A DNA stretch of 64,000 nt from Rhizobium sp. Leaf262 (GTDB taxonomy: Bacteria; Pseudomonadota; Alphaproteobacteria; Rhizobiales; Rhizobiaceae). Location: NCBI RefSeq assembly GCF_001422245.1, contig NZ_LMMM01000020.1, positions 62,001-126,000 of the forward strand, read 5' to 3'. The notes below the pieces were generated by a model. That model was not told the DNA's origin. It saw nothing but the letters and a program-made list of their open reading frames with translations, and did not search any database. The translations under genes were made by a program, and so were the position numbers. Below, in pieces: positions 1-64,000 of the stretch. Every line of letters starts with the position of its first letter. Positions within the stretch are counted from its first letter, which is position 1.

Positions 1-536
1 TAAAGATGCTTCGGCACGATGGGTGTCTCGCCAGCGGCAAGTGCTGTAATGAGGTAGGGCGCCGGCTTGGAAAGAACCAAGACCACCGTCAGTTCGTCAG
101 GCGTTTCGACATCCGACAGGTTAAGGAAGGTATTGCGTCCGCGTGGGTGCACCTCCTTGATGGTCTTGATCGAGAAGGCGACGTCGGCGGAGGTGAAGGG
201 CTTGCCATCATGCCATGTCACACCGGGTCGCAGCTTGAAGGTATAACGCAAGCCATCCGGGCTGATCTGCCACTCCGTTGCCAGAAGCGGTTTCGGATTG
301 AGATCGAAATCATAGGTCAGCAAACCCTCCGTCACCTTCGGCGAGACATAAAAGGAATTGCCCGCCGTGTGGGCGATAGTGGTCAGCACCGGCGGTTCGG
401 TGGCCAGCAGGAAGGTTGCCGTGCCGCCGAGCGCGGGCTCCACCGCCCACGCCCCGACACGTGAAAGTGAAACGGCACCCAGGGCGACGGATGCCAGAAG
501 AAACCCGCGTCTTGTCGTTTGATGGAAATCTGTCAT
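1..536 (-). CDS. ABC transporter substrate-binding protein, family 5 (partial, N-terminal part)
   Basis: This is the N-terminal part (about 178 residues) of a periplasmic solute-binding protein of the peptide/nickel family; the rest lies beyond the left edge. It starts at an ATG read down from 536. Residues 7-16, TTRRGFLLAS, form a twin-arginine signal, followed by a hydrophobic stretch, so Tat export is likely. The body has the usual family landmarks (VTEGLLTYDFDLNPKPLLATEW, then WHDGKPFTSADVAFS). It closely resembles the three other family-5 binding proteins in the window, at 9513-11108, 11772-13367 and 19215-20819. It is divergent from the permease/ATPase genes starting at 793 and is the natural partner of that importer. 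The ligand is not evident; neighbours suggest an organic sulfur compound. Confidence 0.88.
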   Translation of the reverse strand, partial: MTDFHQTTRRGFLLASVALGAVSLSRVGAWAVEPALGGTATFLLATEPPVLTTIAHTAGNSFYVSPKVTEGLLTYDFDLNPKPLLATEWQISPDGLRYTFKLRPGVTWHDGKPFTSADVAFSIKTIKEVHPRGRNTFLNLSDVETPDELTVVLVLSKPAPYLITALAAGETPIVPKHL

Positions 537-792
537 GTCACGTTCCTCTCCGCGCCGGTATCGACCGGCGAAACTTGCCCCAATGGAAAAATCGTTTCTG
601 CCAAAGACCGATAAGAGCACATACGCCCAAGAATTGTCTTTTTTAGAAATTATCTTTCCTTAAATGGGTATTTATTGCTGTTTTTAAGAAAATAATTCCG
701 TTATCTCTTTGACAAATTCCATAATTTTAGTCAACTAATAACCTATTCAAATCGGGCAGTGCTGACGCCTGAGACAAAACGGATGGGAAGCA
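537..792. promoter_or_regulatory. Divergent intergenic promoter region of the organosulfur importer
   Basis: This 256-base region separates the minus-strand binding protein from the plus-strand permease and should hold both promoters. It is clearly AT-rich from about 630 to 750. A TTGACA hexamer lies at 709-714 on the plus strand, but I see no good -10 at 16-18 bases. The stretch AAGAAAATAATTC at 686-698 nearly repeats AAGAAAATTATTC at 19128-19140, upstream of another binding protein of the island. That makes it a candidate shared regulator site. A GGGAAG at 785-790 is the likely ribosome binding site for the gene at 793. Confidence 0.45.
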
Positions 793-1782
793 ATGTCGAA
801 TTCGAAGCGGATTTTATCCCAGGCGCGCCGGGTCGCCTTGTCGGCCATACCAACCGTGCTTGGCATCATCATCTTGAATTTCTTCCTGCTTCAGCTTGCG
901 CCGGGTGATGCCGCTGACGTGCTTGCCGCGGAAGCAGGTTCTGCGACGGTGGAGACGATGGCGGAGATGCGCTCTCGCTTCGGTCTCGATCTGCCGGTGC
1001 TGCATCAGTTGACGAACTACCTTGGCAATCTCGCGCAGTTCAGCCTTGGTTTTTCACCGCGATACGGCATGCCCGTAGCCGACCTGATCGGCCAACGACT
1101 GCCCGGGACGCTGGCGCTGATGGGTGCGGCGCTCGGCATCGCCATCTTCGTCGGTGTCTTCCTCGGATCGATCATGGCGCTTTTTTCCGGCAGATTGCCG
1201 GATCGAATCATCTCCATCGGATCGCTGATCTTCTATTCGGTTCCTGGCTTCTGGATTGGCTTGATGTTGATCCTGACATTTTCCGTCAAGCTCGGCTGGT
1301 TGCCATCGGGCGGTGACAGCACCATCGGCAGCAGCTTGACCGGCCTCGATGCCTTTTTGGATCGCATCCGCTACATCATTCTGCCCGCACTTTCTCTAGC
1401 CCTCTATTTTCTGGCCATCTATGCACGCCTGACCCGTGCAGCGATGCTGGAGGTAAAGTCGCAGGACTATGTGCGTACAGCGCGTGCCAAGGGCGTCTCG
1501 CCTTTCAAATTGACCACGCGCCACATCCTGCGCAACGCACTCATCCCCATTACCACCATGGCCGGAATGCACATCGGCGGACTTCTGGGTGGTGCGGTGG
1601 TGGTGGAGACGGTCTTTAGCTGGCCGGGATTGGGACGCCTCGCATTCGAAGCCGTGATGGCCCGTGATTTCAGCGTACTTCTCGGCATCCTGCTTCTGTC
1701 CTCTTTCGTCGTCATCATCGTCAACGCAGCCGTCGACCTCTTACAGGCATGGCTCGACCCTCGCATCGGAGAAAGCCGATGA
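793..1782 (+). CDS. ABC transporter permease, DppB/GsiC type
   Basis: Inner-membrane permease of the peptide/nickel (DppB) family, 329 residues, a normal length. One membrane segment lies near residues 14-35 and about five more from residue 105 onward. The EAA loop that docks the ATPase is visible at about 226-252 (YVRTARAKG, then RNALIPI). It is the first gene of a tight five- or six-gene plus-strand unit; its stop overlaps the start of the second permease at 1779. A GGGAAG ribosome binding site precedes the ATG. It presumably forms the heterodimeric channel with the next gene. The importer's substrate cannot be read from the permease; the sulfur-metabolism context is the only guide. Confidence 0.93.
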   Translation: MSNSKRILSQARRVALSAIPTVLGIIILNFFLLQLAPGDAADVLAAEAGSATVETMAEMRSRFGLDLPVLHQLTNYLGNLAQFSLGFSPRYGMPVADLIGQRLPGTLALMGAALGIAIFVGVFLGSIMALFSGRLPDRIISIGSLIFYSVPGFWIGLMLILTFSVKLGWLPSGGDSTIGSSLTGLDAFLDRIRYIILPALSLALYFLAIYARLTRAAMLEVKSQDYVRTARAKGVSPFKLTTRHILRNALIPITTMAGMHIGGLLGGAVVVETVFSWPGLGRLAFEAVMARDFSVLLGILLLSSFVVIIVNAAVDLLQAWLDPRIGESR

Positions 1783-2792
1783 GCTCCTCAAACACCACCG
1801 CACTTTTGCAAACCGCCAATATCGGCACGCAATCGAAAGCCGAAACATCCGTCTCGCCCGTGAAAGAGCAGAAAGGGGATCAGAAACCCTGGCCCTACCT
1901 GCATGCTCCCGACGCGCTTTCCGCCCGCACGATCTCTGTGCCCAGAAAGGGTCTGCGGCGGGAGCTGAAAATCTTCCTGACAAACCCGAATGCCATTGTC
2001 GGGCTGCTTTTTCTGGCTACCGTTATCGTCACGGCATTGCTGGCATCCGTTCTCTACCCCGGTGATCCGCTGGAAATGGTCGCACGCCCATTCCTGTGGC
2101 CCGGACAGAACGCCGCCTATCCACTTGGCACCGATTCCATGGGGCGGGACGTGATGGCGGGCATCGTGCATGGTGCACGCATTTCGCTGACCGTTGGTGT
2201 CGTTGCGACACTGATCGGCCTGACCATAGGCATCACCATCGGCGCATTTGCCGGATATTTTGGCGGTCTGGTGGACGATATTCTGGTCAAGCTCATCGAA
2301 ATCTTCCAGACTCTGCCGAATTTCGTCTTACTCGTCGTTCTCGTTGCCATTGCCCAGCCATCCGTCACGACGGTTACCTCGGCGATCGGCATCATCACAT
2401 GGCCCATGGTGGCGCGGCTGACGCGCGCAGAATTCCGCGCCATCCGTGAGAAGGATTATGTTCTGGCCGCCCGCAGCCTCGGTTACGGTCATGCGCGCAT
2501 CGTCTTTTTGGAAATCCTGCCCAATGCGTTGCCACCCATCATCGTCACATCGTCCGTCATGGTTGCCGGTGCGATCCTCATGGAAGCAGCGCTTTCCTTC
2601 ATGGGTCTGGGTGATCCGAACCGCGTGTCATGGGGCTCGATGATCGGCTCCGGGCGCGATGTCATCCGCACCGCATGGTATCTGACAGCCCTCCCCGGCC
2701 TTGCCATCGTCTTCACCGTGATTTCGCTCAACCTGATCAGTGATGGTCTCAACGATGCGCTCAATCCGCGCTTTTCGGAGGAACGCCGATGA
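1779..2792 (+). CDS. ABC transporter permease, DppC/GsiD type
   Basis: Second inner-membrane permease of the importer, DppC family, 337 residues from the chosen ATG at 1779. That ATG overlaps the previous stop as ATGA and has a purine-rich ribosome site (CGGAGAAAG) just upstream. An in-frame ATG at 1749 would overlap the upstream gene by 34 bases and is less likely. The first 60 or so residues are a hydrophilic cytoplasmic extension, longer than usual. Membrane segments follow, and the EAA loop contains YVLAARSLGYG and LPNALPPI. It is followed by the ATPase at 2789 with another ATGA overlap, so translation of the three proteins is probably coupled. Confidence 0.93.
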   Translation: MSSSNTTALLQTANIGTQSKAETSVSPVKEQKGDQKPWPYLHAPDALSARTISVPRKGLRRELKIFLTNPNAIVGLLFLATVIVTALLASVLYPGDPLEMVARPFLWPGQNAAYPLGTDSMGRDVMAGIVHGARISLTVGVVATLIGLTIGITIGAFAGYFGGLVDDILVKLIEIFQTLPNFVLLVVLVAIAQPSVTTVTSAIGIITWPMVARLTRAEFRAIREKDYVLAARSLGYGHARIVFLEILPNALPPIIVTSSVMVAGAILMEAALSFMGLGDPNRVSWGSMIGSGRDVIRTAWYLTALPGLAIVFTVISLNLISDGLNDALNPRFSEERR

Positions 2793-3787
2793 CCAAGCTG
2801 ATCGATGTGAAGGATTTTTCCGTAGGCTTCGGCGAGGCCCAACCCGTCAAGGGTGTCAGCTTCAGCGTATCGGCTGGCGAGATGCTGGCAATTGTCGGCG
2901 AAAGCGGATCCGGCAAATCCCTGACCGCACTGGGTTTGATTGGGCTGTTACCATCTCATGCCAAGGTGGGTGGCAAGATCTTGCTTGAGGGGCGCAACCT
3001 CCTGTCGCTTTCGGAACGGCAATGGCGCGGCATTCGCGGCAGCGATATCGGCATGATCTTTCAGGAGCCGATGACCTCTCTCAACCCGGTTCTGACCATT
3101 GGTGAGCAGATCGTCGAGGTACTTCGCATCCACGAGAAAATCGACAAGCGTCAGGCGCGAAAACGCGCCATCGAACTGCTCGACCTCGTCAATATTCCAG
3201 AGGCCGGACGGCGTGTGGATGATTATCCGCACCAGCTTTCCGGCGGCATGCGCCAGCGCGTCATGATCGCCATTGGCGTTGCCTGCAATCCCAAGCTCCT
3301 GATTGCCGATGAGGCGACGACAGCGCTGGATGTGACTATTCAGGCGCAAATCCTCCAGCTTCTCGACAACCTCCGCCGCGATCTCAACATGGCCGTCATT
3401 TTGATTACCCATGATCTCGGTATCGTGGCACAATGGGCAGACCGGGTGATGGTCATGTATGCGGGCCGAAAAGTCGAAGAAGGCTTGCCGGAACCAGTAT
3501 TCCGCAGCCCCTATCATCCCTACACACGCGGACTGCTTGCCGCGTCGCCGCGTGCGGAAGCCGGTCAGCACTACCGCGACGGACCGCTGCTTGAAATTCC
3601 CGGGTCGATTGTTTCGGCCACTGGTGAGAGGGGCTGTTCCTTCAAGCCGCGCTGTCCCAATGCCCGCGGTGTGTGCGGCCAATTCGTGCCGCCGCTGAGG
3701 ATCATTTCCGAGGGTCGACAGGCAGCCTGCCCTTTCGTCAACACAACAGCTGCGGAGGTCTCCCATGGCGCTTTTGTCAGTGCATAG
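2789..3787 (+). CDS. ABC transporter ATP-binding protein, DppD type
   Basis: ATPase subunit of the peptide/nickel-type importer, 332 residues. Walker A is GESGSGKS at 37-44, the signature LSGGMRQR at 150-157, Walker B LLIADE at 170-175 and the switch histidine H208. The C-terminal extension has the cysteine-rich oligopeptide-transporter tail (CSFKPRCP and later Cys residues near 282-315) that marks DppD/OppD-class ATPases and in some relatives binds an iron-sulfur cluster. A GGAGG ribosome site lies 9 bases before the ATG, which overlaps the upstream permease stop. It pairs with the ATPase at 3765, whose start lies inside the end of this gene. Confidence 0.94.
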
Positions 3788-4700
3788 GCTTTCCACCGAA
3801 TATGCGGGCGGTCGTGGCACGGTGCGTGCCGTTGATGACGTATCGCTGGAGATCGAGGCCGGTGAAACGGTGGCGCTGGTAGGGGAATCCGGCTGCGGAA
3901 AATCGTCTCTGGGCAAATCCCTGATGCGTCTGGTCGAACCATCCTCCGGCAAGGTCACCTTCAAGGGTGCCGACGTGACGGCAATGTCATCCTCGCAATT
4001 GCGCGGCATTCGCCGTCGCATCCAGATGATCTTTCAAGACCCTTTCGCTTCGCTCAATCCCCGCCAGACGGTGCGCACGATCCTCACCGCACCGCTCAAA
4101 GTGCACGGGATTGGAGATGGCAAGCGGCAGCGCGAGATTGTCGAGGCCATCGTCGCCCAGGTTGGACTACCACCTGACGCCCTCGACCGTTATCCGCATG
4201 AGTTTTCCGGCGGGCAGCGCCAGCGTATCGGCATCGCCCGTGCATTGATTTTGGAGCCGGAACTGGTCGTTTGCGACGAGCCCGTCTCGGCGCTTGATCT
4301 GTCCATTCAGGCGCAAATACTCAATCTCCTTGTGGAGATGAAGAACCGCCTGTCGCTCTCCTATCTCTTCGTCTCGCACGATCTGTCCGTCGTCCGGTAT
4401 TTTTCGGATCGCGTGCTGGTCATGTATCTCGGCAAGATCGTGGAGAGCGCCCCTACCGCGCAGCTATGGGCATCGCCCAAACATCCCTACACGCGGGCGC
4501 TGCTGGCCGCCGTGCCGGACCCGGCACGCCGCAAGCAGGCGGCACCCACTTCGGGCGACCTGCCAAGCCCGCACAATCCGCCCTCGGGCTGCCGCTTTCA
4601 CACGCGCTGCCCGCTGGCAACCGATCTCTGTCGCGAAACAGCGCCGGAACACCAGCTTTTCGGTGAGAGCCACGCCGTGGCCTGCCACTATGCCCAATAA
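3765..4700 (+). CDS. ABC transporter ATP-binding protein, DppF type
   Basis: Second ATPase of the importer, 311 residues. Walker A is GESGCGKS at 40-47, the signature FSGGQRQR at 147-154, Walker B LVVCDE at 167-172 and H205 in the H-loop. The C-terminal tail again carries the family's cysteine pattern (CRFHTRCP). The start overlaps the previous gene by 23 bases and is preceded by GGAGG. It is about 20 residues shorter than DppD, as usual. With the two permeases and DppD it completes a four-subunit inner-membrane assembly that could serve several of the island's binding proteins. Confidence 0.94.
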   Translation: MALLSVHRLSTEYAGGRGTVRAVDDVSLEIEAGETVALVGESGCGKSSLGKSLMRLVEPSSGKVTFKGADVTAMSSSQLRGIRRRIQMIFQDPFASLNPRQTVRTILTAPLKVHGIGDGKRQREIVEAIVAQVGLPPDALDRYPHEFSGGQRQRIGIARALILEPELVVCDEPVSALDLSIQAQILNLLVEMKNRLSLSYLFVSHDLSVVRYFSDRVLVMYLGKIVESAPTAQLWASPKHPYTRALLAAVPDPARRKQAAPTSGDLPSPHNPPSGCRFHTRCPLATDLCRETAPEHQLFGESHAVACHYAQ

Positions 4701-4720
4701 CAATCCAAGGAGTACATATT

Positions 4721-5776
4721 ATGGTCGATTATCGCTATCTCGGGCGCAGCGCGCTAAAAGTCTCACCGCTGAGCCTCGGCACCATGATGTTCGGTGGACC
4801 GACGCCCGATGACGTCGCCTTTCGCATCATCGACAAGGCCCGCGAACAAGGCGTCAATTTCATCGACACCGCCGATGTCTATCATGATGGCAAATCCGAA
4901 GAAGTCGTCGGACGCGGCATCAAGGATCACCGCGATCATTGGGTTCTGGCGACGAAATTCGTCAACTCGCACAAGAAAGGTCCCAATCTGGGTGGCCATT
5001 CGCGCAAATGGGTGATCGAAACGGTCGAAAACTCCCTGCGCCGTCTGAAGACCGACTATATCGACATTCTCTACTTCCACCGCGCCGTGTTTGATGCGCC
5101 GCTGGAAGAGCCGCTGCGCGCCATCGCAGACCTCATCCGTGCTGGCAAGCTGCGCTATTTCGGCGTCTCGAATTTCCGTGGCTGGCGAATTGCTGAAATT
5201 GCGCATCTCGCGGACCAGCTTGGCATCGATCGCCCGGTGGCAAGCCAGCCGCTCTACAATATCGTCAACCGCACGGCAGAGGCTGAGCAGCTTCCCGCCG
5301 CCAACCATTATGGCCTCGGTGTTGTTTCCTATTCGCCGCTGGCGCGTGGCGTGTTGACCGGCAAGTACCAGCCGGGCCAGCAGCCGGGTGCTGATACCCG
5401 TGTCGGCCGTGGTGACAAGCGCGTTCTGGAAACGGAATGGCGTCCGGAATCGGTAGAGATTGCCCAGAAGGTCGCTGCTCATGCCGCCGCCAAGGGTGTC
5501 TCTGCTGCCGATTTTGCGCTGGCCTGGGTGTTGAACAACAAGTTCGTCACCGCCGCCATCACCGGCCCGCGCACCGAAGAGCACTGGAACGGCTATGTCA
5601 GAGCGCTCAACGTGACCATCGACGCCGATGACGAAGCATTGGTGGACAGCCTCGTGACGACAGGCCATCCCTCGACACCCGGCTTCAACGATCCGAGCCA
5701 CCCGGTGGAGGGCCGCGTACCGCGCAATGTCGAGCCCGCGCCACGCGCGCCGGTCCAGACCCGCGCGGTTGCCTGA
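4721..5776 (+). CDS. Aldo/keto reductase
   Basis: NADPH-dependent oxidoreductase of the aldo/keto reductase superfamily, 351 residues, TIM barrel. The catalytic tetrad is visible as D49, Y54, K79 and H120. The N-terminal YRYLGRSALKVSPLSLGTM is typical of the YajO/Tas-like group. An AAGGAG ribosome site precedes the ATG. It follows the ATPase gene by 20 bases and precedes the acyl-CoA-dehydrogenase-like flavoprotein, so it is probably co-transcribed with the importer. Its role may be to reduce an aldehyde or ketone left when the carbon-sulfur bond is cleaved by the island's monooxygenases; that is inference from context. Confidence 0.93.
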   Translation: MVDYRYLGRSALKVSPLSLGTMMFGGPTPDDVAFRIIDKAREQGVNFIDTADVYHDGKSEEVVGRGIKDHRDHWVLATKFVNSHKKGPNLGGHSRKWVIETVENSLRRLKTDYIDILYFHRAVFDAPLEEPLRAIADLIRAGKLRYFGVSNFRGWRIAEIAHLADQLGIDRPVASQPLYNIVNRTAEAEQLPAANHYGLGVVSYSPLARGVLTGKYQPGQQPGADTRVGRGDKRVLETEWRPESVEIAQKVAAHAAAKGVSAADFALAWVLNNKFVTAAITGPRTEEHWNGYVRALNVTIDADDEALVDSLVTTGHPSTPGFNDPSHPVEGRVPRNVEPAPRAPVQTRAVA

Positions 5777-5847
5777 CTGCCATCATTACAAAGCCTGCGG
5801 TGCAGATAGCGCCGCAGGCCACCCGATCCGCTCAAGGACCCAATGCG

Positions 5848-7089
5848 ATGTCGAACGCCAATACAGCCAGCCTAGAAACCACCAGCCTGTCCGACGTGCC
5901 CAGCCGTGACGAAATCCTGGCGCGTGCCAAAGACATCGCAGCCTTTGCCGCAAAAGACGCCGCCCGACGCGAGCGTGAGCGGCAACTGCCTTTCGACGTC
6001 TTTGCCCGCATCAAGCAAGCGAAACTCGGCACCTTGCGGATTCCGAAGTCGAAAGGCGGGCCGGGCGGCTCCATTACCGATTACATCGAGCTGTTGATGA
6101 TCCTTGGTGAAGCCGACAGCAATATTCCGCATGCGCTGCGCAGCCACTTCAATTTCACCGAACACCTGGCGCTTGGTCAAATCGAGCTTGAAGACCGCAG
6201 GCATCTGGAGAACGTGCTCTCCGGCAAGCTTTTCGCGGGTGCGAGTACGGAACAGGGCACCAAGCGTCCCGGCGAAATCACCACCCGCCTGAGCGCCGAT
6301 GGTGACCGCTACAAATTGAATGGCCGCAAATGGTATGCCACGGGCACCGCCTTTGCGGATTTCGGGTCTTTCAGCGCAATTGGTGATGATGAACAACCCA
6401 TTGGCGTTCTCATTCCGTTGGATCGCAAGGGCATCACCGTGCTTGACGACTGGGACAGCATGGGCCAGCGCATGACCGCCAGTGGCGGTGTGCTTCTGGA
6501 TAATGTCGAGGTCTTACCGCATGAACTGACGACACGGCGACTGACGACGCAGATCGGGCGTCACTGCTCCGCTATGCGGCAACTGCATCTGGCGGCATCT
6601 GCCACAGGCGCTGTGCAGGCCGCCATGAGAGATGGCATCGAATACGTGCTGAAGCAGGCGCGCACCACGCTTCACAGCGCCGCCGAAACCGCCAATCAGG
6701 ACCCGTTCGTGCAGAAGACGATCGGAGAGCTCAGCGCCGGTGCCTTTGCGGTCAAGACGCTGATCCGCGAGGCGGCGCGCACGCTGGATGTGACGGCTTT
6801 GACCTTTCAGACGGGTGACGAAGCAGCGATAGAAGCCGCTCTTATTGACGGCTCACTTGCTACTGCCCGCACACAGATCATCGCCTCCCAGCTTTCCTTG
6901 AACGTAGCGACAACCATTTACGAACTGGGTGGCGGTTCGGCCACATCGAGCGAACGCAACTTCGACCGGCACTGGCGCAATATCCGCACCGTCTACAACC
7001 ACAATCCGTTGCAGCACAAGGCACGAGTCATCGGTGACTACTATTTGAATGGCACCACCACGCACCTTGCAGAAGGCCGGGTTTTCTGA
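5848..7089 (+). CDS. Acyl-CoA dehydrogenase-fold flavoprotein, SfnB/DszC family
   Basis: Flavoprotein with the acyl-CoA dehydrogenase fold, 413 residues from the ATG at 5848; an in-frame ATG at 5800 lacks support, while AAGGA lies before 5848. Landmarks are RERERQLPFDVFARIKQAKLG near the N terminus, the middle domain with LNGRKWYATG, and the C-terminal four-helix domain ending in RHWRNIRTVYNHNP. It is shorter in motif than true acyl-CoA dehydrogenases and matches the SfnB/DszC group. Members use reduced FMN and oxygen to oxidise sulfur compounds (DszC on dibenzothiophene) or are implicated in dimethyl sulfone use (SfnB). A paralogue lies at 22064-23317. It is the last enzyme of the importer unit; a LysR gene follows directly. 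Confidence 0.88.
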   Translation: MSNANTASLETTSLSDVPSRDEILARAKDIAAFAAKDAARRERERQLPFDVFARIKQAKLGTLRIPKSKGGPGGSITDYIELLMILGEADSNIPHALRSHFNFTEHLALGQIELEDRRHLENVLSGKLFAGASTEQGTKRPGEITTRLSADGDRYKLNGRKWYATGTAFADFGSFSAIGDDEQPIGVLIPLDRKGITVLDDWDSMGQRMTASGGVLLDNVEVLPHELTTRRLTTQIGRHCSAMRQLHLAASATGAVQAAMRDGIEYVLKQARTTLHSAAETANQDPFVQKTIGELSAGAFAVKTLIREAARTLDVTALTFQTGDEAAIEAALIDGSLATARTQIIASQLSLNVATTIYELGGGSATSSERNFDRHWRNIRTVYNHNPLQHKARVIGDYYLNGTTTHLAEGRVF

Positions 7090-7108
7090 TGATGAGAGTG
7101 AGACCGTC

Positions 7109-8086
7109 ATGAGAGCAGAGTTTCTGTCTCCGCCCAAAGCAAACGCGCCCTTGCGATTGCCGACGCTCTCGCGTCTGCCGCCGCTGACAGCCCTGCGTGC
7201 TTTCGTTGTAGCGGCCAGGCATGCCAGTTTTTCACGCGCAGCCGATGAGCTGCATGTCTCCACCGCAGCAATAGGGCAACAGGTCCGTATTCTCGAAACC
7301 CATCTAGGCCAACCTCTTTTCAGCCGCCAGCGCGGCGAACTGGCACTGACGGATGCCGGTGCGGCCCTTTATCCCGGCATGGCGGAAGCCTTCGAAACCA
7401 TGGTGGGCAGTCTGTCGGATCTCCTGCGCTCCGGTTCTCGGCCAAGGCTCAGCATCCTGGCCTGCCCGTCTTTTGCTGCCCGCTGGCTGGGGCCCCGCCT
7501 AGGACGGGTCAGCCATGCCCTTGGCGATGTGGAGCTTTCCATCGAAACACTGGATGAAGGACCGCTCGACCGCCTTCAGCTTGACGACGCCGATTGCGCG
7601 ATTGTCGCATCCGGCGAACGGATTGCAGGCTACGCCTATGAGCCGCTGTTCGATGATGCAGTGCTGGCAGTCTGCGCGCCGGACTTTGCCGCGCGCCATC
7701 GGCTGACCGGTCATCCGGAACGCCTTCGCGATCTCTCGGGCGAAATTTTGCGCGGTAGCGGCAGCGATGCCGCATTCGAGTGGGCCAACTGGCTGCGGTC
7801 CTGCGGCATACACATCAGGCTTGCAACCCTCGGACCGCGCTTCTCCCACCAGCCGGTGCTGATCGAGGCAGCACTTGCCGGTCACGGCATTGCGCTGGTG
7901 CGTCAATCGCTGGTGTCGGAAGAGTTGAAAAACGGCAGGCTTGTCTCTCCGATTGGCTCACCACAGCCCACCGCCTGCCGCTATCATCTCCTCGCCAGCC
8001 ACGACAGACGGCGACAGCCGGAAATCACATCGCTCATCGCATTGCTGCGTGATGATGTGCCTTCCTTGAACGCTGCCGCCGCCTGA
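7109..8086 (+). CDS. LysR-family transcriptional regulator (GcvA-like)
   Basis: DNA-binding regulator of the LysR family, 325 residues from the ATG at 7109. The same frame is open from 7049, inside the previous gene, but that start would add an unconserved tail. The winged helix-turn-helix is at about residues 18-75 (PPLTALRAFVVAARHASFSRAADELHVS), the pattern of the GcvA branch. The remainder is the usual co-inducer-binding domain. It lies 19 bases after the SfnB/DszC-like gene and is convergent with the monooxygenase at 8096. Local control of the sulfur island is the obvious guess, with a sulfur metabolite as effector. Confidence 0.9.
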   Translation: MRAEFLSPPKANAPLRLPTLSRLPPLTALRAFVVAARHASFSRAADELHVSTAAIGQQVRILETHLGQPLFSRQRGELALTDAGAALYPGMAEAFETMVGSLSDLLRSGSRPRLSILACPSFAARWLGPRLGRVSHALGDVELSIETLDEGPLDRLQLDDADCAIVASGERIAGYAYEPLFDDAVLAVCAPDFAARHRLTGHPERLRDLSGEILRGSGSDAAFEWANWLRSCGIHIRLATLGPRFSHQPVLIEAALAGHGIALVRQSLVSEELKNGRLVSPIGSPQPTACRYHLLASHDRRRQPEITSLIALLRDDVPSLNAAAA

Positions 8087-8095
8087 CGTCATCGC

Positions 8096-9448
8096 TCAAG
8101 CACTTTCTCTCGCGGCGGCTGGTACGGTGTAGATATTCTCAGGCCGCGGCAGGCCGTAATGATCGCGCAGCGTGTCTCCCTTGTAATCCAGCCGGAACAG
8201 GCCACGCTTTTGAAGAAGCGGCACGACTTCATCGATGAAGATATCGAACCCGCCCGTGAGCCACGGCGGCATGATGTTGAACCCATCCGCAGCACCCTCC
8301 CGGAACCATGTCTCGATCCAGTCCGCCACCTGCTCCGGCGTGCCGGCAATGACCTTATGGCCGCGGCCGCCAGCCAGCCTATGCAGCAATTGCCGGATCG
8401 TCGGATTTTCCCGGTCGATCACATCGAGCACGAGCTGATGACGGCTGCTGTCGGCTTGGGCGCGTGTTGCTTCAACGGCTTCGCGCGGCAAGGGTTTGTC
8501 GAGATCCGCTGAACCGAGATCGATGCCGGTGATGCGGTTCAGTTGCGCCAGAGAAAAGGCTGGCTGGACGAGATCGTTGAATTCGGCCTCCAGCTTGCGT
8601 GCTTCCGTTTCCGTCGAGGCGATGAAGGGGCTGATGCCGGGCAGGATTTTGACATGTGCGGGATTACGCCCCGCTGCGGCCACGCGCTTCTTGATGTCGG
8701 AATAAAAACTTTTGGCGCTTTCGAGCGTCTGGTGCGCGGTGAAAATCGCTTCGGCATAGCGCGCAGCAAAACCTCTTCCCTCCTCGGACGACCCCGCCTG
8801 CACATAGACCGGACGCCCCTGAGGCGAACGCGGCAGGTTCAGCGCACCGCGAACCTGGTAAAATTCGCCCTTGTGATTGGCTGGATGGATACGGTCCGTA
8901 TCTGCAAACAGACCGCTTTCCTTGTCGGCAACGATGGCGTCGTCTTCCCAGCTATCCCACAGCTTCGTCACCACATCGACAAACTCGGTAGCCTGACGAT
9001 AACGGTCGGCATTGGCCGGATGCTTTTCGAGGTTGAAGTTCGCGGCCGCCGCATCTGCCGATGTCGTAACGATGTTCCAGCCGACACGGCCACCACTGAT
9101 ATGATCGACAGAAGCAAACAGCCTCGCGAGATTGTACGGCTCGTAATAGGTGGTGGATGCTGTCGCGATAAAGCCGATCTTCTCCGTTACTGCCGCAAGT
9201 GCGGCAAGCATGGTGATCGGCTCCAAGCGATGGCGGGCGGCATAACGGATATTGCTATCCAGCACCGGCGCATCTGCAAAGAAAATCGCGTCCAGTTTGG
9301 CCGCTTCGGCGCGCCGCGCAATCTCCTGATAAAGCTTGATGTCGGTCACGCGATGCGGCTCAGACTGCGGATGCCGCCACGCTGCTTCATGATGGCCGCC
9401 GGGATAGATGAATGCGTTGAGAACGAGTTTTTCGGATGTCCAGCTCAT
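8096..9448 (-). CDS. LLM-class flavin-dependent monooxygenase, NtaA/SnaA/DszA family
   Basis: Two-component flavin-dependent monooxygenase of the bacterial-luciferase superfamily, 450 residues. It has the NtaA/DszA pattern: GGHHEAAWRHP at the N terminus, FFADAP, then SGGRVGWNIVTT, LPRSPQGRPVYVQAGSSEEG and the C-terminal VVPLLQKRG and TLRDHYGL. Relatives take reduced FMN from a separate reductase and oxidise nitrilotriacetate, pristinamycin or dibenzothiophene sulfone. Its length is close to DszA (about 453). On the minus strand it follows the binding protein at 9513-11108 after 64 bases containing a perfect 22-base palindrome. A likely role is cleavage of a C-S or C-N bond in the imported compound. 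Confidence 0.91.
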   Translation of the reverse strand: MSWTSEKLVLNAFIYPGGHHEAAWRHPQSEPHRVTDIKLYQEIARRAEAAKLDAIFFADAPVLDSNIRYAARHRLEPITMLAALAAVTEKIGFIATASTTYYEPYNLARLFASVDHISGGRVGWNIVTTSADAAAANFNLEKHPANADRYRQATEFVDVVTKLWDSWEDDAIVADKESGLFADTDRIHPANHKGEFYQVRGALNLPRSPQGRPVYVQAGSSEEGRGFAARYAEAIFTAHQTLESAKSFYSDIKKRVAAAGRNPAHVKILPGISPFIASTETEARKLEAEFNDLVQPAFSLAQLNRITGIDLGSADLDKPLPREAVEATRAQADSSRHQLVLDVIDRENPTIRQLLHRLAGGRGHKVIAGTPEQVADWIETWFREGAADGFNIMPPWLTGGFDIFIDEVVPLLQKRGLFRLDYKGDTLRDHYGLPRPENIYTVPAAARESA

Positions 9449-9484
9449 AATCGTTCCTATCCTGTTCGTATGTCTTGAGATGAT

Positions 9485-9506
9485 CGGCGCACTCGCGAGT
9501 GCGCCG
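9485..9506. repeat. Perfect 22-base palindrome between binding protein and monooxygenase genes
   Basis: The sequence reads CGGCGCACTCG followed immediately by its exact reverse complement, with no spacer. It lies between the stop of the binding-protein gene (9513) and the start of the monooxygenase gene (9448) on the minus strand. In RNA it would form a stable GC-rich hairpin with a small strained loop. It is not followed by a T run in either direction, so it is more likely an mRNA-processing or stabilising element than a terminator. That would let the binding protein be made in excess of the enzyme. Confidence 0.6.
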
Positions 9507-9512
9507 GGCGCA

Positions 9513-11108
9513 TCAGGCTTCTTTTGTCAGCCATGCCTGTGCCAGATTGCCGCTCAGGCCCTCGGCGCCAACGGCATAATCCTTGACCCTGATATTGCCG
9601 ACGACCGGCTGAATGGGTGAGACGAGATTGATGACAGGCAGGTCCTTGGCGATGATGACCTGGAACTCTTTGAACAGCTTGGCGCGCTTCTCGATATCCG
9701 GCTCCACGGCCGCCGCTTCCAGCAAGCGGTCGACCTCGGGGTTTTCGTAGTGGCTGGCATTGGAGAAAGGCAGGCCGATCTTGAAGTTCTTGCTCCAGTA
9801 CACACGCTGAACGCCAGCCGTCGGATCGAACGTGTTGGAGAGTGATTCCACCGAAAGGTCCCAGGCCCGGTCGGTATAGACGACCTTCACATAGGTCCCG
9901 AAATCGAACTTCTGAATATCAGCTTCGATACCGATCTTGATCAGGGCCTGAGCGATAAAATCGGAATAGGTCTGCGGATTGAATGGATTGGTCGTCACCC
10001 TCAGCTTGAAGCGTTTGCCATCCCCCTTGCGCGGGAAGCCAGCCTCATCCAGCAGCTTTTCGGAAAGGGCGGTGTCGAACTTGGCAAAGCCGATATCCGG
10101 ATTGTGGAATTTCGGCAGACCGGGGCTGATGGGCGTGGGAGACGGAACGGCATAACCGTAAAGCACGATATCGATCAGGGAGGGAACGTTGATGGCGTGG
10201 GCGATAGCCTGCCTCACCTTCAGGTTCTTGAGATATTCGTTCTCGAGATTGATGACGAGCTGGTTTTGCTGACCCGCATAAGCATAAATCTGGTCGTCTA
10301 CCTTCAGCGAGGGCACGGCTTTCAAGCGCTCCAGATCAGACAGGGCCACCGGATTGTGACCGATATCGCCCTCCCCGGTTTCAAGCGCTGCCGCCCGCGC
10401 GCCCGCATCGTTGATCAGCCGGATGATGACCCGGTCCAGATGCGGGCGCGGCTGGTCCCAGTAATCGGCGTTCTTTTCCAAAAGAATGTGACTGCCCGGC
10501 GTCCACTCTTTCAGAACGAACGGTCCGCTGCCGATAATCTGGTCCGTTTTGGGGTTTTCGGTCGGCTTGAACGTTTCGAATATGTGTTTCGGCACAATCG
10601 GCGATTCCGACGCCGCCAGCGCCGTGATCAGCCCGGGTGAAGGCTTGGCGAGTTTCAGTTTCGCAACGAGCGGGTCCGATGTATCGACGCTCTCGACCTG
10701 TGAGAAGGTGGCACGACCGCGCGGATGAGCTTCTTTCAGGCGCAAAACAGAGAAGGCGACATCTTGCGAAGTGACGGGTTTGCCATCGTGAAATTTAGCG
10801 TTCGGCTGTAGATGGAACACATATTCCAACCCATCGGCTGATACTGACCACGCCTTCGCCAGACTTGGCTTGGGTGTCAGATCATAACCATAAGTCAACA
10901 GCCCATCATAAATCTTGGAGCCGACAAACTGCGGACCACCAGCGCTGGTGTTGATCGCGACGAGCTGGGTCGGCTCCGGGAAATAGACGATCTTCAACGT
11001 GCCGCCTGAAACCGGCTCTTCGGCTGCCGCGAAGGAACCGCCGGGAAGGGCAACGAACGCCCCCGCAGCAAGCGCGATTTGGTGGAACTGGCGTCTGGAA
11101 AAACTCAT
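9513..11108 (-). CDS. ABC transporter substrate-binding protein, family 5
   Basis: Periplasmic binding protein of the peptide/nickel family, 531 residues. The N terminus has SRRQFHQ followed by a hydrophobic run ending in GGSFAAAEE, a Tat-type signal. The mature part has the family's FHDGKPVTSQDVAFSVLRLKEAHPRGR block and strongly resembles the binding proteins at 19215-20819 and 11772-13367. On the minus strand it lies between the DUF3088 gene and the NtaA/DszA-type monooxygenase, so it is in an operon with redox enzymes rather than with membrane subunits. It probably feeds the importer encoded at 793-4700. Confidence 0.92.
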   Translation of the reverse strand: MSFSRRQFHQIALAAGAFVALPGGSFAAAEEPVSGGTLKIVYFPEPTQLVAINTSAGGPQFVGSKIYDGLLTYGYDLTPKPSLAKAWSVSADGLEYVFHLQPNAKFHDGKPVTSQDVAFSVLRLKEAHPRGRATFSQVESVDTSDPLVAKLKLAKPSPGLITALAASESPIVPKHIFETFKPTENPKTDQIIGSGPFVLKEWTPGSHILLEKNADYWDQPRPHLDRVIIRLINDAGARAAALETGEGDIGHNPVALSDLERLKAVPSLKVDDQIYAYAGQQNQLVINLENEYLKNLKVRQAIAHAINVPSLIDIVLYGYAVPSPTPISPGLPKFHNPDIGFAKFDTALSEKLLDEAGFPRKGDGKRFKLRVTTNPFNPQTYSDFIAQALIKIGIEADIQKFDFGTYVKVVYTDRAWDLSVESLSNTFDPTAGVQRVYWSKNFKIGLPFSNASHYENPEVDRLLEAAAVEPDIEKRAKLFKEFQVIIAKDLPVINLVSPIQPVVGNIRVKDYAVGAEGLSGNLAQAWLTKEA

Positions 11109-11141
11109 CTCTGTCTCCGGCGTAAAGCGAATGAACCGATA

Positions 11142-11486
11142 TCAATGAAGCTGCGGAAAGCCGTGGCGTTCGGCCAGCAGGGAAAGGATGCGTTTCGTGT
11201 CCTGAACGAAGCGCTTGTCGCCGTGAACCGCCGCGTCTTCAGGCGCATCGCCCGCAAAGATCAGCAGTGGCAGCGACTGGTTCTGCTCTCCAACCTGCGC
11301 AATCACCGCCTCTCGCGGACGGGTAAAGCCAACACGGTGGATATCGAGCCGTTCGGCCAGATCGGGAAAACTTGCAAGCAATCCCTCGATCTGGTTGCAA
11401 TGTGGGCAGACGAACGTCACCCCCGGATGTTTCGGGTCTTCAAAACCGGGGGAGATCAGAAAAAGCGTGTCTTTGGCCATTGGCAT
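11142..11486 (-). CDS. DUF3088 protein with thioredoxin-like CPHC motif
   Basis: Small cytoplasmic protein of 114 residues that I recognise as the DUF3088 family (TLFLISPGFEDP at the start, NQSLPLLIFA later). C27 and C30 form CPHC, placed after the first strand as in thioredoxin-fold proteins, so a redox or thiol-transfer role is plausible. The alternative start at residue 3 (MAKDTL) is equally possible. It is the first gene of the minus-strand unit DUF3088, binding protein, NtaA/DszA monooxygenase. The analogy I draw, by context only, is with the small redoxin in the Bacillus ytmI-type operon for S-alkylcysteine sulfur. The biochemical function is not established. Confidence 0.8.
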   Translation of the reverse strand: MPMAKDTLFLISPGFEDPKHPGVTFVCPHCNQIEGLLASFPDLAERLDIHRVGFTRPREAVIAQVGEQNQSLPLLIFAGDAPEDAAVHGDKRFVQDTKRILSLLAERHGFPQLH

Positions 11487-11771
11487 CCATCATTCACAGT
11501 TGGGATGAGCCGACACTGACGCGTGAAAAATGATGGGTCCAGAAACGTATTTTTGCTGCCATGCGAAGAATAAATGTGCCGAAAAACGGTACTGAAATAG
11601 CGTTCTTTGGAAGATGACTCTCCAGGCATTTCCTTTTTTCAGTAGGTCAAAGAGGGTAATGGCGTTCGCCAAATACGCGTCCCACGCAAACGCTCAACAA
11701 CGTATGACTGGAGCGACGCGCATTAAAAACCCGACGCAAGCGCCGGGTCGAGAGAGGACAAGAGACATGGA
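11487..11771. other. Intergenic region between two minus-strand units
   Basis: This 285-base stretch lies downstream of the binding protein at 11772-13367 and upstream of the DUF3088 gene. Its right end carries a terminator hairpin (11724-11748). The rest is AT-rich around 11540-11660 and should contain the promoter of the DUF3088 unit; I could not pick a convincing -35/-10 pair. No conserved gene is apparent in it. Confidence 0.5.
11724..11748 (-). terminator. Rho-independent terminator after the binding-protein gene
   Basis: Read on the minus strand, a GC-rich stem (ACCCGGCGC paired with GCGTCGGGT, one G-T pair) is followed by TTTTTAATG. It lies 24 bases after the stop of the gene at 11772-13367 and would end the M20 amidohydrolase and binding-protein transcript. 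Confidence 0.65.
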
Positions 11772-13367
11772 TCAGCTTTGCGGTTGCTTCCATGCAGTCG
11801 CGAGGTCGCTGTAGGCCACATCGATGGTCGTGACCAGGGATTGCAGATTTGCGTTTCGCAAAATGACTGTCGGCAGCGCAACAATGGAGAAGTTCGGCAA
11901 TTCATCGCCGGTAATGTTCTGGATTTCCTTGAACTGCGCGGCGCGCTTCGCCTCATCGCTCTCAATGGCAGCGGCACGGAAAAGGTCATCCACCTTTGGA
12001 TTGTTATAATGCGCCGCGTTGACATAAGGTGCCGGGTTCTTGATGCCATCGGACCAGTAGAGCCGCTGTACGCCAGCTGTCGGGTCGAATAGGCGGCTGA
12101 TGCCGTTTACGGTCAGATCGAAGCCGCGCTCGGTGTAGACACGCTTGATGAAGGTCGCGAGATCACCGTCAAGCGTTTCCACCTTTACCCCGAGCTTGCC
12201 GAATGACGAGCGCAGATATTCAGAGGTTTTGCGGAAAACATCCGACGGCAAGAAGGCGAGCCGAAGGGAAAAACGCGTTCCATCCGCGCCTTTCGGATAG
12301 CCCGCCTTGTCGAGCAAGGCGTTGGCCTTGGCAAGGTCGAATGGATAGTCGAACGGCGCTTCGTCATTATAGGTCGCAAAGACCGAGGGAATGTTCGATC
12401 CGGCAGGCTTTGCCGTGCCATAGAAAATGGCGTCATTGATAAAATCGCGGTCAATGGCATGCGCCAATGCGTGCCGAACCTCTTTCTTGGCAAGAATGGG
12501 ATTTTCGAGATTGAACTCGAAGACGGCTGCGTTGTTCAAATAGGCATCCGTATAGACATCGACGGCCAGTTTCGGATCTTGCCGCAGGCGCTCCAGATCG
12601 CCGTAGGACACATCGGTCGCGTAGTCTGCCTCACCCGTTTCCACCGCGATTGTCGCTGATGCAGAGTCCGCAACGAAACGTGCGATGAAGCCATCCAGAT
12701 GCGGCAGCCCGGCCTGCCAGTAGTTCGGGTTACGCTTGAGCTTCACATAGCTGCCGCGCTTCCACTCTTCGAAGATGAAAGGCCCGGTACCGATAGGTGC
12801 ATTGCCGTTCGGACTTTCACTGTAAGTCTCCGACGGGTAGGCATGGGCAGGCAGGATCGGCGTTTCACCGCCGACAAGTGCGCGCAGCAAATAAGGTGCG
12901 GGTTTGGAAAGCACCACGATGGCGGTCAGCGGATCGGGTGTTTCGATATCGGCAATGCTGGCAAATGTGATGCGCCCGCGCGGGCCAACTTTCTTGAAAG
13001 CCAGCAGCGAGAATTTCACATCCGCCGAGGTCAGGTCTTTACCGTCGTGCCATTTGACACCTTGGCGGAGCTTGAACGTATAGCGCAGACCATCACTGGA
13101 CACATCCCAGCTTTCGGCCAGAACAGGATGCGGCTTGAACTCACTGTCAAACCGCACCAGCCCCTCAAGGATTTTCGTGGAAATGGCGCGCGTGCGCGTA
13201 TTGCTATCCGAGAGCGGAACGAGCGTCGTGGGTTCGCCCAGCCCGGCAAACGTCACGATGCCTCCCTTGCTCGGTGTCTGTGGTGCGGCAAAGGACAGCG
13301 ATGGCAAAAGCGCTGCTCCGCCGAATGCCGCACCCAAAAGCAATGTCTTACGCCTCGTCAGATCCAT
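11772..13367 (-). CDS. ABC transporter substrate-binding protein, family 5
   Basis: Third family-5 periplasmic binding protein, 531 residues. The signal LTRRKTLLLGAAFGG with downstream LSFAAPQ is Tat-like. The family block is WHDGKDLTSADVKFSLLAFKKVGPRGR. It is more distant from the other two full-length copies than they are from each other, judging by eye. On the minus strand it follows the M20 amidohydrolase by 42 bases and ends at a terminator, so those two genes form a unit or the end of a longer one. A binding protein beside an amidohydrolase suggests that N-acylated or peptide-like ligands are captured and then deacylated. Confidence 0.92.
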   Translation of the reverse strand: MDLTRRKTLLLGAAFGGAALLPSLSFAAPQTPSKGGIVTFAGLGEPTTLVPLSDSNTRTRAISTKILEGLVRFDSEFKPHPVLAESWDVSSDGLRYTFKLRQGVKWHDGKDLTSADVKFSLLAFKKVGPRGRITFASIADIETPDPLTAIVVLSKPAPYLLRALVGGETPILPAHAYPSETYSESPNGNAPIGTGPFIFEEWKRGSYVKLKRNPNYWQAGLPHLDGFIARFVADSASATIAVETGEADYATDVSYGDLERLRQDPKLAVDVYTDAYLNNAAVFEFNLENPILAKKEVRHALAHAIDRDFINDAIFYGTAKPAGSNIPSVFATYNDEAPFDYPFDLAKANALLDKAGYPKGADGTRFSLRLAFLPSDVFRKTSEYLRSSFGKLGVKVETLDGDLATFIKRVYTERGFDLTVNGISRLFDPTAGVQRLYWSDGIKNPAPYVNAAHYNNPKVDDLFRAAAIESDEAKRAAQFKEIQNITGDELPNFSIVALPTVILRNANLQSLVTTIDVAYSDLATAWKQPQS

Positions 13368-13409
13368 GGTTGTTTCCTTTACGTTTTGGTTATGAAATGG
13401 GGTGCTGCA

Positions 13410-14609
13410 TCAGACCGGTTTCAGGCGGCTTTCCACCAGACGCGCAAACAGTGTTGCGCCAACCGGAAGGATCGCGTCATCGACGATAAAGCCGGGATTG
13501 TGGGCTGGTACGGTGCCCGAATGTCCGAGTGTGAAAAACGCACCGGGCGCATGTTTCAGGAGATCGGCGAAATCTTCGCTGCCCATGAAACGGCTGGGCT
13601 CCGTCGATACACGCGCCTCGCCCAAAACCCGACGTGCCACATCGGCAACGATTTCGACCGACGCTTCGTCATTGGTCAGAACCGAGAAGATATCGCGAAT
13701 ATCGACCTCTGCCGAAAGGCCATGAGCCTGAGCGATGTGGTCCGAGATCGTGCGTATCCGGGAGCGGATGGTTTCCCGCACCGTATCTGAGAAAGCCCGC
13801 ACCGTTCCGGCAATCGAAGCCGTCTCTGGAATAACATTATAGGCCGAACCTGCCTCGATGCGGGTGATCGACAGGACCGCCGGTTCGGTGGGCGGGACAT
13901 TGCGGCTGACAATCGTCTGCAAGGCGATAATGAGTTCACCGATTGCGGGAACGGGATCATTCGCCACATCCGGGTGGGCCGCATGCGCGCCCTTGCCCTT
14001 CAGCCTGATATCGAAAAAGTCGGCCCCCGCCAGAATGGTTCCCGGCGATACTTTGAGGTGATTGGGCGCGGCGTGTGATGAATTGTGCAGCCCGTAAAGC
14101 TCATCCACGGGAAAGTCCTTGAACAGCCCGTCGGCGATCATCGCACGCGCGCCACCCAAGCCTTCTTCCGCAGGCTGGAAGATAAAGACCACCGAGCCCG
14201 CAAAGTCACGGGTCTCCGCCAGATATCGAGCCGTTCCCAACAGGATCGTGGTGTGAACGTCATGTCCGCATCCGTGGAACTTGCCGGGGTAAATGGAAGC
14301 GTAAGGCAGGCCGGTTTCTTCCGGCATTGGCAGAGCGTCCATATCAGCGCGCAGACCGATGACGCGATTGCCCGCATGTTTGCCGCGAAGCACGCCGACG
14401 AGGCCCGTCTTGCCGTATCCACGATGAACCTCGATACCCCACGACGCCAGCTTTTCCGCGACGATGCCGGATGTGCGCACTTCTTCAAAGCCAATTTCCG
14501 GGTGGCGGTGCAGATCGTGCCGGATATCTACCAGTTCGGGAACATAGGTTGCGATCAGATCGATAATCTCTGGTGCTGGTGTTTTGACGGGATCGACGGC
14601 AATATTCAC
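13410..14609 (-). CDS. M20-family amidohydrolase (M20D, hippurate hydrolase type)
   Basis: Cytoplasmic metal-dependent amidohydrolase, 399 residues, full length. The metal-site residues are visible: HGCGHDVH with C114, H116 and H119, QPAEEG with E148-E149, and H175; the C-terminal MGSEDFA and FTLGH motifs complete the active site. A dimerisation domain sits between about 185 and 300. M20D enzymes remove acyl groups from N-acyl amino acids. Homologues in Bacillus sulfur operons deacetylate N-acetyl-S-alkylcysteines, which makes a similar role attractive here. It lies between the SfnG/SsuD-type monooxygenase and a binding protein, all on the minus strand. Confidence 0.93.
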   Translation of the reverse strand: MNIAVDPVKTPAPEIIDLIATYVPELVDIRHDLHRHPEIGFEEVRTSGIVAEKLASWGIEVHRGYGKTGLVGVLRGKHAGNRVIGLRADMDALPMPEETGLPYASIYPGKFHGCGHDVHTTILLGTARYLAETRDFAGSVVFIFQPAEEGLGGARAMIADGLFKDFPVDELYGLHNSSHAAPNHLKVSPGTILAGADFFDIRLKGKGAHAAHPDVANDPVPAIGELIIALQTIVSRNVPPTEPAVLSITRIEAGSAYNVIPETASIAGTVRAFSDTVRETIRSRIRTISDHIAQAHGLSAEVDIRDIFSVLTNDEASVEIVADVARRVLGEARVSTEPSRFMGSEDFADLLKHAPGAFFTLGHSGTVPAHNPGFIVDDAILPVGATLFARLVESRLKPV

Positions 14610-14634
14610 GGCTAGTCCTCATTCAGATTGGGAA

Positions 14635-14664
14635 GAAAATGCATCGCCAAGGTCTCGGCGATGC
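14635..14664 (-). terminator. Hairpin with short T run upstream of the amidohydrolase gene
   Basis: GCATCGCC and GGCGATGC pair across an 8-base loop. On the minus strand the stem is followed by ATTTTCTTCC. It sits in the 80-base gap between the stop of the monooxygenase gene (14690) and the start of the amidohydrolase gene (14609). It may be a partial terminator or an mRNA-end element dividing the minus-strand genes into two expression levels. Confidence 0.45.
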
Positions 14665-14689
14665 GGGTCAGTAAGAGCGGCGAGAAGCA

Positions 14690-15862
14690 TCAAAGCCTCA
14701 GCCCGGCCTCCTTCATCAGCGGCAGAATACGGTCACCGAAATATTCCAGGTCTTCCCGGAAATCGTAGAAGTTGAGCTGAACACCATCGATGCCGACAGC
14801 TTTGAGCGCCACCAGTTGCTCGACCACCTGCTCTGGCGAACCGATGATCTCGATATTGCCGCCGAGATTGCGGCCCTGCTTGTGACGAGGGTCGCCGCGT
14901 CCGCGCCAGGCATGGGCATCGCTTTCATAATTATTGGCGGCGAATGCACGCGCGCCGCCCGGCTGCGGCTTGCCCGCCTCGATGGCGTCGGCATAGGAAA
15001 TGGCCTCCGCTTCCGTATCGCGACTGACGATGATCGGGTTGATGATCGTCTTCACATGCCGCCCATATGCTTTTGCGCGGTTTTTGATCGTCGCAATGTG
15101 GTCGGGAAGCGTCTCCAGCGCGCTATCGATGTGGGCACCGCCGGGCGATGTAACGAACACGAGATCGGAGTGGCGCGCCGCAAAATCGATGCCAGCTGGA
15201 GAGCCTGTGGCCGTAACGAGGTTGGGCCGACCGAACGCAGGCTTAGGCGTGATCCAGCCGTTGCTGATAGCCCATGGATTGAGTTTTCCCTCATGGGAGA
15301 AGTTCTCGGTTTCGCTCCACAGCCGGTGCAACACGTCGAAAAGTTCGCTCGCCATATCGTAGCGCTTGTCGTGCTCGATGCGCTGCCAACCGAACATTTC
15401 ATGCTCGATGGCGCGGTGACCGGTAACAATGTTGATGCCCCACCGACCCTTGGCGATATGATCTAGCGTTGCTCCATACTTGGCCAGATGCAGGGGATGG
15501 AGCGGGCCGTAAAGGACATGAATGGTCGAAATCAGCAAAATGCTTTTCGTCACCGCTGCCATGGCGCCCAAGGCAACGAAGCTGTCGAGCGATGAATCCC
15601 CATCGTAACCACCCTTCGGCAGCCATTGGGTTCGGCTGAAAGCCAACTCGAAACCCAGCTCCTCCGCTCGCCTCACCAGTTCGACATTGTAATCGAAGGT
15701 CCAGCTGTTGCTGGTCGGCAGGCTTGAAAAATTGATGTCCTGCAGATTGAGAAATAGCCCCAGCATCAAGGGCTGTCGTGAAGCTTTGCTGAGCGGGCTG
15801 TCTGCAAAATCGAACGGTCCTTTTAGCTCCAGGTCTCCGGCTATCGGCGCAGTCAGTGCCAT
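14690..15862 (-). CDS. LLM-class flavin-dependent monooxygenase, SfnG/SsuD type
   Basis: Flavin-dependent monooxygenase of the luciferase superfamily, 390 residues. It belongs to the alkanesulfonate/dimethylsulfone branch rather than the NtaA branch: PLMLGLFLNLQ, FSRTQWLPKGGYDG, GRWGINIVTGH, EMFGWQRIEHDKRYDMASEL and the C-terminal GIDGVQLNFYDFREDLEYFGDRILPLM. SfnG and SsuD relatives use FMNH2 and oxygen to split sulfones or sulfonates into sulfinate or sulfite plus a carbon product. Its start overlaps the NmrA-type reductase gene by 10 bases, so the two are translated from one message. A product of this enzyme could be a sulfinate for the DszB-like protein two genes upstream. Confidence 0.9.
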   Translation of the reverse strand: MALTAPIAGDLELKGPFDFADSPLSKASRQPLMLGLFLNLQDINFSSLPTSNSWTFDYNVELVRRAEELGFELAFSRTQWLPKGGYDGDSSLDSFVALGAMAAVTKSILLISTIHVLYGPLHPLHLAKYGATLDHIAKGRWGINIVTGHRAIEHEMFGWQRIEHDKRYDMASELFDVLHRLWSETENFSHEGKLNPWAISNGWITPKPAFGRPNLVTATGSPAGIDFAARHSDLVFVTSPGGAHIDSALETLPDHIATIKNRAKAYGRHVKTIINPIIVSRDTEAEAISYADAIEAGKPQPGGARAFAANNYESDAHAWRGRGDPRHKQGRNLGGNIEIIGSPEQVVEQLVALKAVGIDGVQLNFYDFREDLEYFGDRILPLMKEAGLRL

Positions 15863-16749
15863 GTTTTTTCTCCCTTGGGGCCATGTGTTTGCGTTTGGGC
15901 AGGCCGCAGATGGCTGCGCAAAAATTCCTCGACCGCACGCGGCTGCCTGCCGGTGATGCGCGATACCGTCTGCGTCACCGGTGCGGCCAGTCCGGCACCG
16001 ATCAGATCGACGAACCCGTCGATGGCGCGCCGTTCGAATGCATCTAAGTGTGATGGCAATGCAGCGGATGAAGCATCCGATATGCCAATCGGTCTCTGTA
16101 AGATTCGAGCCGCGATCCGTGCGACCTCGAGTGAGGTCAGCGCCTCTGCACCGGTCAAAACCAAGGGGTCGGATGAGATGGAGTGATCGAGCAGGGCCCG
16201 AACTGCGACATCGGCGATATCCTGCGCATCGATGTAGGACACGGGAGCGTTTCCGTACCGGCTTGGCAAATCCTCGCCTTTAATGGCAGCAGCGATAACC
16301 GGGGCAAAAGACACCTGCATCCAGGCATTGGGCCGCAGAATGGCATGCGCGATGCTGCTCGCAGTCAAATGCTCTTCTACCGCCGCATGAGCGGCACCGG
16401 ATATGGAGCGGTCGGCATTTCGCAAGGTCCAGTCGGACCCGGATATCTTGAAGATCCTGACAACACCGGCAGCTTTCGCGGCATCGATGGCGGCGTTTTG
16501 GTGTGTGATGAGTGCCTCGCTGATCGGCGAAAGCAGGAAAAGTTTCTGAGCGCCCCGCGCTGCCTTTCTCACGGTTTCCGGGTCAGCGAAATCTCCCTGC
16601 GCGACCTCAACCTTGTCACCCCATAGACCCACTGCCTCCTGAGGACGCCGGGTCAGCACCCGCACCGTTTTGCCCGCCTCGAGAAGCCTTGGCACGACGA
16701 GCTTGCCCAGCTTGCCTGTCGCGCCCGTGACAAGAATGTCTACCGCCAT
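15853..16749 (-). CDS. NmrA-type NAD(P)-binding reductase
   Basis: Atypical short-chain dehydrogenase of the NmrA/quinone-reductase (QOR2) group, 298 residues. The nucleotide-binding GATGKLG is at 9-15. The classical YxxxK catalytic pair is not obvious, as in NmrA-like proteins. It lies between the DszB-like gene (10-base gap) and the SfnG/SsuD-type monooxygenase (10-base overlap). It could supply reducing power or reduce a carbonyl product, but nothing in the sequence fixes the substrate. Confidence 0.87.
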   Translation of the reverse strand: MAVDILVTGATGKLGKLVVPRLLEAGKTVRVLTRRPQEAVGLWGDKVEVAQGDFADPETVRKAARGAQKLFLLSPISEALITHQNAAIDAAKAAGVVRIFKISGSDWTLRNADRSISGAAHAAVEEHLTASSIAHAILRPNAWMQVSFAPVIAAAIKGEDLPSRYGNAPVSYIDAQDIADVAVRALLDHSISSDPLVLTGAEALTSLEVARIAARILQRPIGISDASSAALPSHLDAFERRAIDGFVDLIGAGLAAPVTQTVSRITGRQPRAVEEFLRSHLRPAQTQTHGPKGEKTWH

Positions 16750-16759
16750 GTTCCCGCCC

Positions 16760-17815
16760 TCACTTCACAAGCGACGGGCGCGATGCGGCCAGCGGCCGCG
16801 GATCGATCCAGTCGTGGACATCGAAATCGGCGGGAATGAACTTCCATTCAAGCAGGAAGTCCTTGAAGTGGCTGATGGCATCCACTTCGGCAGGATCGAG
16901 ATCGAGCACCAGTTGCCGGTGCACGTCAGGGCCATTTGCGGCCAGAACGGCGTCTTCACTCACCCCAATTTCGAGCGCGATGAAGCGAACCGCATCTTGC
17001 GGGTTGTCATTTGCCCATTGGGAGACCCGCTGAACGCTCGACACCAATTCGGCAACGAGATCCGGGCGCTCATCCGCAAAGGTCGCATCCACAGTCAGTG
17101 GTCTGGGCGTACCATTATTGATGCGGATTTTCGGGTCTGGATGAAATCCGGTGGAAACGACGACCCGTGCGCCGAGCAGGTTGGCAACCGTTATCCCCTC
17201 GGCACCCTTCACGAAGAAGGCGTCGATTTCGCCGCGGTGCAGAGCCGCGATTTCTTCACCGTAAGGAAACCGACGCTTGAGGCCATGAAACCTTTGGTCG
17301 GTAGGATTAAGTAGAACCGGCTCAGACGCACCGATATCCACCAATTCAACGTCATCAGGGACAAGGTCGGAGATCGTAAGAGCCGAGACGATGCCCTTGA
17401 GCGATGTTGCGCGCTGAAAGTCGATAATCTCATTCGGGCGCTTTGGCAGACCTATTCGTCTGCCCTTCAAATCCGCGCCTTTGGTGATGTCGCTTTCCGG
17501 CAGGGCGATGACGGCCTGAAACTCATCCGTCCGCGTCAGACCGATCAGCCGGGTCTGGCGGCCTTTCGAACGCGTCCAGATCGGCGGGATATTGCCGCCT
17601 TGGCGAAAAGACCAGTCTAGTCGGTGATCGAAATGGCTCTGGCGAATGGCGGGATCAGTCGCATCGCGAATGGAGGTAACGCCGATGCCATGCGCCCAAA
17701 AGCCCTCTTCGACCCAACCGAGCTGCGCAGCAATCGATAAAGGTGTGGGAGCCGGGCAGCGCGCATACCACACGGTGTCTGGTTGCGTTACCTTACGAAG
17801 GGCTGCGTCTGCCAT
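16760..17815 (-). CDS. DszB-like desulfinase candidate (SsuA/TauA-fold protein without signal peptide)
   Basis: Protein of 351 residues with the fold of SsuA/TauA-type binding proteins, but with no signal peptide: the N terminus is polar and goes straight into VWYARCPAPTPL. That matches my recollection of DszB, the 2-hydroxybiphenyl-2-sulfinate desulfinase, where Cys27 lies in NCPVP. Numbered from the ATG at 17815, C20 corresponds to Cys27, H61 to His60 and R71 to Arg70. R71 lies exactly 10 residues after H61 and is followed by GG at 73-74 then IPP, as in DszB (GGEIPP). The C-terminal LDLDPAEVDA and FLLEW blocks also resemble it. I infer a cytoplasmic sulfinate-cleaving enzyme releasing sulfite. 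AAGGA before 17815 supports this start; the ATG at 17824 abuts it. A plain binding protein is the alternative. Confidence 0.75.
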   Translation of the reverse strand: MADAALRKVTQPDTVWYARCPAPTPLSIAAQLGWVEEGFWAHGIGVTSIRDATDPAIRQSHFDHRLDWSFRQGGNIPPIWTRSKGRQTRLIGLTRTDEFQAVIALPESDITKGADLKGRRIGLPKRPNEIIDFQRATSLKGIVSALTISDLVPDDVELVDIGASEPVLLNPTDQRFHGLKRRFPYGEEIAALHRGEIDAFFVKGAEGITVANLLGARVVVSTGFHPDPKIRINNGTPRPLTVDATFADERPDLVAELVSSVQRVSQWANDNPQDAVRFIALEIGVSEDAVLAANGPDVHRQLVLDLDPAEVDAISHFKDFLLEWKFIPADFDVHDWIDPRPLAASRPSLVK

Positions 17816-17968
17816 GGCTATCATCCTTGAATACGAGCGATATCAGGCACGCTATAAGGATAATTATATAATCTATAGATATGATATACTATTTATCATG
17901 GTGGTGGTGAGATCGCTTTTCCAAAAGCAGGTTGCACGGTCTGCTTGCGCGCACCGTGCCGTTGGCCT
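17816..17968 (-). promoter_or_regulatory. AT-rich promoter region of the DszB-like unit
   Basis: This 153-base gap lies upstream of the DszB-like gene on the minus strand. It holds a strongly AT-rich block (17849-17900) unlike its surroundings. On the minus strand a perfect -10 hexamer TATAAT is at 17863-17868, about 48 bases before the start; the -35 is poor, so an activator is likely. A palindrome ATCTATAGAT at 17871-17880 overlaps the expected -35 spacer and could be a regulator site. Confidence 0.5.
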
Positions 17969-18814
17969 CTACTTGATCGAGAAGCCGAGCGTCCGCAAAG
18001 TTTTCGTCAATTCCGCCCTGCCCTTCAGCGCCGCTGCATTCTCGACACGCTTGGAAATTGGCCCTGTCCAGCCCGCCTGTGGCAGCTTTTGCTTGACCTG
18101 AAATGCTTTCAGCACGTCGTCGTAAGCACTCAGATCTTTCTCAGGTGTTCCAGCATATGTCTCATGAAACAGGACAGAAGATTGAGGCAGACGCGGCTTC
18201 ACGTCGGTGATGACGTCAGGGTCGGGATATCCCACGGTGAGGCCAAAGACCGCAACTGTTTCCGGCGGCAACTGCAGTTCACGGGCAACGTCATGTGGCT
18301 GGTTACGGACACCGCCCACATAGCATGAGCCGAGACCAAGACTATCGATTGCCGCGACGGCGTTCTGGGCCGCAAGAGCCGCATCGATGGCCCCGATCAG
18401 GAAACTTTCCAGATAATCCAGCCCCTCTCCCTCATTGCCGTGTTGCTGGGCAACGGTCCTCAACCGCTTCAGATCGATCAGCCAGACCAGAAAAAGCGGC
18501 GCGGCCAGAATATGCGCGTTGCCACCGGTATAGCCCGCAAGCCGTGCCTTTCGGTCCTTGTCCTGAACCGCGACGACGCTCCAGGCTTGAAGATTGGACG
18601 AGGTCGGCGCGGACTGGGCCGCTGCCACCAGAAGTTCCAGCGTACCCTCGGGCAATGATTTCGGCAGATAGGCGCGCGCGGTGCGATGGTTCAGCAGAGC
18701 ATCGACGGTGCTGTTCCAGAACGGCAGCGCAAAATCCTGATCCGCGCCATAGCGTTCTGCAAGGCGCTGCCTTGGCACGTCACCATCAGTAATGGAGGAA
18801 GAATGTATCGTCAT
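17969..18814 (-). CDS. Nitroreductase-family flavin oxidoreductase
   Basis: FMN-dependent NAD(P)H oxidoreductase of the nitroreductase family (NfsA-like), 281 residues. The FMN-contact motifs are HRTARAY at 43-49, SAPTSSNLQ at about 68-76 and GLGSCYVGGVRN in the second half. Family members reduce nitro groups, quinones or free FMN. The island encodes several monooxygenases that need reduced FMN and no other obvious flavin reductase of the SsuE or DszD type, so this protein could be the FMNH2 supplier; that is inference. It is the first gene of the minus-strand series and diverges from the binding protein at 19215. Confidence 0.9.
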   Translation of the reverse strand: MTIHSSSITDGDVPRQRLAERYGADQDFALPFWNSTVDALLNHRTARAYLPKSLPEGTLELLVAAAQSAPTSSNLQAWSVVAVQDKDRKARLAGYTGGNAHILAAPLFLVWLIDLKRLRTVAQQHGNEGEGLDYLESFLIGAIDAALAAQNAVAAIDSLGLGSCYVGGVRNQPHDVARELQLPPETVAVFGLTVGYPDPDVITDVKPRLPQSSVLFHETYAGTPEKDLSAYDDVLKAFQVKQKLPQAGWTGPISKRVENAAALKGRAELTKTLRTLGFSIK

Positions 18815-19214
18815 GGAAAACCCCTTGGGCGATCAAAAAGACATTGGAAGGCGTGTTTGAAGCCAGCTACCCGGCAACGGTCTTATAATTCATATGCTTC
18901 TAAACACAGACAGCCCAGGAAAGCTCTGCCAATCGACATCCTGCTATTGGAAGAACATTTCCAACCGTAGCCGTGGCAAGCGGCGGCGTTCGATTTGAAC
19001 CGTTTTGTCTTTATGCGCCAGCGTGCAACGTGGGCCTAGGTCAAGCAGATCGGAGGGCATAGCTCGACACCAGTAGATGCAAAATTAGAATTTAATTCTC
19101 CAAGAAACAATTTCTTACACGCACAAAAAGAAAATTATTCTTACGAAATAACGCCTCTGCCGACATGCTTCAGCGGTTCGACACAATGTTTTCTCAGGGG
19201 ATGAGGACAGTGCA
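18815..19214. promoter_or_regulatory. Divergent intergenic region with three AGAA/TTCT inverted repeats
   Basis: This 400-base gap separates the nitroreductase gene (minus) from the binding protein at 19215 (plus). No gene is evident in it. The last 130 bases are AT-rich and contain three consecutive inverted repeats with the same core: AGAATT-T-AATTCT at 19087-19099, AAGAAA-CAA-TTTCTT at 19102-19116 and AAGAA-AATTA-TTCTT at 19128-19142. A near copy of the last one occurs at 686-698, in the other divergent promoter of the island. They are candidate operators for a shared regulator. GAGGA near 19203 is the ribosome site for the gene at 19215. Confidence 0.45.
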
Positions 19215-20819
19215 ATGGCTATAGGACGTCGTAAATTCAACCAGTTGTTACTTCTGGCCACCGCAGGCACCGCCCTGCCAGGCTCTGTCTTTGCAGCGGA
19301 TGCCACGCGGCGTCCGGTTTCCGGCGGCACGCTCAATCTTCTTTATCGCGTCGATCCGGGCAATGCCCTGTTTGCCATCAACACCTCTTCGGGAACGGGC
19401 CAGGCCATCGGCCCAAAAATCGTTGAAGGCCTTCTGACGTTCGATTTCGACCTTACGCCGCAGCCACTTCTGGCAACCGAATGGTCGGTCTCGGAGGATC
19501 ATCTTCGCTATACGTTTAAATTGCGCCCGAATGTGAAATGGCATGACGGCAAGGATTTCAGCTCCGATGACGTGGCCTTTTCGATCTTTCGCCTCAAGGA
19601 GGCGCATCCGCGCGGTCGCGTAACCTACCAGAATGTGACCGCCGTCGAAACGCCCGACCCGCTGACCGCCATCATCGTTCTGTCCAAACCGGCGCCGTTC
19701 CTGATTGCTGCGCAATCCAGTTCTGAATCCCCAATCGTGCCGAAACACATTTTCGAAACGCTGAAGCCCGGTGATGGCCAAACGCTCAAGACCGCCATCG
19801 GCACCGGCCCGTTCAGGCTGACGGAGTGGACGCCGGGCAGCCATCTCATCTTCGAGCGCAATCCGGATTATTGGGATGCTGGCAAACCTTATCTCGACCG
19901 CATTGTCCTGCGCATCATTACCGACCCGGCTGCGCGCGCGGTTGCGCTGGAGACCGGCGAGGTCGATATCGGTGATAACCCCGTTCCGCTGGCCGATCTG
20001 GAACGGTTGAAGCAAAATCCCGATCTGGTGTTGGATACGACGACCTATGCCTATGCGGGGCCACAGCAGCAGCTGTTTTTCAATTACGACAACGAAATCT
20101 TCGCGAAGAAAGATGTGCGTCTTGCCATTGCCAAGGCCATCAATCTTGAAGAAATCGTCAATGTGGCGCTGTTCGGTTACGCTCAGATTTCGCCAAGTCC
20201 CGTCAGCACCGCGCTGCCCAAATGGTACGATCCTTCGGTCACGGCGTACCCGCATGATCCTAAAGAGGCCGAAAAGCTTCTGGATACAGCGGGCTATCCA
20301 CGCAAGGCGGTTGGCAAACGTTTCACCGTGCGACTGACCTACAATTCCTATCTGACGCCGGGTTACGCCGATGTCATTCGCAACCAGCTCGAAAAGATCG
20401 GCATCGCGGTCGAGATCCGAAAATACGATCTGCCGACCTATCTCAAGACCGTTTACACCGACCGCGCCTTCGATCTTGTGGTGGAATCTCTATCCAACAC
20501 CTTCGATCCGTCTCTTGGCATACAGCGAGCCTATTGGAGCAAGAACTTCAAACTCGGCCTGCCCTTCTCCAACGCCGCTCACTATTCGAACCCGCAAGCC
20601 GACGCCCTGCTCGAGGCGGCAGCTATCGAGCCGGATGAGGCGAAGCGGAAAGAGATATGGAGCAAGTTCCAGCACCTCATCCACGACGATGTCGCCTCGG
20701 TGGATCTCGTGGCCGCAGGCAACCAGATCGTCGCCCACAAGAAGGTGAAGAATTACGTCACCGGCGCGCAGGGGCTCAACTGGAGCTTTGGCGACCTTTG
20801 GCTCGATCCGAATTCCTGA
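19215..20819 (+). CDS. ABC transporter substrate-binding protein, family 5
   Basis: Fourth family-5 periplasmic binding protein, 534 residues. The signal is Tat-like (GRRKFNQLLLLATAG, cleavage after SVFA). The mature protein shares long stretches with the copy at 9513-11108, for example SKNFK(L/I)GLPFSNA(A/S)HY near the C terminus, so these two are recent paralogues. It opens a plus-strand operon with the rhodanese, the SfnB/DszC-like flavoprotein and the NtaA/DszA-type monooxygenase. The operon has no permease of its own, so it probably uses the channel encoded at 793-4700. Confidence 0.93.
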   Translation: MAIGRRKFNQLLLLATAGTALPGSVFAADATRRPVSGGTLNLLYRVDPGNALFAINTSSGTGQAIGPKIVEGLLTFDFDLTPQPLLATEWSVSEDHLRYTFKLRPNVKWHDGKDFSSDDVAFSIFRLKEAHPRGRVTYQNVTAVETPDPLTAIIVLSKPAPFLIAAQSSSESPIVPKHIFETLKPGDGQTLKTAIGTGPFRLTEWTPGSHLIFERNPDYWDAGKPYLDRIVLRIITDPAARAVALETGEVDIGDNPVPLADLERLKQNPDLVLDTTTYAYAGPQQQLFFNYDNEIFAKKDVRLAIAKAINLEEIVNVALFGYAQISPSPVSTALPKWYDPSVTAYPHDPKEAEKLLDTAGYPRKAVGKRFTVRLTYNSYLTPGYADVIRNQLEKIGIAVEIRKYDLPTYLKTVYTDRAFDLVVESLSNTFDPSLGIQRAYWSKNFKLGLPFSNAAHYSNPQADALLEAAAIEPDEAKRKEIWSKFQHLIHDDVASVDLVAAGNQIVAHKKVKNYVTGAQGLNWSFGDLWLDPNS

Positions 20820-20842
20820 CCCCATCATCCAAGGAGATCAGC

Positions 20843-21931
20843 ATGTCAGAACAATCCATCAGCAAAAACACGCTCATCAACTGGCTGGGAGATGGCCAGG
20901 AACTGGCCGTCATCGATATCCGGCCAACGGAGGTTGTCGGCTATGCCTCACCGCTGTTTGCGACCAACCTGCCCGCCGACAGGCTGGATGCCGAGCTTGA
21001 TCGTTTCGTTCCGCGCCGCTCGGTCCGCACGGTGCTGGTGGACGATGGCACGGACGTTGGTCACCACGCGGCTGAACGGCTGAAAGCCAAGGGCTGGAGT
21101 GACATCCATTTTCTTGATGGCGGCATACCTACTTGGACCGAGGGCGGTTTGGACAAGCTTCCAACCTTCGACATTCCCGGCGTGCCTTTCGTGCACAAGG
21201 TGCGCGCGGAAAAGAACACGCCCGTTATCTTCGCACGCGAACTCAAGGCATGGAAGGACGCTGAAGAGAACGTCCTCGTTATCGACACCCGTACCACGCC
21301 TGAATATGAAAAGGCGCATGTTCCCGGCGCTATCAACGTACCGGGCGCGGAACTTCTGCTGCGTTTTGCAGACCTCGTCCCCTCATCGGAAACGAAGATC
21401 GTCGTGTCCTGCGCTGGACTCCCCCGCGCAATCCTTGGCGCACAGACCTTGATCGATGCAGGCATCGAAAACAGCGTCAGCTACCTGCATGATGGAACGC
21501 GCGGCTGGACAGACGATGGCTTTGAACTGGAGACGGGTCTGTCGGGCATCTACCCTCCCGTAAGTCCGACAGCAAAGCGATTTGCACAAGCTCGCCTTGA
21601 TACACTTTCGAGCGGGGACGACCTCACTTTCATCGACCGTGTCACCGTCGAAAGATGGCTGGCGGATAACGAGCGGACGACCTATTTCCTCGACGTTCGC
21701 ACCCCAGAAGAGTTCGCGGCGTCGCATCTACCGGGCTCGATTTCATCGGAAGGCGGCCAGTTGCTTGGCGTTGCCTACCGCACCATTGCGGTGCGCGGGG
21801 CACGGGTCATTCTCGTTGATGACCTCCTGGGAGCGCGTGCACGCATTGTCGCGCACTGGCTGAAACGGCGTGGTTTTGAGATCGTGCTTCACCTCCATGA
21901 TTTCGAGCAAAGTGCGCAGGCCGCCGCCTGA
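20843..21931 (+). CDS. Three-domain rhodanese-like sulfurtransferase
   Basis: Cytoplasmic protein of 362 residues with three consecutive rhodanese domains (about 8-108, 125-235 and 262-355). Only the middle one has the catalytic cysteine, C190 in VVSCAGLPRA. The equivalent positions in the first and third domains are Asp (LVDDG near 66-69, LVDDL near 325-328), so those two are structural or regulatory. The ATG at 20843 has AAGGAG just before it; the frame is open further upstream but inside the previous gene. Rhodaneses move sulfane sulfur from thiosulfate or persulfides. In this operon it may accept sulfur freed by the flavoproteins or handle thiosulfate formed from sulfite. Confidence 0.92.
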   Translation: MSEQSISKNTLINWLGDGQELAVIDIRPTEVVGYASPLFATNLPADRLDAELDRFVPRRSVRTVLVDDGTDVGHHAAERLKAKGWSDIHFLDGGIPTWTEGGLDKLPTFDIPGVPFVHKVRAEKNTPVIFARELKAWKDAEENVLVIDTRTTPEYEKAHVPGAINVPGAELLLRFADLVPSSETKIVVSCAGLPRAILGAQTLIDAGIENSVSYLHDGTRGWTDDGFELETGLSGIYPPVSPTAKRFAQARLDTLSSGDDLTFIDRVTVERWLADNERTTYFLDVRTPEEFAASHLPGSISSEGGQLLGVAYRTIAVRGARVILVDDLLGARARIVAHWLKRRGFEIVLHLHDFEQSAQAAA

Positions 21932-21995
21932 GGGACGACATCTACCTGCATGCTCCGCAAGTTTTTCTTTCTGGCGGACCAAGAATTTTTAACTC

Positions 21996-22015
21996 GCAGC
22001 CGGAATCCCGGCTGC
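21996..22015 (+). repeat. Intra-operon hairpin after the rhodanese gene
   Basis: GCAGCCGG and CCGGCTGC form a perfect 8-base stem with a 4-base loop in the 132-base gap between the rhodanese and the next flavoprotein gene. The following bases are not T-rich, so it is probably an mRNA-stability or attenuation element rather than a full terminator. Confidence 0.45.
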
Positions 22016-22063
22016 TACCATCGTGGATATTGCCCGGATGCTTCCGCGCACAGGATTTAATGA

Positions 22064-23317
22064 ATGACCGACACCCTGCACGCATGGGGCTCGCCACCCA
22101 GCAAACGCTATGAAACAATCGCAAATCGGTTTCGCCCGATTTTCACGCAGATTGCCACAGACACGGTGGCGCGCGATCTCGACAGGCAACTTCGCTTCGA
22201 CGCGTATGAAGCGTTGAAGGCGGCAGGCTTTTCCAAGTTGCGCCTGCCGGAACAGCATGGTGGTATCGGTCTAACCCTGCCTGAACTTTTCGGCCTGATC
22301 ATCGAACTGGCTGAAGCCGATCCCAATCTTACCAATGCCTATCGCAGCCATTTCGGCTTTACCGAAGACTTGCTCAACGCCCCCTCGAGTGCATGGCGCG
22401 ATAACTGGCTTGCCCGGCTCGGCGAGGGAGACACCATCGGCAGCGGCTTTTCGGAACTGGGTGACACGCGGCTTGGGACCTATTCGACACAGTTGATCCG
22501 TGACGAAAGTGGCTGGCGCCTGAATGGTGAGAAATATTACACCACCGGTTCTCTTTACGCCGACTGGATCACGCTTGGCGCGGTGGATGGAGATGGCGAA
22601 CCTATCGGCGCACTCGTGCCGACCCGGGCACCCGGCGTTGACATCGTCAACGATTGGGATGGCTTCGGGCAGGCGCTGACGGCAAGTGGCACGGCGCGCT
22701 TTACCGATGTGGCGATCGCGGACGAGTTGATCAAACCCAGCGCGCTTCGTTTCAGCTATTCCAGTGGATTTTTCCAACTGGTTCATCTGGCATCGCTTGC
22801 CGGCATAGGCCGCGCTGCGGCCTCGGATCTGGCGCGCCTCGTGGCGGATCGAAAGCGGGTCTATCAGCGCAGCAACGCCGGCCGCTTTGCGGATGACCCG
22901 CAAATCCTCCAGGTCGTCGGCCAAGTGCGGGGTGCAGTCTATACTGCGGGCGCCATCGTGCTGAAGGCAGCGGAGGCGTTGCAAGCAGCCTATGACGCCA
23001 ACCTTTCTGGCGACGAAGAGCAGATTGCCTTTGCCAACCGCAACGCTGAAATCGAAGTCAGCCAATCGGTGACGGTTGTCAGTAAACTGATACTCGAAGC
23101 ATCCACTACGCTTTTCGACGCCCTTGGTGCCTCTGCCGCCAAACGCAGCCATGGACTGGACCGTCACTGGCGCAACGCACGCACCATCACCTCCCATAAT
23201 CCACGCATCTACCACGACCGGATCGTCGGCGATTTCGCCGTCAACGGTGCCTCTCCGCCCGCCAATGGTAGCGTGGGAGTAGCGGTGCAAACAGACAAAG
23301 AAAAAACAGACGCATGA
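22064..23317 (+). CDS. Acyl-CoA dehydrogenase-fold flavoprotein, SfnB/DszC family (second copy)
   Basis: Flavoprotein of 417 residues, the same length as DszC, with the acyl-CoA dehydrogenase fold and the SfnB/DszC sequence type. Landmarks are DLDRQLRFDAYEALKAAGFSKLRLPEQHGG, FGFTEDL, LNGEKYYTTGSLYADW and HGLDRHWRNARTITSHNP at the C terminus. It is a paralogue of the protein at 5848-7089 with clearly different sequence, so the two may act on different sulfur compounds. The stop overlaps the start of the following monooxygenase as ATGA. This coupling of a DszC-type to a DszA/NtaA-type protein mirrors sequential S-oxidation and C-S cleavage. Confidence 0.9.
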   Translation: MTDTLHAWGSPPSKRYETIANRFRPIFTQIATDTVARDLDRQLRFDAYEALKAAGFSKLRLPEQHGGIGLTLPELFGLIIELAEADPNLTNAYRSHFGFTEDLLNAPSSAWRDNWLARLGEGDTIGSGFSELGDTRLGTYSTQLIRDESGWRLNGEKYYTTGSLYADWITLGAVDGDGEPIGALVPTRAPGVDIVNDWDGFGQALTASGTARFTDVAIADELIKPSALRFSYSSGFFQLVHLASLAGIGRAAASDLARLVADRKRVYQRSNAGRFADDPQILQVVGQVRGAVYTAGAIVLKAAEALQAAYDANLSGDEEQIAFANRNAEIEVSQSVTVVSKLILEASTTLFDALGASAAKRSHGLDRHWRNARTITSHNPRIYHDRIVGDFAVNGASPPANGSVGVAVQTDKEKTDA

Positions 23318-24621
23318 GCAGACCACAACGCCGGCTGAACCTGAACGTTGGTATCAACACGACTGGCTATCTTCCCAATGCCTGGAAATACCGCACCGGT
23401 ACCCGGCACGACATCAATGATATCGGCTATTACCGCCGACTGACGGAAATCGCCCATAAGGGGCGGTTCGATGCGGTGTTTTTGTCGGACCATCCAGCAC
23501 TTCTGACCGATCCGCTCAGCCGGCCGTTTCACACCATCGATCCGCTGATCCTGTCCACATCCCTTGCGGCCCAAGTGCCAGACATCGGCTTCGTGGCGAC
23601 AATTTCCTCCACCTATAACTCCCCTTACAATCTGGCGAGACGGACGCAGTCCATCGACATCGTCTCGGGTGGTCGCCTGATCATCAATGTGGTGTCTTCC
23701 TTCAATCCAAATGTCGCAGCCAATTTCGGCAACGCGCCACTGCCGCCGCGCAGCGAGCGTTACGCGAAGGCCACGGAGTTTCTGGATGTGGCCAAAAAAC
23801 TCTGGTCCAGTTGGGACGAACGCCGTGATCAAGCCGTTCCGGACGACCTTTTCTGGGACGCGGTGAGCGCTCAGGCCATCGAGCATGAGGGTGACTTCTT
23901 CACCGTCAAAGGTCCGCTCAACGTACCGCGTGGGCCGCAGGGCCATCCTGTCATCGCCCAGGCAGGCGCGTCGGAAGGCGGCATCGATCTTGCTGCGCGG
24001 CACGGCGAAATCATCTATTGCAACATTCTATCACGTCCCGCCGGGCGGGCATTCGGCAAGAAAGTGCGGGACCGGGCCGTTGCCCTCGGCCGAGATCCAT
24101 CCGGCATCCGCATCGTTCCGGGCCTCGTCGTCATTCTGGGCAAGACCCGCGAAGAGGCCTTGAGAAAACACGAACTCTTCAGCGGCACGGGTTCTGAAGA
24201 CGGACTAATCGCCCGTTTCATCAAAGAAAATGGTCTCGATCCCAACAGCTTCGACCCGGATGCCGTACTGAATGCCGAAGAATTCATACCGGACCAGAAC
24301 CGCCAATGGGCCGTCGGCATGGGGCTCGGCCTTTCCGACCTCCTGACCCATGAGCGGCTGACGGCCCGCCAAGTCGTGCGACGCTCCGAGGGACATCACC
24401 GCCTGCTGCTGGGTACCGCTGAAGAAGTGGCAGATGGCATCATCGATTTGTGGCAGGACGGCACCGTAGACGGATACACCCTCCAGCCCCCACGCGCGCC
24501 GGATGACATCATCGAATTCGTGGAACAGGTCGTGCCAATTTTGCAGGATAGAGGCGTCTATCCGCGGGAATACGAGGGAAGGACGATCAGAGATCGATAT
24601 CTCCTGCCTTATCCGATTTGA
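23314..24621 (+). CDS. LLM-class flavin-dependent monooxygenase, NtaA/DszA family (second copy)
   Basis: Flavin-dependent monooxygenase of 435 residues in the NtaA/SnaA/DszA branch. Motifs are FLSDHPAL, SSTYNSPYNLARR, SGGRLIINVVSSFNP, NVPRGPQGHPVIAQAGASEGG and, at the end, VVPILQDRGVYPREYEGRTIRDRYLL. It differs from the copy at 8096-9448 in much of its body, so the two probably have distinct substrates. It needs reduced FMN from a separate reductase. It ends the plus-strand operon binding protein, rhodanese, SfnB/DszC-like, NtaA/DszA-like. Confidence 0.92.
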   Translation: MSRPQRRLNLNVGINTTGYLPNAWKYRTGTRHDINDIGYYRRLTEIAHKGRFDAVFLSDHPALLTDPLSRPFHTIDPLILSTSLAAQVPDIGFVATISSTYNSPYNLARRTQSIDIVSGGRLIINVVSSFNPNVAANFGNAPLPPRSERYAKATEFLDVAKKLWSSWDERRDQAVPDDLFWDAVSAQAIEHEGDFFTVKGPLNVPRGPQGHPVIAQAGASEGGIDLAARHGEIIYCNILSRPAGRAFGKKVRDRAVALGRDPSGIRIVPGLVVILGKTREEALRKHELFSGTGSEDGLIARFIKENGLDPNSFDPDAVLNAEEFIPDQNRQWAVGMGLGLSDLLTHERLTARQVVRRSEGHHRLLLGTAEEVADGIIDLWQDGTVDGYTLQPPRAPDDIIEFVEQVVPILQDRGVYPREYEGRTIRDRYLLPYPI

Positions 24622-25048
24622 GTCCTGAGAAGAAGGTTGGCGGTCGTAAGTGCCGTCGCCATTCTGATTAGAGGGCTCCGCGTTTTAGCACTGCCAAATG
24701 CCTCGGATTAAACGAAAATCCATTTCGCAATTTACCATCCTCAAGCAATGTTTGCCTCTTGCCTATGGCAGCATCGATGACCTATGTTTGCATTGTTCTC
24801 AGGGCGGGGTGCAATTCCCCACCGGCGGTATCGGGATTTTCCCGGAGCCCGCGAGCGCTTTCGGCTCACGCCGAAAGGTCAGCAGATCCGGTGAGATGCC
24901 GGAGCCGACGGTATAGTCCGGATGGAAGAGAACAAGGTGGCATAACCCGCACGTTGCGGGGGACCGTTGCGTTGTTCGCCCAAGGGAAATTTGGCGTTTT
25001 TAAAAACGCGAAAGTGCTGGAAACGGCATAACCCTTGAAAGGCATGAA
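24622..25048 (+). other. Intergenic region and ribB leader
   Basis: This 427-base gap between the monooxygenase gene and ribB contains the FMN riboswitch (24795-24933) and its expression platform. Downstream of the aptamer are a CCGCA/TGCGG hairpin near 24947-24961 and a perfect 16-base palindrome GCGTTTTTAAAAACGC at 24994-25009. These probably form the switchable terminator or ribosome-site sequestering structures. The first 170 bases should hold the ribB promoter; no protein-coding gene is apparent. Confidence 0.6.
24795..24933 (+). promoter_or_regulatory. FMN riboswitch (RFN element)
   Basis: The conserved RFN landmarks are all present in order: GTTCTCAGGGCGGGGTG at the 5' end, CCCCACCGGCGGTA, a variable stem, GTCAGCAGATCCGGTGAGA, GCCGACGGTATAGTCCGGAT and the closing GAGAAC that pairs with the opening GTTCTC. 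It lies 115 bases upstream of ribB, in the same orientation. FMN binding normally lowers expression of the downstream riboflavin gene by termination or by blocking translation. Confidence 0.96.
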
Positions 25049-25690
25049 ATGACTATTGCGAAAATTGAAGATGCGGTTGCAGCCATTGCACGCGGTGACA
25101 TGATCATCGTCGTGGATGACGAAGATCGCGAGAATGAAGGCGATATCATCGTCGCTTCAGACAGCATCACCCCTCAACAGGTTGCTTTCATGATGAACCA
25201 CGCGCGTGGTCTCATTTGCGTGGCCATGCCAGGTGAGCGACTGGATGAGCTCGACATTCCCCTTATGGTGCCGCGCAATACCGAGTTCCACAAAACGGCC
25301 TTTACGGTTTCGGTGGACTATATTCCCGGTACCACGACCGGAATTTCCGCCAGCGACCGCGCCAAGACGGTGCGCGCGCTGGTTTCTGCGGAAGCAAAGC
25401 CGGATGATTTTGCGCGTCCGGGTCACATCTTTCCCCTGCGCGCCAACCCGCTCGGCGTTCTGGGCCGCACGGGCCATACGGAAGCAGCGGTCGATCTCTG
25501 CCGTCTCGCTGGAAAGTTCCCCTCCGGCACGATCTGCGAGGTGGCCAATGACGATGGCACCATGGCGCGTCTGCCACAGCTGGAAGTCTTTGCCGAACGG
25601 CATGGCCTGATCGTCGTGACGATCAAGGATCTGGTCGATTATCTGACGGTGCGCGAGCACAGCGACATCGCCGAAAAGCAGGTCGCCTGA
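25049..25690 (+). CDS. ribB: 3,4-dihydroxy-2-butanone 4-phosphate synthase
   Basis: Riboflavin-pathway enzyme that converts ribulose 5-phosphate to 3,4-dihydroxy-2-butanone 4-phosphate and formate; 213 residues, the size of a stand-alone RibB. The acidic metal-binding loop DDEDRENEGD is at 23-32, and RTGHTEAAVDLCRLAG in the second half is the other signature. There is no fused GTP cyclohydrolase II domain. GAAAGG precedes the ATG. It is controlled by the FMN riboswitch upstream and followed by a strong terminator. A riboswitch-controlled extra ribB is common in rhizobia; here it sits next to an island with at least six flavin-dependent enzymes. Confidence 0.96.
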   Translation: MTIAKIEDAVAAIARGDMIIVVDDEDRENEGDIIVASDSITPQQVAFMMNHARGLICVAMPGERLDELDIPLMVPRNTEFHKTAFTVSVDYIPGTTTGISASDRAKTVRALVSAEAKPDDFARPGHIFPLRANPLGVLGRTGHTEAAVDLCRLAGKFPSGTICEVANDDGTMARLPQLEVFAERHGLIVVTIKDLVDYLTVREHSDIAEKQVA

Positions 25691-25713
25691 TCAACACAGC
25701 ATTCCGTCAAAGC

Positions 25714-25742
25714 AAATGCGCCCCGATGGGGCGCATTTTTGT
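25714..25742. terminator. Terminator shared by ribB and the convergent DapA-family gene
   Basis: A perfect 11-base stem (AAATGCGCCCC with GGGGCGCATTT, loop GAT) is followed by TTTTTGTTT on the plus strand. It lies 24 bases after the ribB stop and just before the end of the minus-strand gene at 25769, which it could also terminate. Confidence 0.88.
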
Positions 25743-25768
25743 TTGTGTATTTTGGCTCAGCCGAGCGA

Positions 25769-26704
25769 TCAATTCGGATAACGCGACGCGTACCATGCCT
25801 TAAACAGGGCATACTGATTTTCCAGCTGACGGCGCTGGGAGGCGCTAAGCTCATCCGTCTCGTTGAAATGCAGCGCGTATTCCGTGTCGCCGTTCAGAAC
25901 CATCAAATATTTGTAGTGAAGCACGAGGTCCGGACCTTCGTCATAAGCGGAAAGCACGGTGAGCGCTTCTTCCAACTCGCGCGCATCGCGACGCGCAGTC
26001 GCATCGCCCTTCGCGGCTTTTTCGCACAGGGAAACGAGGTGCAGCACTTCCTTCGGCAAGGCGTTGCCGATGCCGGTGATGGCACCGCCTGCACCGCAAT
26101 TGACGAAGCCGTGGTAAACGCCGGTATCCACGCCGACCATCAGGGTCAAATCATCATCGCCTGCGGTGATGTTTTCAGCCGCATAGGTCATGTCGGCCTT
26201 ACCGCCGAATTCCTTGAAGCCGATGAGGTTGGAGTAACGCGAGCGAAGATCGAAAAACAGGTCGGCGCGGGTGGCAAAGCCGTAATAGGGGCTGTTGTAG
26301 ATCACCGCTGGCAAACCGTCTGCAGCTTCCAGAATGGCCGAAAAATGCGCTTTCTGGGCAGAAGACGAGGAACCGCGCGACAGCACGCGTGGAATGACCA
26401 TCAGACCCTTCGCGCCAACCTTTGCCGCATGCGCAGCGTGGCTGACGGCAGACTTGGTGTTGATAGCACCCGTGCCGACGATGACAGGAACGCCTGCTTC
26501 CGCCAGACGACGCACGCCTTCCTGACGCTCTTCATCGGTCAAGAGCGGCCAATCCCCCATGGAGCCGCAATAGACGACCGCCGACATGCCAGCCGCGATC
26601 AGCTCTTTGCCCTTCTTGACCAAACCGTCAAAATCCGGCGTGCGGTCTGCCTTGCACGGCGTCATCAGAGCGGGAATGCAGCCGGTGAATATCGTATCAG
26701 CCAT
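25769..26704 (-). CDS. Dihydrodipicolinate synthase (DapA) family aldolase/dehydratase
   Basis: TIM-barrel lyase of the DapA/N-acetylneuraminate lyase family, 311 residues. The Schiff-base lysine is K164 in GFKE and the catalytic tyrosine Y136 in IYNSP. The usual GTTGE substrate loop is replaced by GSMGD at 47-51, so this is not lysine-pathway DapA. Such variants act on keto-acids in sugar-acid or hydroxyproline breakdown (for example 1-pyrroline-4-hydroxy-2-carboxylate deaminase); the substrate is not determinable here. The GntR gene lies 140 bases upstream on the same strand, and a TTGTCGACAA palindrome lies 71-80 bases before the start. Confidence 0.88.
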   Translation of the reverse strand: MADTIFTGCIPALMTPCKADRTPDFDGLVKKGKELIAAGMSAVVYCGSMGDWPLLTDEERQEGVRRLAEAGVPVIVGTGAINTKSAVSHAAHAAKVGAKGLMVIPRVLSRGSSSSAQKAHFSAILEAADGLPAVIYNSPYYGFATRADLFFDLRSRYSNLIGFKEFGGKADMTYAAENITAGDDDLTLMVGVDTGVYHGFVNCGAGGAITGIGNALPKEVLHLVSLCEKAAKGDATARRDARELEEALTVLSAYDEGPDLVLHYKYLMVLNGDTEYALHFNETDELSASQRRQLENQYALFKAWYASRYPN

Positions 26705-26774
26705 CGTGGTGCCTCTTCAATGAAAGCGTAAACGCCATAAGTCTCATGCCCTTGCCTAGCACGGCCAGAAACCA

Positions 26775-26784
26775 TTGTCGACAA
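26775..26784. promoter_or_regulatory. Candidate GntR operator upstream of the DapA-family gene
   Basis: The perfect palindrome TTGTCGACAA fits the half-site layout TnGT-n2-ACnA. A second site with the same layout lies upstream of the GntR gene at 27595-27606. The position, about 75 bases before the start of the DapA-family gene, suits regulation by the neighbouring GntR protein. Confidence 0.4.
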
Positions 26785-26844
26785 ACAAAATACAAAGCGT
26801 TGAAGCGAGCGGATACCATGGTGATGGCGCTGCCTTGTCGAGCT

Positions 26845-27573
26845 TTAAAGGGTCAGACTGACGCTCTGGCGGGTATCTGCGGCAATATACGAGCGTATCT
26901 GCTGAACAATCTGGTCCGCATGCTCGAGCGCAATACGGTCGGCCTTGTCGGTATCCCGTTCGATGATGGCTTGAATCATGTCCTCGTGCTCGGTCACATA
27001 TTGACGAGGCAGGACATCGTTGAAAGACGAATAATAAAGCCTGAGAATGCGCCGTCCCTCATCCAGCAAGCGCGTGAAAAGTTCGGTATAATGACGATTG
27101 CGTCCGGCAACGGCGATTGCGGCATGGAAATCGCGATTGGTTGCTATCATGGCAAGAACGTCGCGCTCCCGCACCGCCGTTTCGAAGGACTTCTGCATTG
27201 CCAGTATTCTGGTGACGTCGTCCGGTTGGTGCCGTGCGGCGGCAAGCCGCGTCGTTACCCGGTACATCAAAGTCAGTGCGTCGAAAAATTCCGGCAGACC
27301 GAGAAAGTCGATCTGGGATACGATCGTTGCGCGATTGGTCAGGGTCGTGATCAGCCCTTCCGCGGACAATTTGACCAGGGCTTCACGAATGGGGGTTCTG
27401 GAAAGTTCAAACCGCTCGGAAAGCTGGACCTCGTCAATCGGACTTCCGGGTGCAAGTTTCAGTTCGATGATTTCGTTGCGCAGCGTTTCATAAACGGTGG
27501 AAACGCCAAATCCCCTGCGATGGGTCTGCTTCTCCTTATCATCCGACTTATCGTTCACAGCCATCCACGCCAT
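26845..27573 (-). CDS. GntR-family transcriptional regulator (FadR subfamily)
   Basis: Transcription factor with an N-terminal winged helix-turn-helix (VYETLRNEIIELKLAPGSPIDEVQLSERFELSRTPIREALVKL) and a C-terminal all-helical FCD ligand domain with its metal-binding His/Asp pattern (NRDFHAAI and later His residues). From the ATG at 27573 it is 242 residues. ATG 27564 is equally possible, and a GTG at 27612 is in frame but would put the start beyond the candidate operator. It lies upstream of the DapA-family gene on the same strand and diverges from ugpB. The likely target is the DapA-family gene and itself. Confidence 0.88.
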   Translation of the reverse strand: MAWMAVNDKSDDKEKQTHRRGFGVSTVYETLRNEIIELKLAPGSPIDEVQLSERFELSRTPIREALVKLSAEGLITTLTNRATIVSQIDFLGLPEFFDALTLMYRVTTRLAAARHQPDDVTRILAMQKSFETAVRERDVLAMIATNRDFHAAIAVAGRNRHYTELFTRLLDEGRRILRLYYSSFNDVLPRQYVTEHEDMIQAIIERDTDKADRIALEHADQIVQQIRSYIAADTRQSVSLTL

Positions 27574-27594
27574 ACTCCACAACCCGATCGTATC

Positions 27595-27606
27595 ATCGTT
27601 TACGAT
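27595..27606. promoter_or_regulatory. Candidate GntR operator upstream of its own gene
   Basis: ATCGT-TT-ACGAT is an inverted repeat whose core TCGTTTACGA fits TnGT-n2-ACnA, as does the site at 26775-26784. It lies 22 bases upstream of the chosen GntR start and in the divergent gap to ugpB, which suits autoregulation. Confidence 0.4.
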
Positions 27607-27782
27607 ATCCACAGACAGAACGAAATCCTTTTAGACCACGCCAAAGACGCGCAAAGGACGTTATGAGCAACTGATTTGCAGATTGTTTCGGTCGCACCTC
27701 GACTATTGGAGGCCTGCCATCGCAAAAAATGAGTTGCGGCTATCGGCGTAAGTGAGCAAGAAGTAAAAGACGATTCCAAATC

Positions 27783-27801
27783 GTGTCATAATCGAGTTCA
27801 T
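27783..27801 (+). promoter_or_regulatory. Weak Pho-box-like repeat upstream of ugpB
   Basis: GTGTCAT and AGTTCAT are separated by 5 bases about 20-35 bases before the ugpB start. The first matches six of seven positions of the Pho-box repeat CTGTCAT, the second four of seven. ugp operons are often PhoB-controlled, so the site is worth noting, but the match is poor and it lies unusually close to the start codon. Confidence 0.2.
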
Positions 27802-27818
27802 GGTAGGGAGGAAATTCC

Positions 27819-29123
27819 ATGAAAGCCGTTCTCACTTCGGTGACATCCGCAGTTCTTGCTACGCTCATGGCTTCAAGCGCCATGGCCGCCACGGAAATCC
27901 AGTGGTGGCACGCCATGACCGGGGCAAACAACGAAGTCGTTGAACAGCTCGCCAAGGAATTCAATGAAAGCCAGTCCAACTACAAGGTTCTGCCGGTTTT
28001 CAAAGGAACCTACCCGGAAACCCTGAATGCCGGCATCGCCGCGTTCCGTGCCAAGCAGCCGCCTGCCATCATTCAGGTTTTTGATGCCGGTAGCGGCGTG
28101 ATGATGGGTGCGCAGGGCGCTATCGTACCGGTCGCAGAGGTGCTGGAAAAGGGTGGATATAAATTCAACAAGGCCGACTATCTGCCTGGTATCGTTGCTT
28201 ATTACTCCAAACCAGATGGCACGATGCTGTCTTTCCCCTACAATTCCTCGTCGCCGATCATGTACTACAACAAGGACATCTTCAAGAAGGCTGGTCTGGA
28301 CGCTGAAAACCCACCAAAGACATGGCCAGCAGTTTTTGAAGCTGCCAAAAAGATCAAGTCCAGCGGTGCCGCCCCTTGCGGCTTTACATCCACATGGCTG
28401 ACATGGATTCAGACCGAAAATTTCGCAGCTTGGAACAACCTTTCCTACGGCAGCAATGAAAACGGTCTGGGCGGTACGGATGTCAAGCTGGCGTTCAATG
28501 CAGAGCCCTTCGTCAAGCACTTCCAGTCGATTGCCGATCTCGCCAAAGACGGCACCTTCCGTTATGGCGGACGCACATCGGAAGCAAAGCAGCTTTTCAC
28601 CTCGAGCGAATGCGGCATCCTGACTGAATCATCCGGCGGTCTGGGCGATATCGTCAAGAGCGGCATGAACTACGGCATCGGCCAGCTTCCCTATTACGAA
28701 GGCGAAGGCCGTCCGCAGAATACCATCCCCGGCGGCGCCAGCCTGTGGGTCTTCGGCGGTAAATCCGATGACGAATACAAGGGGACTGCAGAATTCTTCC
28801 ACTTCCTGTCCCAGACCAAAATCCAGTCTCGCCTGCATCAGGTCTCCGGCTATATGCCTGTGACGATTGCAGCCTATGAGGACACGAAGAAATCCGGCTT
28901 CTACGAGAAGAACCCGGCCCGCGAAACGCCTCTGCTGCAGATGATGGGTAAGCCGCCGACAGAAAACTCCAAGGGTGTTCGTCTGGTCAACCTGCCACAG
29001 GTTCGCGACATCATGAACGAAGAGTTCGAAACGATGCTTGCAGGCAAACAGGATGCCAAGGCTGCTCTCGACAAGGCCGTCGAACGCGGCAACGCGGCTA
29101 TCCAGCAGGCCATCGGACGGTAA
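27819..29123 (+). CDS. ugpB: sn-Glycerol-3-phosphate ABC transporter, binding protein
   Basis: Periplasmic binding protein of 434 residues that matches UgpB throughout: IQWWHAMTGANNEVVEQLAKEFN after a Sec signal peptide (cleavage after SAMA near residue 23), then LNAGIAAFRAKQPPAIIQVFDAG, PFNSSSP.MYYNKD, KTWPAVFEAAKK, GGASLWVFGGK and KGVRLVNLPQVRDI. UgpB binds sn-glycerol 3-phosphate and glycerophosphodiesters as phosphate and carbon sources. GGGAGG precedes the ATG. It is first in ugpBAEC; a hairpin after the stop probably keeps the binding protein message more abundant than the membrane genes. Confidence 0.95.
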   Translation: MKAVLTSVTSAVLATLMASSAMAATEIQWWHAMTGANNEVVEQLAKEFNESQSNYKVLPVFKGTYPETLNAGIAAFRAKQPPAIIQVFDAGSGVMMGAQGAIVPVAEVLEKGGYKFNKADYLPGIVAYYSKPDGTMLSFPYNSSSPIMYYNKDIFKKAGLDAENPPKTWPAVFEAAKKIKSSGAAPCGFTSTWLTWIQTENFAAWNNLSYGSNENGLGGTDVKLAFNAEPFVKHFQSIADLAKDGTFRYGGRTSEAKQLFTSSECGILTESSGGLGDIVKSGMNYGIGQLPYYEGEGRPQNTIPGGASLWVFGGKSDDEYKGTAEFFHFLSQTKIQSRLHQVSGYMPVTIAAYEDTKKSGFYEKNPARETPLLQMMGKPPTENSKGVRLVNLPQVRDIMNEEFETMLAGKQDAKAALDKAVERGNAAIQQAIGR

Positions 29124-29132
29124 TCCGCTTTT

Positions 29133-29161
29133 GGCTGCGCGGTCTTCCAGCCCGCGCAGCC
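29133..29161 (+). repeat. Hairpin between ugpB and ugpA
   Basis: GGCTGCGCGG and CCGCGCAGCC form a perfect 10-base stem with a 9-base loop just after the ugpB stop. No T run follows. Such elements after binding-protein genes typically protect the upstream message from 3' decay and reduce read-through to the membrane genes. Confidence 0.6.
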
Positions 29162-29307
29162 ATAGCAAAAGATGGAATGAATATTCCACACAGCCTCAGT
29201 CCGTGATCACCCCAACCGCCCTACACAACGCGGTTGAATGCTCTAGAATTTCTATGCCATTCCATTCGCAGAGCCGCTTGCTGGACCTGCGCTAAAGGAG
29301 CCCGACT

Positions 29308-30189
29308 TTGCAAAGCGTTGTCTTTCCAAACAAGATTCTTCCCTATTTTCTCGTCGCTCCACAAATCGTCCTGACCGTCGTGTTCTTTTTCTGGCCGGCG
29401 AGCCAGGCGCTGTATCAGTCGGCGATGCGGGAAGACCCTTTCGGACTTCAGAGCGCTTTCGTCGGCTTCGACAATTTCTCCAATATTCTGTCGGACCCGA
29501 ATTACCTGCATGCGCTTAAAGTGACTGTGATTTTCAGCGTTGCCACCGCTCTGTTGTCAATGGGTGTGGCACTGTTGCTGGCAACAGCTGCCGATCTGGT
29601 GGTGCGGGGAAAAGGCTTTTATCGCACCATGATGATCATTCCCTATGCGGTCGCGCCAGCGGTGGCGGGCATGCTCTGGCTCTTCATGTTCAACCCTGCC
29701 ATGGGCACCTTCGCCTATATTCTACGCCGTAACGGCATCGCCTGGGACCCGTTGCTGGACGGCAATCAGGCCATGACGCTGGTGGTTGCCGCAGCGGCCT
29801 GGAAACAGATCAGCTACAATTTCCTGTTTTTCGTGGCGGGCCTGCAGGCCATTCCGAAATCGCTGCTGGAAGCTGCCGCCATCGATGGCGCACGCGGCGC
29901 GCGGCGTTTCTGGACGATCATCTTCCCGCTTCTGGCACCGACGACATTCTTCCTTTTGGTGGTCAATACCGTCTACGCCTTTTTCGATACGTTCGGCATC
30001 ATTCACTCGGTCACGGGCGGCGGACCCGCAAAGGCTACGGAGACGCTGGTCTACAAGGTTTACAACGACGGCTTCGTCAATTTGAACCTTGGCTCATCAG
30101 CGGCCCAATCCGTTGTTCTGATGGTTATCGTCATCGCTCTGACGGCCTTCCAGTTCCGCTTCGTCGAGCGGCGCGTGCATTACGGTTGA
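29308..30189 (+). CDS. ugpA: sn-Glycerol-3-phosphate ABC transporter, permease UgpA
   Basis: Inner-membrane permease of the MalF/UgpA family, 293 residues, six membrane segments. It starts at a TTG codon at 29308 with a strong AAAGGAG ribosome site 7 bases upstream; no ATG gives a comparable N terminus ([30 protein letters not shown]). The EAA loop is [25 protein letters not shown]. It is separated from ugpB by 184 bases containing a hairpin, and from ugpE by 10 bases. It forms the channel with UgpE. Confidence 0.95.
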
Positions 30190-30199
30190 GGCAAGACAC

Positions 30200-31048
30200 A
30201 TGATCCAGAACCGACCCATCGCAACACTCATGGCGCATCTGATGCTGATTATCGGCATCGTGATCGTCGCTTTTCCGATCTACTATACCTTCATCGCTTC
30301 GTCCGCGACCTCTACGGATATCTTGCGCCCGCCTCTATCGCTTTTGCCTTCCGGACATCTGGCCGAAAACTATCACGAGGCAATTTCCGGCGGGGTAGAG
30401 CGCGTGGTTGGCGTCAGCCTCGAACGACTGCTTTTCAACAGCTTCGTGGTGGCCTTGGCGATTGCCATCGGAAAGATCATCATTTCCTTCCTGTCGGCTT
30501 TTGCCATCGTGTTCTTCCGCTTCCCCTTTCGCATGGGTTTCTTCTGGATGATCTTCGTCACCCTGATGCTGCCCGTAGAGGTGCGCATTTTGCCGACATA
30601 CAAGGTCATTGTGGACCTTGGTCTTCTGAACACTTATGCCGGTTTGACCTTGCCACTGATGGCATCAGCCACCGCGACCTTCCTGTTCAGGCAGTTCTTC
30701 CTGACCATTCCAGGCGAGATGGTGGAGGCCGCCCGCATAGACAATGCCGGACCGTTCCGGTTCATGCGCGATATTCTGCTGCCGCTCTCGACGACAAATA
30801 TCGCCGCCCTTTTCGTGATCCTCTTCATCTATGGCTGGACCCAGTATCTGTGGCCGCTTCTGGTGACGGATCGCGCCGAAATGAACACGATTATTATCGG
30901 CCTGCGCCGCATGGTGGATTTCACCGACGCTTCGACGCCATGGAATTATGTGATGGTCACTGCGATCCTCGCCATCATTCCGCCCGTCATCGTCGTGGTG
31001 TTGATGCAGCGCTGGTTCGTCAAAGGCTTGGTGGAGACTGAAAAATAA
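30200..31048 (+). CDS. ugpE: sn-Glycerol-3-phosphate ABC transporter, permease UgpE
   Basis: Inner-membrane permease of the MalG/UgpE family, 282 residues. Membrane segments begin at about residues 10-32, and the EAA loop reads [23 protein letters not shown] near 175-200. It ends in [16 protein letters not shown], a typical MalG-type tail. GAGG precedes the ATG. The stop overlaps the first base of ugpC. Confidence 0.95.
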
Positions 31049-32088
31049 TGGCAACAATCGAACTTAAAGACGTCCGCAAGGTCTATGGCGGCAATGTCGA
31101 GGCGATCAAAGGCGTATCGCTGAGCATTCAGGATGGCGAGATGATCGTGCTCGTCGGTCCCTCGGGCTGCGGCAAATCCACCCTGCTGCGCATGGTTGCC
31201 GGGCTTGAGAGCATCAGCTCCGGCGACATCAACATTTCAGGCAAACGCGTCAACGAACTGGAACCGGCAGAGCGCGACATTGCCATGGTCTTCCAGAACT
31301 ACGCGCTCTATCCCCATATGACCGTGCGCCAAAACCTTGCTTACGGGCTGAAGAACCGCAACACGCCGAGGGACGAGATCGATCGCCGCATTACCGAAGC
31401 GGCGCGTGCGCTCGAGATCGAGCAATATCTGGAACGCAAGCCAAGGCAGCTATCGGGCGGTCAGCGTCAGCGTGTTGCCATGGGTCGAGCCATCGTGCGC
31501 AAGCCATCCGCGTTTCTGTTCGATGAGCCTTTATCAAACCTCGACGCCAAGCTGCGCGTGCAGATGCGGGTGGAAATTCGCCGACTGCAACGATCGCTGG
31601 CGACCACCAGCATCTATGTGACGCATGACCAGATGGAGGCCATGACGCTGGCCGACCGTTTGGTGGTTCTGAACGCGGGTCGCATCGAACAGGTTGGGAC
31701 GCCGATCGAGCTTTACGAAAAACCTGCAACGAGCTTTGTCGCGACCTTCATCGGCTCTCCTTCCATGAACCTGCTGCCGCTCAATGGAACGGTATGGAAG
31801 ACACCGGAAAATGGCACAATTCCTGCACATGCGGCGACGATCGGAATCCGCCCGGAAGATATCACCATTGCGGATTCCACATCGGCCAGCCCCTTCCAGA
31901 TACCTGTCAAGGTCGCGGCGGTGGAACTCGTTGGTGCCGAAAGCTATGTCCATGGAGAAATATCTGATGGCTCCCCTATCGTCTTTCGTGTGCCGGGCCG
32001 CTCAGCCATCGAGATCGCGGAAACACTGACGATAACAGCCGATCCGGGCCGGTTCCACCTGTTCGATGCGAACGGGGACCGTCTCTGA
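31048..32088 (+). CDS. ugpC: sn-Glycerol-3-phosphate ABC transporter, ATPase UgpC
   Basis: ATPase of the MalK/UgpC family, 346 residues. Walker [10 protein letters not shown] is near residue 37, the signature LSGGQRQR near 135, Walker [14 protein letters not shown] near 155 and the H-loop THDQMEA near 190. The C-terminal OB-fold regulatory domain (TIGIRPEDI) is complete. It drives UgpA-UgpE. The gene shares one base with the ugpE stop (TAATG) and ends shortly before a bidirectional terminator. Confidence 0.95.
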
Positions 32089-32104
32089 AAGCTGGCGTCA
32101 TCGG

Positions 32105-32141
32105 CGACAAGGCTGCCATTCTCTATATGGCAGTCTTGTCG
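32105..32141. terminator. Bidirectional terminator between ugpC and the RND pump gene
   Basis: A long stem (CGACAAG-G-CTGCCAT paired with ATGGCAG-T-CTTGTCG, one G-T pair, 7-base loop) sits 16 bases after the ugpC stop and just before the end of the convergent pump gene at 32148. T-rich flanks are short, so Rho-independent ending is likely but not certain. Confidence 0.65.
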
Positions 32142-32147
32142 TTCGTG

Positions 32148-35100
32148 TCATTGCATCGCCGGTTCAGGATGTCTGCGAGTCCAGAGAGACTTCAGGAACT
32201 CGGAAAACCGTTCAACTTCCACAAAGATAACGGGTGTCATGAAGAGCGTCAGGATTTGACTGACGATCAAGCCGCCAACGACTGCAATACCCAATGGCTG
32301 TCGCAATTCCGAGCTGGCACCGGTGCCGAGCGCGATGGGCAGCGCACCGAACAGGGCGCAAAAGGTCGTCATCATGATGGGACGCAGACGCCTGACCGCA
32401 GCTTCATGAATGGCCTCGATCGTCGGCATTTTCTCATCACGCTGAAGGGTCAGGGCGACATCGATCATCATGATTGCATTCTTCTTCACGATACCGATCA
32501 GCATCAACAGGCCGATCAGCGCGATGATGGAGAGGTCGAAGCCGAACAGCTTCAATGTCAGCAACGCACCGAATGCCGCAGATGGCAGGCCTGACAGGAT
32601 CGTCAGCGGGTGCAGGAAGCTTTCGTAGAAAACCCCGAGCACGATATAGATCGTCAGTACGGCAGCGCCGATCAGCAGACCGGTGCTGTCGCTCGTCTGC
32701 TTGAAGATTTGCGCCGCACCGGCAAGGTTGGTCGTTACCGTCGCGGGAAGCTGTATCTGTTGCTTTAAAACGTCGATCTGTTCGGTCGCAGAACCAAGCG
32801 AAACGCCAGCAGGCAGGTTGAACGACAGCGTGACAGATGTCAGCTGCCCTGTCTGGTTGACGGTCACTGGCCCGGGTTTGCGCGTGATCGTGGCAAAGCT
32901 TGCCAATGGCACCAGCGTTCCCGATGCTGAGGGAACCCGCAGCGCGCCAAGTGACTGTTCGGTCCAGTCTACCGACTGATCGTATTCCAGAATGACGTCG
33001 TAGCTGTTGCCCGTCGTCTGAATTTGCGTCGCGACATAGCTGCCGAAAGCTGCCTCTAGCGTCGTACGCAGGCTTTCAGAGGTTACGCCGAGGCGGTTAG
33101 CCCTGTCCTTGTCCACCTCGACATGCGCCTGAAGTGCGTTGTCCTGCAAATCGGAAGCGACATCGACGAAGTACGCATTATCGGCACGCATGGCGTCGCC
33201 CAGTGTTTGCGACCACTGACGCGCCGCAGATGCATCGATGGACTGGAGCACGATCTGATAAAGGCTCTGGGTGCTACGGCCGCCGAAACGCAGGCTCTGC
33301 TGCGGCGTGATAAAGGTTTTCAGACCCGCGATCCCCGAGAGCGAACGTCGCAGGCTGGCAAGCGTGACTTCAAGTGCGGGCCGCTGCTCGGCGGGTTTGA
33401 GCTGCACCAGCAGTGTACCGGAGTTCAAGGCCGAACCACCAGGCCCTGAGCCAAGTGTCGATGTCACGTGGGCCACCGCTGGATCGGCGGACAGAATAGA
33501 GGCAGCCTGTGACTGGAGCCCGCTCATGGCCTTATAGGAAATATCCTGCCGCGCCTGTGTCGACACCGTCAGCAGGCCTATGTCTTCCGTCGGGAAGAAG
33601 CTGCGGGCAAGACTGGAGAACATCCAGCCAGAACCGATCAAGGTCAAAACGAACATGACGATGACGACCAAGCGGTGCGTGAGACACCAGCCCACCGAAC
33701 GTCCATACGCATCGGTCGCGCGATCAAACAATGTCTTCTTGCGTTGTTCTGGTGCCGCATGATGTGGCAGGCGGGCTGCCAGCATGGGTGTGACGGTTAG
33801 GGACACGATGGCCGATGACATGATGGCCAGCGTGACGACCACACCAAACTCGTTCAGGACGCGCCCGACGATGCCCCCCATGAGAAGGATGGGTAGGAAG
33901 ACCGCAACCAGTGAGATCGACATTGAAATAATGGTGCCGGTGACTTCGCTCGCCCCTTCGACAGCGGCCTGAAAAGGCGGCATGCCCTCTTCGACCTTGC
34001 GGACGATATTTTCCAGCATGACGATGGCGTCATCAACCACGAGACCAACGGAAAGCGTCAGTCCGAGCAGAGAAATATTGTCGATGGAATAGCCGAGCGC
34101 ATACATGGCTCCCAGCGTGGCGACCAGCGACAGCGGCACGGCAAGGCCGGGAATAAATGTGGCCCAGACCTGGCGAAGAAACAGATAGATGACAAGAATA
34201 ACGAGACCGAGTGTCACCATCAGCGTCGTCTCGACATCAGCAACCGCTGCACGGATGGATACAGACGCGTCGTTGACAACATTGATATGCATGTTGGCGG
34301 GCAGGCTCGCCTGCAATTCCGGCAGCTTGGCCTTTATGGCATCCACCACGGCGACCGTATTGGCACCCGGTTGGCGCTGCACGGAAAGAACGATTGCGGG
34401 CGTGCCATCCAGCCAGCTACCCTGATTGACGACTTCGACACTGTCCTTGACCGTTGCGACATCCTGCAAGCGCACGATGCGCCCGTTCGGATTGGCGATA
34501 ATCAGGGTGCGAAAAGCAGCGGCATCCGTTCGCTGGGTCGATGCGTCCAGAGTTAGGGCCTGAGAAGAATTCTGCAGCGTGCCGATCGGCGACTGGTCAT
34601 TGGCGGCGGCCAATGTCGTGGACAGCCCATTCAGCGATATTCCACGGCTGGCGAGCTTAGCCGGATCGACCTCGACACGGACCGCATAGGTCTTCGCACC
34701 GAAAATCTGCGCCTGCGCGACGCCCGATATCGTGGAGAGCGCCGGAGAGATGATATTTTCGGCGATGTCGTCCATCTTCGTCAGCTCTGCCCCATCGCTG
34801 GTCAAGGCAAGAATGATGACGGCGGCATCCGCCGGGTTTGCCTTCCGATAGCTCGGTGGCGATGTCATATTGTCGGGCAGTTGCCGCTGCGTGCGCGCAA
34901 TCGCGGCTTGAACATCGGCTGCGGCGGCATCGATGTTGCGCGAAAGATTGAACTGAATGGTAATCTGTGTGCTGCCAAGCGAAGAGCTTGCCGTGATCGT
35001 ATCGATGCCTGCGATGGTTTCGAATTGCTTGATCAGCGGGGTGGCCACCGAACTGGCCATGGTATCGGGAGCGGCACCGGCAAGCTGGGCAGAGACGTTG

Positions 35101-35234
35101 ATGGTCGGAAAGTCGGCCTGCGGCAGCGCGGCCACAGGCAGGTTGCGATAGGCGGAAGCACCGGCCAGCAGAACACCAATCATCAACAGGATCGTTGCAA
35201 CGGGTCTGCGGATGAATATCTCGGAAATATTCAT
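32148..35234 (-). CDS. RND multidrug efflux permease (MdtB/MdtC-like)
   Basis: Proton-driven inner-membrane pump of the resistance-nodulation-division superfamily, 1028 residues, full length. It begins with MNISEIFIRRPVATILLMIG (first membrane helix), has two large periplasmic loops, and carries the proton-relay aspartate pair D401-D402 in GLVVDDAIVMLENI in helix 4. The N terminus and PQADFPTI resemble MdtB/MdtC more than AcrB. Its ATG overlaps the stop of the adaptor gene as ATGA, so pump and adaptor are translated together. No outer-membrane channel gene is adjacent; a shared TolC-type protein encoded elsewhere is presumably used. Confidence 0.94.
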   Translation of the reverse strand: MNISEIFIRRPVATILLMIGVLLAGASAYRNLPVAALPQADFPTINVSAQLAGAAPDTMASSVATPLIKQFETIAGIDTITASSSLGSTQITIQFNLSRNIDAAAADVQAAIARTQRQLPDNMTSPPSYRKANPADAAVIILALTSDGAELTKMDDIAENIISPALSTISGVAQAQIFGAKTYAVRVEVDPAKLASRGISLNGLSTTLAAANDQSPIGTLQNSSQALTLDASTQRTDAAAFRTLIIANPNGRIVRLQDVATVKDSVEVVNQGSWLDGTPAIVLSVQRQPGANTVAVVDAIKAKLPELQASLPANMHINVVNDASVSIRAAVADVETTLMVTLGLVILVIYLFLRQVWATFIPGLAVPLSLVATLGAMYALGYSIDNISLLGLTLSVGLVVDDAIVMLENIVRKVEEGMPPFQAAVEGASEVTGTIISMSISLVAVFLPILLMGGIVGRVLNEFGVVVTLAIMSSAIVSLTVTPMLAARLPHHAAPEQRKKTLFDRATDAYGRSVGWCLTHRLVVIVMFVLTLIGSGWMFSSLARSFFPTEDIGLLTVSTQARQDISYKAMSGLQSQAASILSADPAVAHVTSTLGSGPGGSALNSGTLLVQLKPAEQRPALEVTLASLRRSLSGIAGLKTFITPQQSLRFGGRSTQSLYQIVLQSIDASAARQWSQTLGDAMRADNAYFVDVASDLQDNALQAHVEVDKDRANRLGVTSESLRTTLEAAFGSYVATQIQTTGNSYDVILEYDQSVDWTEQSLGALRVPSASGTLVPLASFATITRKPGPVTVNQTGQLTSVTLSFNLPAGVSLGSATEQIDVLKQQIQLPATVTTNLAGAAQIFKQTSDSTGLLIGAAVLTIYIVLGVFYESFLHPLTILSGLPSAAFGALLTLKLFGFDLSIIALIGLLMLIGIVKKNAIMMIDVALTLQRDEKMPTIEAIHEAAVRRLRPIMMTTFCALFGALPIALGTGASSELRQPLGIAVVGGLIVSQILTLFMTPVIFVEVERFSEFLKSLWTRRHPEPAMQ

Positions 35235-36481
35235 AGCGATGCACCGTTCTGAGATATCTTAGCTGCAGCATCCGCGCCTTCGCTCGGATTTTTCACCATG
35301 ACGTGTGTCCCGTTGGTCAAGCTCGCCTGCCCTTCGGTCACGACAGTCTCGCCCTGCGCCAATCCCTGCGATATGCCAGCACTATTACCGTCGCTCACAG
35401 CCACCGTCACTTTGCGTTGCTCAACGGTGTTGTCAGGCTTTACCACATAACAAACGTAGCCACCCGACAATGGCTGAAGCGCCACCATGGGGACGACGAC
35501 CAGATTGTCCGCCTGTCCCGCCTTGACATCGACCTTTAACGATTGTCCCGGCCAGAATTTCTCTCCCTCATTATCCAGAAGCATCCGCAGCTTGAATGTG
35601 CCGGAAGCCGCATCAACGAGGTTATCGATAAACACGATCTTGCCGGTAGCGGAACTGTTGGCCGGATCACCTTGCGTCGGATACACCTCGGCCGTCAGAC
35701 TGTTGTTGGTCAGCGTGGTGCGGATGAGATCGAGATCGGGCTCCGGTAGCATGAACTCCGCATAAACCGGCTTCATCTGGGTCAGCAGCACCACATCCGT
35801 GCCCGGGGCGACATAAGCACCGGCGGAAAACAGCATAGCCCCGAGCTTACCGTCGAAAGGCGCGCGTATCTGGGTTTGCGACAGGGTGACTTTATCGGCG
35901 GCGATATTGGCCTGATCGACCAGCAAGGTCGCAGCCGCCTGTTTGGCGGCAGATTCGGCATCGCTGACCTGCTGCTGCGTATCGACACCCGTCTTGGCCA
36001 ATGTCTGCACCCGGTTAAGCGTGGCATTCGCAGCATCAAGCGTCGCCTGATCCTTGACAAGCTGGGCTTCGTCACGCTGGATATTTGCCTTTATCGTGCG
36101 GTCATCGAGCTGGATCAGGAGATCTCCCGCCTTCACCTCTGCGCCGTCCTTACCCAGCACATTGGCAACGATGCCAGAAATCGGACTGGTGAGCGCCGTG
36201 GAAGCCACCGGCACGATGGTGCCGATCGTTTCGCGCATGATGGGCAACGAGCCGGTCTTGGCAACGGCCACCGTAACGGCGATCGCACGGCCACCAGCCT
36301 GGGCTGACCCGCCATGCCGTTCACCATTCCTTGACTGCCCTGAACCAGAGGCGTGCGCCGTATCCTTGGTCGCGCTCGTCTGGCTTGCCCAAGCAGGAAG
36401 ATAGGGCTGCAAATCGCTGCGATAGACGAAAAGCAGTACCGAAAAGGCCGCGACCGCCACGAGGGTTAAAATGTACTTCAT
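35231..36481 (-). CDS. RND efflux periplasmic adaptor (MdtA/HlyD-like)
   Basis: Membrane-fusion protein of 416 residues from the ATG at 36481, which has AAAGGA 7 bases upstream; the frame is open 20 codons further but without a ribosome site. It has one N-terminal membrane anchor (ILTLVAVAAFSVLLFVY), a low-complexity linker rich in Gly and Ser, the lipoyl halves (SGIVANVLGKDGAEVKAGDLLIQLD and IRAPFDGKLG) around a coiled-coil hairpin with many Ala and Gln, and a beta-barrel domain. It links the pump to the outer-membrane channel. Confidence 0.93.
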   Translation of the reverse strand: MKYILTLVAVAAFSVLLFVYRSDLQPYLPAWASQTSATKDTAHASGSGQSRNGERHGGSAQAGGRAIAVTVAVAKTGSLPIMRETIGTIVPVASTALTSPISGIVANVLGKDGAEVKAGDLLIQLDDRTIKANIQRDEAQLVKDQATLDAANATLNRVQTLAKTGVDTQQQVSDAESAAKQAAATLLVDQANIAADKVTLSQTQIRAPFDGKLGAMLFSAGAYVAPGTDVVLLTQMKPVYAEFMLPEPDLDLIRTTLTNNSLTAEVYPTQGDPANSSATGKIVFIDNLVDAASGTFKLRMLLDNEGEKFWPGQSLKVDVKAGQADNLVVVPMVALQPLSGGYVCYVVKPDNTVEQRKVTVAVSDGNSAGISQGLAQGETVVTEGQASLTNGTHVMVKNPSEGADAAAKISQNGASL

Positions 36482-36867
36482 CCGGTAGTCCTTTGGAGGA
36501 TATGAATCCGATGGACAGAAGGCACGTCGCCTATGAAGCACAAAGGTTTTTGACTTACTGAAGGAACAGTAAATACATCGTCCTTTGCGCAGGCATTACA
36601 TTTCGATCAGTATAGTTCTATAGAAATTACGGTTGTATTACGCCGCTGATGCCATCAGAGCCATCATTTGCACCCTGCGACTTGAAGACGACGCAACCAT
36701 CGTTTTTCCCTGCACACTTAACGCGCCAAACACTGAAAACGAAAGATGATGGAAGATTAAATTACTGTAATCTGTAGGAGATTTAGAATTTCGACATATG
36801 ACGAGCACAGCTGAGCGAAAGTGCGCTCATCCAAAAAAATCATGCCAGAAAGAACTTAGATGGCAGC
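36482..36867 (-). promoter_or_regulatory. Upstream region of the RND pump operon with inverted repeats
   Basis: This 386-base stretch lies between the end of the phytase-like gene and the pump operon. No gene is apparent. The inverted repeat TTACTG-N6-CAGTAA at 36555-36572 lies 74-91 bases before the adaptor start. On the minus strand TATACT at 36609-36614 is a possible -10 upstream of it, so a repressor on the repeat would block transcription. A second inverted repeat, TGAGCG-N6-CGCTCA, is at 36812-36829. No regulator gene is adjacent to this pump. Confidence 0.4.
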
Positions 36868-37917
36868 TTATTCCGTCAACTTGAACTCGAGCATGACGTT
36901 TCTCTGAAGAAAAGAGTGGTTGTCGTCGGAAACGAGGATGAGACGAAGCGAACCATCCGGCGCCTTCACAACATCGAGACCTTCCATATTGTCAATCTGG
37001 TAGGACAGATCAGCCTCGAGAAGGATGTCTCCATCGACGACGGCACCGGGCCTGATCGCATCGGCCTTGATGCGGCGGATGCGCATGCCGATCCCCTCCG
37101 CAAAATTGAACCGTCGCTCAAGCAGGAGAAGATCGCCATCAGGCAAAAATGCGCCATCGGTGACGGAAAAGGACGCGTTTTTTGCCACTGCAAAAAGTCC
37201 CTTTCGCGGACCCTCTAGAACAGCCGCAAAGAGGTTGCCATTTCTGTCAAGACTGGCCTCGGCGACCGTCACCATAGCGCCCTTCAAGGGTCCGTCGGCA
37301 GGCGAGAGTGCGAGCGTCTCCATGCCTGCGTTTCGACGAAACTCGCTATCGGGAATAAGGTGCGGCAAATGCCCGACCGGCTTTGCAGTCACACGATTTT
37401 CGTAAGGATAGATATCGATTCGCGGTTGTTGCTCATAACTGACGAAAGCCTGCACACCGCGCACTGCCAGCCCCTCGGCATCCATGTCCACTTTACGCTT
37501 TGCCGCCTGCCCGTTTTGGTCCAGCATCGCATCGATGCTGACATTCGACAAACCGGAGAGTGCGCCGGTCGCACCCCGTTCCAGCGTGCCGCTCATCCAG
37601 TGTCCGGTATCCAGCACCGCCAGAAAATTCTGTCCATCCAGCAAAAAACGAATGCTGGAGATGGCACCGAACAGTGGCTCGGGTGATTTCATGAGCAAAC
37701 CGCCCATAAACTCCAGCTTGCCGAAGTGCTTCTGAGCAGACCCGACCTTGAAATCCATTATAGGCTGCGCCGTGACCTCGACGCGAATGGTCGAGGCCGC
37801 CATCTCGTCAGGAAAAAGCGTGGCTGCAACGAGACCGATCACCGTGAAGAACCGCACGACTTTGCGGCCCGCGAGCCTAGCTCGCACGGCGCATCCTGCC
37901 AGAGCGGCGCGGGGCAT
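36868..37917 (-). CDS. Phytase-like esterase-domain protein
   Basis: Exported protein of 349 residues of the esterase-like activity of phytase family (COG4246 type), predicted beta-propeller. I recognise it from [57 protein letters not shown] and [26 protein letters not shown] signal sequence lies after a basic stretch ([16 protein letters not shown]). The ATG at 37917 overlaps the end of cobT by 41 bases; a GTG at 37857 would give a cleaner signal peptide and no overlap, so the start is uncertain. Its substrate is unknown. It is often found just after cobT in rhizobia. Confidence 0.82.
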
Positions 37918-39781
37918 TGCTCGTATCCTCGAACAACGCAGCCAACTGTTCGGTCATCGCACCTGCGAGCTCGTCGGCATCGACAATGGTAACGGCACGC
38001 TGGTAGTAACGCGTGACGTCGTGACCAATGCCGATGGCCAGCAGTTCCACAGAGGAGCGCGTCTCGATCTGCTCGATCACTGCACGAAGATGTCGCTCCA
38101 AGTAGTTGCCCGGATTGACCGAAAGCGTGGAATCATCCACTGGCGCGCCGTCCGAGATCATCATCATGATCTTGCGCTGCTCGGGGCGATTGATGAGGCG
38201 ATTGTGCGCCCACATCAGCGCTTCGCCGTCGATGTTTTCCTTCAGCAAGCCTTCGCGCATCATCAGACCGAGATTGCGGCGTGCACGACGCCATGGGGCA
38301 TCTGCGGATTTGTAGACGATGTGGCGCAGATCGTTGAGGCGACCGGGAGACGGCGGCTTGCCACCCGCCAGCCACTGCTCGCGCGACTGTCCGCCCTTCC
38401 AGGCCTTGGTGGTGAAGCCGAGGATTTCGACCTTTACGCCCGAGCGCTCCAGCGTGCGCGCCAGAATATCGGCGCAGGTGGCAGCAACCGTGATCGGGCG
38501 GCCACGCATTGAGCCGGAATTGTCGATGACCAGCGACACGACCGTATCGCGGAATTTGGTGTCGCGTTCCTTCTTGAAGGACAGCGGCTGCATGGGATCG
38601 ATGACCAGACGCACCAGACGCGCCGGATCGAGATAGCCTTCCTCCAGATCGAAGTCCCAGGAGCGGTTCTGCTGCGCCATCAGGCGGCGTTGCAGACGGT
38701 TGGCCAAGCGACCGACCGCACCTTGCAAATGGGCAAGCTGTTTGTCGAGGAAAGCGCGCAACCGATCCAGCTCGGCTTCGTCGCAAAGCTCTTCGGCAGA
38801 AATTTCCTCATCGAATTCCTGCGTGAAGATGCGGTAATCCACCTTCTCGTTGAAGTCGTCGAAGGGGCTGTTGGGTCGGCGGGTTTCGCCCGGTGTTTCG
38901 GAGTCCTCATCGAGGTCGTCGGACATTTCGTCCTCCGACATCTCTGCGCCATCCATCTCGCCGTCTTCCATCTGCTCCTGAGAGGCTTCGCTCTCTTCGG
39001 CAGGGGCGGCATCGGACCCGGCCTCTTCTTCGACCTGCTCGTCCTGCGTTTCATTGCTGGCGGGCTGGTCTTCTTCGGATTCGGCTTCCTGGCTTTCCGG
39101 CTGATCGTCTTCGTCACCGAAATCTTCCGCCATCTGCATGGAAGTCAACATCTTGCGGATGAGTTTCGAAAAGGCCTTCTGGTCTTCGACAACCTTCGAC
39201 AGATCCTGAAGGTCTGCGGAGGCCTTGTCTTCGATGAAGTCGCGCCACAGATCCAGCACCTTGCCGGCGCTTTCAGGCGGCTTTTCGCCAGTGAGACGTT
39301 CGCGCACCATCATGGCGATCGCTTCGGCCAGCGGCGCGTCTTCCTGGGTGTTGATGTTGACGAAATTCGCCTTGGCGTATTTCTCGGTGTTCATGGCGCG
39401 CATATTGGCCGCCATGCCGGGCATGCGACGCGCGCCGATGGATTCGACACGCGCCTGTTCCACCGCATCGAAGATCAGCCGTGCATCCGGCCCCTGAGGG
39501 GCCATTGTGGCGTGAACGTCACTATCGTGGCAGGCAAGGCGAAGGGCCATGGAATCGCCGAGGCCACGCGTGATCGCGATTTCCTGGGCAGTCGGCTTCT
39601 TGGAGATTTCCGGCAGGCGCATACGCTCACCGGCAAGACCAGGCCGCTCATTGGCGAAGGTGACTTCGACTTCCGCATCGCCCGCAATCGAGCGCACACA
39701 TCCTGTGATAGCCTGACGCAGCGGTTCCGCATCGATCATCATTCCGGATTTGGGTCTCACATTGTCGCCGCGGCCTGCCAT
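37877..39781 (-). CDS. cobT: Aerobic cobaltochelatase subunit CobT
   Basis: Large subunit of the ATP-dependent cobaltochelatase that, with CobS and CobN, inserts cobalt into hydrogenobyrinic acid a,c-diamide in aerobic B12 synthesis. It is 634 residues from the ATG at 39781, which has AGGAAA just upstream. The central region (about 230-320) is a long acidic linker rich in Glu, Asp, Ser and Gln. The C-terminal VWA domain has the MIDAS motif DNSGSM and later [11 protein letters not shown]. Length and layout match the known CobT (about 631 residues). cobS is 99 bases upstream on the same strand; cobN is not in the window. Confidence 0.96.
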
Positions 39782-39879
39782 TGTCTTTCCTGTCGATTCC
39801 AGAACGTCACCCATCCACCGGGGTATCAGGGTGACGTCTTCAACTCATGAGTGACACTCTCCGGGAAAACCGGGGAATA

Positions 39880-40869
39880 TCAGGCGCTGAGAACGATGTT
39901 CGCAGCGCTTTCCTTCAACTCGACGCCGAATGCGCGCTGATAATGCTCAGCCACCAGCGTCCGCTCCAGCTCATCGCACTTATTGAGGAAGGTGACGCGG
40001 AAGGCAAAAGCGACATCACCGAAGATATCGGCATTTTCCGCCCAGGTGATGACGGTACGCGGGCTCATGACGGTGGACAGATCGCCATTGACGAAGGCCG
40101 AGCGCGTCAGATCGGCGACGCGCACCATCTTGGACGCGGTTTCGCGGCCCTTCGCGTTGTCGAGGCTTTTGACCTTCGCAACCACGATGTCCACTTCCTG
40201 CTGATGCGGCAGATAGTTCAGCGTCGTCACAACGGACCAGCGGTCCATCTGCGCCTGGTTGATCTGCTGCGTGCCGTGGTAGAGGCCGGTCGTGTCACCA
40301 AGGCCAACGGTGTTGGCGGTCGCAAAAATGCGGAATGCGGGGTGCGGACGGATGACGCGGCTCTGGTCGAGCAGGGTCAGGCGTCCAGACGATTCGAGCA
40401 CGCGCTGAATGACGAACATCACGTCCGGGCGTCCGGCATCGTACTCGTCGAAGACAAGCGCAACATTGTGCTGGTAGGCCCAAGGCAGAATGCCGTCCTT
40501 GAATTCGGTTACCTGCTTGCCGTCCTTCAGAACGATGGCATCCTTGCCAACGAGATCGATACGACTGACATGGCTATCGAGGTTGACGCGAACGCACGGC
40601 CAGTTAAGGCGGGCAGCGACCTGTTCGATATGGGTGGATTTACCAGTGCCGTGAAAGCCGGAGACCATGACGCGGCGATTGTGCGCAAAGCCAGCGAGAA
40701 TGGCCAGAGTCGTGTCGCGGTCGAAAAGATAGTCCGGGTCCAAGTCGGGCACATAGGCGTCGCCCTTAGAATAGGCAGGCACGCGCAAATCCGTGTCGAT
40801 ACCGAAAACATCACGCACGGAAACTGTGGTATCCGGCAGGTTGGTAATATCCAGGTCAATTTTGCTCAT
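39880..40869 (-). CDS. cobS: Aerobic cobaltochelatase subunit CobS
   Basis: AAA+ ATPase of the cobaltochelatase, 329 residues from the ATG at 40869 (GGAG 6 bases upstream). Walker A GFHGTGKS is at 71-78, Walker [10 protein letters not shown] near 140, and sensor region [11 protein letters not shown] near 190. It forms a chaperone-like ring with CobT that drives cobalt insertion. The order J-domain gene, cobS, cobT on one strand is the usual rhizobial arrangement. Confidence 0.96.
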
Positions 40870-40933
40870 AACGTCTCCAAGGCGGGTAGCAGCCACCCGG
40901 CCACATATCTATCAGGCGGTCACAGGAAAGGGC

Positions 40934-41551
40934 TTAGCAGAAACCGGATTGCTTTAACAATTGGTAGGCTTGAATAACAGCCCGAAAACGCTCTTCCGAT
41001 CCGCGATCACCACCATTAGCATCAGGATGGTGCTTTTTGACAAGCTCCTTATAGCTGCGTTTGATCTGTTCCCGTGTCGCATTCACACTGAGGCCCAGCG
41101 TGTCGAAGGCCTTCTGTTCCAAAGTCTTGAGCTTGCGGCTCTGCTGGTAGCGAGGCCCGCCGGAGCGCCCCTGCCCGGCAAAGCCGAAGGGATCGCGAAT
41201 GCGTGCATTGGCCGCGCCCGAACGAAGGGTCGAATGCAGCGGGCTATCGCTGGCGGTTTTGTTGACGCCGACAGTCCATGTGGGGCGATGGCCAGTGATG
41301 GCCTCTTTCTGGTAACGGGCGATTTCGTTGTCCGATAGGCCGGAAAAATAGTTGTAGCCCTTGTTGTAATCCTTCACGTGCTCAAAACAGAACATGAAGA
41401 ATTGCCCCTCGGCATTGCGGCCGACGGGAGCGCGGTGAACGCCCGGCTTGTCGCACCCATCCCACTGGCAGGTCGGCGCCTTGATTTCAGGCTCCGGCTC
41501 CCGTCTGCGGCGTGTGCGAATGCGGTCGAAATATTTCGAATCCAGTTTCAT
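40934..41551 (-). CDS. J-domain (DnaJ-like) protein with N-terminal Cys motif
   Basis: Protein of 205 residues with a J domain at its C-terminal end (about 147-205) and the HPD tripeptide at 175-177, so it should stimulate an Hsp70. The N-terminal half is not a standard DnaJ part: it has C28-x4-C33 and C55-x2-H58, a pattern that could bind zinc or a metal cluster, and a conserved aromatic stretch (YNKGYNYFSGLSD). There is no Gly/Phe region or DnaJ zinc finger. It lies upstream of cobS on the same strand and diverges from bolA. A role in metal or cluster maturation is possible but unproven. Confidence 0.9.
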   Translation of the reverse strand: MKLDSKYFDRIRTRRRREPEPEIKAPTCQWDGCDKPGVHRAPVGRNAEGQFFMFCFEHVKDYNKGYNYFSGLSDNEIARYQKEAITGHRPTWTVGVNKTASDSPLHSTLRSGAANARIRDPFGFAGQGRSGGPRYQQSRKLKTLEQKAFDTLGLSVNATREQIKRSYKELVKKHHPDANGGDRGSEERFRAVIQAYQLLKQSGFC

Positions 41552-41664
41552 GGTACCCTAATTATGGGACGCGAAAGCGCGCCAAACAAGAATTGACAAA
41601 GCGGAATGTTGCAGGCTTTTAGAGAGCCCCTTCGACACGCAATACTGATTTGGAGACTGAACAG

Positions 41665-41946
41665 ATGCCCCTGCGAGAGCGCATAGAAAACAAGCTCAAC
41701 GAGACGTTTTCGCCAGTTCGGCTGAATGTGATCGATGAGAGCCACCTGCATGCGGGTCACCAGCCGGACATGACCGGCACCGGCGAAACGCATATGCGGG
41801 TTCAGATAGTGTCGGAGAGCTTTTCCGGCAAGTCACGGGTAGACCGCCACCGCGCTATCAATGCACTTTTAAAGCCGGAACTCGACGCGGGCCTGCATGC
41901 GCTGGCCATCGAAGTCGCAGCCCCGGGTGAAAACACCCGGTTCTGA
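41665..41946 (+). CDS. BolA family protein
   Basis: Small BolA/IbaG-type protein, 93 residues from the ATG at 41665 (GGAG 9 bases upstream); an in-frame TTG at 41650 is less likely. It has the BolA fold markers DESHLHAGH with the cluster-ligand-type histidine and RVDRHRAINALL in the C-terminal helix. BolA proteins bind monothiol glutaredoxins through a shared iron-sulfur cluster and affect iron regulation and cell shape. It is divergent from the J-domain gene and convergent with aroB, 12 bases away. Confidence 0.93.
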   Translation: MPLRERIENKLNETFSPVRLNVIDESHLHAGHQPDMTGTGETHMRVQIVSESFSGKSRVDRHRAINALLKPELDAGLHALAIEVAAPGENTRF

Positions 41947-41958
41947 AGCCTGCGGACT

Positions 41959-43092
41959 TTATCCGGGGTGCTTTTCGGTGAGGAAGGATTGCACTTCTGA
42001 AGCGGCGACATCGTCGGCGACGAAGGACTGCCCGATACCATGCGTGAGGATGAAGGTGAGCTTGCCGCCCTTGACCTTCTTGTCCTGCGCAATCGCCGTC
42101 ATCAGCGTTTCCACCGGCGGCAGTTCTCCGGGAATGTCCTTCATGGTCGTCGGAAGGCCGACAGCTTTCAAATGCGCTTCGACACGGGCGGCATCGTCAG
42201 GGCTTGCCAGGTTTAGACGCGCCGAGAACTGATGCGCCAGCACCATACCGATAGCAACACCTTCGCCATGGACCAGACGTTTGCTGTCATACTCGGTTGC
42301 CGCTTCCAGCGCGTGGCCAAAGGTGTGGCCGAGATTGAGAAGGGCGCGGACGCCGTTTTCCTTCTCGTCGGCCACGACCACATCGGCCTTGGCCTGGCAA
42401 CTCGTCGCGATCGCCTGAATACGGGCCGGGCCGCCTTTCAGAACGTCACTCCAGTTATTTTCCAGCCATTCGAAAAACTCCGGCTTGTCGATGAGGCCGT
42501 ATTTGACCACTTCGGCATAACCGGCGCGAAATTCGCGAACGCTGAGCGTATCCAGCGCGGCCGTATCTGCCAGAACCAGATCTGGCTGGTGGAATACGCC
42601 CAGCAAATTCTTGCCGTGACGGGAATTGATGCCCGTTTTCCCACCCACGGACGAATCGACCTGCGCCAGCAGCGACGTTGGGATTTGTACGAAACGCACG
42701 CCGCGACGCACGATACCCGCCGCAAAACCTGCGAGATCGCCTATGACGCCGCCACCGAGCGCAATCACGGCATCGTTCCGCTCGACACGGGCAGCCAGAA
42801 CGGTGTCGCACACCGTAACCAGATGGTCGAAACTCTTGGTCTTCTCACCCGCCGGAAGCGTCAGGGACACGGCTTCGATACCGTCCGTCTGCAAACCGTC
42901 CATCAGTGCTTCGAGATACAGCGGCGCGACATGCTCATCGGTTATGATCGCCGCACGCTTGCCCTTCAGTCGAGAGGAAATTTCCCCACCGGCGCGCGCC
43001 ACCAGACCCGGACCAATCAGAATGTCATAGGCTCTGTCGCCCAGAGGAACATGCACGAGGCGCTCGTCGATATGGATATCATGCGATGTCAT
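41959..43092 (-). CDS. aroB: 3-Dehydroquinate synthase
   Basis: Second enzyme of the shikimate pathway, converting DAHP to 3-dehydroquinate; 377 residues, normal length. NAD- and metal-site landmarks are present: [39 protein letters not shown], the metal ligands in EVVKYG and GHTFGHALE, and GEGVAIGM. The start lies 3 bases after the aroK stop, so the two are co-expressed, the common arrangement in bacteria. Confidence 0.97.
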
Positions 43093-43095
43093 GGA

Positions 43096-43692
43096 TCATG
43101 CCTTCTGCTCTGCACCGAGGATCGCTTCCAGTACCTCGCTGACGATGATTTCCTTGCGGACATCGCGGGACTCGATCGTAATGTCGGCTTGTTCGTAAAT
43201 CGGATAGCGGCGCTCCATGAGCGCCATCAGTGTGGCTTTTGGATTCTCGGTTTTCAGCAGCGGACGATTGTCCCGTTTATTGACTCGCTCCCAAAGCACC
43301 TCGATGTCCGCTTTCAGCCACATGGAGATACTGCCGCGTTTGATGTGCTTGCGCGTGCTGTCGTTGATGAAGGCACCACCGCCGGTCGACACGACCTTCG
43401 GGCCACCTCGAAGCAGACGCTTGATGACCCGTTTTTCCAGCGCGCGAAACTCATCCTCACCGTACGAAGCGAAAAGTTCGGCGATCGACATGCGTGAAAC
43501 GCGCTCGATTTCCACATCGGTATCGACGAAAGGGATTTTGAGTTGCTGCGCGACAAGCCTGCCTATGGCGGATTTGCCCGCACCCATCAAACCCACGAAA
43601 ACGAGATTTCGTCTTCCGAGCTTTGCCCGCGCTCTTTCACCTATGGATTTCTCACCCATGAAAGGATGAAAACTTGTGTTGATTTCGCTCAT
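43096..43692 (-). CDS. aroK: Shikimate kinase
   Basis: Shikimate-pathway kinase, 198 residues from the ATG at 43692; an in-frame TTG at 43743 is unlikely. Walker A GLMGAGKS is at 34-41, followed by the shikimate-binding DTD (PFVDTDVEIE), the FR pair in EDEFRALEK and GGGAF. The extra N-terminal 25 residues are common in alphaproteobacteria. It is the first gene of aroK-aroB and diverges from a small membrane-protein gene upstream of xerD. Confidence 0.96.
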   Translation of the reverse strand: MSEINTSFHPFMGEKSIGERARAKLGRRNLVFVGLMGAGKSAIGRLVAQQLKIPFVDTDVEIERVSRMSIAELFASYGEDEFRALEKRVIKRLLRGGPKVVSTGGGAFINDSTRKHIKRGSISMWLKADIEVLWERVNKRDNRPLLKTENPKATLMALMERRYPIYEQADITIESRDVRKEIIVSEVLEAILGAEQKA

Positions 43693-43863
43693 GAATGATG
43701 GCCCGTTTGGGATCGGTATCTGCAAATGTTTACGAAGCGTCAAGCCAAATTGCGCCTTATAGAAAGAGAATCACCTTGAAGATGCGCAGCAAGGCGCACT
43801 TCCTGCACCTTGTCCTCACACACGACGCACCCGATATTACGCTAGGACCGCCTCGGAGTTACC

Positions 43864-44016
43864 ATGCCAACCCTTTTTCGATTCTTTTTCGTGCTGGCTG
43901 CCATTGCGGGCATCATATATGGCAGCATGCTCTCGCTCGTCATGCTGGTGGAGCCGCGTGAGCGGGAAGTGACGGTACGCATCCCTTCGGAACGGCTGAA
44001 CCCGCTCACGCCATGA
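43864..44016 (+). CDS. Small single-pass membrane protein upstream of xerD
   Basis: Short gene of 50 codons, MPTLFRFFFVLAAIAGIIYG at the N terminus, giving one membrane helix (about 6-30), then a charged conserved-looking tail (EPREREVTVRIPSERLNP). CGGAG lies before the ATG. It ends 20 bases before xerD and diverges from aroK. I recall a similar small protein at this position in other rhizobia, sometimes mislabelled histidine kinase; it has no kinase features. Function unknown. Confidence 0.72.
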   Translation: MPTLFRFFFVLAAIAGIIYGSMLSLVMLVEPREREVTVRIPSERLNPLTP

Positions 44017-44036
44017 GCAATCGAAAGTAGACGCTG

Positions 44037-44990
44037 ATGGCTGGGCATGATGCCGCGAGGCTGGATAGTTTTCTGGAAATGATGAGCGCCGAGCGCGGCG
44101 CGGCAGAAAACACGTTGTCATCTTATGAGCGCGATCTCACCGATCTCAAGGCGTTTCTCCAACAGCGAGACATGACGCTGGCAGAAGCGGCCACAGCAGA
44201 TCTTTCCGCCTATCTGGAGCACCTTTCAACGCAAGGCTTCGCCACGTCTTCCCAGGCGAGACGGCTGTCGTCGATGCGGCAATTCTACAAATTCCTTTAT
44301 TCCGAAGGCCTGCGTGGCGATGATCCGACCGGCATACTGGATGCACCACGCAAGGGCCGTTCGCTGCCTAAAACAATGAGCGTCAAAGATGTCACCGCAC
44401 TTCTGTCCCAGGCTTCCAGGGAGGCGGATACGGAAGGGCCCGGCCAGATGGCGCGTATTCGGATGCATCTTCTGCTGGAGCTTCTCTATGCCACCGGCAT
44501 GCGTGTAAGCGAACTCGTCGCCCTACCGAGCACCGTTCTACTGCACGAGGGGCGTTTCCTGATGATCCGGGGTAAGGGCAACAAAGATCGGATGGTGCTT
44601 TTGTCACGTGCGGCCATGGACGCCATGGAAAAATACGACAGTGCCAGAAAAACACTGCTGCACCAGAAAGACGATCAACCTGAAAGCCTCTGGCTGTTTC
44701 CCTCCAACGGCAAAGAGGGGCATCTGCCCCGACAAGTCTTTGCCCGCGATTTAAAAGACATCGCCATACGGGCTGGTCTTACCCCCTCGGCGATATCACC
44801 GCATGTCATGCGTCACGCCTTTGCCAGTCATCTTCTCCAGAACGGCGCCGATCTGCGAGCAGTGCAGGAACTGCTGGGCCATTCGGACATTTCCACGACA
44901 CAAATCTATACACATGTGTTGGAAGAACGCCTTCAAGAGCTGGTACAAACGCACCACCCCCTTGCCAAACAGGGCAAAAACCTTGATTAG
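44037..44990 (+). CDS. xerD: Tyrosine recombinase XerD
   Basis: Site-specific recombinase that with XerC resolves chromosome dimers at dif; 317 residues. The N-terminal SAM-like DNA-binding domain covers about 5-95. The catalytic set is complete: R156 (TGMRVSEL), K180 (GKGNK), H256 and R259 (HVMRH), H282 (LGHSDI) and nucleophile Y291. Close similarity to XerD and its location beside aroK and accA, rather than in a mobile element, support a housekeeping role. No att site or cargo genes are visible nearby. Confidence 0.95.
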
Positions 44991-45053
44991 AGCGACCGGA
45001 ACCGCCGGGGCCACCCGGTCAAACCTTGCGCAAAACGATCGGAAACGGATCTC

Positions 45054-46007
45054 ATGCACAACTACCTCGACTTCGAAAAACCTATCTCGGACCTTGAAGG
45101 CAAGATTCTCGAGTTGAAAAAACTCGCCGCCGAAGACGAGAGCATAGATACCTCGGAGGAGATTTCGCGTCTTGAGTCCCGCGTCAAGGACGCGATGCAG
45201 GACATCTACTCCAAACTGAACGCCTGGCAGAAAACGCAGGTCGCGCGTCATCCGCAGCGCCCGCATTTCGTCGATTACGCCAAGGCACTCTTTACCGATT
45301 TCACGCCATTGGCCGGTGACCGCAAGTTCGCCGAAGATGCAGCCATCCAGGCCGGACTTGGGCGCTTCAACGGCCAGCCTGTCGCCATCATCGGCCAGGA
45401 AAAGGGTAACGACACGAAGTCGCGCCTCAAGCACAATTTCGGCAGCCCACGGCCTGAAGGCTACCGCAAGGCGATCCGCGTTCTGGAACTCGCCGACCGC
45501 TTTGGCCTGCCTGTCGTGACGTTGATCGACACCGCAGGCGCATATCCAGGCGTCGGTGCGGAAGAGCGTGGTCAGGCCGAAGCAATCGCCCGTTCTACCG
45601 AAATGTGCCTCAACGCGAATGTTCCGATCGTCTCCGTCGTGATCGGCGAAGGCGGCTCCGGCGGCGCAATCGCGATTGCGACCGGCAACAGGGTCTACAT
45701 GCTCGAGCATGCGATCTATTCGGTCATTTCGCCTGAAGGTGCGGCGTCCATCCTGTGGCGTGATTCCACCCGTGCCAAGGAAGCCGCGACCAATATGCGC
45801 ATCACGTCCGACGACCTCAAGGCTCTCGGCGTCATTGACGGCATCATCCCGGAACCCTTGGGCGGCGCGCACCGCGACCCGGAAAAGGTCATCGAGGCGA
45901 CCGGCAAGACGATTGATGCGGCTCTCAAGGAACTCGTTCCCCAAGCAGGCAACCAGTTGCGCAACGAGCGCCGACAGAAATTTCTCGATATCGGCCGCAG
46001 TCTCTAA
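45054..46007 (+). CDS. accA: Acetyl-CoA carboxylase, carboxyltransferase alpha subunit
   Basis: Alpha subunit of the carboxyltransferase that, with AccD, moves CO2 from biotin to acetyl-CoA in fatty-acid synthesis; 317 residues, standard length. An N-terminal helical part with [12 protein letters not shown] is followed by the crotonase-fold domain: [35 protein letters not shown]-type [32 protein letters not shown] and [10 protein letters not shown]. It lies 63 bases after xerD and ends at a clear terminator. Confidence 0.97.
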
Positions 46008-46035
46008 TAGACCCGAACACCGGCCAACGCATTGA

Positions 46036-46061
46036 GCTCACCCGCGAGGGTGGGCTTTTTT
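46036..46061 (+). terminator. Rho-independent terminator after accA
   Basis: GCTCACCC pairs with GGGTGGGC (one G-T pair) across a GCGA loop and is followed by TTTTTT. It starts 29 bases after the accA stop. Confidence 0.88.
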
Positions 46062-46123
46062 ATTGGCCATTTCACCCGTCACAGCGCTCAATCCCGGCTA
46101 CCAGCGGTGGTACAGCTCGATTC

Positions 46124-46144
46124 TTGTTCGATAAAAGTGAACAA
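46124..46144. promoter_or_regulatory. Inverted repeat upstream of the CHASE3 kinase operon
   Basis: TTGTTC and GAACAA are separated by 9 bases, about 85 bases before the kinase start. Spacing fits a dimeric regulator. It lies in the 221-base gap after the accA terminator, which should contain the operon promoter. Confidence 0.3.
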
Positions 46145-46228
46145 CTTAACCAATCGCGCAGCAACGTCTTGCATAAGGGCTTAGTGGCGGATTACTTACG
46201 GACCAACTAAAAAGCGACGGAGCTTGCG

Positions 46229-47722
46229 TTGGCAAAATTATCCGCGTTCATTCGTCGGACGCTCATCATGTTTGGACTGGGTGTCGCCCTGCTGATCGGC
46301 ATGGTGGCAACATCGCTGTGGCTTGTTCAGGCCAACAACAAATACTCTCAGGAAACCGCGGATCTGCGCCGCTTGCGCGCTTCCATCGTTGACGTCCTGA
46401 CAACGGTGCAGGATGCGGAGACGGGTCAGCGCGGCTTTCTGCTGACGGGCGACGACCGCTATCTGGCTCCCTACCAGGAAGCCCTGACAACTCTCCCCAA
46501 GAAACGGGAACTTCTGGTCGAGAGGATTGGAAGCCGTCCGAACTACATTGGCGACCTCGAAGCGCTCCAATCAAACATCGATGCCAAGCTTACCGAAATT
46601 GGGCGCGGTGTAGAACTCGTTCGCTCGCAGCGCACGCCTGACGCCATCGATCTGGTGCGCAGCGACACAGGCCTTGCCTATATGCGGGCAATCCGCGAGA
46701 CGCTGGACAACTACCAGCGCATGACGGACGATCGCTTGCGCATCATCGTCGCCGATCAGCTGTCGGCCGCAGAAAATCTGCGCTGGTTCACCATAGGCGC
46801 TGCGGTCGCCATCCTTGCCGTTCTCGGCGGTGCTCTTGCGCTCATCATGAAATATATCCGCGAACTCATGCGGTCGCGTGAAGAAGTCGATGAGCTCAAC
46901 CGCGGCCTTGAAGAACGCGTGGACGAAAGAACTCGCGATCTCATCCGAGCCAATCAGGAAATTCAGCGCTTCGCCTATATCGTTACCCACGATCTTCGCG
47001 CACCGCTTGTCAACATAATGGGCTTCCTGTCAGAGTTCGACGCATCGCTGAAACCCGTGCAGGCTTTCGTTCTGGCCGATGGCACTCCGCTGTCAGAGCG
47101 TGATGTGCAGGACGCGAAGATTGCGGTGCAGGAAGATTTGCCCGAGGCGATGGGCTTCATCCGGTCTTCAACCCGCAAGATGGACCAGTTGATCAATGCA
47201 ATTCTGAAGATTTCCCGCGATGGACGCAGAAAGCTTCAGGCTGAAAAAGTCGATCTGAAAGAGCTTCTGACCTCCGCAGCAGCCAGTGTTCACCATCAGG
47301 TGACCGCTGTCGATGGCAACATCGATGTCGACGTGCAGAGCTTTACCGTGATCAGCGACAGGATTTCGCTTGATCAGATTCTCGGCAATCTCTTCGATAA
47401 TGCCGTCAAATACCAGATGCCGGGCAGACCGCTGGAACTCTCCGCTCGTATCCTGCCACAGGGGCGGGGCATTGTCCGCATCGACGTCAGCGACAATGGC
47501 CGAGGGATCGCCGAAGACGATTACGAACGCATTTTCGAACTCTTTCGCCGTGCGGGAGAGCAGGACCAACAGGGCGAAGGCATCGGTCTTGCTCACGTTC
47601 GTTCGCTAATCAGAAATTTAGGTGGAGACATTACGGTCGTCTCCGAGCTTGGCAAGGGAAGTACATTCCACCTGACATTGCCGACCGACCTTCGAAAAAT
47701 CACGCGAGGAAGCGATATATGA
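46229..47722 (+). CDS. CHASE3-domain sensor histidine kinase
   Basis: Membrane histidine kinase, 497 residues. A first membrane helix (about 12-34) is followed by a periplasmic CHASE3 domain (about 40-180, with TVQDAETGQRGFLLTGDDRYL), a second helix (about 186-208), a short coiled linker and the HisKA dimerisation domain with H254 in THDLRAPL. The HATPase domain has N-box NLFDNAVKYQMP, DNGRGI and GEGIGLAHVRSL. It starts at a TTG with GGAG upstream; no ATG gives the first helix. The kinase type (phytochrome-like C-terminal half) commonly pairs with a single-domain receiver, and one overlaps its stop. Confidence 0.92.
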   Translation: MAKLSAFIRRTLIMFGLGVALLIGMVATSLWLVQANNKYSQETADLRRLRASIVDVLTTVQDAETGQRGFLLTGDDRYLAPYQEALTTLPKKRELLVERIGSRPNYIGDLEALQSNIDAKLTEIGRGVELVRSQRTPDAIDLVRSDTGLAYMRAIRETLDNYQRMTDDRLRIIVADQLSAAENLRWFTIGAAVAILAVLGGALALIMKYIRELMRSREEVDELNRGLEERVDERTRDLIRANQEIQRFAYIVTHDLRAPLVNIMGFLSEFDASLKPVQAFVLADGTPLSERDVQDAKIAVQEDLPEAMGFIRSSTRKMDQLINAILKISRDGRRKLQAEKVDLKELLTSAAASVHHQVTAVDGNIDVDVQSFTVISDRISLDQILGNLFDNAVKYQMPGRPLELSARILPQGRGIVRIDVSDNGRGIAEDDYERIFELFRRAGEQDQQGEGIGLAHVRSLIRNLGGDITVVSELGKGSTFHLTLPTDLRKITRGSDI

Positions 47723-48156
47723 AAGCCACAGGCCAGGAAGTAACGATCGTCATGGTCGAAGACGATGAAGGCCATGCCCGCCTTATCGAAAAAAATGTAA
47801 GGCGCGCGGGCGTCAACAACGAAATCGTGCCCTTCACGCTCGGTCACAAGGCTCTGGACTTCATACTGGGTCCGGAACGCGATGGGCTTGTGAGCAAGGA
47901 CCGCTACCTGCTGATCTTGCTGGACCTCAATCTGCCCGATATGTCCGGCATCAAGATCCTCGAGCAGATCAAAAGCAACGAGCACACCAAGCGTCTTCCG
48001 GTCGTGGTGCTGACCACAACGGATGACGAGACCGAAATTCAGAAGTGCTATGATCTTGGCGCCAATGTCTATATTACCAAACCGGTGGACTATGAAGGCT
48101 TTGCGACAGCCATCAGAAATCTCGGTCTTTTCTTCTCTGTAATTCAGGTTCCGTGA
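47719..48156 (+). CDS. Single-domain response regulator (Rcp1-like)
   Basis: Stand-alone receiver of 145 residues with acidic pocket E14-D15-D16, phospho-acceptor D69 in LLDLNLPDMSG, T100 region and K121 in ITKPVDYEGF. It has no output domain, so it acts as a phosphate shuttle or through protein contacts. It belongs to the Rcp1 type that goes with CHASE3 or phytochrome kinases. Its ATG overlaps the kinase stop, and 7 bases separate it from the receiver-kinase that follows. Confidence 0.94.
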   Translation: MKATGQEVTIVMVEDDEGHARLIEKNVRRAGVNNEIVPFTLGHKALDFILGPERDGLVSKDRYLLILLDLNLPDMSGIKILEQIKSNEHTKRLPVVVLTTTDDETEIQKCYDLGANVYITKPVDYEGFATAIRNLGLFFSVIQVP

Positions 48157-48163
48157 AAGCGTC

Positions 48164-49204
48164 ATGACGTTGAGAATACTTTATGTCGATGACGATCCAA
48201 CGCTGGCAAAACTCGCACAGCGCGTTCTTGGACGTCATGACATAACAGTGGTTCACGCAGCCTCGGTGAGCACAGGACTGGAGGAATTTCGCGCCAACAC
48301 CTTCGATGCCGTGGTTCTCGACCACTATTTCCAGAACGGAACCGGATTGCAGTTCCTGGCGAGCATCGGCGAGGCATCCCGGGAAATTCCCGTCCTTTAC
48401 GTCACCGGTGCCAGCGAGGCGCAAATCGCCATCGACGCCTTGAAGGCAGGGGCAGCCGATTACGTCATCAAGAACGTTGCCGACGACTTTTTTCCGCTGT
48501 TGCTGAACTCCATTCAACAAGCGCGGGAGAACTTCCAGCTTCGCCGCGAAAAGGAAGAAGCCGAACGCCAGTTGCTACAGGCCAAGGAACGGGCCGAGCT
48601 GATGGCAAAGGAAATGAACCACCGCATTGCAAACAGCCTGTCACTCGTTTCTGCGATGATCCGCATGCAGCTGAATGCCGTGGCAACCGAAGAGGCACGC
48701 ACCGCCCTTCTGGAAACACAGAGCCGCATTTCGGCTATAGCGGGCGTTCACCGCAGCCTTTATACCGCCTATAATGTCGGGGAAGTCGAGCTTGCTTCCT
48801 ATCTTTCGTCGATCATTCAGGATTTGGCGAGATCGGCGCGCGACAACGAGAAAATTCGCATTACGACCGATATGGACACGATCAAGGCTACGCCGGATCA
48901 GGCTGTTTCGCTTGGCGTTATTTTGACCGAACTGACCACCAACGCGCTGAAATACGCTTATCCTAATGGTGAAGGTGATATCCGTATCCAGCTGAAAACG
49001 AAAGACAATACCGTTCGCCTGACCGTTGAGGACGATGGCATCGGCATCAGCGGCAGCAACCCTCCCAAGGGCACCGGCCTTGGGACACGCCTCATTACTG
49101 CAATGGCACAAAGTCTGCGGGCTACTGTCAGCCAGTCGGCGACTGCATCGTCGCAAGGGGCTTCGATCTGCGTTCAGTGGGAAGAACACACTCCTCCCCA
49201 CTGA
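48164..49204 (+). CDS. Receiver-HisKA_2 hybrid histidine kinase
   Basis: Soluble protein of 346 residues with an N-terminal receiver domain (D9-D11, phospho-acceptor D53, K103) and a C-terminal HisKA_2/HWE-like kinase: H153 in KEMNHRIANSLSLV, N-box LTELTTNALKYAYP and DDGIGI. The order receiver then kinase means phosphorylation at D53 probably controls the kinase. No membrane or DNA-binding part. With the two preceding genes it could form a CHASE3 kinase, shuttle, second kinase relay. HisKA_2 proteins of this kind feed general-stress (PhyR-type) signalling in alphaproteobacteria, but no PhyR or EcfG gene is in the window. Confidence 0.92.
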   Translation: MTLRILYVDDDPTLAKLAQRVLGRHDITVVHAASVSTGLEEFRANTFDAVVLDHYFQNGTGLQFLASIGEASREIPVLYVTGASEAQIAIDALKAGAADYVIKNVADDFFPLLLNSIQQARENFQLRREKEEAERQLLQAKERAELMAKEMNHRIANSLSLVSAMIRMQLNAVATEEARTALLETQSRISAIAGVHRSLYTAYNVGEVELASYLSSIIQDLARSARDNEKIRITTDMDTIKATPDQAVSLGVILTELTTNALKYAYPNGEGDIRIQLKTKDNTVRLTVEDDGIGISGSNPPKGTGLGTRLITAMAQSLRATVSQSATASSQGASICVQWEEHTPPH

Positions 49205-49221
49205 CCTCCAGACAAAATCCG

Positions 49222-49944
49222 TTACATGGGCTCGAAGCCGGGCGCCATGGCGACATTTTGAGATGCAGGTGCACCCGCCATGACGACAATCGGTGTTCCA
49301 TCCGGCACGCGATTATAGAGATCGACGATGTCCTGATTCATCAGACGGACGCAGCCTGACGACACAGACTTGCCAATGGTCCACCATTCCGGCGAACCGT
49401 GCAGGCGATAGATCGTATCCCGCCCATCCTTGAAAATGTAGAGCGCACGTGCGCCCAGCGGGTTGTTGAGCCCCGGCGCCATCCCCCCATTTGCTGCGCT
49501 GTAGGGCGCAAGTTCCGGCTGTCGACCAATCATTTCGTCTGGCGGCGTCCAGCGGGGCCACTGCCGTTTGTACTGGATAACACCCCTGCCCGACCACTCG
49601 AAGCCGGCTCGCCCCAGGCCGACGCCGTAGCGCATCGCCTGATTGCCCTCGTAGGTCAGGTAGAGAAAATGATTGGCTGTATCCACGACGATCGTTCCGG
49701 GACGTTCGCCGGTGGGGTTTGAGACCATCTGTCGGTAGAAGCGGGGATCAATCTTCTCATAGGGAATGGCTGGTAGTGGAAACTGCTCATCCGGTTTCGG
49801 GCCGTAAATCTCTGCATAGAAGGGATCGGCAACGGGACGCGATGCCTGCGCGGTCTCGCGTGGCGTCGTCGTGCAGCCAGCAAGCGCAGTCAATGCAAGA
49901 CCTCCTGTGCCAAAAAGGAAAGATCTGCGGGTGGTGTCATGCAT
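49222..49944 (-). CDS. L,D-transpeptidase (YkuD domain), predicted lipoprotein
   Basis: Cell-wall enzyme of the YkuD family, 240 residues from the ATG at 49944 (AAGGA upstream; an in-frame TTG at 49950 is possible). The N terminus combines a twin-arginine-like TTRRSFLF with a lipobox LAGC at 21-24, so it is likely a membrane-anchored lipoprotein. The catalytic motif HGSPEWWTIGKSVSSGCVRLMN carries the nucleophile Cys. Such enzymes make 3-3 cross-links, abundant in Rhizobiales, or attach proteins to peptidoglycan. It is convergent with the kinase operon and downstream of a second L,D-transpeptidase-family gene 25 bases away. Confidence 0.92.
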   Translation of the reverse strand: MHDTTRRSFLFGTGGLALTALAGCTTTPRETAQASRPVADPFYAEIYGPKPDEQFPLPAIPYEKIDPRFYRQMVSNPTGERPGTIVVDTANHFLYLTYEGNQAMRYGVGLGRAGFEWSGRGVIQYKRQWPRWTPPDEMIGRQPELAPYSAANGGMAPGLNNPLGARALYIFKDGRDTIYRLHGSPEWWTIGKSVSSGCVRLMNQDIVDLYNRVPDGTPIVVMAGAPASQNVAMAPGFEPM

Positions 49945-49969
49945 TGTCAATTAAGGTCCTTACTGAGTT

Positions 49970-51025
49970 TCATCTCGCACCCGCAAACGGGTCTGCAAGC
50001 GCCGCTTCCGGGCGGCTGATAGGATATTTGGTGCCGGAAACTTTCGCTGCCATGCTCTTTGCGCCGTTGTTTTTCAGGATAGCTCTAAAGCTGGGATGCA
50101 TACCGCCATCGACATAGGCCGTGGCTGCGCTGGCCGGTGCATCATTCAGCGCCAAGGATAGTTTCTGCTGCTCAGCATCGAGTTTCGCGACCAGTGCCGG
50201 GTTCAGCTGGGCGGCCACGGGCGGGCAACTGGCCAGCGGATCGGTCGGTTCGCCACCAGCAAATTCGCTGTTGAAGACATAACGCCGACCGCAGACGGAT
50301 ACTTTCGGCTGCTGCCGTGTCAGCTCGAAGGAATCATAGCCTTCCTTCAAGGTCTTCCAGAACGAAAAATTCGGGTCGTTCTTGTATGCCGCCAGATTGC
50401 GTGCCATCATGCGGAACGGATAGGCCTGAACCTGAAATTGTTTTTGCCCACCCTTCAACGCTCGATCGACGATCGCATAGATTTCTCCGACCTGCTCATC
50501 CGTCATCGCATAACAGCCGGACGACGAACATGCGCCATGAACCATCAGCGCTTCGCCAGTGTAACCCAAAGCGGATTCGAGACGGTTGGGATAACCCAGA
50601 TTGAACGACACGTAATATTGCGAATTGGGATTCAGCATGCCTGCGGAGACATGGTAGAAGCCTTCGGGTGCTTGTCTGTCACCACTCTTGGTCTTAGGCC
50701 CCAGCTTTCCCGACCAACGGCACATTGGATAGGACTTGAACAAAGCGTAGTTTCCGGTCTTGTCGACCTTCCAGACCTCCAGTTCGCTCTCCTGTTTGAA
50801 AATACGCACGAGAACGGGGCTCTCAGGCTTCATACCCTTGGCGGACATGGAAGCAGCGACCTTTGAAGACAGTTTGGGCGGCGCACGATTGGCACTATCC
50901 AATCCCATGGAGGTACAGGCCGCCAGAACGCCGCACAAAGCGGCAACGGAGGTTGCCCGCACAAATGCTGTCCTTATGCCCCGTAACTTCGTCGCTACGA
51001 ACCCGGAAGAAATCGTATCAGTCAT
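49970..51025 (-). CDS. YafK/DpaA-type L,D-transpeptidase-family lipoprotein
   Basis: Protein of 351 residues of the YafK-like murein L,D-transpeptidase family. It has a lipobox near residue 37 (LAAC, preceded by a hydrophobic signal) and the active-site region VHGACSSSGCYAMTDEQVGEIY. In E. coli, YafK (DpaA) removes lipoproteins from peptidoglycan rather than making cross-links; a similar hydrolytic role is possible here. The C-terminal 100 residues are less conserved. It is encoded immediately before the YkuD lipoprotein on the same strand, so the two may be co-expressed and act on the same linkage. Confidence 0.9.
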   Translation of the reverse strand: MTDTISSGFVATKLRGIRTAFVRATSVAALCGVLAACTSMGLDSANRAPPKLSSKVAASMSAKGMKPESPVLVRIFKQESELEVWKVDKTGNYALFKSYPMCRWSGKLGPKTKSGDRQAPEGFYHVSAGMLNPNSQYYVSFNLGYPNRLESALGYTGEALMVHGACSSSGCYAMTDEQVGEIYAIVDRALKGGQKQFQVQAYPFRMMARNLAAYKNDPNFSFWKTLKEGYDSFELTRQQPKVSVCGRRYVFNSEFAGGEPTDPLASCPPVAAQLNPALVAKLDAEQQKLSLALNDAPASAATAYVDGGMHPSFRAILKNNGAKSMAAKVSGTKYPISRPEAALADPFAGAR

Positions 51026-51169
51026 TAAACGCCTTGCCCGCCTCTATAAGCGAAACGTACATAGAGAAGTTGGCCGGATGACGGCAACCGGCCGTTGGGA
51101 CAAAGAGTCGTGAATTTACGTTACGGGTTCGTTAATCATACGAACACAACATAGTGAGGCAGGGGCTTT

Positions 51170-51946
51170 TCAGACAAGGAGCCCCTGGCCACCGTCGATC
51201 CATACTGGCGTACCGGTGATGTGACGCGACTTTGTACCGGCCAGAAAGACGATCAGGTCAGCGACGTCTTCACTGCTACCCGCCCTGCCGTTTGAAATCG
51301 GAATTTCGCCCTTGGGCCATTCGACTGGAATCTCGGTCTTTTCCTTGTCACGGATCTGGGTATTGTCATCTATTTCGGTGTCGATTGCGCCCGGGCACAA
51401 GGCATTGACGCGAATGCCGTATCGGGCAAGTTCCAACGCAAGCTGCTGCGCCATTGCCAGTTGTCCTGCCTTTGTCACCGAATAGGCGGTTGCCCCCGGG
51501 GACGTAAAGGTTCTGGTGCCATTGATGGACGACACGATGATAATCGATCCTCCATTGGCTTTCATATGAGGGACCGCCTTGTTGATGGTGAGATAGGTAC
51601 CACGCAAATTGACGCTGATCGTCTGGTCCCACTCTGCTGGCTTCAAATCTTCAATGGGCGCCCAGACCCCGTTGATACCGGCGTTTGCAACGACGACATC
51701 AAGCCTGCCGAATTGTTCTATCAGTTTTGCCAAAGCCTCAGTCATCTGGTCATCATGGGCGACATCCGCAACAAGAGTGATCGCCTGATGTCCGGTGGCA
51801 CGCACTTCCTTTGCGACCTTTTCGAGCTCGTCTCTGGTGCGCCCGAGGAGGCCGATGCTGTATCCTTCGCTGGCCAGTGCGAGTGTTGCCGCTCGACCTA
51901 TTCCCGATCCTGCGCCTGTCACCAGCGCAACCTTTGCAATCGTCAT
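51170..51946 (-). CDS. Short-chain dehydrogenase/reductase
   Basis: Classical SDR, 258 residues from the ATG at 51946 (GGAG 6 bases upstream). Cofactor motif GAGSGIG, NAG motif VVANAGI, catalytic Ser (VSSING) and YSVTKAG (Y-x3-K) are all present, and the end WIDGGQGLLV is standard. The substrate is unknown. It lies upstream of the YafK-type gene on the same strand and diverges from the DNA glycosylase. Confidence 0.92.
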   Translation of the reverse strand: MTIAKVALVTGAGSGIGRAATLALASEGYSIGLLGRTRDELEKVAKEVRATGHQAITLVADVAHDDQMTEALAKLIEQFGRLDVVVANAGINGVWAPIEDLKPAEWDQTISVNLRGTYLTINKAVPHMKANGGSIIIVSSINGTRTFTSPGATAYSVTKAGQLAMAQQLALELARYGIRVNALCPGAIDTEIDDNTQIRDKEKTEIPVEWPKGEIPISNGRAGSSEDVADLIVFLAGTKSRHITGTPVWIDGGQGLLV

Positions 51947-52030
51947 GCTTTTCTCCAAAGTCGAATGTGTCTCGGCTAGTATCGAGGGACAACATCACAC
52001 AACCGAGCTAGTTCCAGACAAACGGATCAA

Positions 52031-52609
52031 ATGGCCATCCTTGCCCAAGACTTTTATTTGAGAGACGCGGTCATCGTTGCAAAAGCGCTGATCGGCTGCG
52101 TTCTGCATATCCATCATACCAGCGGCATGATCGTTGAAACCGAGGCATACCGGGCAGACGATCCTGCTTCCCACAGCTTCAATGGTCCAACGCCGCGCAA
52201 TCGCACCATGTTCGGGCCTGCCGGACATCTTTACGTCTATCGCTCCTACGGCTTGCACTGGTGTGCGAACATCGTGTGTGTTCCGGGCTCTGCCGTGCTG
52301 ATCCGCGCCTTGGAGCCTACGGGCGGCGTCGACATGATGAAGATGCGCCGCAATGTCGAAGGCGTGACCAGACTTTGCTCCGGTCCAGGCAAGCTTTCTC
52401 AGGCACTGGCGATTACCGGCGACATGGATGGCGTGTCCCTGGACCGCACCCCCTGCTTCGTCAGTGCGCCTTCGTCTACCCCCACAATTATCGCTGGTCC
52501 GCGTATTGGAATTTCGAAAGCGATCGATCAGCCCTGGCGCTTCGGTCTCGACAAGTCACCTTTCCTCAGCCGCAAGTTTCCGGATCATATGGGAACGGCC
52601 AATCCATGA
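52031..52609 (+). CDS. 3-methyladenine DNA glycosylase (AAG/MPG family)
   Basis: Base-excision repair glycosylase of the AAG family, 192 residues. Landmarks are the catalytic-Glu strand IVETEAYRADDPASHSFNGPT, RNRTMFGPAGHLYVYRSYGLHWCANIV, and LIRALEP, GPGKLSQALAI. It removes alkylated purines such as 3-methyladenine. The stop overlaps the ATG of a 20-codon frame that itself abuts the next SDR gene. Confidence 0.95.
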   Translation: MAILAQDFYLRDAVIVAKALIGCVLHIHHTSGMIVETEAYRADDPASHSFNGPTPRNRTMFGPAGHLYVYRSYGLHWCANIVCVPGSAVLIRALEPTGGVDMMKMRRNVEGVTRLCSGPGKLSQALAITGDMDGVSLDRTPCFVSAPSSTPTIIAGPRIGISKAIDQPWRFGLDKSPFLSRKFPDHMGTANP

Positions 52610-52668
52610 AGCCGCTTGCAATCTATCCGCTGCACCCCAACTTACCATCAGCAACGGAGAGTGACTGA
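52606..52668 (+). CDS. Possible 20-codon coupling peptide
   Basis: A 20-codon frame (starting MKPLAIYPLHPNLPSA) begins at the ATGA overlap with the glycosylase stop and ends exactly one base before the ATG of the SDR gene. The layout would let ribosomes pass from glycosylase to SDR. There is no independent evidence that the peptide matters, and it may be chance. Confidence 0.25.
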   Translation: MKPLAIYPLHPNLPSATESD

Positions 52669-53409
52669 ATGACCGAAGAACGTCGCTACATGTTATTGAC
52701 GGGCGCCAGTCGTGGCATTGGCCATGCAACTGTAAAGCTCTTCCAATCAAAGGGTTGGCGCATACTTACGGTTTCCCGACAACCGTTTTCAGAAGAATGC
52801 GCATGGCCATCGGCCCGTGAGAGCCATATTCAAGCCGACCTTTCAGACTTGAGCCAAGTGGAAAGGCTTGCCGAAACGGTGCGTGAGCGCTTGCCGCATG
52901 GGCGCTTGCATGCACTGGTCAACAATGCCGGCATTTCACCAAAGGGCCCAGATAAAAGCAGGCTTGGCGTGATGGGAACGGACGCGGATATCTGGACGCA
53001 GGTGCTCAATGTCAATCTCATTTCCACAGCGCTGATTGCCCGCGCGTTGTTGCCTGAGCTTGAGGCCGCGAAGGGCTCGATCGTCAATGTCACATCCATT
53101 GCCGGAACTCGCGTCCACCCCTTTGCAGGTGTGGCCTATGCTGCATCAAAGGCAGCGCTGGGCTCCCTGACACGAGAGATGGCCCACGAGTTCGGTCGAC
53201 GCGGTGTCAGAGCGAATGCAATCGCGCCCGGAGAGATCGAGACCTCCATTCTTTCGCCCGGCACGGACGAGCTTGTGGCGGCGGAGGTGCCGATGCAACG
53301 GCTGGGCGATCCGCTTGAGATCGCCGAAACGATCTATTTCCTGTGCACCGAACCGTCTTCCTACATCAACGGCGCCGAAATCCATATCAATGGCGGTCAG
53401 CACGTCTGA
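52669..53409 (+). CDS. Short-chain dehydrogenase/reductase
   Basis: Classical SDR of 246 residues: GASRGIG at the N terminus, NNAGIS, catalytic VTSIAG and YAASKAA (Y-x3-K), ending in INGGQHV. GGAGAG lies 10 bases before the ATG. It is probably co-transcribed with the DNA glycosylase and convergent with the TetR gene. Substrate unknown; by sequence it is distinct from the SDR at 51170-51946. Confidence 0.93.
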   Translation: MTEERRYMLLTGASRGIGHATVKLFQSKGWRILTVSRQPFSEECAWPSARESHIQADLSDLSQVERLAETVRERLPHGRLHALVNNAGISPKGPDKSRLGVMGTDADIWTQVLNVNLISTALIARALLPELEAAKGSIVNVTSIAGTRVHPFAGVAYAASKAALGSLTREMAHEFGRRGVRANAIAPGEIETSILSPGTDELVAAEVPMQRLGDPLEIAETIYFLCTEPSSYINGAEIHINGGQHV

Positions 53410-53438
53410 AGACAGACGGTGCCGACCATCCTCCATCG

Positions 53439-54074
53439 TCAGCCCTGTGGAGCAGGCTGCTGAGGGCAGACAGCGAGCGCACACATCACAAGATCAAGAT
53501 GCGCTTCGATGAAGCTTGGAAGTTCGGTTTCCCGACGATCCCCGTGAATGAGGGTTTCAACACCCATCGCGATGACCGGGGCAAAGATGATCCGTGCCGT
53601 TGCCCGGGGGCCGGACCGGAACTCGCCAGACTTCACCCCGTCATCCAGAATCGTCTGGATATGCATGAGAAGCGGCTCGATCAATTCGTCATGGTGAGTG
53701 TCTATAACCTGCGGAAAGCGGGTGCCTTCCGAAATGACAAACCGCAACAGCTGCCGAAGCCGCCTCTCCGAGAGCAAGCTTTCGTAGAGCTGCAGAACGA
53801 GCGCTTTCAAACGCTCTGAACTGCTTCCTTGCAGGTCGCCGAGATTCGAAACGAAGTTCTCAAGCGGAGCGGCGATATGACGGATCATCGCCGCAAAAAT
53901 CTCTTCCTTCGTTGGAAAATAGACATACACCGTTCCCTTGGTGACGCCGATCCGCTCTGCGATATCCTCCACCCTTGCCGCCGTATATCCGTGCTCGACG
54001 AATTCCTCGAAGGCAGCCTCCAATATCTGGGTGGGGCGAAGTGCCTTCTGTTCGGCGCGTGTCAGCCTTGCCAT
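53439..54074 (-). CDS. TetR/AcrR-family repressor of the adjacent efflux operon
   Basis: TetR-type regulator, 211 residues from the ATG at 54074 (AAGGAG just upstream; an in-frame start at 54113 is possible but weaker). The helix-turn-helix is VEDIAERIGVTKGTVYVYFPTKEEIF; the C-terminal domain is helical and variable. It diverges from the two-adaptor RND operon, and a 20-base palindrome lies in the gap between them. Repression of the pump and of itself, released by a pump substrate, is the expected behaviour. Confidence 0.92.
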   Translation of the reverse strand: MARLTRAEQKALRPTQILEAAFEEFVEHGYTAARVEDIAERIGVTKGTVYVYFPTKEEIFAAMIRHIAAPLENFVSNLGDLQGSSSERLKALVLQLYESLLSERRLRQLLRFVISEGTRFPQVIDTHHDELIEPLLMHIQTILDDGVKSGEFRSGPRATARIIFAPVIAMGVETLIHGDRRETELPSFIEAHLDLVMCALAVCPQQPAPQG

Positions 54075-54125
54075 TGTACTCCTTAACCATCTGCACCCGA
54101 TCAATTCGCGCACACAATAATTTCA

Positions 54126-54145
54126 TTGACTGTCCGGTAAGTCAA
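54126..54145. promoter_or_regulatory. Palindromic TetR operator candidate
   Basis: TTGACTgtCCGGtaAGTCAA is symmetric at 16 of 20 positions and lies in the 108-base gap between the TetR gene and the first adaptor gene. Its first half, TTGACT, also resembles a -35 hexamer reading toward the efflux genes, so binding would block that promoter. Confidence 0.6.
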
Positions 54146-54182
54146 ATGTATCAGCTATTCATCATTGTTCAAGAGGCAATAT

Positions 54183-55256
54183 ATGAGACGGTACGCAACA
54201 ATCGCCCTCATGGCGGCATCCCTGTCGGGCCTGTCTGCCTGTGCGCCTGAAAAAGAAGCTCAGGAAAAGCCGCCGCGGCATGTCGAAGTGGTCAAGGTGA
54301 AGCCCGTCGAGGTTACGGATTCGGCTTCCACGACCGGTGAGATCAGCGCCCGCGTCCAATCCGATCTGTCGTTCCGTGTCAGCGGGCGTATTGTCGAGCG
54401 CCTTGTGGACGTGGGCGACCATGTCTCTAACGGTCAGGTTCTTGCCCGTATCGATCCGGAAGAGCAGAAGGCAGATCTTCAGGTTGCGCTGGCAACGTTG
54501 CAATCGGCGCAAGCCCAGCAGACACAGGCGCAGCAGGCGTTCGACCGACAGCAGAGCCTCTTCAACACCGGCGTCACCACAAGAGCGGCGCTCGATCAGG
54601 CGCAGGAAACACTGCTGACAGGACAGGGGACCGTTCAATCTGCGCAGGCGCAGGTCGATACCGCACGCGACGCGCTTGAACAGACCGAACTGAAGGCGGA
54701 TGCCGATGGCGTCATTACGGCTCGCAGCGTGGAAGTTGGTCAGGTCGCGCAGGCGGCCCAACTTGTTTTCACCCTCGCCCATGACGGCCCGCGCGACGCA
54801 GTGATCAATGCGGATGAAACCACGCTTCTGGGCGGCGAAATCCAGCATGATGTCATCGTCACGACACTGACTGGTGGCAAGCCCATAAAGGCAACGGTTC
54901 GGGAAGTCTCTCCGGCGCTAGACACCACGACGGGAACCATTCGCGTCAAACTTACGCTTGATGCCAACGCAGATGTACGGCTCGGTAGCCCGATCGTCGC
55001 GACCGCGCATTATAAACCATTCGACATGATCGTACTTCCCTGGTCGGCAATGGCATCGGACGCCGGTCACCCCGCCGTCTGGCTCGTAGACCAGAAGAGC
55101 GGCGCCGTTTCCTTGCGGAAAGTCGAAGTGGGAAAATACGCAAATGAACGCTTTACGGTTCGTTCCGGCCTGTCGGAAGGGGAAGTCGTCGTGACCACCG
55201 GCACCAAATTTCTGGCTATAGGCGAAACCGTCTCTTATGAAGGAAGTGCCCGATGA
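54183..55256 (+). CDS. RND efflux periplasmic adaptor lipoprotein (first of two)
   Basis: Membrane-fusion protein of 357 residues from the ATG at 54183 (AAGAGG upstream; an in-frame TTG at 54165 is unlikely). The lipobox LSAC places the lipid-modified Cys near residue 20. The lipoyl parts (LSFRVSGRIVERLVDVGDHVSNGQVLARID and ADADGVITARSVEVGQV) flank a Gln/Ala-rich coiled-coil hairpin. Its stop overlaps the second adaptor as ATGA. Possessing two different adaptors suggests the pump works with a hetero-oligomeric ring. Confidence 0.93.
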   Translation: MRRYATIALMAASLSGLSACAPEKEAQEKPPRHVEVVKVKPVEVTDSASTTGEISARVQSDLSFRVSGRIVERLVDVGDHVSNGQVLARIDPEEQKADLQVALATLQSAQAQQTQAQQAFDRQQSLFNTGVTTRAALDQAQETLLTGQGTVQSAQAQVDTARDALEQTELKADADGVITARSVEVGQVAQAAQLVFTLAHDGPRDAVINADETTLLGGEIQHDVIVTTLTGGKPIKATVREVSPALDTTTGTIRVKLTLDANADVRLGSPIVATAHYKPFDMIVLPWSAMASDAGHPAVWLVDQKSGAVSLRKVEVGKYANERFTVRSGLSEGEVVVTTGTKFLAIGETVSYEGSAR

Positions 55257-56335
55257 CATCGCAAAAGACTATCGTGGCGCTTCTGCTTGCCGCCACCTTT
55301 CTGTCTGCCTGCCAGAAGGAAGAGGAGCCAGCTGAAAAACCGCGGCCCGTGCTTTCCATTATCGCTCAGCCTGCACCTGCAGCAACCTTGACCCTACCTG
55401 GCACCGTCAACGCGCGCATTGAGACGCAATTCGGCTTTCGCGTTCTTGGTCGCATCGTGGCGCGAAACGTTCAGGTCGGCGACATCGTGAAAAAAGGCGA
55501 TGTGCTGGCTGCGATCGATCCTCTTTCGCTGGAACTTGCCGTCAGAAGCTCGCAGTCGGATCTTTCCAACGCCCAGGCGCAATACGCGAATGCGGTGACC
55601 AACGAACAGCGCCAGCAAACGCTTTTCGAGAAGCAATCCGCCGCCAAGGCGACCTTCGAAACTGCGCAGCAAGAACGCGCCACAGCCCAAGCAAACCTGG
55701 CCAAAGCGCAGGCCAACCTCGACAAGGCGAACGAGCAGTTGAGCTACGCACTCCTGCTAAGCGAGTTCGACGGCGTCGTCACCAGTACGTCCGCCGAGGT
55801 TGGTCAGGTGGTGTCGGCGGGACAAAGCGTCGTCACCGTTGCTCGTCCCGAGGAACGCGACGCTGTGATCGACGTGCCGGAAGCGGCGGTTTCACTGCTC
55901 AAGCCCGGCACCGCATTCGACGTAGCGCTTCAGCTCGACCCGACCTATCACGCGCAAGGCCTGGTTCGGGAAGTCGCACCGGAAGCTGATGATGCAACGC
56001 GGACGCTGAGAACGAAACTCGCGCTGGTCAATCCGCCGGACGCCTTGCGTCTGGGTGCCGTCATCACTGCCACGGCAACATCGGATGCGCAGCCCATTAT
56101 CCGTCTACCTTCTTCCGCAATCAAGCGCGATGGCCAAAAGACGCTCGTCTGGATCGTGGACGCCAAGGCGGGCAACGTGTCCTCGCGGGATGTCACCCTT
56201 GCACCAGGTTCTGTTCCCGGCGGTTCCGTGGTCGTCGAAGCAGGCGTCAATCCCGGTGACCGTGTCGTGGTGGCCGGTGTCAACCAACTTAAAGACGGCC
56301 AGGCCGTGCGCATCGAGCAGGAGAATGCCCAGTGA
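55253..56335 (+). CDS. RND efflux periplasmic adaptor lipoprotein (second of two)
   Basis: Second membrane-fusion protein, 360 residues. Signal and lipobox (ATFLSAC, Cys near residue 20) are followed by TQFGFRVLGRIVARNVQVGDIVKKGDVLAAIDP, a coiled-coil hairpin and FDGVVTSTSAEVGQVV. It resembles the first adaptor in domain layout, though sequence identity is limited by eye. It overlaps both neighbours by 4 bases (ATGA on the left, ATGA-like GTGA on the right). Confidence 0.93.
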   Translation: MTSQKTIVALLLAATFLSACQKEEEPAEKPRPVLSIIAQPAPAATLTLPGTVNARIETQFGFRVLGRIVARNVQVGDIVKKGDVLAAIDPLSLELAVRSSQSDLSNAQAQYANAVTNEQRQQTLFEKQSAAKATFETAQQERATAQANLAKAQANLDKANEQLSYALLLSEFDGVVTSTSAEVGQVVSAGQSVVTVARPEERDAVIDVPEAAVSLLKPGTAFDVALQLDPTYHAQGLVREVAPEADDATRTLRTKLALVNPPDALRLGAVITATATSDAQPIIRLPSSAIKRDGQKTLVWIVDAKAGNVSSRDVTLAPGSVPGGSVVVEAGVNPGDRVVVAGVNQLKDGQAVRIEQENAQ

Positions 56336-59300
56336 AATCGTTCAATCTCTCCGACTGGGCGCTCGATCACCGTTCGCTCGTCTGGTACTTCATGATCATC
56401 TTCATCATCGCCGGTACCCTCTCCTACATCAATCTGGGTCGCGAAGAAGACCCCGCTTTCACGATCAAGACCATGATCATCAACGCCCAGTGGCCGGGTG
56501 CCTCTGCCGAGGAAGTGACCAAACAGGTCACAGATAGAATCGAAAAGAAGCTTCAGGAGCTGGACGCGCTGGATTACACCCGCAGCGAAACCAAGGCTGG
56601 CCAGACGACGATCTACGTCGAGCTTCTTCCCACGACGAAGGCCAGGGACGTCACCGGCAACTGGATCCGGGTCCGCAACATGGTCAACGACATCAAGGGA
56701 GACCTGCCGAGCGGTGTCGTCGGCCCCTTCTTCAACGACACGTTCGGCGATGTCTACGGCAATATCTTCGCCTTTACCTCCGATGGCCTCTCACAGCGAC
56801 AACTGCGTGATCTCGTGGAAGATGCGCGCGAAAAGCTTCTGACGGTGCCCAATGCCGGCAAGATCGACGTCGTGGGCGAACAGGACGAGGTGATCTATCT
56901 CGAATTCTCCACCCGCAAGATTGCGGCTCTGGGGATCGACCGCCAGGCCATCATCGACACGCTTCAGGCACAGAATGCCGTGACCCAATCCGGCTTCGTC
57001 GATGCCGGGCCGGAGAGCATCGCATTGCGGGTGGGAGGAGCATTCCTGTCGGAGGAAAGCCTCAAGACCATCAATCTGCGGGTCAATGACCGTTATTTCC
57101 CGTTGACCGACATTGCCACGATCAAACGCGGATATGTCGATCCTCCGTCCTCGCTCTTCCGCTTCAAAGGCAAGCCTGCCATCGGCCTTTCCATTGGCAT
57201 GATACCCGGCGCCAACCTTCTGACCTTCGGCGAACAGCTCGATGCGGAAATGAAGCGCGTGGTGGCTGACCTCCCCATTGGCGTAACCGTGGAGCGGGTT
57301 TCCGATCAGCCTGCCGTGGTGGAAGAAGCCGTTTCCGGCTTCACGACGGCGCTTTTCGAAGCCATCGTCATCGTTCTTGCCATCAGCTTCATCAGCCTTG
57401 GTGTTCGTGCGGGTCTGGTCGTTGCAATTTCGATCCCGCTCGTTCTGGCCATCACCTTCGTGTTCATGGAATATTCGGGCATCTCGCTCCAGCGCATTTC
57501 GCTCGGCGCTCTCATCATCGCTCTGGGCCTTCTGGTGGACGATGCCATGATTGCAGTGGAGATGATGGTGTCCAGGCTGGAAGTAGGTGACGACCTGCGA
57601 AAGGCTGCGACATACGTCTATACATCCACTGCATTTCCGATGCTCACGGGCACGCTCGTCACTGTTGCAGGCTTCATTCCGATTGGCCTCAACAGCAGCG
57701 CTGCAGGTGAATTTACCTTCACGCTCTTCGTCGTCATCGCCGTGTCTCTGGTGGTCTCATGGGTCGTTGCGGTGGTGTTCACCCCGCTGCTCGGCGTCGT
57801 CATTCTGCCCAAAACAATGAAGTCGCACCATGGTAAAAAAGGCCGCGTTGCAAGCGCCTTTGCCTGGATGCTGCTGCTTGCTATGCGTTGGCGCTGGGTG
57901 ACGATCGTCTCGACCGTCGTCGTCTTCGCCCTGTCACTCGGTGGCCTGGGTCTTGTCCAGCAGCAGTTTTTCCCCGCGTCTGACCGCGAGGAACTGATTA
58001 TCGACTGGAATCTCCCGCAAAACAGCACGATTGCCGAAACCAACAGGCAAATGACGCAGTTTGAGCAGGAGAAGCTTGTCGGCAATGGCGATATCGATCA
58101 CTGGTCGACCTATGTCGGTGAAGGCGCTCCCCGTTTCATCCTGTCCTACGACGTCCAAAGCCCAGCCGCATGGTTTGGTCAGATCGTCATCGTGGCAAAG
58201 GACCTGGAGGCCAGAAACCGCCTGCGGGCCGATCTTCAGGATTATCTTTCCAACACATTCCCGGGCACGGATGCCTTCGTGAAGCTGCTCGACATTGGAC
58301 CGCCGGTTGGAAAGCCTGTCCAGTATCGTATCAGCGGACCGGACACGCAGACCGTGCGTCAGCTCGCACAGCGGTTCGGTAACATCATCAATGCGCAGCC
58401 GTTGCTGTCCAACATCGCCTATGACTGGAACGAACCGTCCCGCGTCGTGAAGGTAGACGTCTTGCAGGACAAGGCACGCCAGTTGGGTGTTTCCTCGCAG
58501 GATATCGCAACCGCTCTCAATGATATCGTTCAGGGAACCACCGTGACCCAAGTCAGGGACGACATCTATCTGGTCGATGTGGTGGGCCGTGCCGAAGACC
58601 TCGAACGCGGTTCGATCGATACACTCCGCAACCTTCAGCTTGCTGCATCGAACGGCAAGTCCGTCCCGCTCTCAGCTGTCGCGAAGTTCCGCTATGAGCT
58701 GGAGCAGCCTATGATCGGGCGTCGTGACCGCATGCCGACGATCATCGTCAAGGCCGCCGTCGTCGGCCCGACGCAGCCTGCAACGATCGTCGAGAAATTG
58801 AAGCCCGAGGTCGAGAAGTTCACTGCTTCGCTGCCGACAGGCTACAAGGTCGAAATCGGCGGCTCGGTGGAATCGAGTGAAGAGGCACAGGGACCGATCG
58901 CAGCGGTCGCTCCCATGATGCTGCTGGCCATGGCCACGATCCTGATGTTCCAGCTTCAAAGTTTCAGCCGCCTGTTCCTCGTCTTTGCCGTCGCTCCGTT
59001 GGCTCTCATCGGCGTCGTCGCAGCCCTGTTGCTCAGCAACGCTCCGATGGGCTTCGTTGCCATCCTCGGCGTGCTCGCGCTGATCGGTATCCTCATCAGA
59101 AACTCGGTCATTCTCGTGGTGCAGATCGAGCATCTGCGAGAAGAGGGTGTCAGCGCCTGGCAAGCGGTGATCGAAGCTACGGAACACCGTATGCGACCGA
59201 TCATGTTGACGGCGGCAGCGGCGACGCTGGCCCTCATACCTATCTCTCGCGAGGTCTTCTGGGGCCCGATGGCCTATGCCATGATGGGCGGGATTGTGGT

Positions 59301-59406
59301 AGGAACGGTTTTGACGCTGCTGTTCCTTCCTGCGCTCTACGTTGCATGGTTCCGTATTCCCCGTGAAGATGACGCCAAGCCGACGCAGGAGCCCGCAACG
59401 GTCTGA
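56332..59406 (+). CDS. RND efflux permease (HAE1-like)
   Basis: Inner-membrane RND pump of 1024 residues. The start is a GTG at 56332, overlapping the upstream stop. The first helix is at about 15-35. The proton-relay pair D403-D404 is in GLLVDDAMIAVEMM. Two periplasmic porter loops and 12 predicted membrane segments are present. By N-terminal sequence (LSDWALDHRSLVWYFMI, REEDPAFTIK) it belongs to the group of RND pumps found with paired adaptors, different from the MdtB/C-like pump at 32148-35234. It is the last gene of the TetR-controlled unit; a hairpin follows. Confidence 0.94.
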   Translation: MKSFNLSDWALDHRSLVWYFMIIFIIAGTLSYINLGREEDPAFTIKTMIINAQWPGASAEEVTKQVTDRIEKKLQELDALDYTRSETKAGQTTIYVELLPTTKARDVTGNWIRVRNMVNDIKGDLPSGVVGPFFNDTFGDVYGNIFAFTSDGLSQRQLRDLVEDAREKLLTVPNAGKIDVVGEQDEVIYLEFSTRKIAALGIDRQAIIDTLQAQNAVTQSGFVDAGPESIALRVGGAFLSEESLKTINLRVNDRYFPLTDIATIKRGYVDPPSSLFRFKGKPAIGLSIGMIPGANLLTFGEQLDAEMKRVVADLPIGVTVERVSDQPAVVEEAVSGFTTALFEAIVIVLAISFISLGVRAGLVVAISIPLVLAITFVFMEYSGISLQRISLGALIIALGLLVDDAMIAVEMMVSRLEVGDDLRKAATYVYTSTAFPMLTGTLVTVAGFIPIGLNSSAAGEFTFTLFVVIAVSLVVSWVVAVVFTPLLGVVILPKTMKSHHGKKGRVASAFAWMLLLAMRWRWVTIVSTVVVFALSLGGLGLVQQQFFPASDREELIIDWNLPQNSTIAETNRQMTQFEQEKLVGNGDIDHWSTYVGEGAPRFILSYDVQSPAAWFGQIVIVAKDLEARNRLRADLQDYLSNTFPGTDAFVKLLDIGPPVGKPVQYRISGPDTQTVRQLAQRFGNIINAQPLLSNIAYDWNEPSRVVKVDVLQDKARQLGVSSQDIATALNDIVQGTTVTQVRDDIYLVDVVGRAEDLERGSIDTLRNLQLAASNGKSVPLSAVAKFRYELEQPMIGRRDRMPTIIVKAAVVGPTQPATIVEKLKPEVEKFTASLPTGYKVEIGGSVESSEEAQGPIAAVAPMMLLAMATILMFQLQSFSRLFLVFAVAPLALIGVVAALLLSNAPMGFVAILGVLALIGILIRNSVILVVQIEHLREEGVSAWQAVIEATEHRMRPIMLTAAAATLALIPISREVFWGPMAYAMMGGIVVGTVLTLLFLPALYVAWFRIPREDDAKPTQEPATV

Positions 59407-59413
59407 TTTACCG

Positions 59414-59433
59414 GAGGGCGCGTCAGCGCCCTC
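59414..59433 (+). terminator. Hairpin after the RND pump gene
   Basis: GAGGGCGC and GCGCCCTC form a perfect 8-base stem with a GTCA loop, 8 bases after the pump stop. Only a short TCTTCC follows, so termination may be partial. Confidence 0.5.
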
Positions 59434-59465
59434 TTCCATGCCCACCTCGCAGAGCGAAGCCCAAC

Positions 59466-60605
59466 GTGTTTCTATTCTCATCCAGCATCGACAGGCGTTC
59501 GCGCTACATCATGACCATAGCTGCCGTTGCCGTGGCCCTGTCGGGCTGCGTTTCGCGCCCGACGCCAGCCGTGCTGCAACCCGTTGCATTGAAGAACGAC
59601 CCGGCCCAGAAAGTGACCATACTCGCCGTCACCAACCGCGTGTTTCAAAGCAAGGAAAACGCGTTCGGCAATCGCTGGGCCACGGATGTCCACTACGACC
59701 GCTTCGTCTTTTCCGTGCCGCGCGACAGGAACGGCGCAAATATCACATACCCTTCGTCTAAACCCGACCCAAAGCGCGAATTCGTCATAACCGAACGGGA
59801 AAAGCTCTCGCTGGATGCGTTGGTTCAGGACGCTGCCGCATCTGCCGCCAAATTTGATGGTACGGCCGCCGTATTCGTTCACGGCTATAACTACTCGTAT
59901 CAGGAGGCGCTTTTCAGAACTGCCCAGATGTCGGCGGACGCCACCTCCATGAGTGCGCCGGTCATGTTCTCCTGGCCATCGGCAGCAAGCGTCACGGGTT
60001 ATGTCGCCGACAAGGATGCGGTGCTGTATTCACGCTCACAACTGGATGCGCTTTTGACCGCCCTTGCCAAAGCGCCCAAGATCAAACGCATCGTCCTCTT
60101 CGGACACAGCATGGGCGGTTTTCTGTCCATGGAAGTCGCACGGCAGTTGAAGTTTCGGGGGCAGAATGACGTTCTGGCAAAGCTGCAGATCGTGCTTGCT
60201 GCACCGGATATCGACGTTGACGTCTTCAAATCTCAGCTTGGTGATATCGGACGTATTCCCAACCCGGTCGTTCTGCTTGTGTCAAAAAGCGATGACGCGC
60301 TCAGCATATCGAGTTTTGTGAGCGGCGAGCGACCGCGCGTCGGCTTGCTTGATATAAACGATCCGCTAATCGAACAGGCAGCCAAGGCAGAACGCCTCAC
60401 AGTCATCGACATCTCTTCGCTGAAATCTTCCGACGGTCTTGGTCACGACCGATACGCTTCGCTAGCCCGCTTCTCCGGTGATTTGGTCAGGGCCGAAGCG
60501 CAGATGCGCACGAACGGCAAGAACATTGGTGCATTCGTCTTCGATGCTGCCGGTGCTGCTGTCGCAAGCCCTTTCAAACTGGCGGGGCAAATAACCCGAC
60601 AGTAG
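59466..60605 (+). CDS. Alpha/beta hydrolase lipoprotein (DUF900)
   Basis: Predicted exported lipoprotein of the DUF900/COG4782 alpha/beta hydrolase family, 379 residues from a GTG at 59466; an ATG at 59511 is in frame but would leave the signal without its basic part. The lipobox LSGC gives Cys28. VFVHGYNYSYQEA is the oxyanion region and GHSMGG at 212-217 carries nucleophile S214. Substrate unknown. It follows the RND pump by 59 bases and may be independent of it. A strong bidirectional terminator follows. Confidence 0.9.
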   Translation: MFLFSSSIDRRSRYIMTIAAVAVALSGCVSRPTPAVLQPVALKNDPAQKVTILAVTNRVFQSKENAFGNRWATDVHYDRFVFSVPRDRNGANITYPSSKPDPKREFVITEREKLSLDALVQDAAASAAKFDGTAAVFVHGYNYSYQEALFRTAQMSADATSMSAPVMFSWPSAASVTGYVADKDAVLYSRSQLDALLTALAKAPKIKRIVLFGHSMGGFLSMEVARQLKFRGQNDVLAKLQIVLAAPDIDVDVFKSQLGDIGRIPNPVVLLVSKSDDALSISSFVSGERPRVGLLDINDPLIEQAAKAERLTVIDISSLKSSDGLGHDRYASLARFSGDLVRAEAQMRTNGKNIGAFVFDAAGAAVASPFKLAGQITRQ

Positions 60606-60633
60606 AGATGCATAAGCAGACCTGACAACAAAA

Positions 60634-60665
60634 ATGCACGGAGCATAGGCTCCGTGCATGTCTTT
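60634..60665. terminator. Bidirectional terminator between DUF900 hydrolase and TRAP genes
   Basis: A perfect 11-base stem (ATGCACGGAGC with GCTCCGTGCAT, 4-base loop) is flanked by a T run on each strand: GTCTTT on the plus side and TTTTTGTTG on the minus side. It ends both the hydrolase gene and the convergent TRAP operon. Confidence 0.88.
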
Positions 60666-60688
60666 AGACCGTGAGTTCGAATGGTCGG

Positions 60689-61693
60689 TTACTTCCGTAT
60701 TTCAGTCAGTTCGGCGATGATGGCGTCAACGACATCAGGGCCAATCTGCTGCTTGTGCTTCTCGTAAACCACCATGGACTTTTCGCGGATACGGGTCTGT
60801 TCTTCCGGTGACAGGGTGTTCACCTTCAGTCCCGCTTCCTTGATTTTTTCGAGCGAGGTCTTGTTGAGTTCCTGAATGACCTTGCGCTCCTCGTCACGTC
60901 CAACGACCGCGCACTCACGAAGCGCTGCCTGCTCTTCTGTTGTGTAGGTGTCGAAGATTGCCTTTGAGAACAGCAGCAGGAACGGCGTGTAGGCGTGGTT
61001 CGTCTCGGTGATATACTTCTGAACCTCGAAGAACTTGGACGTGTCGATCGTCACATAGGGGTTTTCCTGTGCGTCGATCGCATTGGTTTCAAGTGCGGAA
61101 AATACTTCGCCGAAAGCCATTGGTGTCGGGTTCGCACCAAGGTTCTGGAAGGTGTCGAGGAAGATGTTGTTCTGCATGACGCGAACCTTCATCCCCGAAA
61201 AATCCTCCCACTTCGTTACTGGGCGAACGGAGTTGGACAGGTTTCGGAAGCCGTTCTCCCAATAGGCGAGGTTGACGAGACCGGCAGCCTCCAGCTTTTC
61301 ATTCATCATGTCGCCGAACTTGCCGTCGAGCACCTTGTAGGCCTCCTGCGGGTTTGCAAAGAGGAACGGCAGATCGAAGACGCCAAGCGCTGGAATGATG
61401 CCGACGAGCGGCGAAGACGACGTGACGACGCCTTCCTGAACACCAGACCGCAGTGCCTGCGTCGCCTGAAGGTCGCCGCCGAGTGCGCCGCCCCAGAAGG
61501 CGGTGATCTTGAGCTTGCCGCCGGATTTTTCATCGAGGCAGGCCTGCATCGCCTTGATACCGTTGCCTACGGGGTGATCGGCGTTGATGCCGTTGGAAAT
61601 ACGAATATTTCTGGCATTGAACTCGGCAAAGGCTGGCATTGCAGCCGACAGACCGAATGCGAATGCCGTGGTAGCGAGTAGCAGTTTTCTCAT
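60689..61693 (-). CDS. TRAP transporter solute-binding protein DctP
   Basis: Periplasmic DctP-type binding protein, 334 residues from the ATG at 61693, which has GGGAGG upstream. The Sec signal peptide (about 1-23, cleavage after PAFA) is followed by IRISNGINADHPVGNGIKAMQACLDEKSGGKLKI and the ligand-contact region with the conserved Arg in GMKVRVMQN. It ends the operon AraD1-type gene, DctQ, DctM, DctP. The partner gene suggests a sugar acid rather than a C4-dicarboxylate. Confidence 0.94.
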   Translation of the reverse strand: MRKLLLATTAFAFGLSAAMPAFAEFNARNIRISNGINADHPVGNGIKAMQACLDEKSGGKLKITAFWGGALGGDLQATQALRSGVQEGVVTSSSPLVGIIPALGVFDLPFLFANPQEAYKVLDGKFGDMMNEKLEAAGLVNLAYWENGFRNLSNSVRPVTKWEDFSGMKVRVMQNNIFLDTFQNLGANPTPMAFGEVFSALETNAIDAQENPYVTIDTSKFFEVQKYITETNHAYTPFLLLFSKAIFDTYTTEEQAALRECAVVGRDEERKVIQELNKTSLEKIKEAGLKVNTLSPEEQTRIREKSMVVYEKHKQQIGPDVVDAIIAELTEIRK

Positions 61694-61739
61694 TTTATCC
61701 TCCCAGATTGATAGAAAACGATGATTGAACGGTGACGCG

Positions 61740-63017
61740 TTAGCGAAGCCAGCGCGCAGGCACGAGAACGATGTCCGGAAAAATGACCAGCAGAAACAAG
61801 ACGATCGTTTGCGCCAGCAGGAAGGGCCATACGCCGATCGTGACCTTGCCGAGCGGAATACGTCCGACACCGCTGACGACATTGAGAACCACGCCGACAG
61901 GCGGCGTAATCAGGCCGATACAGTTATTCATGATGAACATGACGCCGAAATAGACGGGATCGATGCCGGCCTGCTTGATAATCGGCATCAACACCGGCGT
62001 CAGAATGAGAATCGTCGGCGTCAGATCGAGCGCGGTACCGACGACAAGGACGAGGATCATGATGACGAACATCAGAAGCATCGGACGATCGATCAGCGGC
62101 TCGATATAACCGGCAATCTCGGCGGGGATGTTAGCTGCCGTGATGAGCCAGGCCGAAACGAGCGCTGCACACACCAGAAACATGATGACCGACGTCGTCT
62201 TGGCGGCCTGCAGAATGACCCGCGGCAAATCCTTCGGCTTCAATTCACGATAGATAAACATGCCCACGAACATGGCGTAAGCCGCAGCGATGACGGCAGC
62301 CTCCGTCGGCGTCACGACGCCCGCCTTGATGCCGCCGAGAATGATGACCGGCATTCCGAGCGCCCACGCGGCGCGACCGGTAGCTGTCAGCCGTTCGGAC
62401 ATTGGCGCTTTCGGCAGCGGTTGCACGTTATCTTTGCGGACGACGATCAGCCAGGCGACGACGAGCGAGAGCCCCATCAAAATGCCGGGAACGATGCCCG
62501 CCATGAACAGTTGCGTGATGGAAACGTTTGCGGCCACACCGAACACGATGAACGCCATCGATGGCGGAATGACCGGAGCGATGATGCCACCGGCTGCAAT
62601 CAGTCCGCCAGCGCGCGGAACATTGTAGCCCGCCTTTGCCATCATCGGCAGCAGAATGGCAGCGAGCGCGGCCGTATCCGCTGCCGCAGAGCCTGAAATA
62701 CTGGCCATGATGATCGCAGCCAGAATGGCCACGATGCCGAGACCGCCACGTATGTGACCGACGCATGCAATGGCGAAATCGATGATACGGCGCGACAGAC
62801 CGCCCGAATTCATCAACTCACCCGCCAGGATGAAAAAGGGGATCGCCAGCAGCGTGAAGGTGTCGGCACCAGCAATCATGTTCTGCGCGATGATCTGGGT
62901 GTTGAACATGCCCATGAACCACATGAGAATGACGCCACAGAACATCAGGGCAAAGGCGACGGGCACGCCGATGACCATTGCGCCCAAGAGCGATGCGATA
63001 AAGACGAGAAGTGTCAT
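61740..63017 (-). CDS. TRAP transporter large permease DctM
   Basis: Twelve-helix sodium-coupled TRAP permease, 425 residues, hydrophobic throughout. Family landmarks are IPVAFALMFCGV near the start, PFFILAGELMNSGG, SGSAAADTAALAAILLPMM and the C-terminal GLITPPVGVVLNVVSG. Its start shares one base with the DctQ stop (TGATG). Confidence 0.95.
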   Translation of the reverse strand: MTLLVFIASLLGAMVIGVPVAFALMFCGVILMWFMGMFNTQIIAQNMIAGADTFTLLAIPFFILAGELMNSGGLSRRIIDFAIACVGHIRGGLGIVAILAAIIMASISGSAAADTAALAAILLPMMAKAGYNVPRAGGLIAAGGIIAPVIPPSMAFIVFGVAANVSITQLFMAGIVPGILMGLSLVVAWLIVVRKDNVQPLPKAPMSERLTATGRAAWALGMPVIILGGIKAGVVTPTEAAVIAAAYAMFVGMFIYRELKPKDLPRVILQAAKTTSVIMFLVCAALVSAWLITAANIPAEIAGYIEPLIDRPMLLMFVIMILVLVVGTALDLTPTILILTPVLMPIIKQAGIDPVYFGVMFIMNNCIGLITPPVGVVLNVVSGVGRIPLGKVTIGVWPFLLAQTIVLFLLVIFPDIVLVPARWLR

Positions 63018-63550
63018 CAGGTCCGCTCCGCCAGTTGTTCGACTGTCAGGTTCTCACCGGCAAAGGCTGAAATCTCCTCATCGGTGACGCGCCCGGTCAA
63101 AAGTCGCACGAGACGCTCCAGCGCGATCAGAACCATGCCAGCACCGGTGAATAGACCGATCCCGTAGACCCAGATCATCGACATGCCGGTCACCGGTGCA
63201 GCCATGCTGGCGTTGATGGGAAACTGTTTCCACGTACCCCAGAAAAAGATGGCCGAGCAGACGATGATCACCACATTGGCAAGCGACATGCAGATGATGC
63301 GACCGCGACGCGACAGAAACATTACGAGTGTTTCGATACCGAGATGGCTGTGCTCCCTGAAGGCGACGACGGCACCTATGAAGGTCAGCCAAACGAAGAA
63401 GTAACGCGACAATTCTTCCGATACGTTGAGGCCGGAATTGAAACCGTAGCGAAGGATCACGTTGAGGAAGACCATGATCGCCATGCCTGACAGCAGCAGG
63501 ATCAGCAGGAGCTCGAGGAAACGATAGAAGAGATCGATGGCTTTTTGCAT
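63017..63550 (-). CDS. TRAP transporter small permease DctQ
   Basis: Four-helix DctQ subunit, 177 residues. Helices lie at about 13-33, 49-65, 85-105 and 130-150, and NVSEELSRYFFVWLTFIGA is the typical conserved loop. The ATG lies 3 bases after the stop of the upstream FAH/AraD1-type gene. Confidence 0.94.
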   Translation of the reverse strand: MQKAIDLFYRFLELLLILLLSGMAIMVFLNVILRYGFNSGLNVSEELSRYFFVWLTFIGAVVAFREHSHLGIETLVMFLSRRGRIICMSLANVVIIVCSAIFFWGTWKQFPINASMAAPVTGMSMIWVYGIGLFTGAGMVLIALERLVRLLTGRVTDEEISAFAGENLTVEQLAERT

Positions 63551-63553
63551 GTC

Positions 63554-64000
63554 TCACACCTTTCCAAGAAGACCGCGTCGGGCCAGATTGCGAATGAGGG
63601 AACCGACGCCGAACGTCCATTCCGGGCACTGGTCGGTGCGCTCAACCCGGTTTACGAGCCGTCCGAGCTTTGCGGTGGAAATCTCAACCCGGTCGCCGAT
63701 TTCGTGGGTGAACCCCTGCCCTGCGCCACGGCGGTCTTTGACAGGCGCAAACATGGTGCCCAGAAACAGAACCGCACCATCAGGATATTGATGATTTCGA
63801 TTTCTCAATTGGGAGGCAAGGCTTTCGGGTGAGCGGCTGATGGCTTCCATCGGGCTTTCGCCTGTCATTTCAAAGCCGTCTTCGCCTTCCACCCGCAAGC
63901 CAACACGAACCCGGCGCAAGTCCTCCATTGTGAAGCTTTCGTCGAAAAGTCGGATGAAGGGGCCGATGGAGCAGGAAGCGTTGTTGTCCTTGGCCTTCCC
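63554..64000 (-). CDS. Fumarylacetoacetate hydrolase/AraD1-type protein (partial, C-terminal part)
   Basis: C-terminal 148 residues of a FAH-family protein; the start is beyond the right edge. The visible part begins GKAKDNNASCSIGPFIRLFD and continues LRNRNHQYPDGAVLFLGTMFAP and DRVEISTAKLGRLVNRV. The SCSIGPFIRLFD block is what I associate with the AraD1 branch, found with sugar-acid catabolism. FAH-fold enzymes cleave or dehydrate keto-acids at a divalent metal. It is co-directional with the TRAP genes and 3 bases from DctQ, so it probably acts on the imported compound. Confidence 0.82.
   Translation of the reverse strand, partial: GKAKDNNASCSIGPFIRLFDESFTMEDLRRVRVGLRVEGEDGFEMTGESPMEAISRSPESLASQLRNRNHQYPDGAVLFLGTMFAPVKDRRGAGQGFTHEIGDRVEISTAKLGRLVNRVERTDQCPEWTFGVGSLIRNLARRGLLGKV

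Follow-up and report, generated by a model that had tools for sequence, protein, structure and literature searches.

Several bacterial proteins annotated as ABC transporter substrate-binding proteins share their fold with the desulfinase DszB, and one gene of Rhizobium sp. Leaf262 raises the question of whether its product binds a nutrient for import or releases sulfur from a sulfinate. We analysed the surrounding stretch of 64,000 nucleotides (hereafter called the window), which corresponds to bases 62001-126000 of contig NZ_LMMM01000020.1 in a genome of 5.05 Mb. The gene was found on the minus strand, and the end coordinate 17815 given without a strand in a preliminary description agrees with the second of two possible ATG start codons. 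The second ATG appears likelier than the first (17824), since near relatives share a MADAAL N-terminus and an AAGGA stretch, identified by eye, lies 8 bases ahead of it. Residues are numbered from this second ATG, as in the preliminary description.

An in-frame stop occurs 6 codons ahead of the first ATG, giving an open frame of 360 residues versus 354 for the longer protein, and a signal peptide therefore does not fit. The best 12-residue hydrophobicity mean of the N-terminus is 1.0. Searches of the genome with the SsuA_fam and NMT1 profiles matched 12 and 8 places, respectively, which correspond to 11 different proteins once the two DszB-like genes are removed; 9 of these 11 reach values of at least 1.9. 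This measure is crude, as Mycobacterium DszB scores 1.8 on it. The earlier claim that the protein has no export signal is borne out by the closed frame and by an N-terminus without a strong hydrophobic core. Judging from its sequence, the protein lacks the signal peptide expected of an SsuA-type ABC binding protein and is predicted to be cytoplasmic.

The nearest characterised relative is DszB in terms of sequence (E 2.3e-16, approximately 27% identity), profile and fold, and exported binding proteins rank lower, with smaller profile and Z scores for SsuA and TauA. The preliminary description had made this comparison decisive, and it came out in favour of DszB rather than of an exported binding protein, with catalytic residues conserved throughout the family. 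A chance occurrence of the motif was ruled out by this full-length homology. The DszB branch is long and was flagged by a program warning. The main NCBIfam match of the protein, SsuA_fam, reaches 76.9 bits, below the curated cut-off of 163.5. Each of the 16 members of one of our alignments, including Mycobacterium DszB, is matched at E<=0.001 by the NCBIfam model SsuA_fam but by no desulfinase model of NCBIfam, which would explain the binding-protein annotation. That such an annotation is standard, as initially surmised, is seen among plasmid records: 9 of the best 40 of 103 matching records have an annotated feature under the match, in every case an ABC transporter substrate-binding protein. 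The closest sequences to the window protein come from a Rhizobiales isolate (97% identity), A. rubi (93%) and A. rosae (88%), which makes it probable that the source bacterium belongs to Agrobacterium.

The motif residues described initially, namely CPAP at 20-23, H61, R71, G73-G74 and I76-P-P78 with a His-to-Arg spacing of 10, are all present in the translated frame. The DszB counterparts given there (NCPVP, GGEIPP and the same spacing) are found in the aligned DszB, and C27, H60, R70 and G73 are named in excerpts of PMC6100217. To evaluate their conservation, we started from 51 ORFs with BLAST matches and discarded L017_926 (approximately 21% identity, motif absent) and L018_3_599, a cut-off Devosia paralog. 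The 49 remaining rows comprise Mycobacterium DszB and 48 family members, including the window protein and its paralog, from 34 sources, many of them closely related. The columns of C20, H61, R71, G73 and G74 are invariant in all 48 family rows and identical in Mycobacterium DszB. The exact H-x9-R-x-GG spacing is kept in 47 rows, with L058_5471 as the exception, and a strict CPxP in 46. Neither C-[PA]-x-P nor H-x9-R-x-GG occurs in the 11 other SsuA_fam- or NMT1-matched proteins of the genome, and both motifs are also absent from E. coli SsuA and TauA in the alignment; the two DszB-like genes of the genome harbour them. In the discarded Devosia sequence (L018:3-599, minus strand), which is truncated at the end of its locus, Ser replaces the catalytic Cys and the matching His is absent, with RxGG being kept.

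Other positions set the family apart from DszB. N75, E98 and R231 are found in 48 of 48 rows, K203 in 47 (one Arg) and H64 in 47 (one gap), and the corresponding DszB positions are Glu, Gly, a gap, Trp and Tyr for N75, E98, R231, K203 and H64, respectively. R238, present in all 48 rows, aligns with an Arg of DszB. The S25 column of DszB contains Thr in 44 rows and Ala in 4, including the window protein. Regarding the aromatic pocket of DszB (F61, W155 and F203), F61 aligns with F62, the column that we took for W155 from our own column count has a Thr beside a gap in the window protein, and the alignment at F203 is uncertain. W155 is named as an active-site residue in excerpts of PMC6100217. 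The differences at N75, E98, K203, R231, H64 and the W155 column indicate a substrate unlike that of DszB. In our reading of the alignment, N75, E98, K203, R231 and H64 might line the pocket, which would then accept a more polar, perhaps charged, substrate.

Compared with DszB (PDB 2DE2, 2DE3 and 2DE4), the family thus shares the fold, length, signal-less N-terminus, IPP motif, positions of C27, H60, R70 and G72-G73 and company of DszA- and DszC-type monooxygenases, but its identity to DszB is approximately 27%, and it differs by Thr or Ala for S25, His for Y63, Thr at the presumed W155 column, the specific residues N75, E98, K203 and R231, the frequent presence of two copies and the linkage to a peptide-type importer. 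SsuA and TauA, the sulfonate- and taurine-binding proteins, share the fold and, for SsuA, an IPP stretch past the motif position, but they are exported. The window protein hence has the features of the DszB family taken broadly: the Cys/His/Arg-x-Gly-Gly positions, DszB as nearest solved relative, neighbouring monooxygenases and no signal peptide.

The gene environment is summarized in Table 1. The monooxygenases of DszA and DszC kinds that share the region with the DszB-like gene are related to these two enzymes without being their equivalogs. The two acyl-CoA-dehydrogenase-fold proteins of the window score 112.9 and 120.7 bits against DszC, for a cut-off of 850. The monooxygenase encoded at 8096 scores 362 bits with YtnJ, 339 with NTA monooxygenase and 324 with DszA. 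That encoded at 23314, whose relatives occur near most DszB-like genes compared, scores 319.7 bits with EDTA monooxygenase versus 191.7 with DszA. A segment of approximately 30 kb on this contig contains three of nine NtaA/DmoA and three of five SfnB matches in the genome (E<=1e-30); the two strongest SfnB matches are elsewhere. SfnG-like (14690) and SfnB-like (5800 and 22064) enzymes are the monooxygenase kinds of the SfnG/SfnB and MsuC/MsuD systems; in those, oxidation converts the sulfinate to a sulfonate before monooxygenase cleavage, and no DszB-like protein is known to take part. No SsuBC-type permease or ATPase gene was found among the genes identified at 793-24621, where the importer (793-4700) is of the peptide type. 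We propose that the NfsA-like nitroreductase might supply reduced flavin.

Table 1. Features of the window, ordered by position.
Feature	Position	Strand	Remarks
Peptide-type solute-binding protein (SBP_bac_5), gene start	1..536	-	Twin-arginine-like N-terminus; continues past window edge; start codon by reading
Peptide-type ABC importer, two permeases and two ATPases (oligo_HPY)	793..4700	+	
Aldo/keto reductase	4721..5776	+	
Acyl-CoA-dehydrogenase-fold protein, SfnB/DszC-like	5800..7089	+	Under both cut-offs
LysR regulator	7049..8086	+	Nearest GcvA model, under its cut-off
NtaA/DmoA-family FMN monooxygenase	8096..9448	-	Best PDB matches YtnJ/MoxC, then NTA monooxygenase and a DszA entry
Peptide-type solute-binding protein (SBP_bac_5)	9513..11108	-	
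DUF3088 protein	11142..11486	-	
Peptide-type solute-binding protein (SBP_bac_5)	11772..13367	-	
M20-family amidohydrolase	13410..14609	-	
Luciferase-like monooxygenase	14690..15862	-	Nearest dimethylsulfone monooxygenase SfnG (8T0U); under SfnG cut-off
NmrA-like NAD(P)-binding oxidoreductase	15853..16749	-	10 bases downstream of DszB-like gene
DszB-like desulfinase candidate	16760..17815	-	351 aa; alternative start 17824 gives 354 aa; C20, H61, R71, G73-G74
Promoter- or operator-like element TAGTAYANNNTWTCTATAGA	17872..17891	-	Upstream of DszB-like gene; AT-rich, conserved
NfsA-type nitroreductase	17969..18814	-	174.2 bits, under cut-off of 223
Peptide-type solute-binding protein (SBP_bac_5)	19215..20819	+	
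Rhodanese-domain protein	20843..21931	+	Start codon by reading
Acyl-CoA-dehydrogenase-fold monooxygenase	22064..23317	+	Best PDB matches TdsC and MsuC; DszC lower down
NtaA/DmoA-family FMN monooxygenase	23314..24621	+	Nearest EDTA monooxygenase (5DQP)

Regulatory elements were also searched for. The pattern of TAGTAYANNNTWTCTATAGA, a possible operator or promoter, was built from 9 aligned upstream regions. It has one match in the genome at <=2 mismatches, as does a reversed control pattern. With <=3 mismatches allowed, it has no match near the paralog described below (L003) or in the Sinorhizobium (L031), Chelatococcus (L024) and Devosia (L018) loci, and it is thus no general marker of DszB-like clusters. 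An Rfam search of the window at gathering thresholds yielded no sulfur-related riboswitch, the only hit being an FMN riboswitch (24791-24937, plus strand, 124.5 bits) that separates ribB (25049) from the monooxygenase gene at 23314. The latter, a riboflavin supply gene, adjoins the cluster of flavin-dependent enzymes.

A second DszB-like gene was identified just past the window start on the same contig (L003), in a row comprising genes for a binding protein, the DszB-like protein, an acyl-CoA-dehydrogenase-fold protein and an NtaA-family monooxygenase, the last three lying beyond the binding-protein gene at 1..536 and on its strand. Its product is 56% identical to the first DszB-like protein, keeps the motif residues and has DszB as its sole PDB match. 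The monooxygenase is nearest to YtnJ/MoxC. The acyl-CoA-dehydrogenase-fold protein is nearest to 5GJ7/5Z8T (168.6 bits) and scores only approximately 50 bits with DszC, which counts against a strict dszABC reading.

We compared 29 loci, 27 from genome contigs and 2 from Sinorhizobium plasmids. Luciferase-like monooxygenase genes are present in 28 of them, NmrA-like genes in 22, acyl-CoA-dehydrogenase-fold genes in 20 and M20 genes in 15. One or more genes for an importer permease or ATPase were found in 25, some of these genes being just 30 to 45% identical and perhaps belonging to other importers, and 12 loci harbour two or more DszB-like genes. In the Pseudomonas locus L028, no luciferase-like monooxygenase was found by BLAST at 1e-15. 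The nine loci devoid of acyl-CoA-dehydrogenase-fold genes (L006-L014, from Agrobacterium and R. rhizogenes) are stretches that end at the LysR gene (6) or earlier (3), and the acyl-CoA-dehydrogenase-fold gene may therefore lie beyond. A common layout in Devosia, Chelatococcus, Neorhizobium vignae and Sinorhizobium consists of the importer and aldo/keto reductase genes on one strand and, in this order, the second DszB-like, acyl-CoA-dehydrogenase-fold, first DszB-like and monooxygenase genes on the other. Genes for acyl-CoA dehydrogenase family, DszB-like and NAD(P)H-binding proteins adjoin one another in Paracoccus aminophilus, and on a Streptomyces plasmid the DszB-like gene is followed by importer genes of the SsuA/NrtA type and by a gene for a luciferase-like monooxygenase.

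Matches were found in 26 of 39 genomes of the genus, 25 of which have two or more places; the second copy is matched in part in one genome (G405) and in two pieces in another (G410). Samples of the family and the phylum gave matches in at least 11 of 297 and at least 10 of 398 genomes, respectively (three of the latter in the C-terminal part only), these figures being lower bounds as scoring was restricted to the 5 to 7 leading candidates of each genome. In S. meliloti 1021, the acyl-CoA-dehydrogenase-fold gene is split into two ORFs (L031:16460-17973, plus strand), and it is whole in S. medicae (L032); in both, it sits between two DszB-like genes. A plasmid of Sphingobium sp. TomTYG65 carries three DszB-like genes (L058:5471-12311) by genes annotated ssuA, ssuB, ssuC and ssuD, and these DszB-like genes are themselves annotated as monooxygenases, one being named soxB.

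The product of the window gene is quite probably a DszB-family sulfinate desulfinase that resides in the cytoplasm and has a general role in sulfur release. This reading, put forward in the preliminary description, is supported by the proximity to DszB in sequence, profile and fold, the conserved catalytic residues and the neighbouring DszC/SfnB- and DszA/SfnG/NtaA-type monooxygenases; it is based on homology, fold, conserved residues and gene neighbourhood. From these, we infer the reaction, the pathway order, the substrate class and sulfite as the product. Imported organosulfur compounds would be oxygenated to sulfones by the SfnB/DszC-like flavin monooxygenases, the SfnG/NtaA/DszA-like luciferase-fold monooxygenases would cut the C-S bond to yield a sulfinate, and the DszB-like enzyme would release sulfite from it for cysteine synthesis. 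The window gene would account for desulfination alone, the last step after import, S-oxygenation and sulfone cleavage. Alignment and superposition suggest that Cys, His and Arg may share one pocket, an arrangement singled out as a test in the preliminary description. By homology, R71 and H61 would hold the sulfinate and C20 would give a proton to the carbon losing sulfur. According to excerpts of PMC6100217, the proton is proposed to come from C27 of DszB, the ionised form of which is stabilised by H60; hydrogen bonds to the sulfinate appear to be made by H60 and R70, the C27S mutant is inactive and H60Q is approximately 17-fold slower. R70, which belongs to an RXGG motif said to be shared among DszB homologs, was assumed there to be structural, and R71 alone thus says little. 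Other points count against a desulfinase: the approximately 27% identity, the long DszB branch, the Thr at the W155 column, the closer relationship of the monooxygenase at 23314 to EDTA monooxygenase than to DszA, the low DszC score of the paralog's neighbour, the L028 locus and the Devosia paralog with Ser for Cys.

The reading as an exported binding protein was rejected because of the missing signal, the scores and the neighbours. In line with the standard annotation, the protein could still belong to a sulfonate ABC importer, having lost its signal or using an unrecognised export route, but this is very improbable: there is no space for a signal, sequence, profile and fold are closer to DszB, the catalytic columns are invariant, the window importer is of peptide type and the importer of L056 comes with a separate binding protein. 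It is rather unlikely that the Cys/His/Arg pocket catalyses a different reaction, on another group or substrate class. The fold list includes Thi5, MqnD and 4,5-dihydroxyphthalate decarboxylase, which show that chemistry can vary on this scaffold, and the family-wide N75, E98, K203 and R231 are unlike DszB.

If the protein is a desulfinase, its substrate is probably more polar than 2'-hydroxybiphenyl-2-sulfinate, and we have much less confidence in any single substrate class than in the general role. One possibility, at less than even odds and overlapping with the desulfinase reading, is that its substrates derive not from thiophene-like compounds but from S-linked derivatives of cysteine or peptides, which would enter through the peptide-type importer and be trimmed by the M20 enzyme. 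The importer, four peptide-type binding proteins and M20 hydrolase of the region, as well as the conserved charged residues, are consistent with such substrates, and the monooxygenases at 8096 and in L003 are nearest to YtnJ/MoxC, which act on S-substituted cysteines. Yet M20 genes occur in just 15 of 29 loci, the YtnJ, NTA monooxygenase and DszA scores are close, and the DszB chemistry proposed in excerpts of PMC6100217 requires an aromatic carbon. Alternatively, the protein might be a true 2'-hydroxybiphenyl-2-sulfinate desulfinase, with dibenzothiophene or benzothiophene used by the known 4S pathway, as the DszA- and DszC-type monooxygenases nearby could suggest. Excerpts of the literature cite Agrobacterium sp. 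MC501 for dibenzothiophene sulfone (PMC4327732) and Sinorhizobium sp. KT55 for benzothiophene (PMC4327732, PMC3868597), and the former makes the initial statement that no dibenzothiophene use is known too strong at the genus level. A Chelatococcus is described as using dibenzothiophene (excerpts of PMC4839641), and this genus also holds a family member (L024), but the peptide given in that paper for the Chelatococcus DszB has the sequence of Rhodococcus DszB and does not represent the window-protein family. Given an identity of approximately 27% with DszB, altered columns in the pocket, a peptide-type importer and DszC scores far below the cut-off, this reading is very unlikely, and the dibenzothiophene pathway proper is unsupported as such.

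The divergent S. meliloti pSymA operons sma2085-sma2077 and sma2087-sma2101 are presumably the DszB-like operons of L031, to judge from their layout. Their five-plus-eight gene arrangement fits provided that the two parts of the split acyl-CoA-dehydrogenase-fold gene are counted separately and an unidentified ORF is included. The two operons, of five and eight genes, were reported to be up upon deletion of pSymB nt 635,940-869,642 (excerpts of PMC5940162). The word 'sulfur' has no occurrence in PMC5940162, in which these presumed operons were measured without discussion of sulfur. The bdsABC operon of Gordonia terrae C-6 likewise has a desulfinase gene, of low homology to 4S enzymes, by FMN monooxygenase genes, a likeness drawn from its description in excerpts of PMC3868597. 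No gene is assigned to the KT55 benzothiophene phenotype in excerpts of PMC3868597 and PMC4327732. In the open-licence literature, we found no description of this DszB-like subfamily in titles or abstracts, and no paper combining CmoJ/YtnJ with S-methylcysteine terms. Tentatively, plant-associated bacteria may hold a widespread, undescribed 4S-like pathway that takes sulfur from natural thioethers or sulfones of polar aryl or heteroaryl type, with two DszB-like enzymes for two sulfinates. The dsz operon of fuel desulfurization might then have diverged from this natural background of sulfur scavenging. Such a gene set could be behind the KT55 benzothiophene and MC501 dibenzothiophene sulfone phenotypes.

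The window protein, mis-annotated as a nutrient-binding protein, looks like a distant DszB cousin in a sulfur-scavenging cluster of plant-associated bacteria. DszB is the slow, product-inhibited step of biodesulfurization (excerpts of PMC12168087), and a conserved subfamily that combines identical catalytic residues with an altered pocket would give natural variation to study it. Recognition of this subfamily would also amend the annotation of genes that are currently listed as transporter components, in Sinorhizobium among others, and would point to a further sulfur source in the plant root zone.
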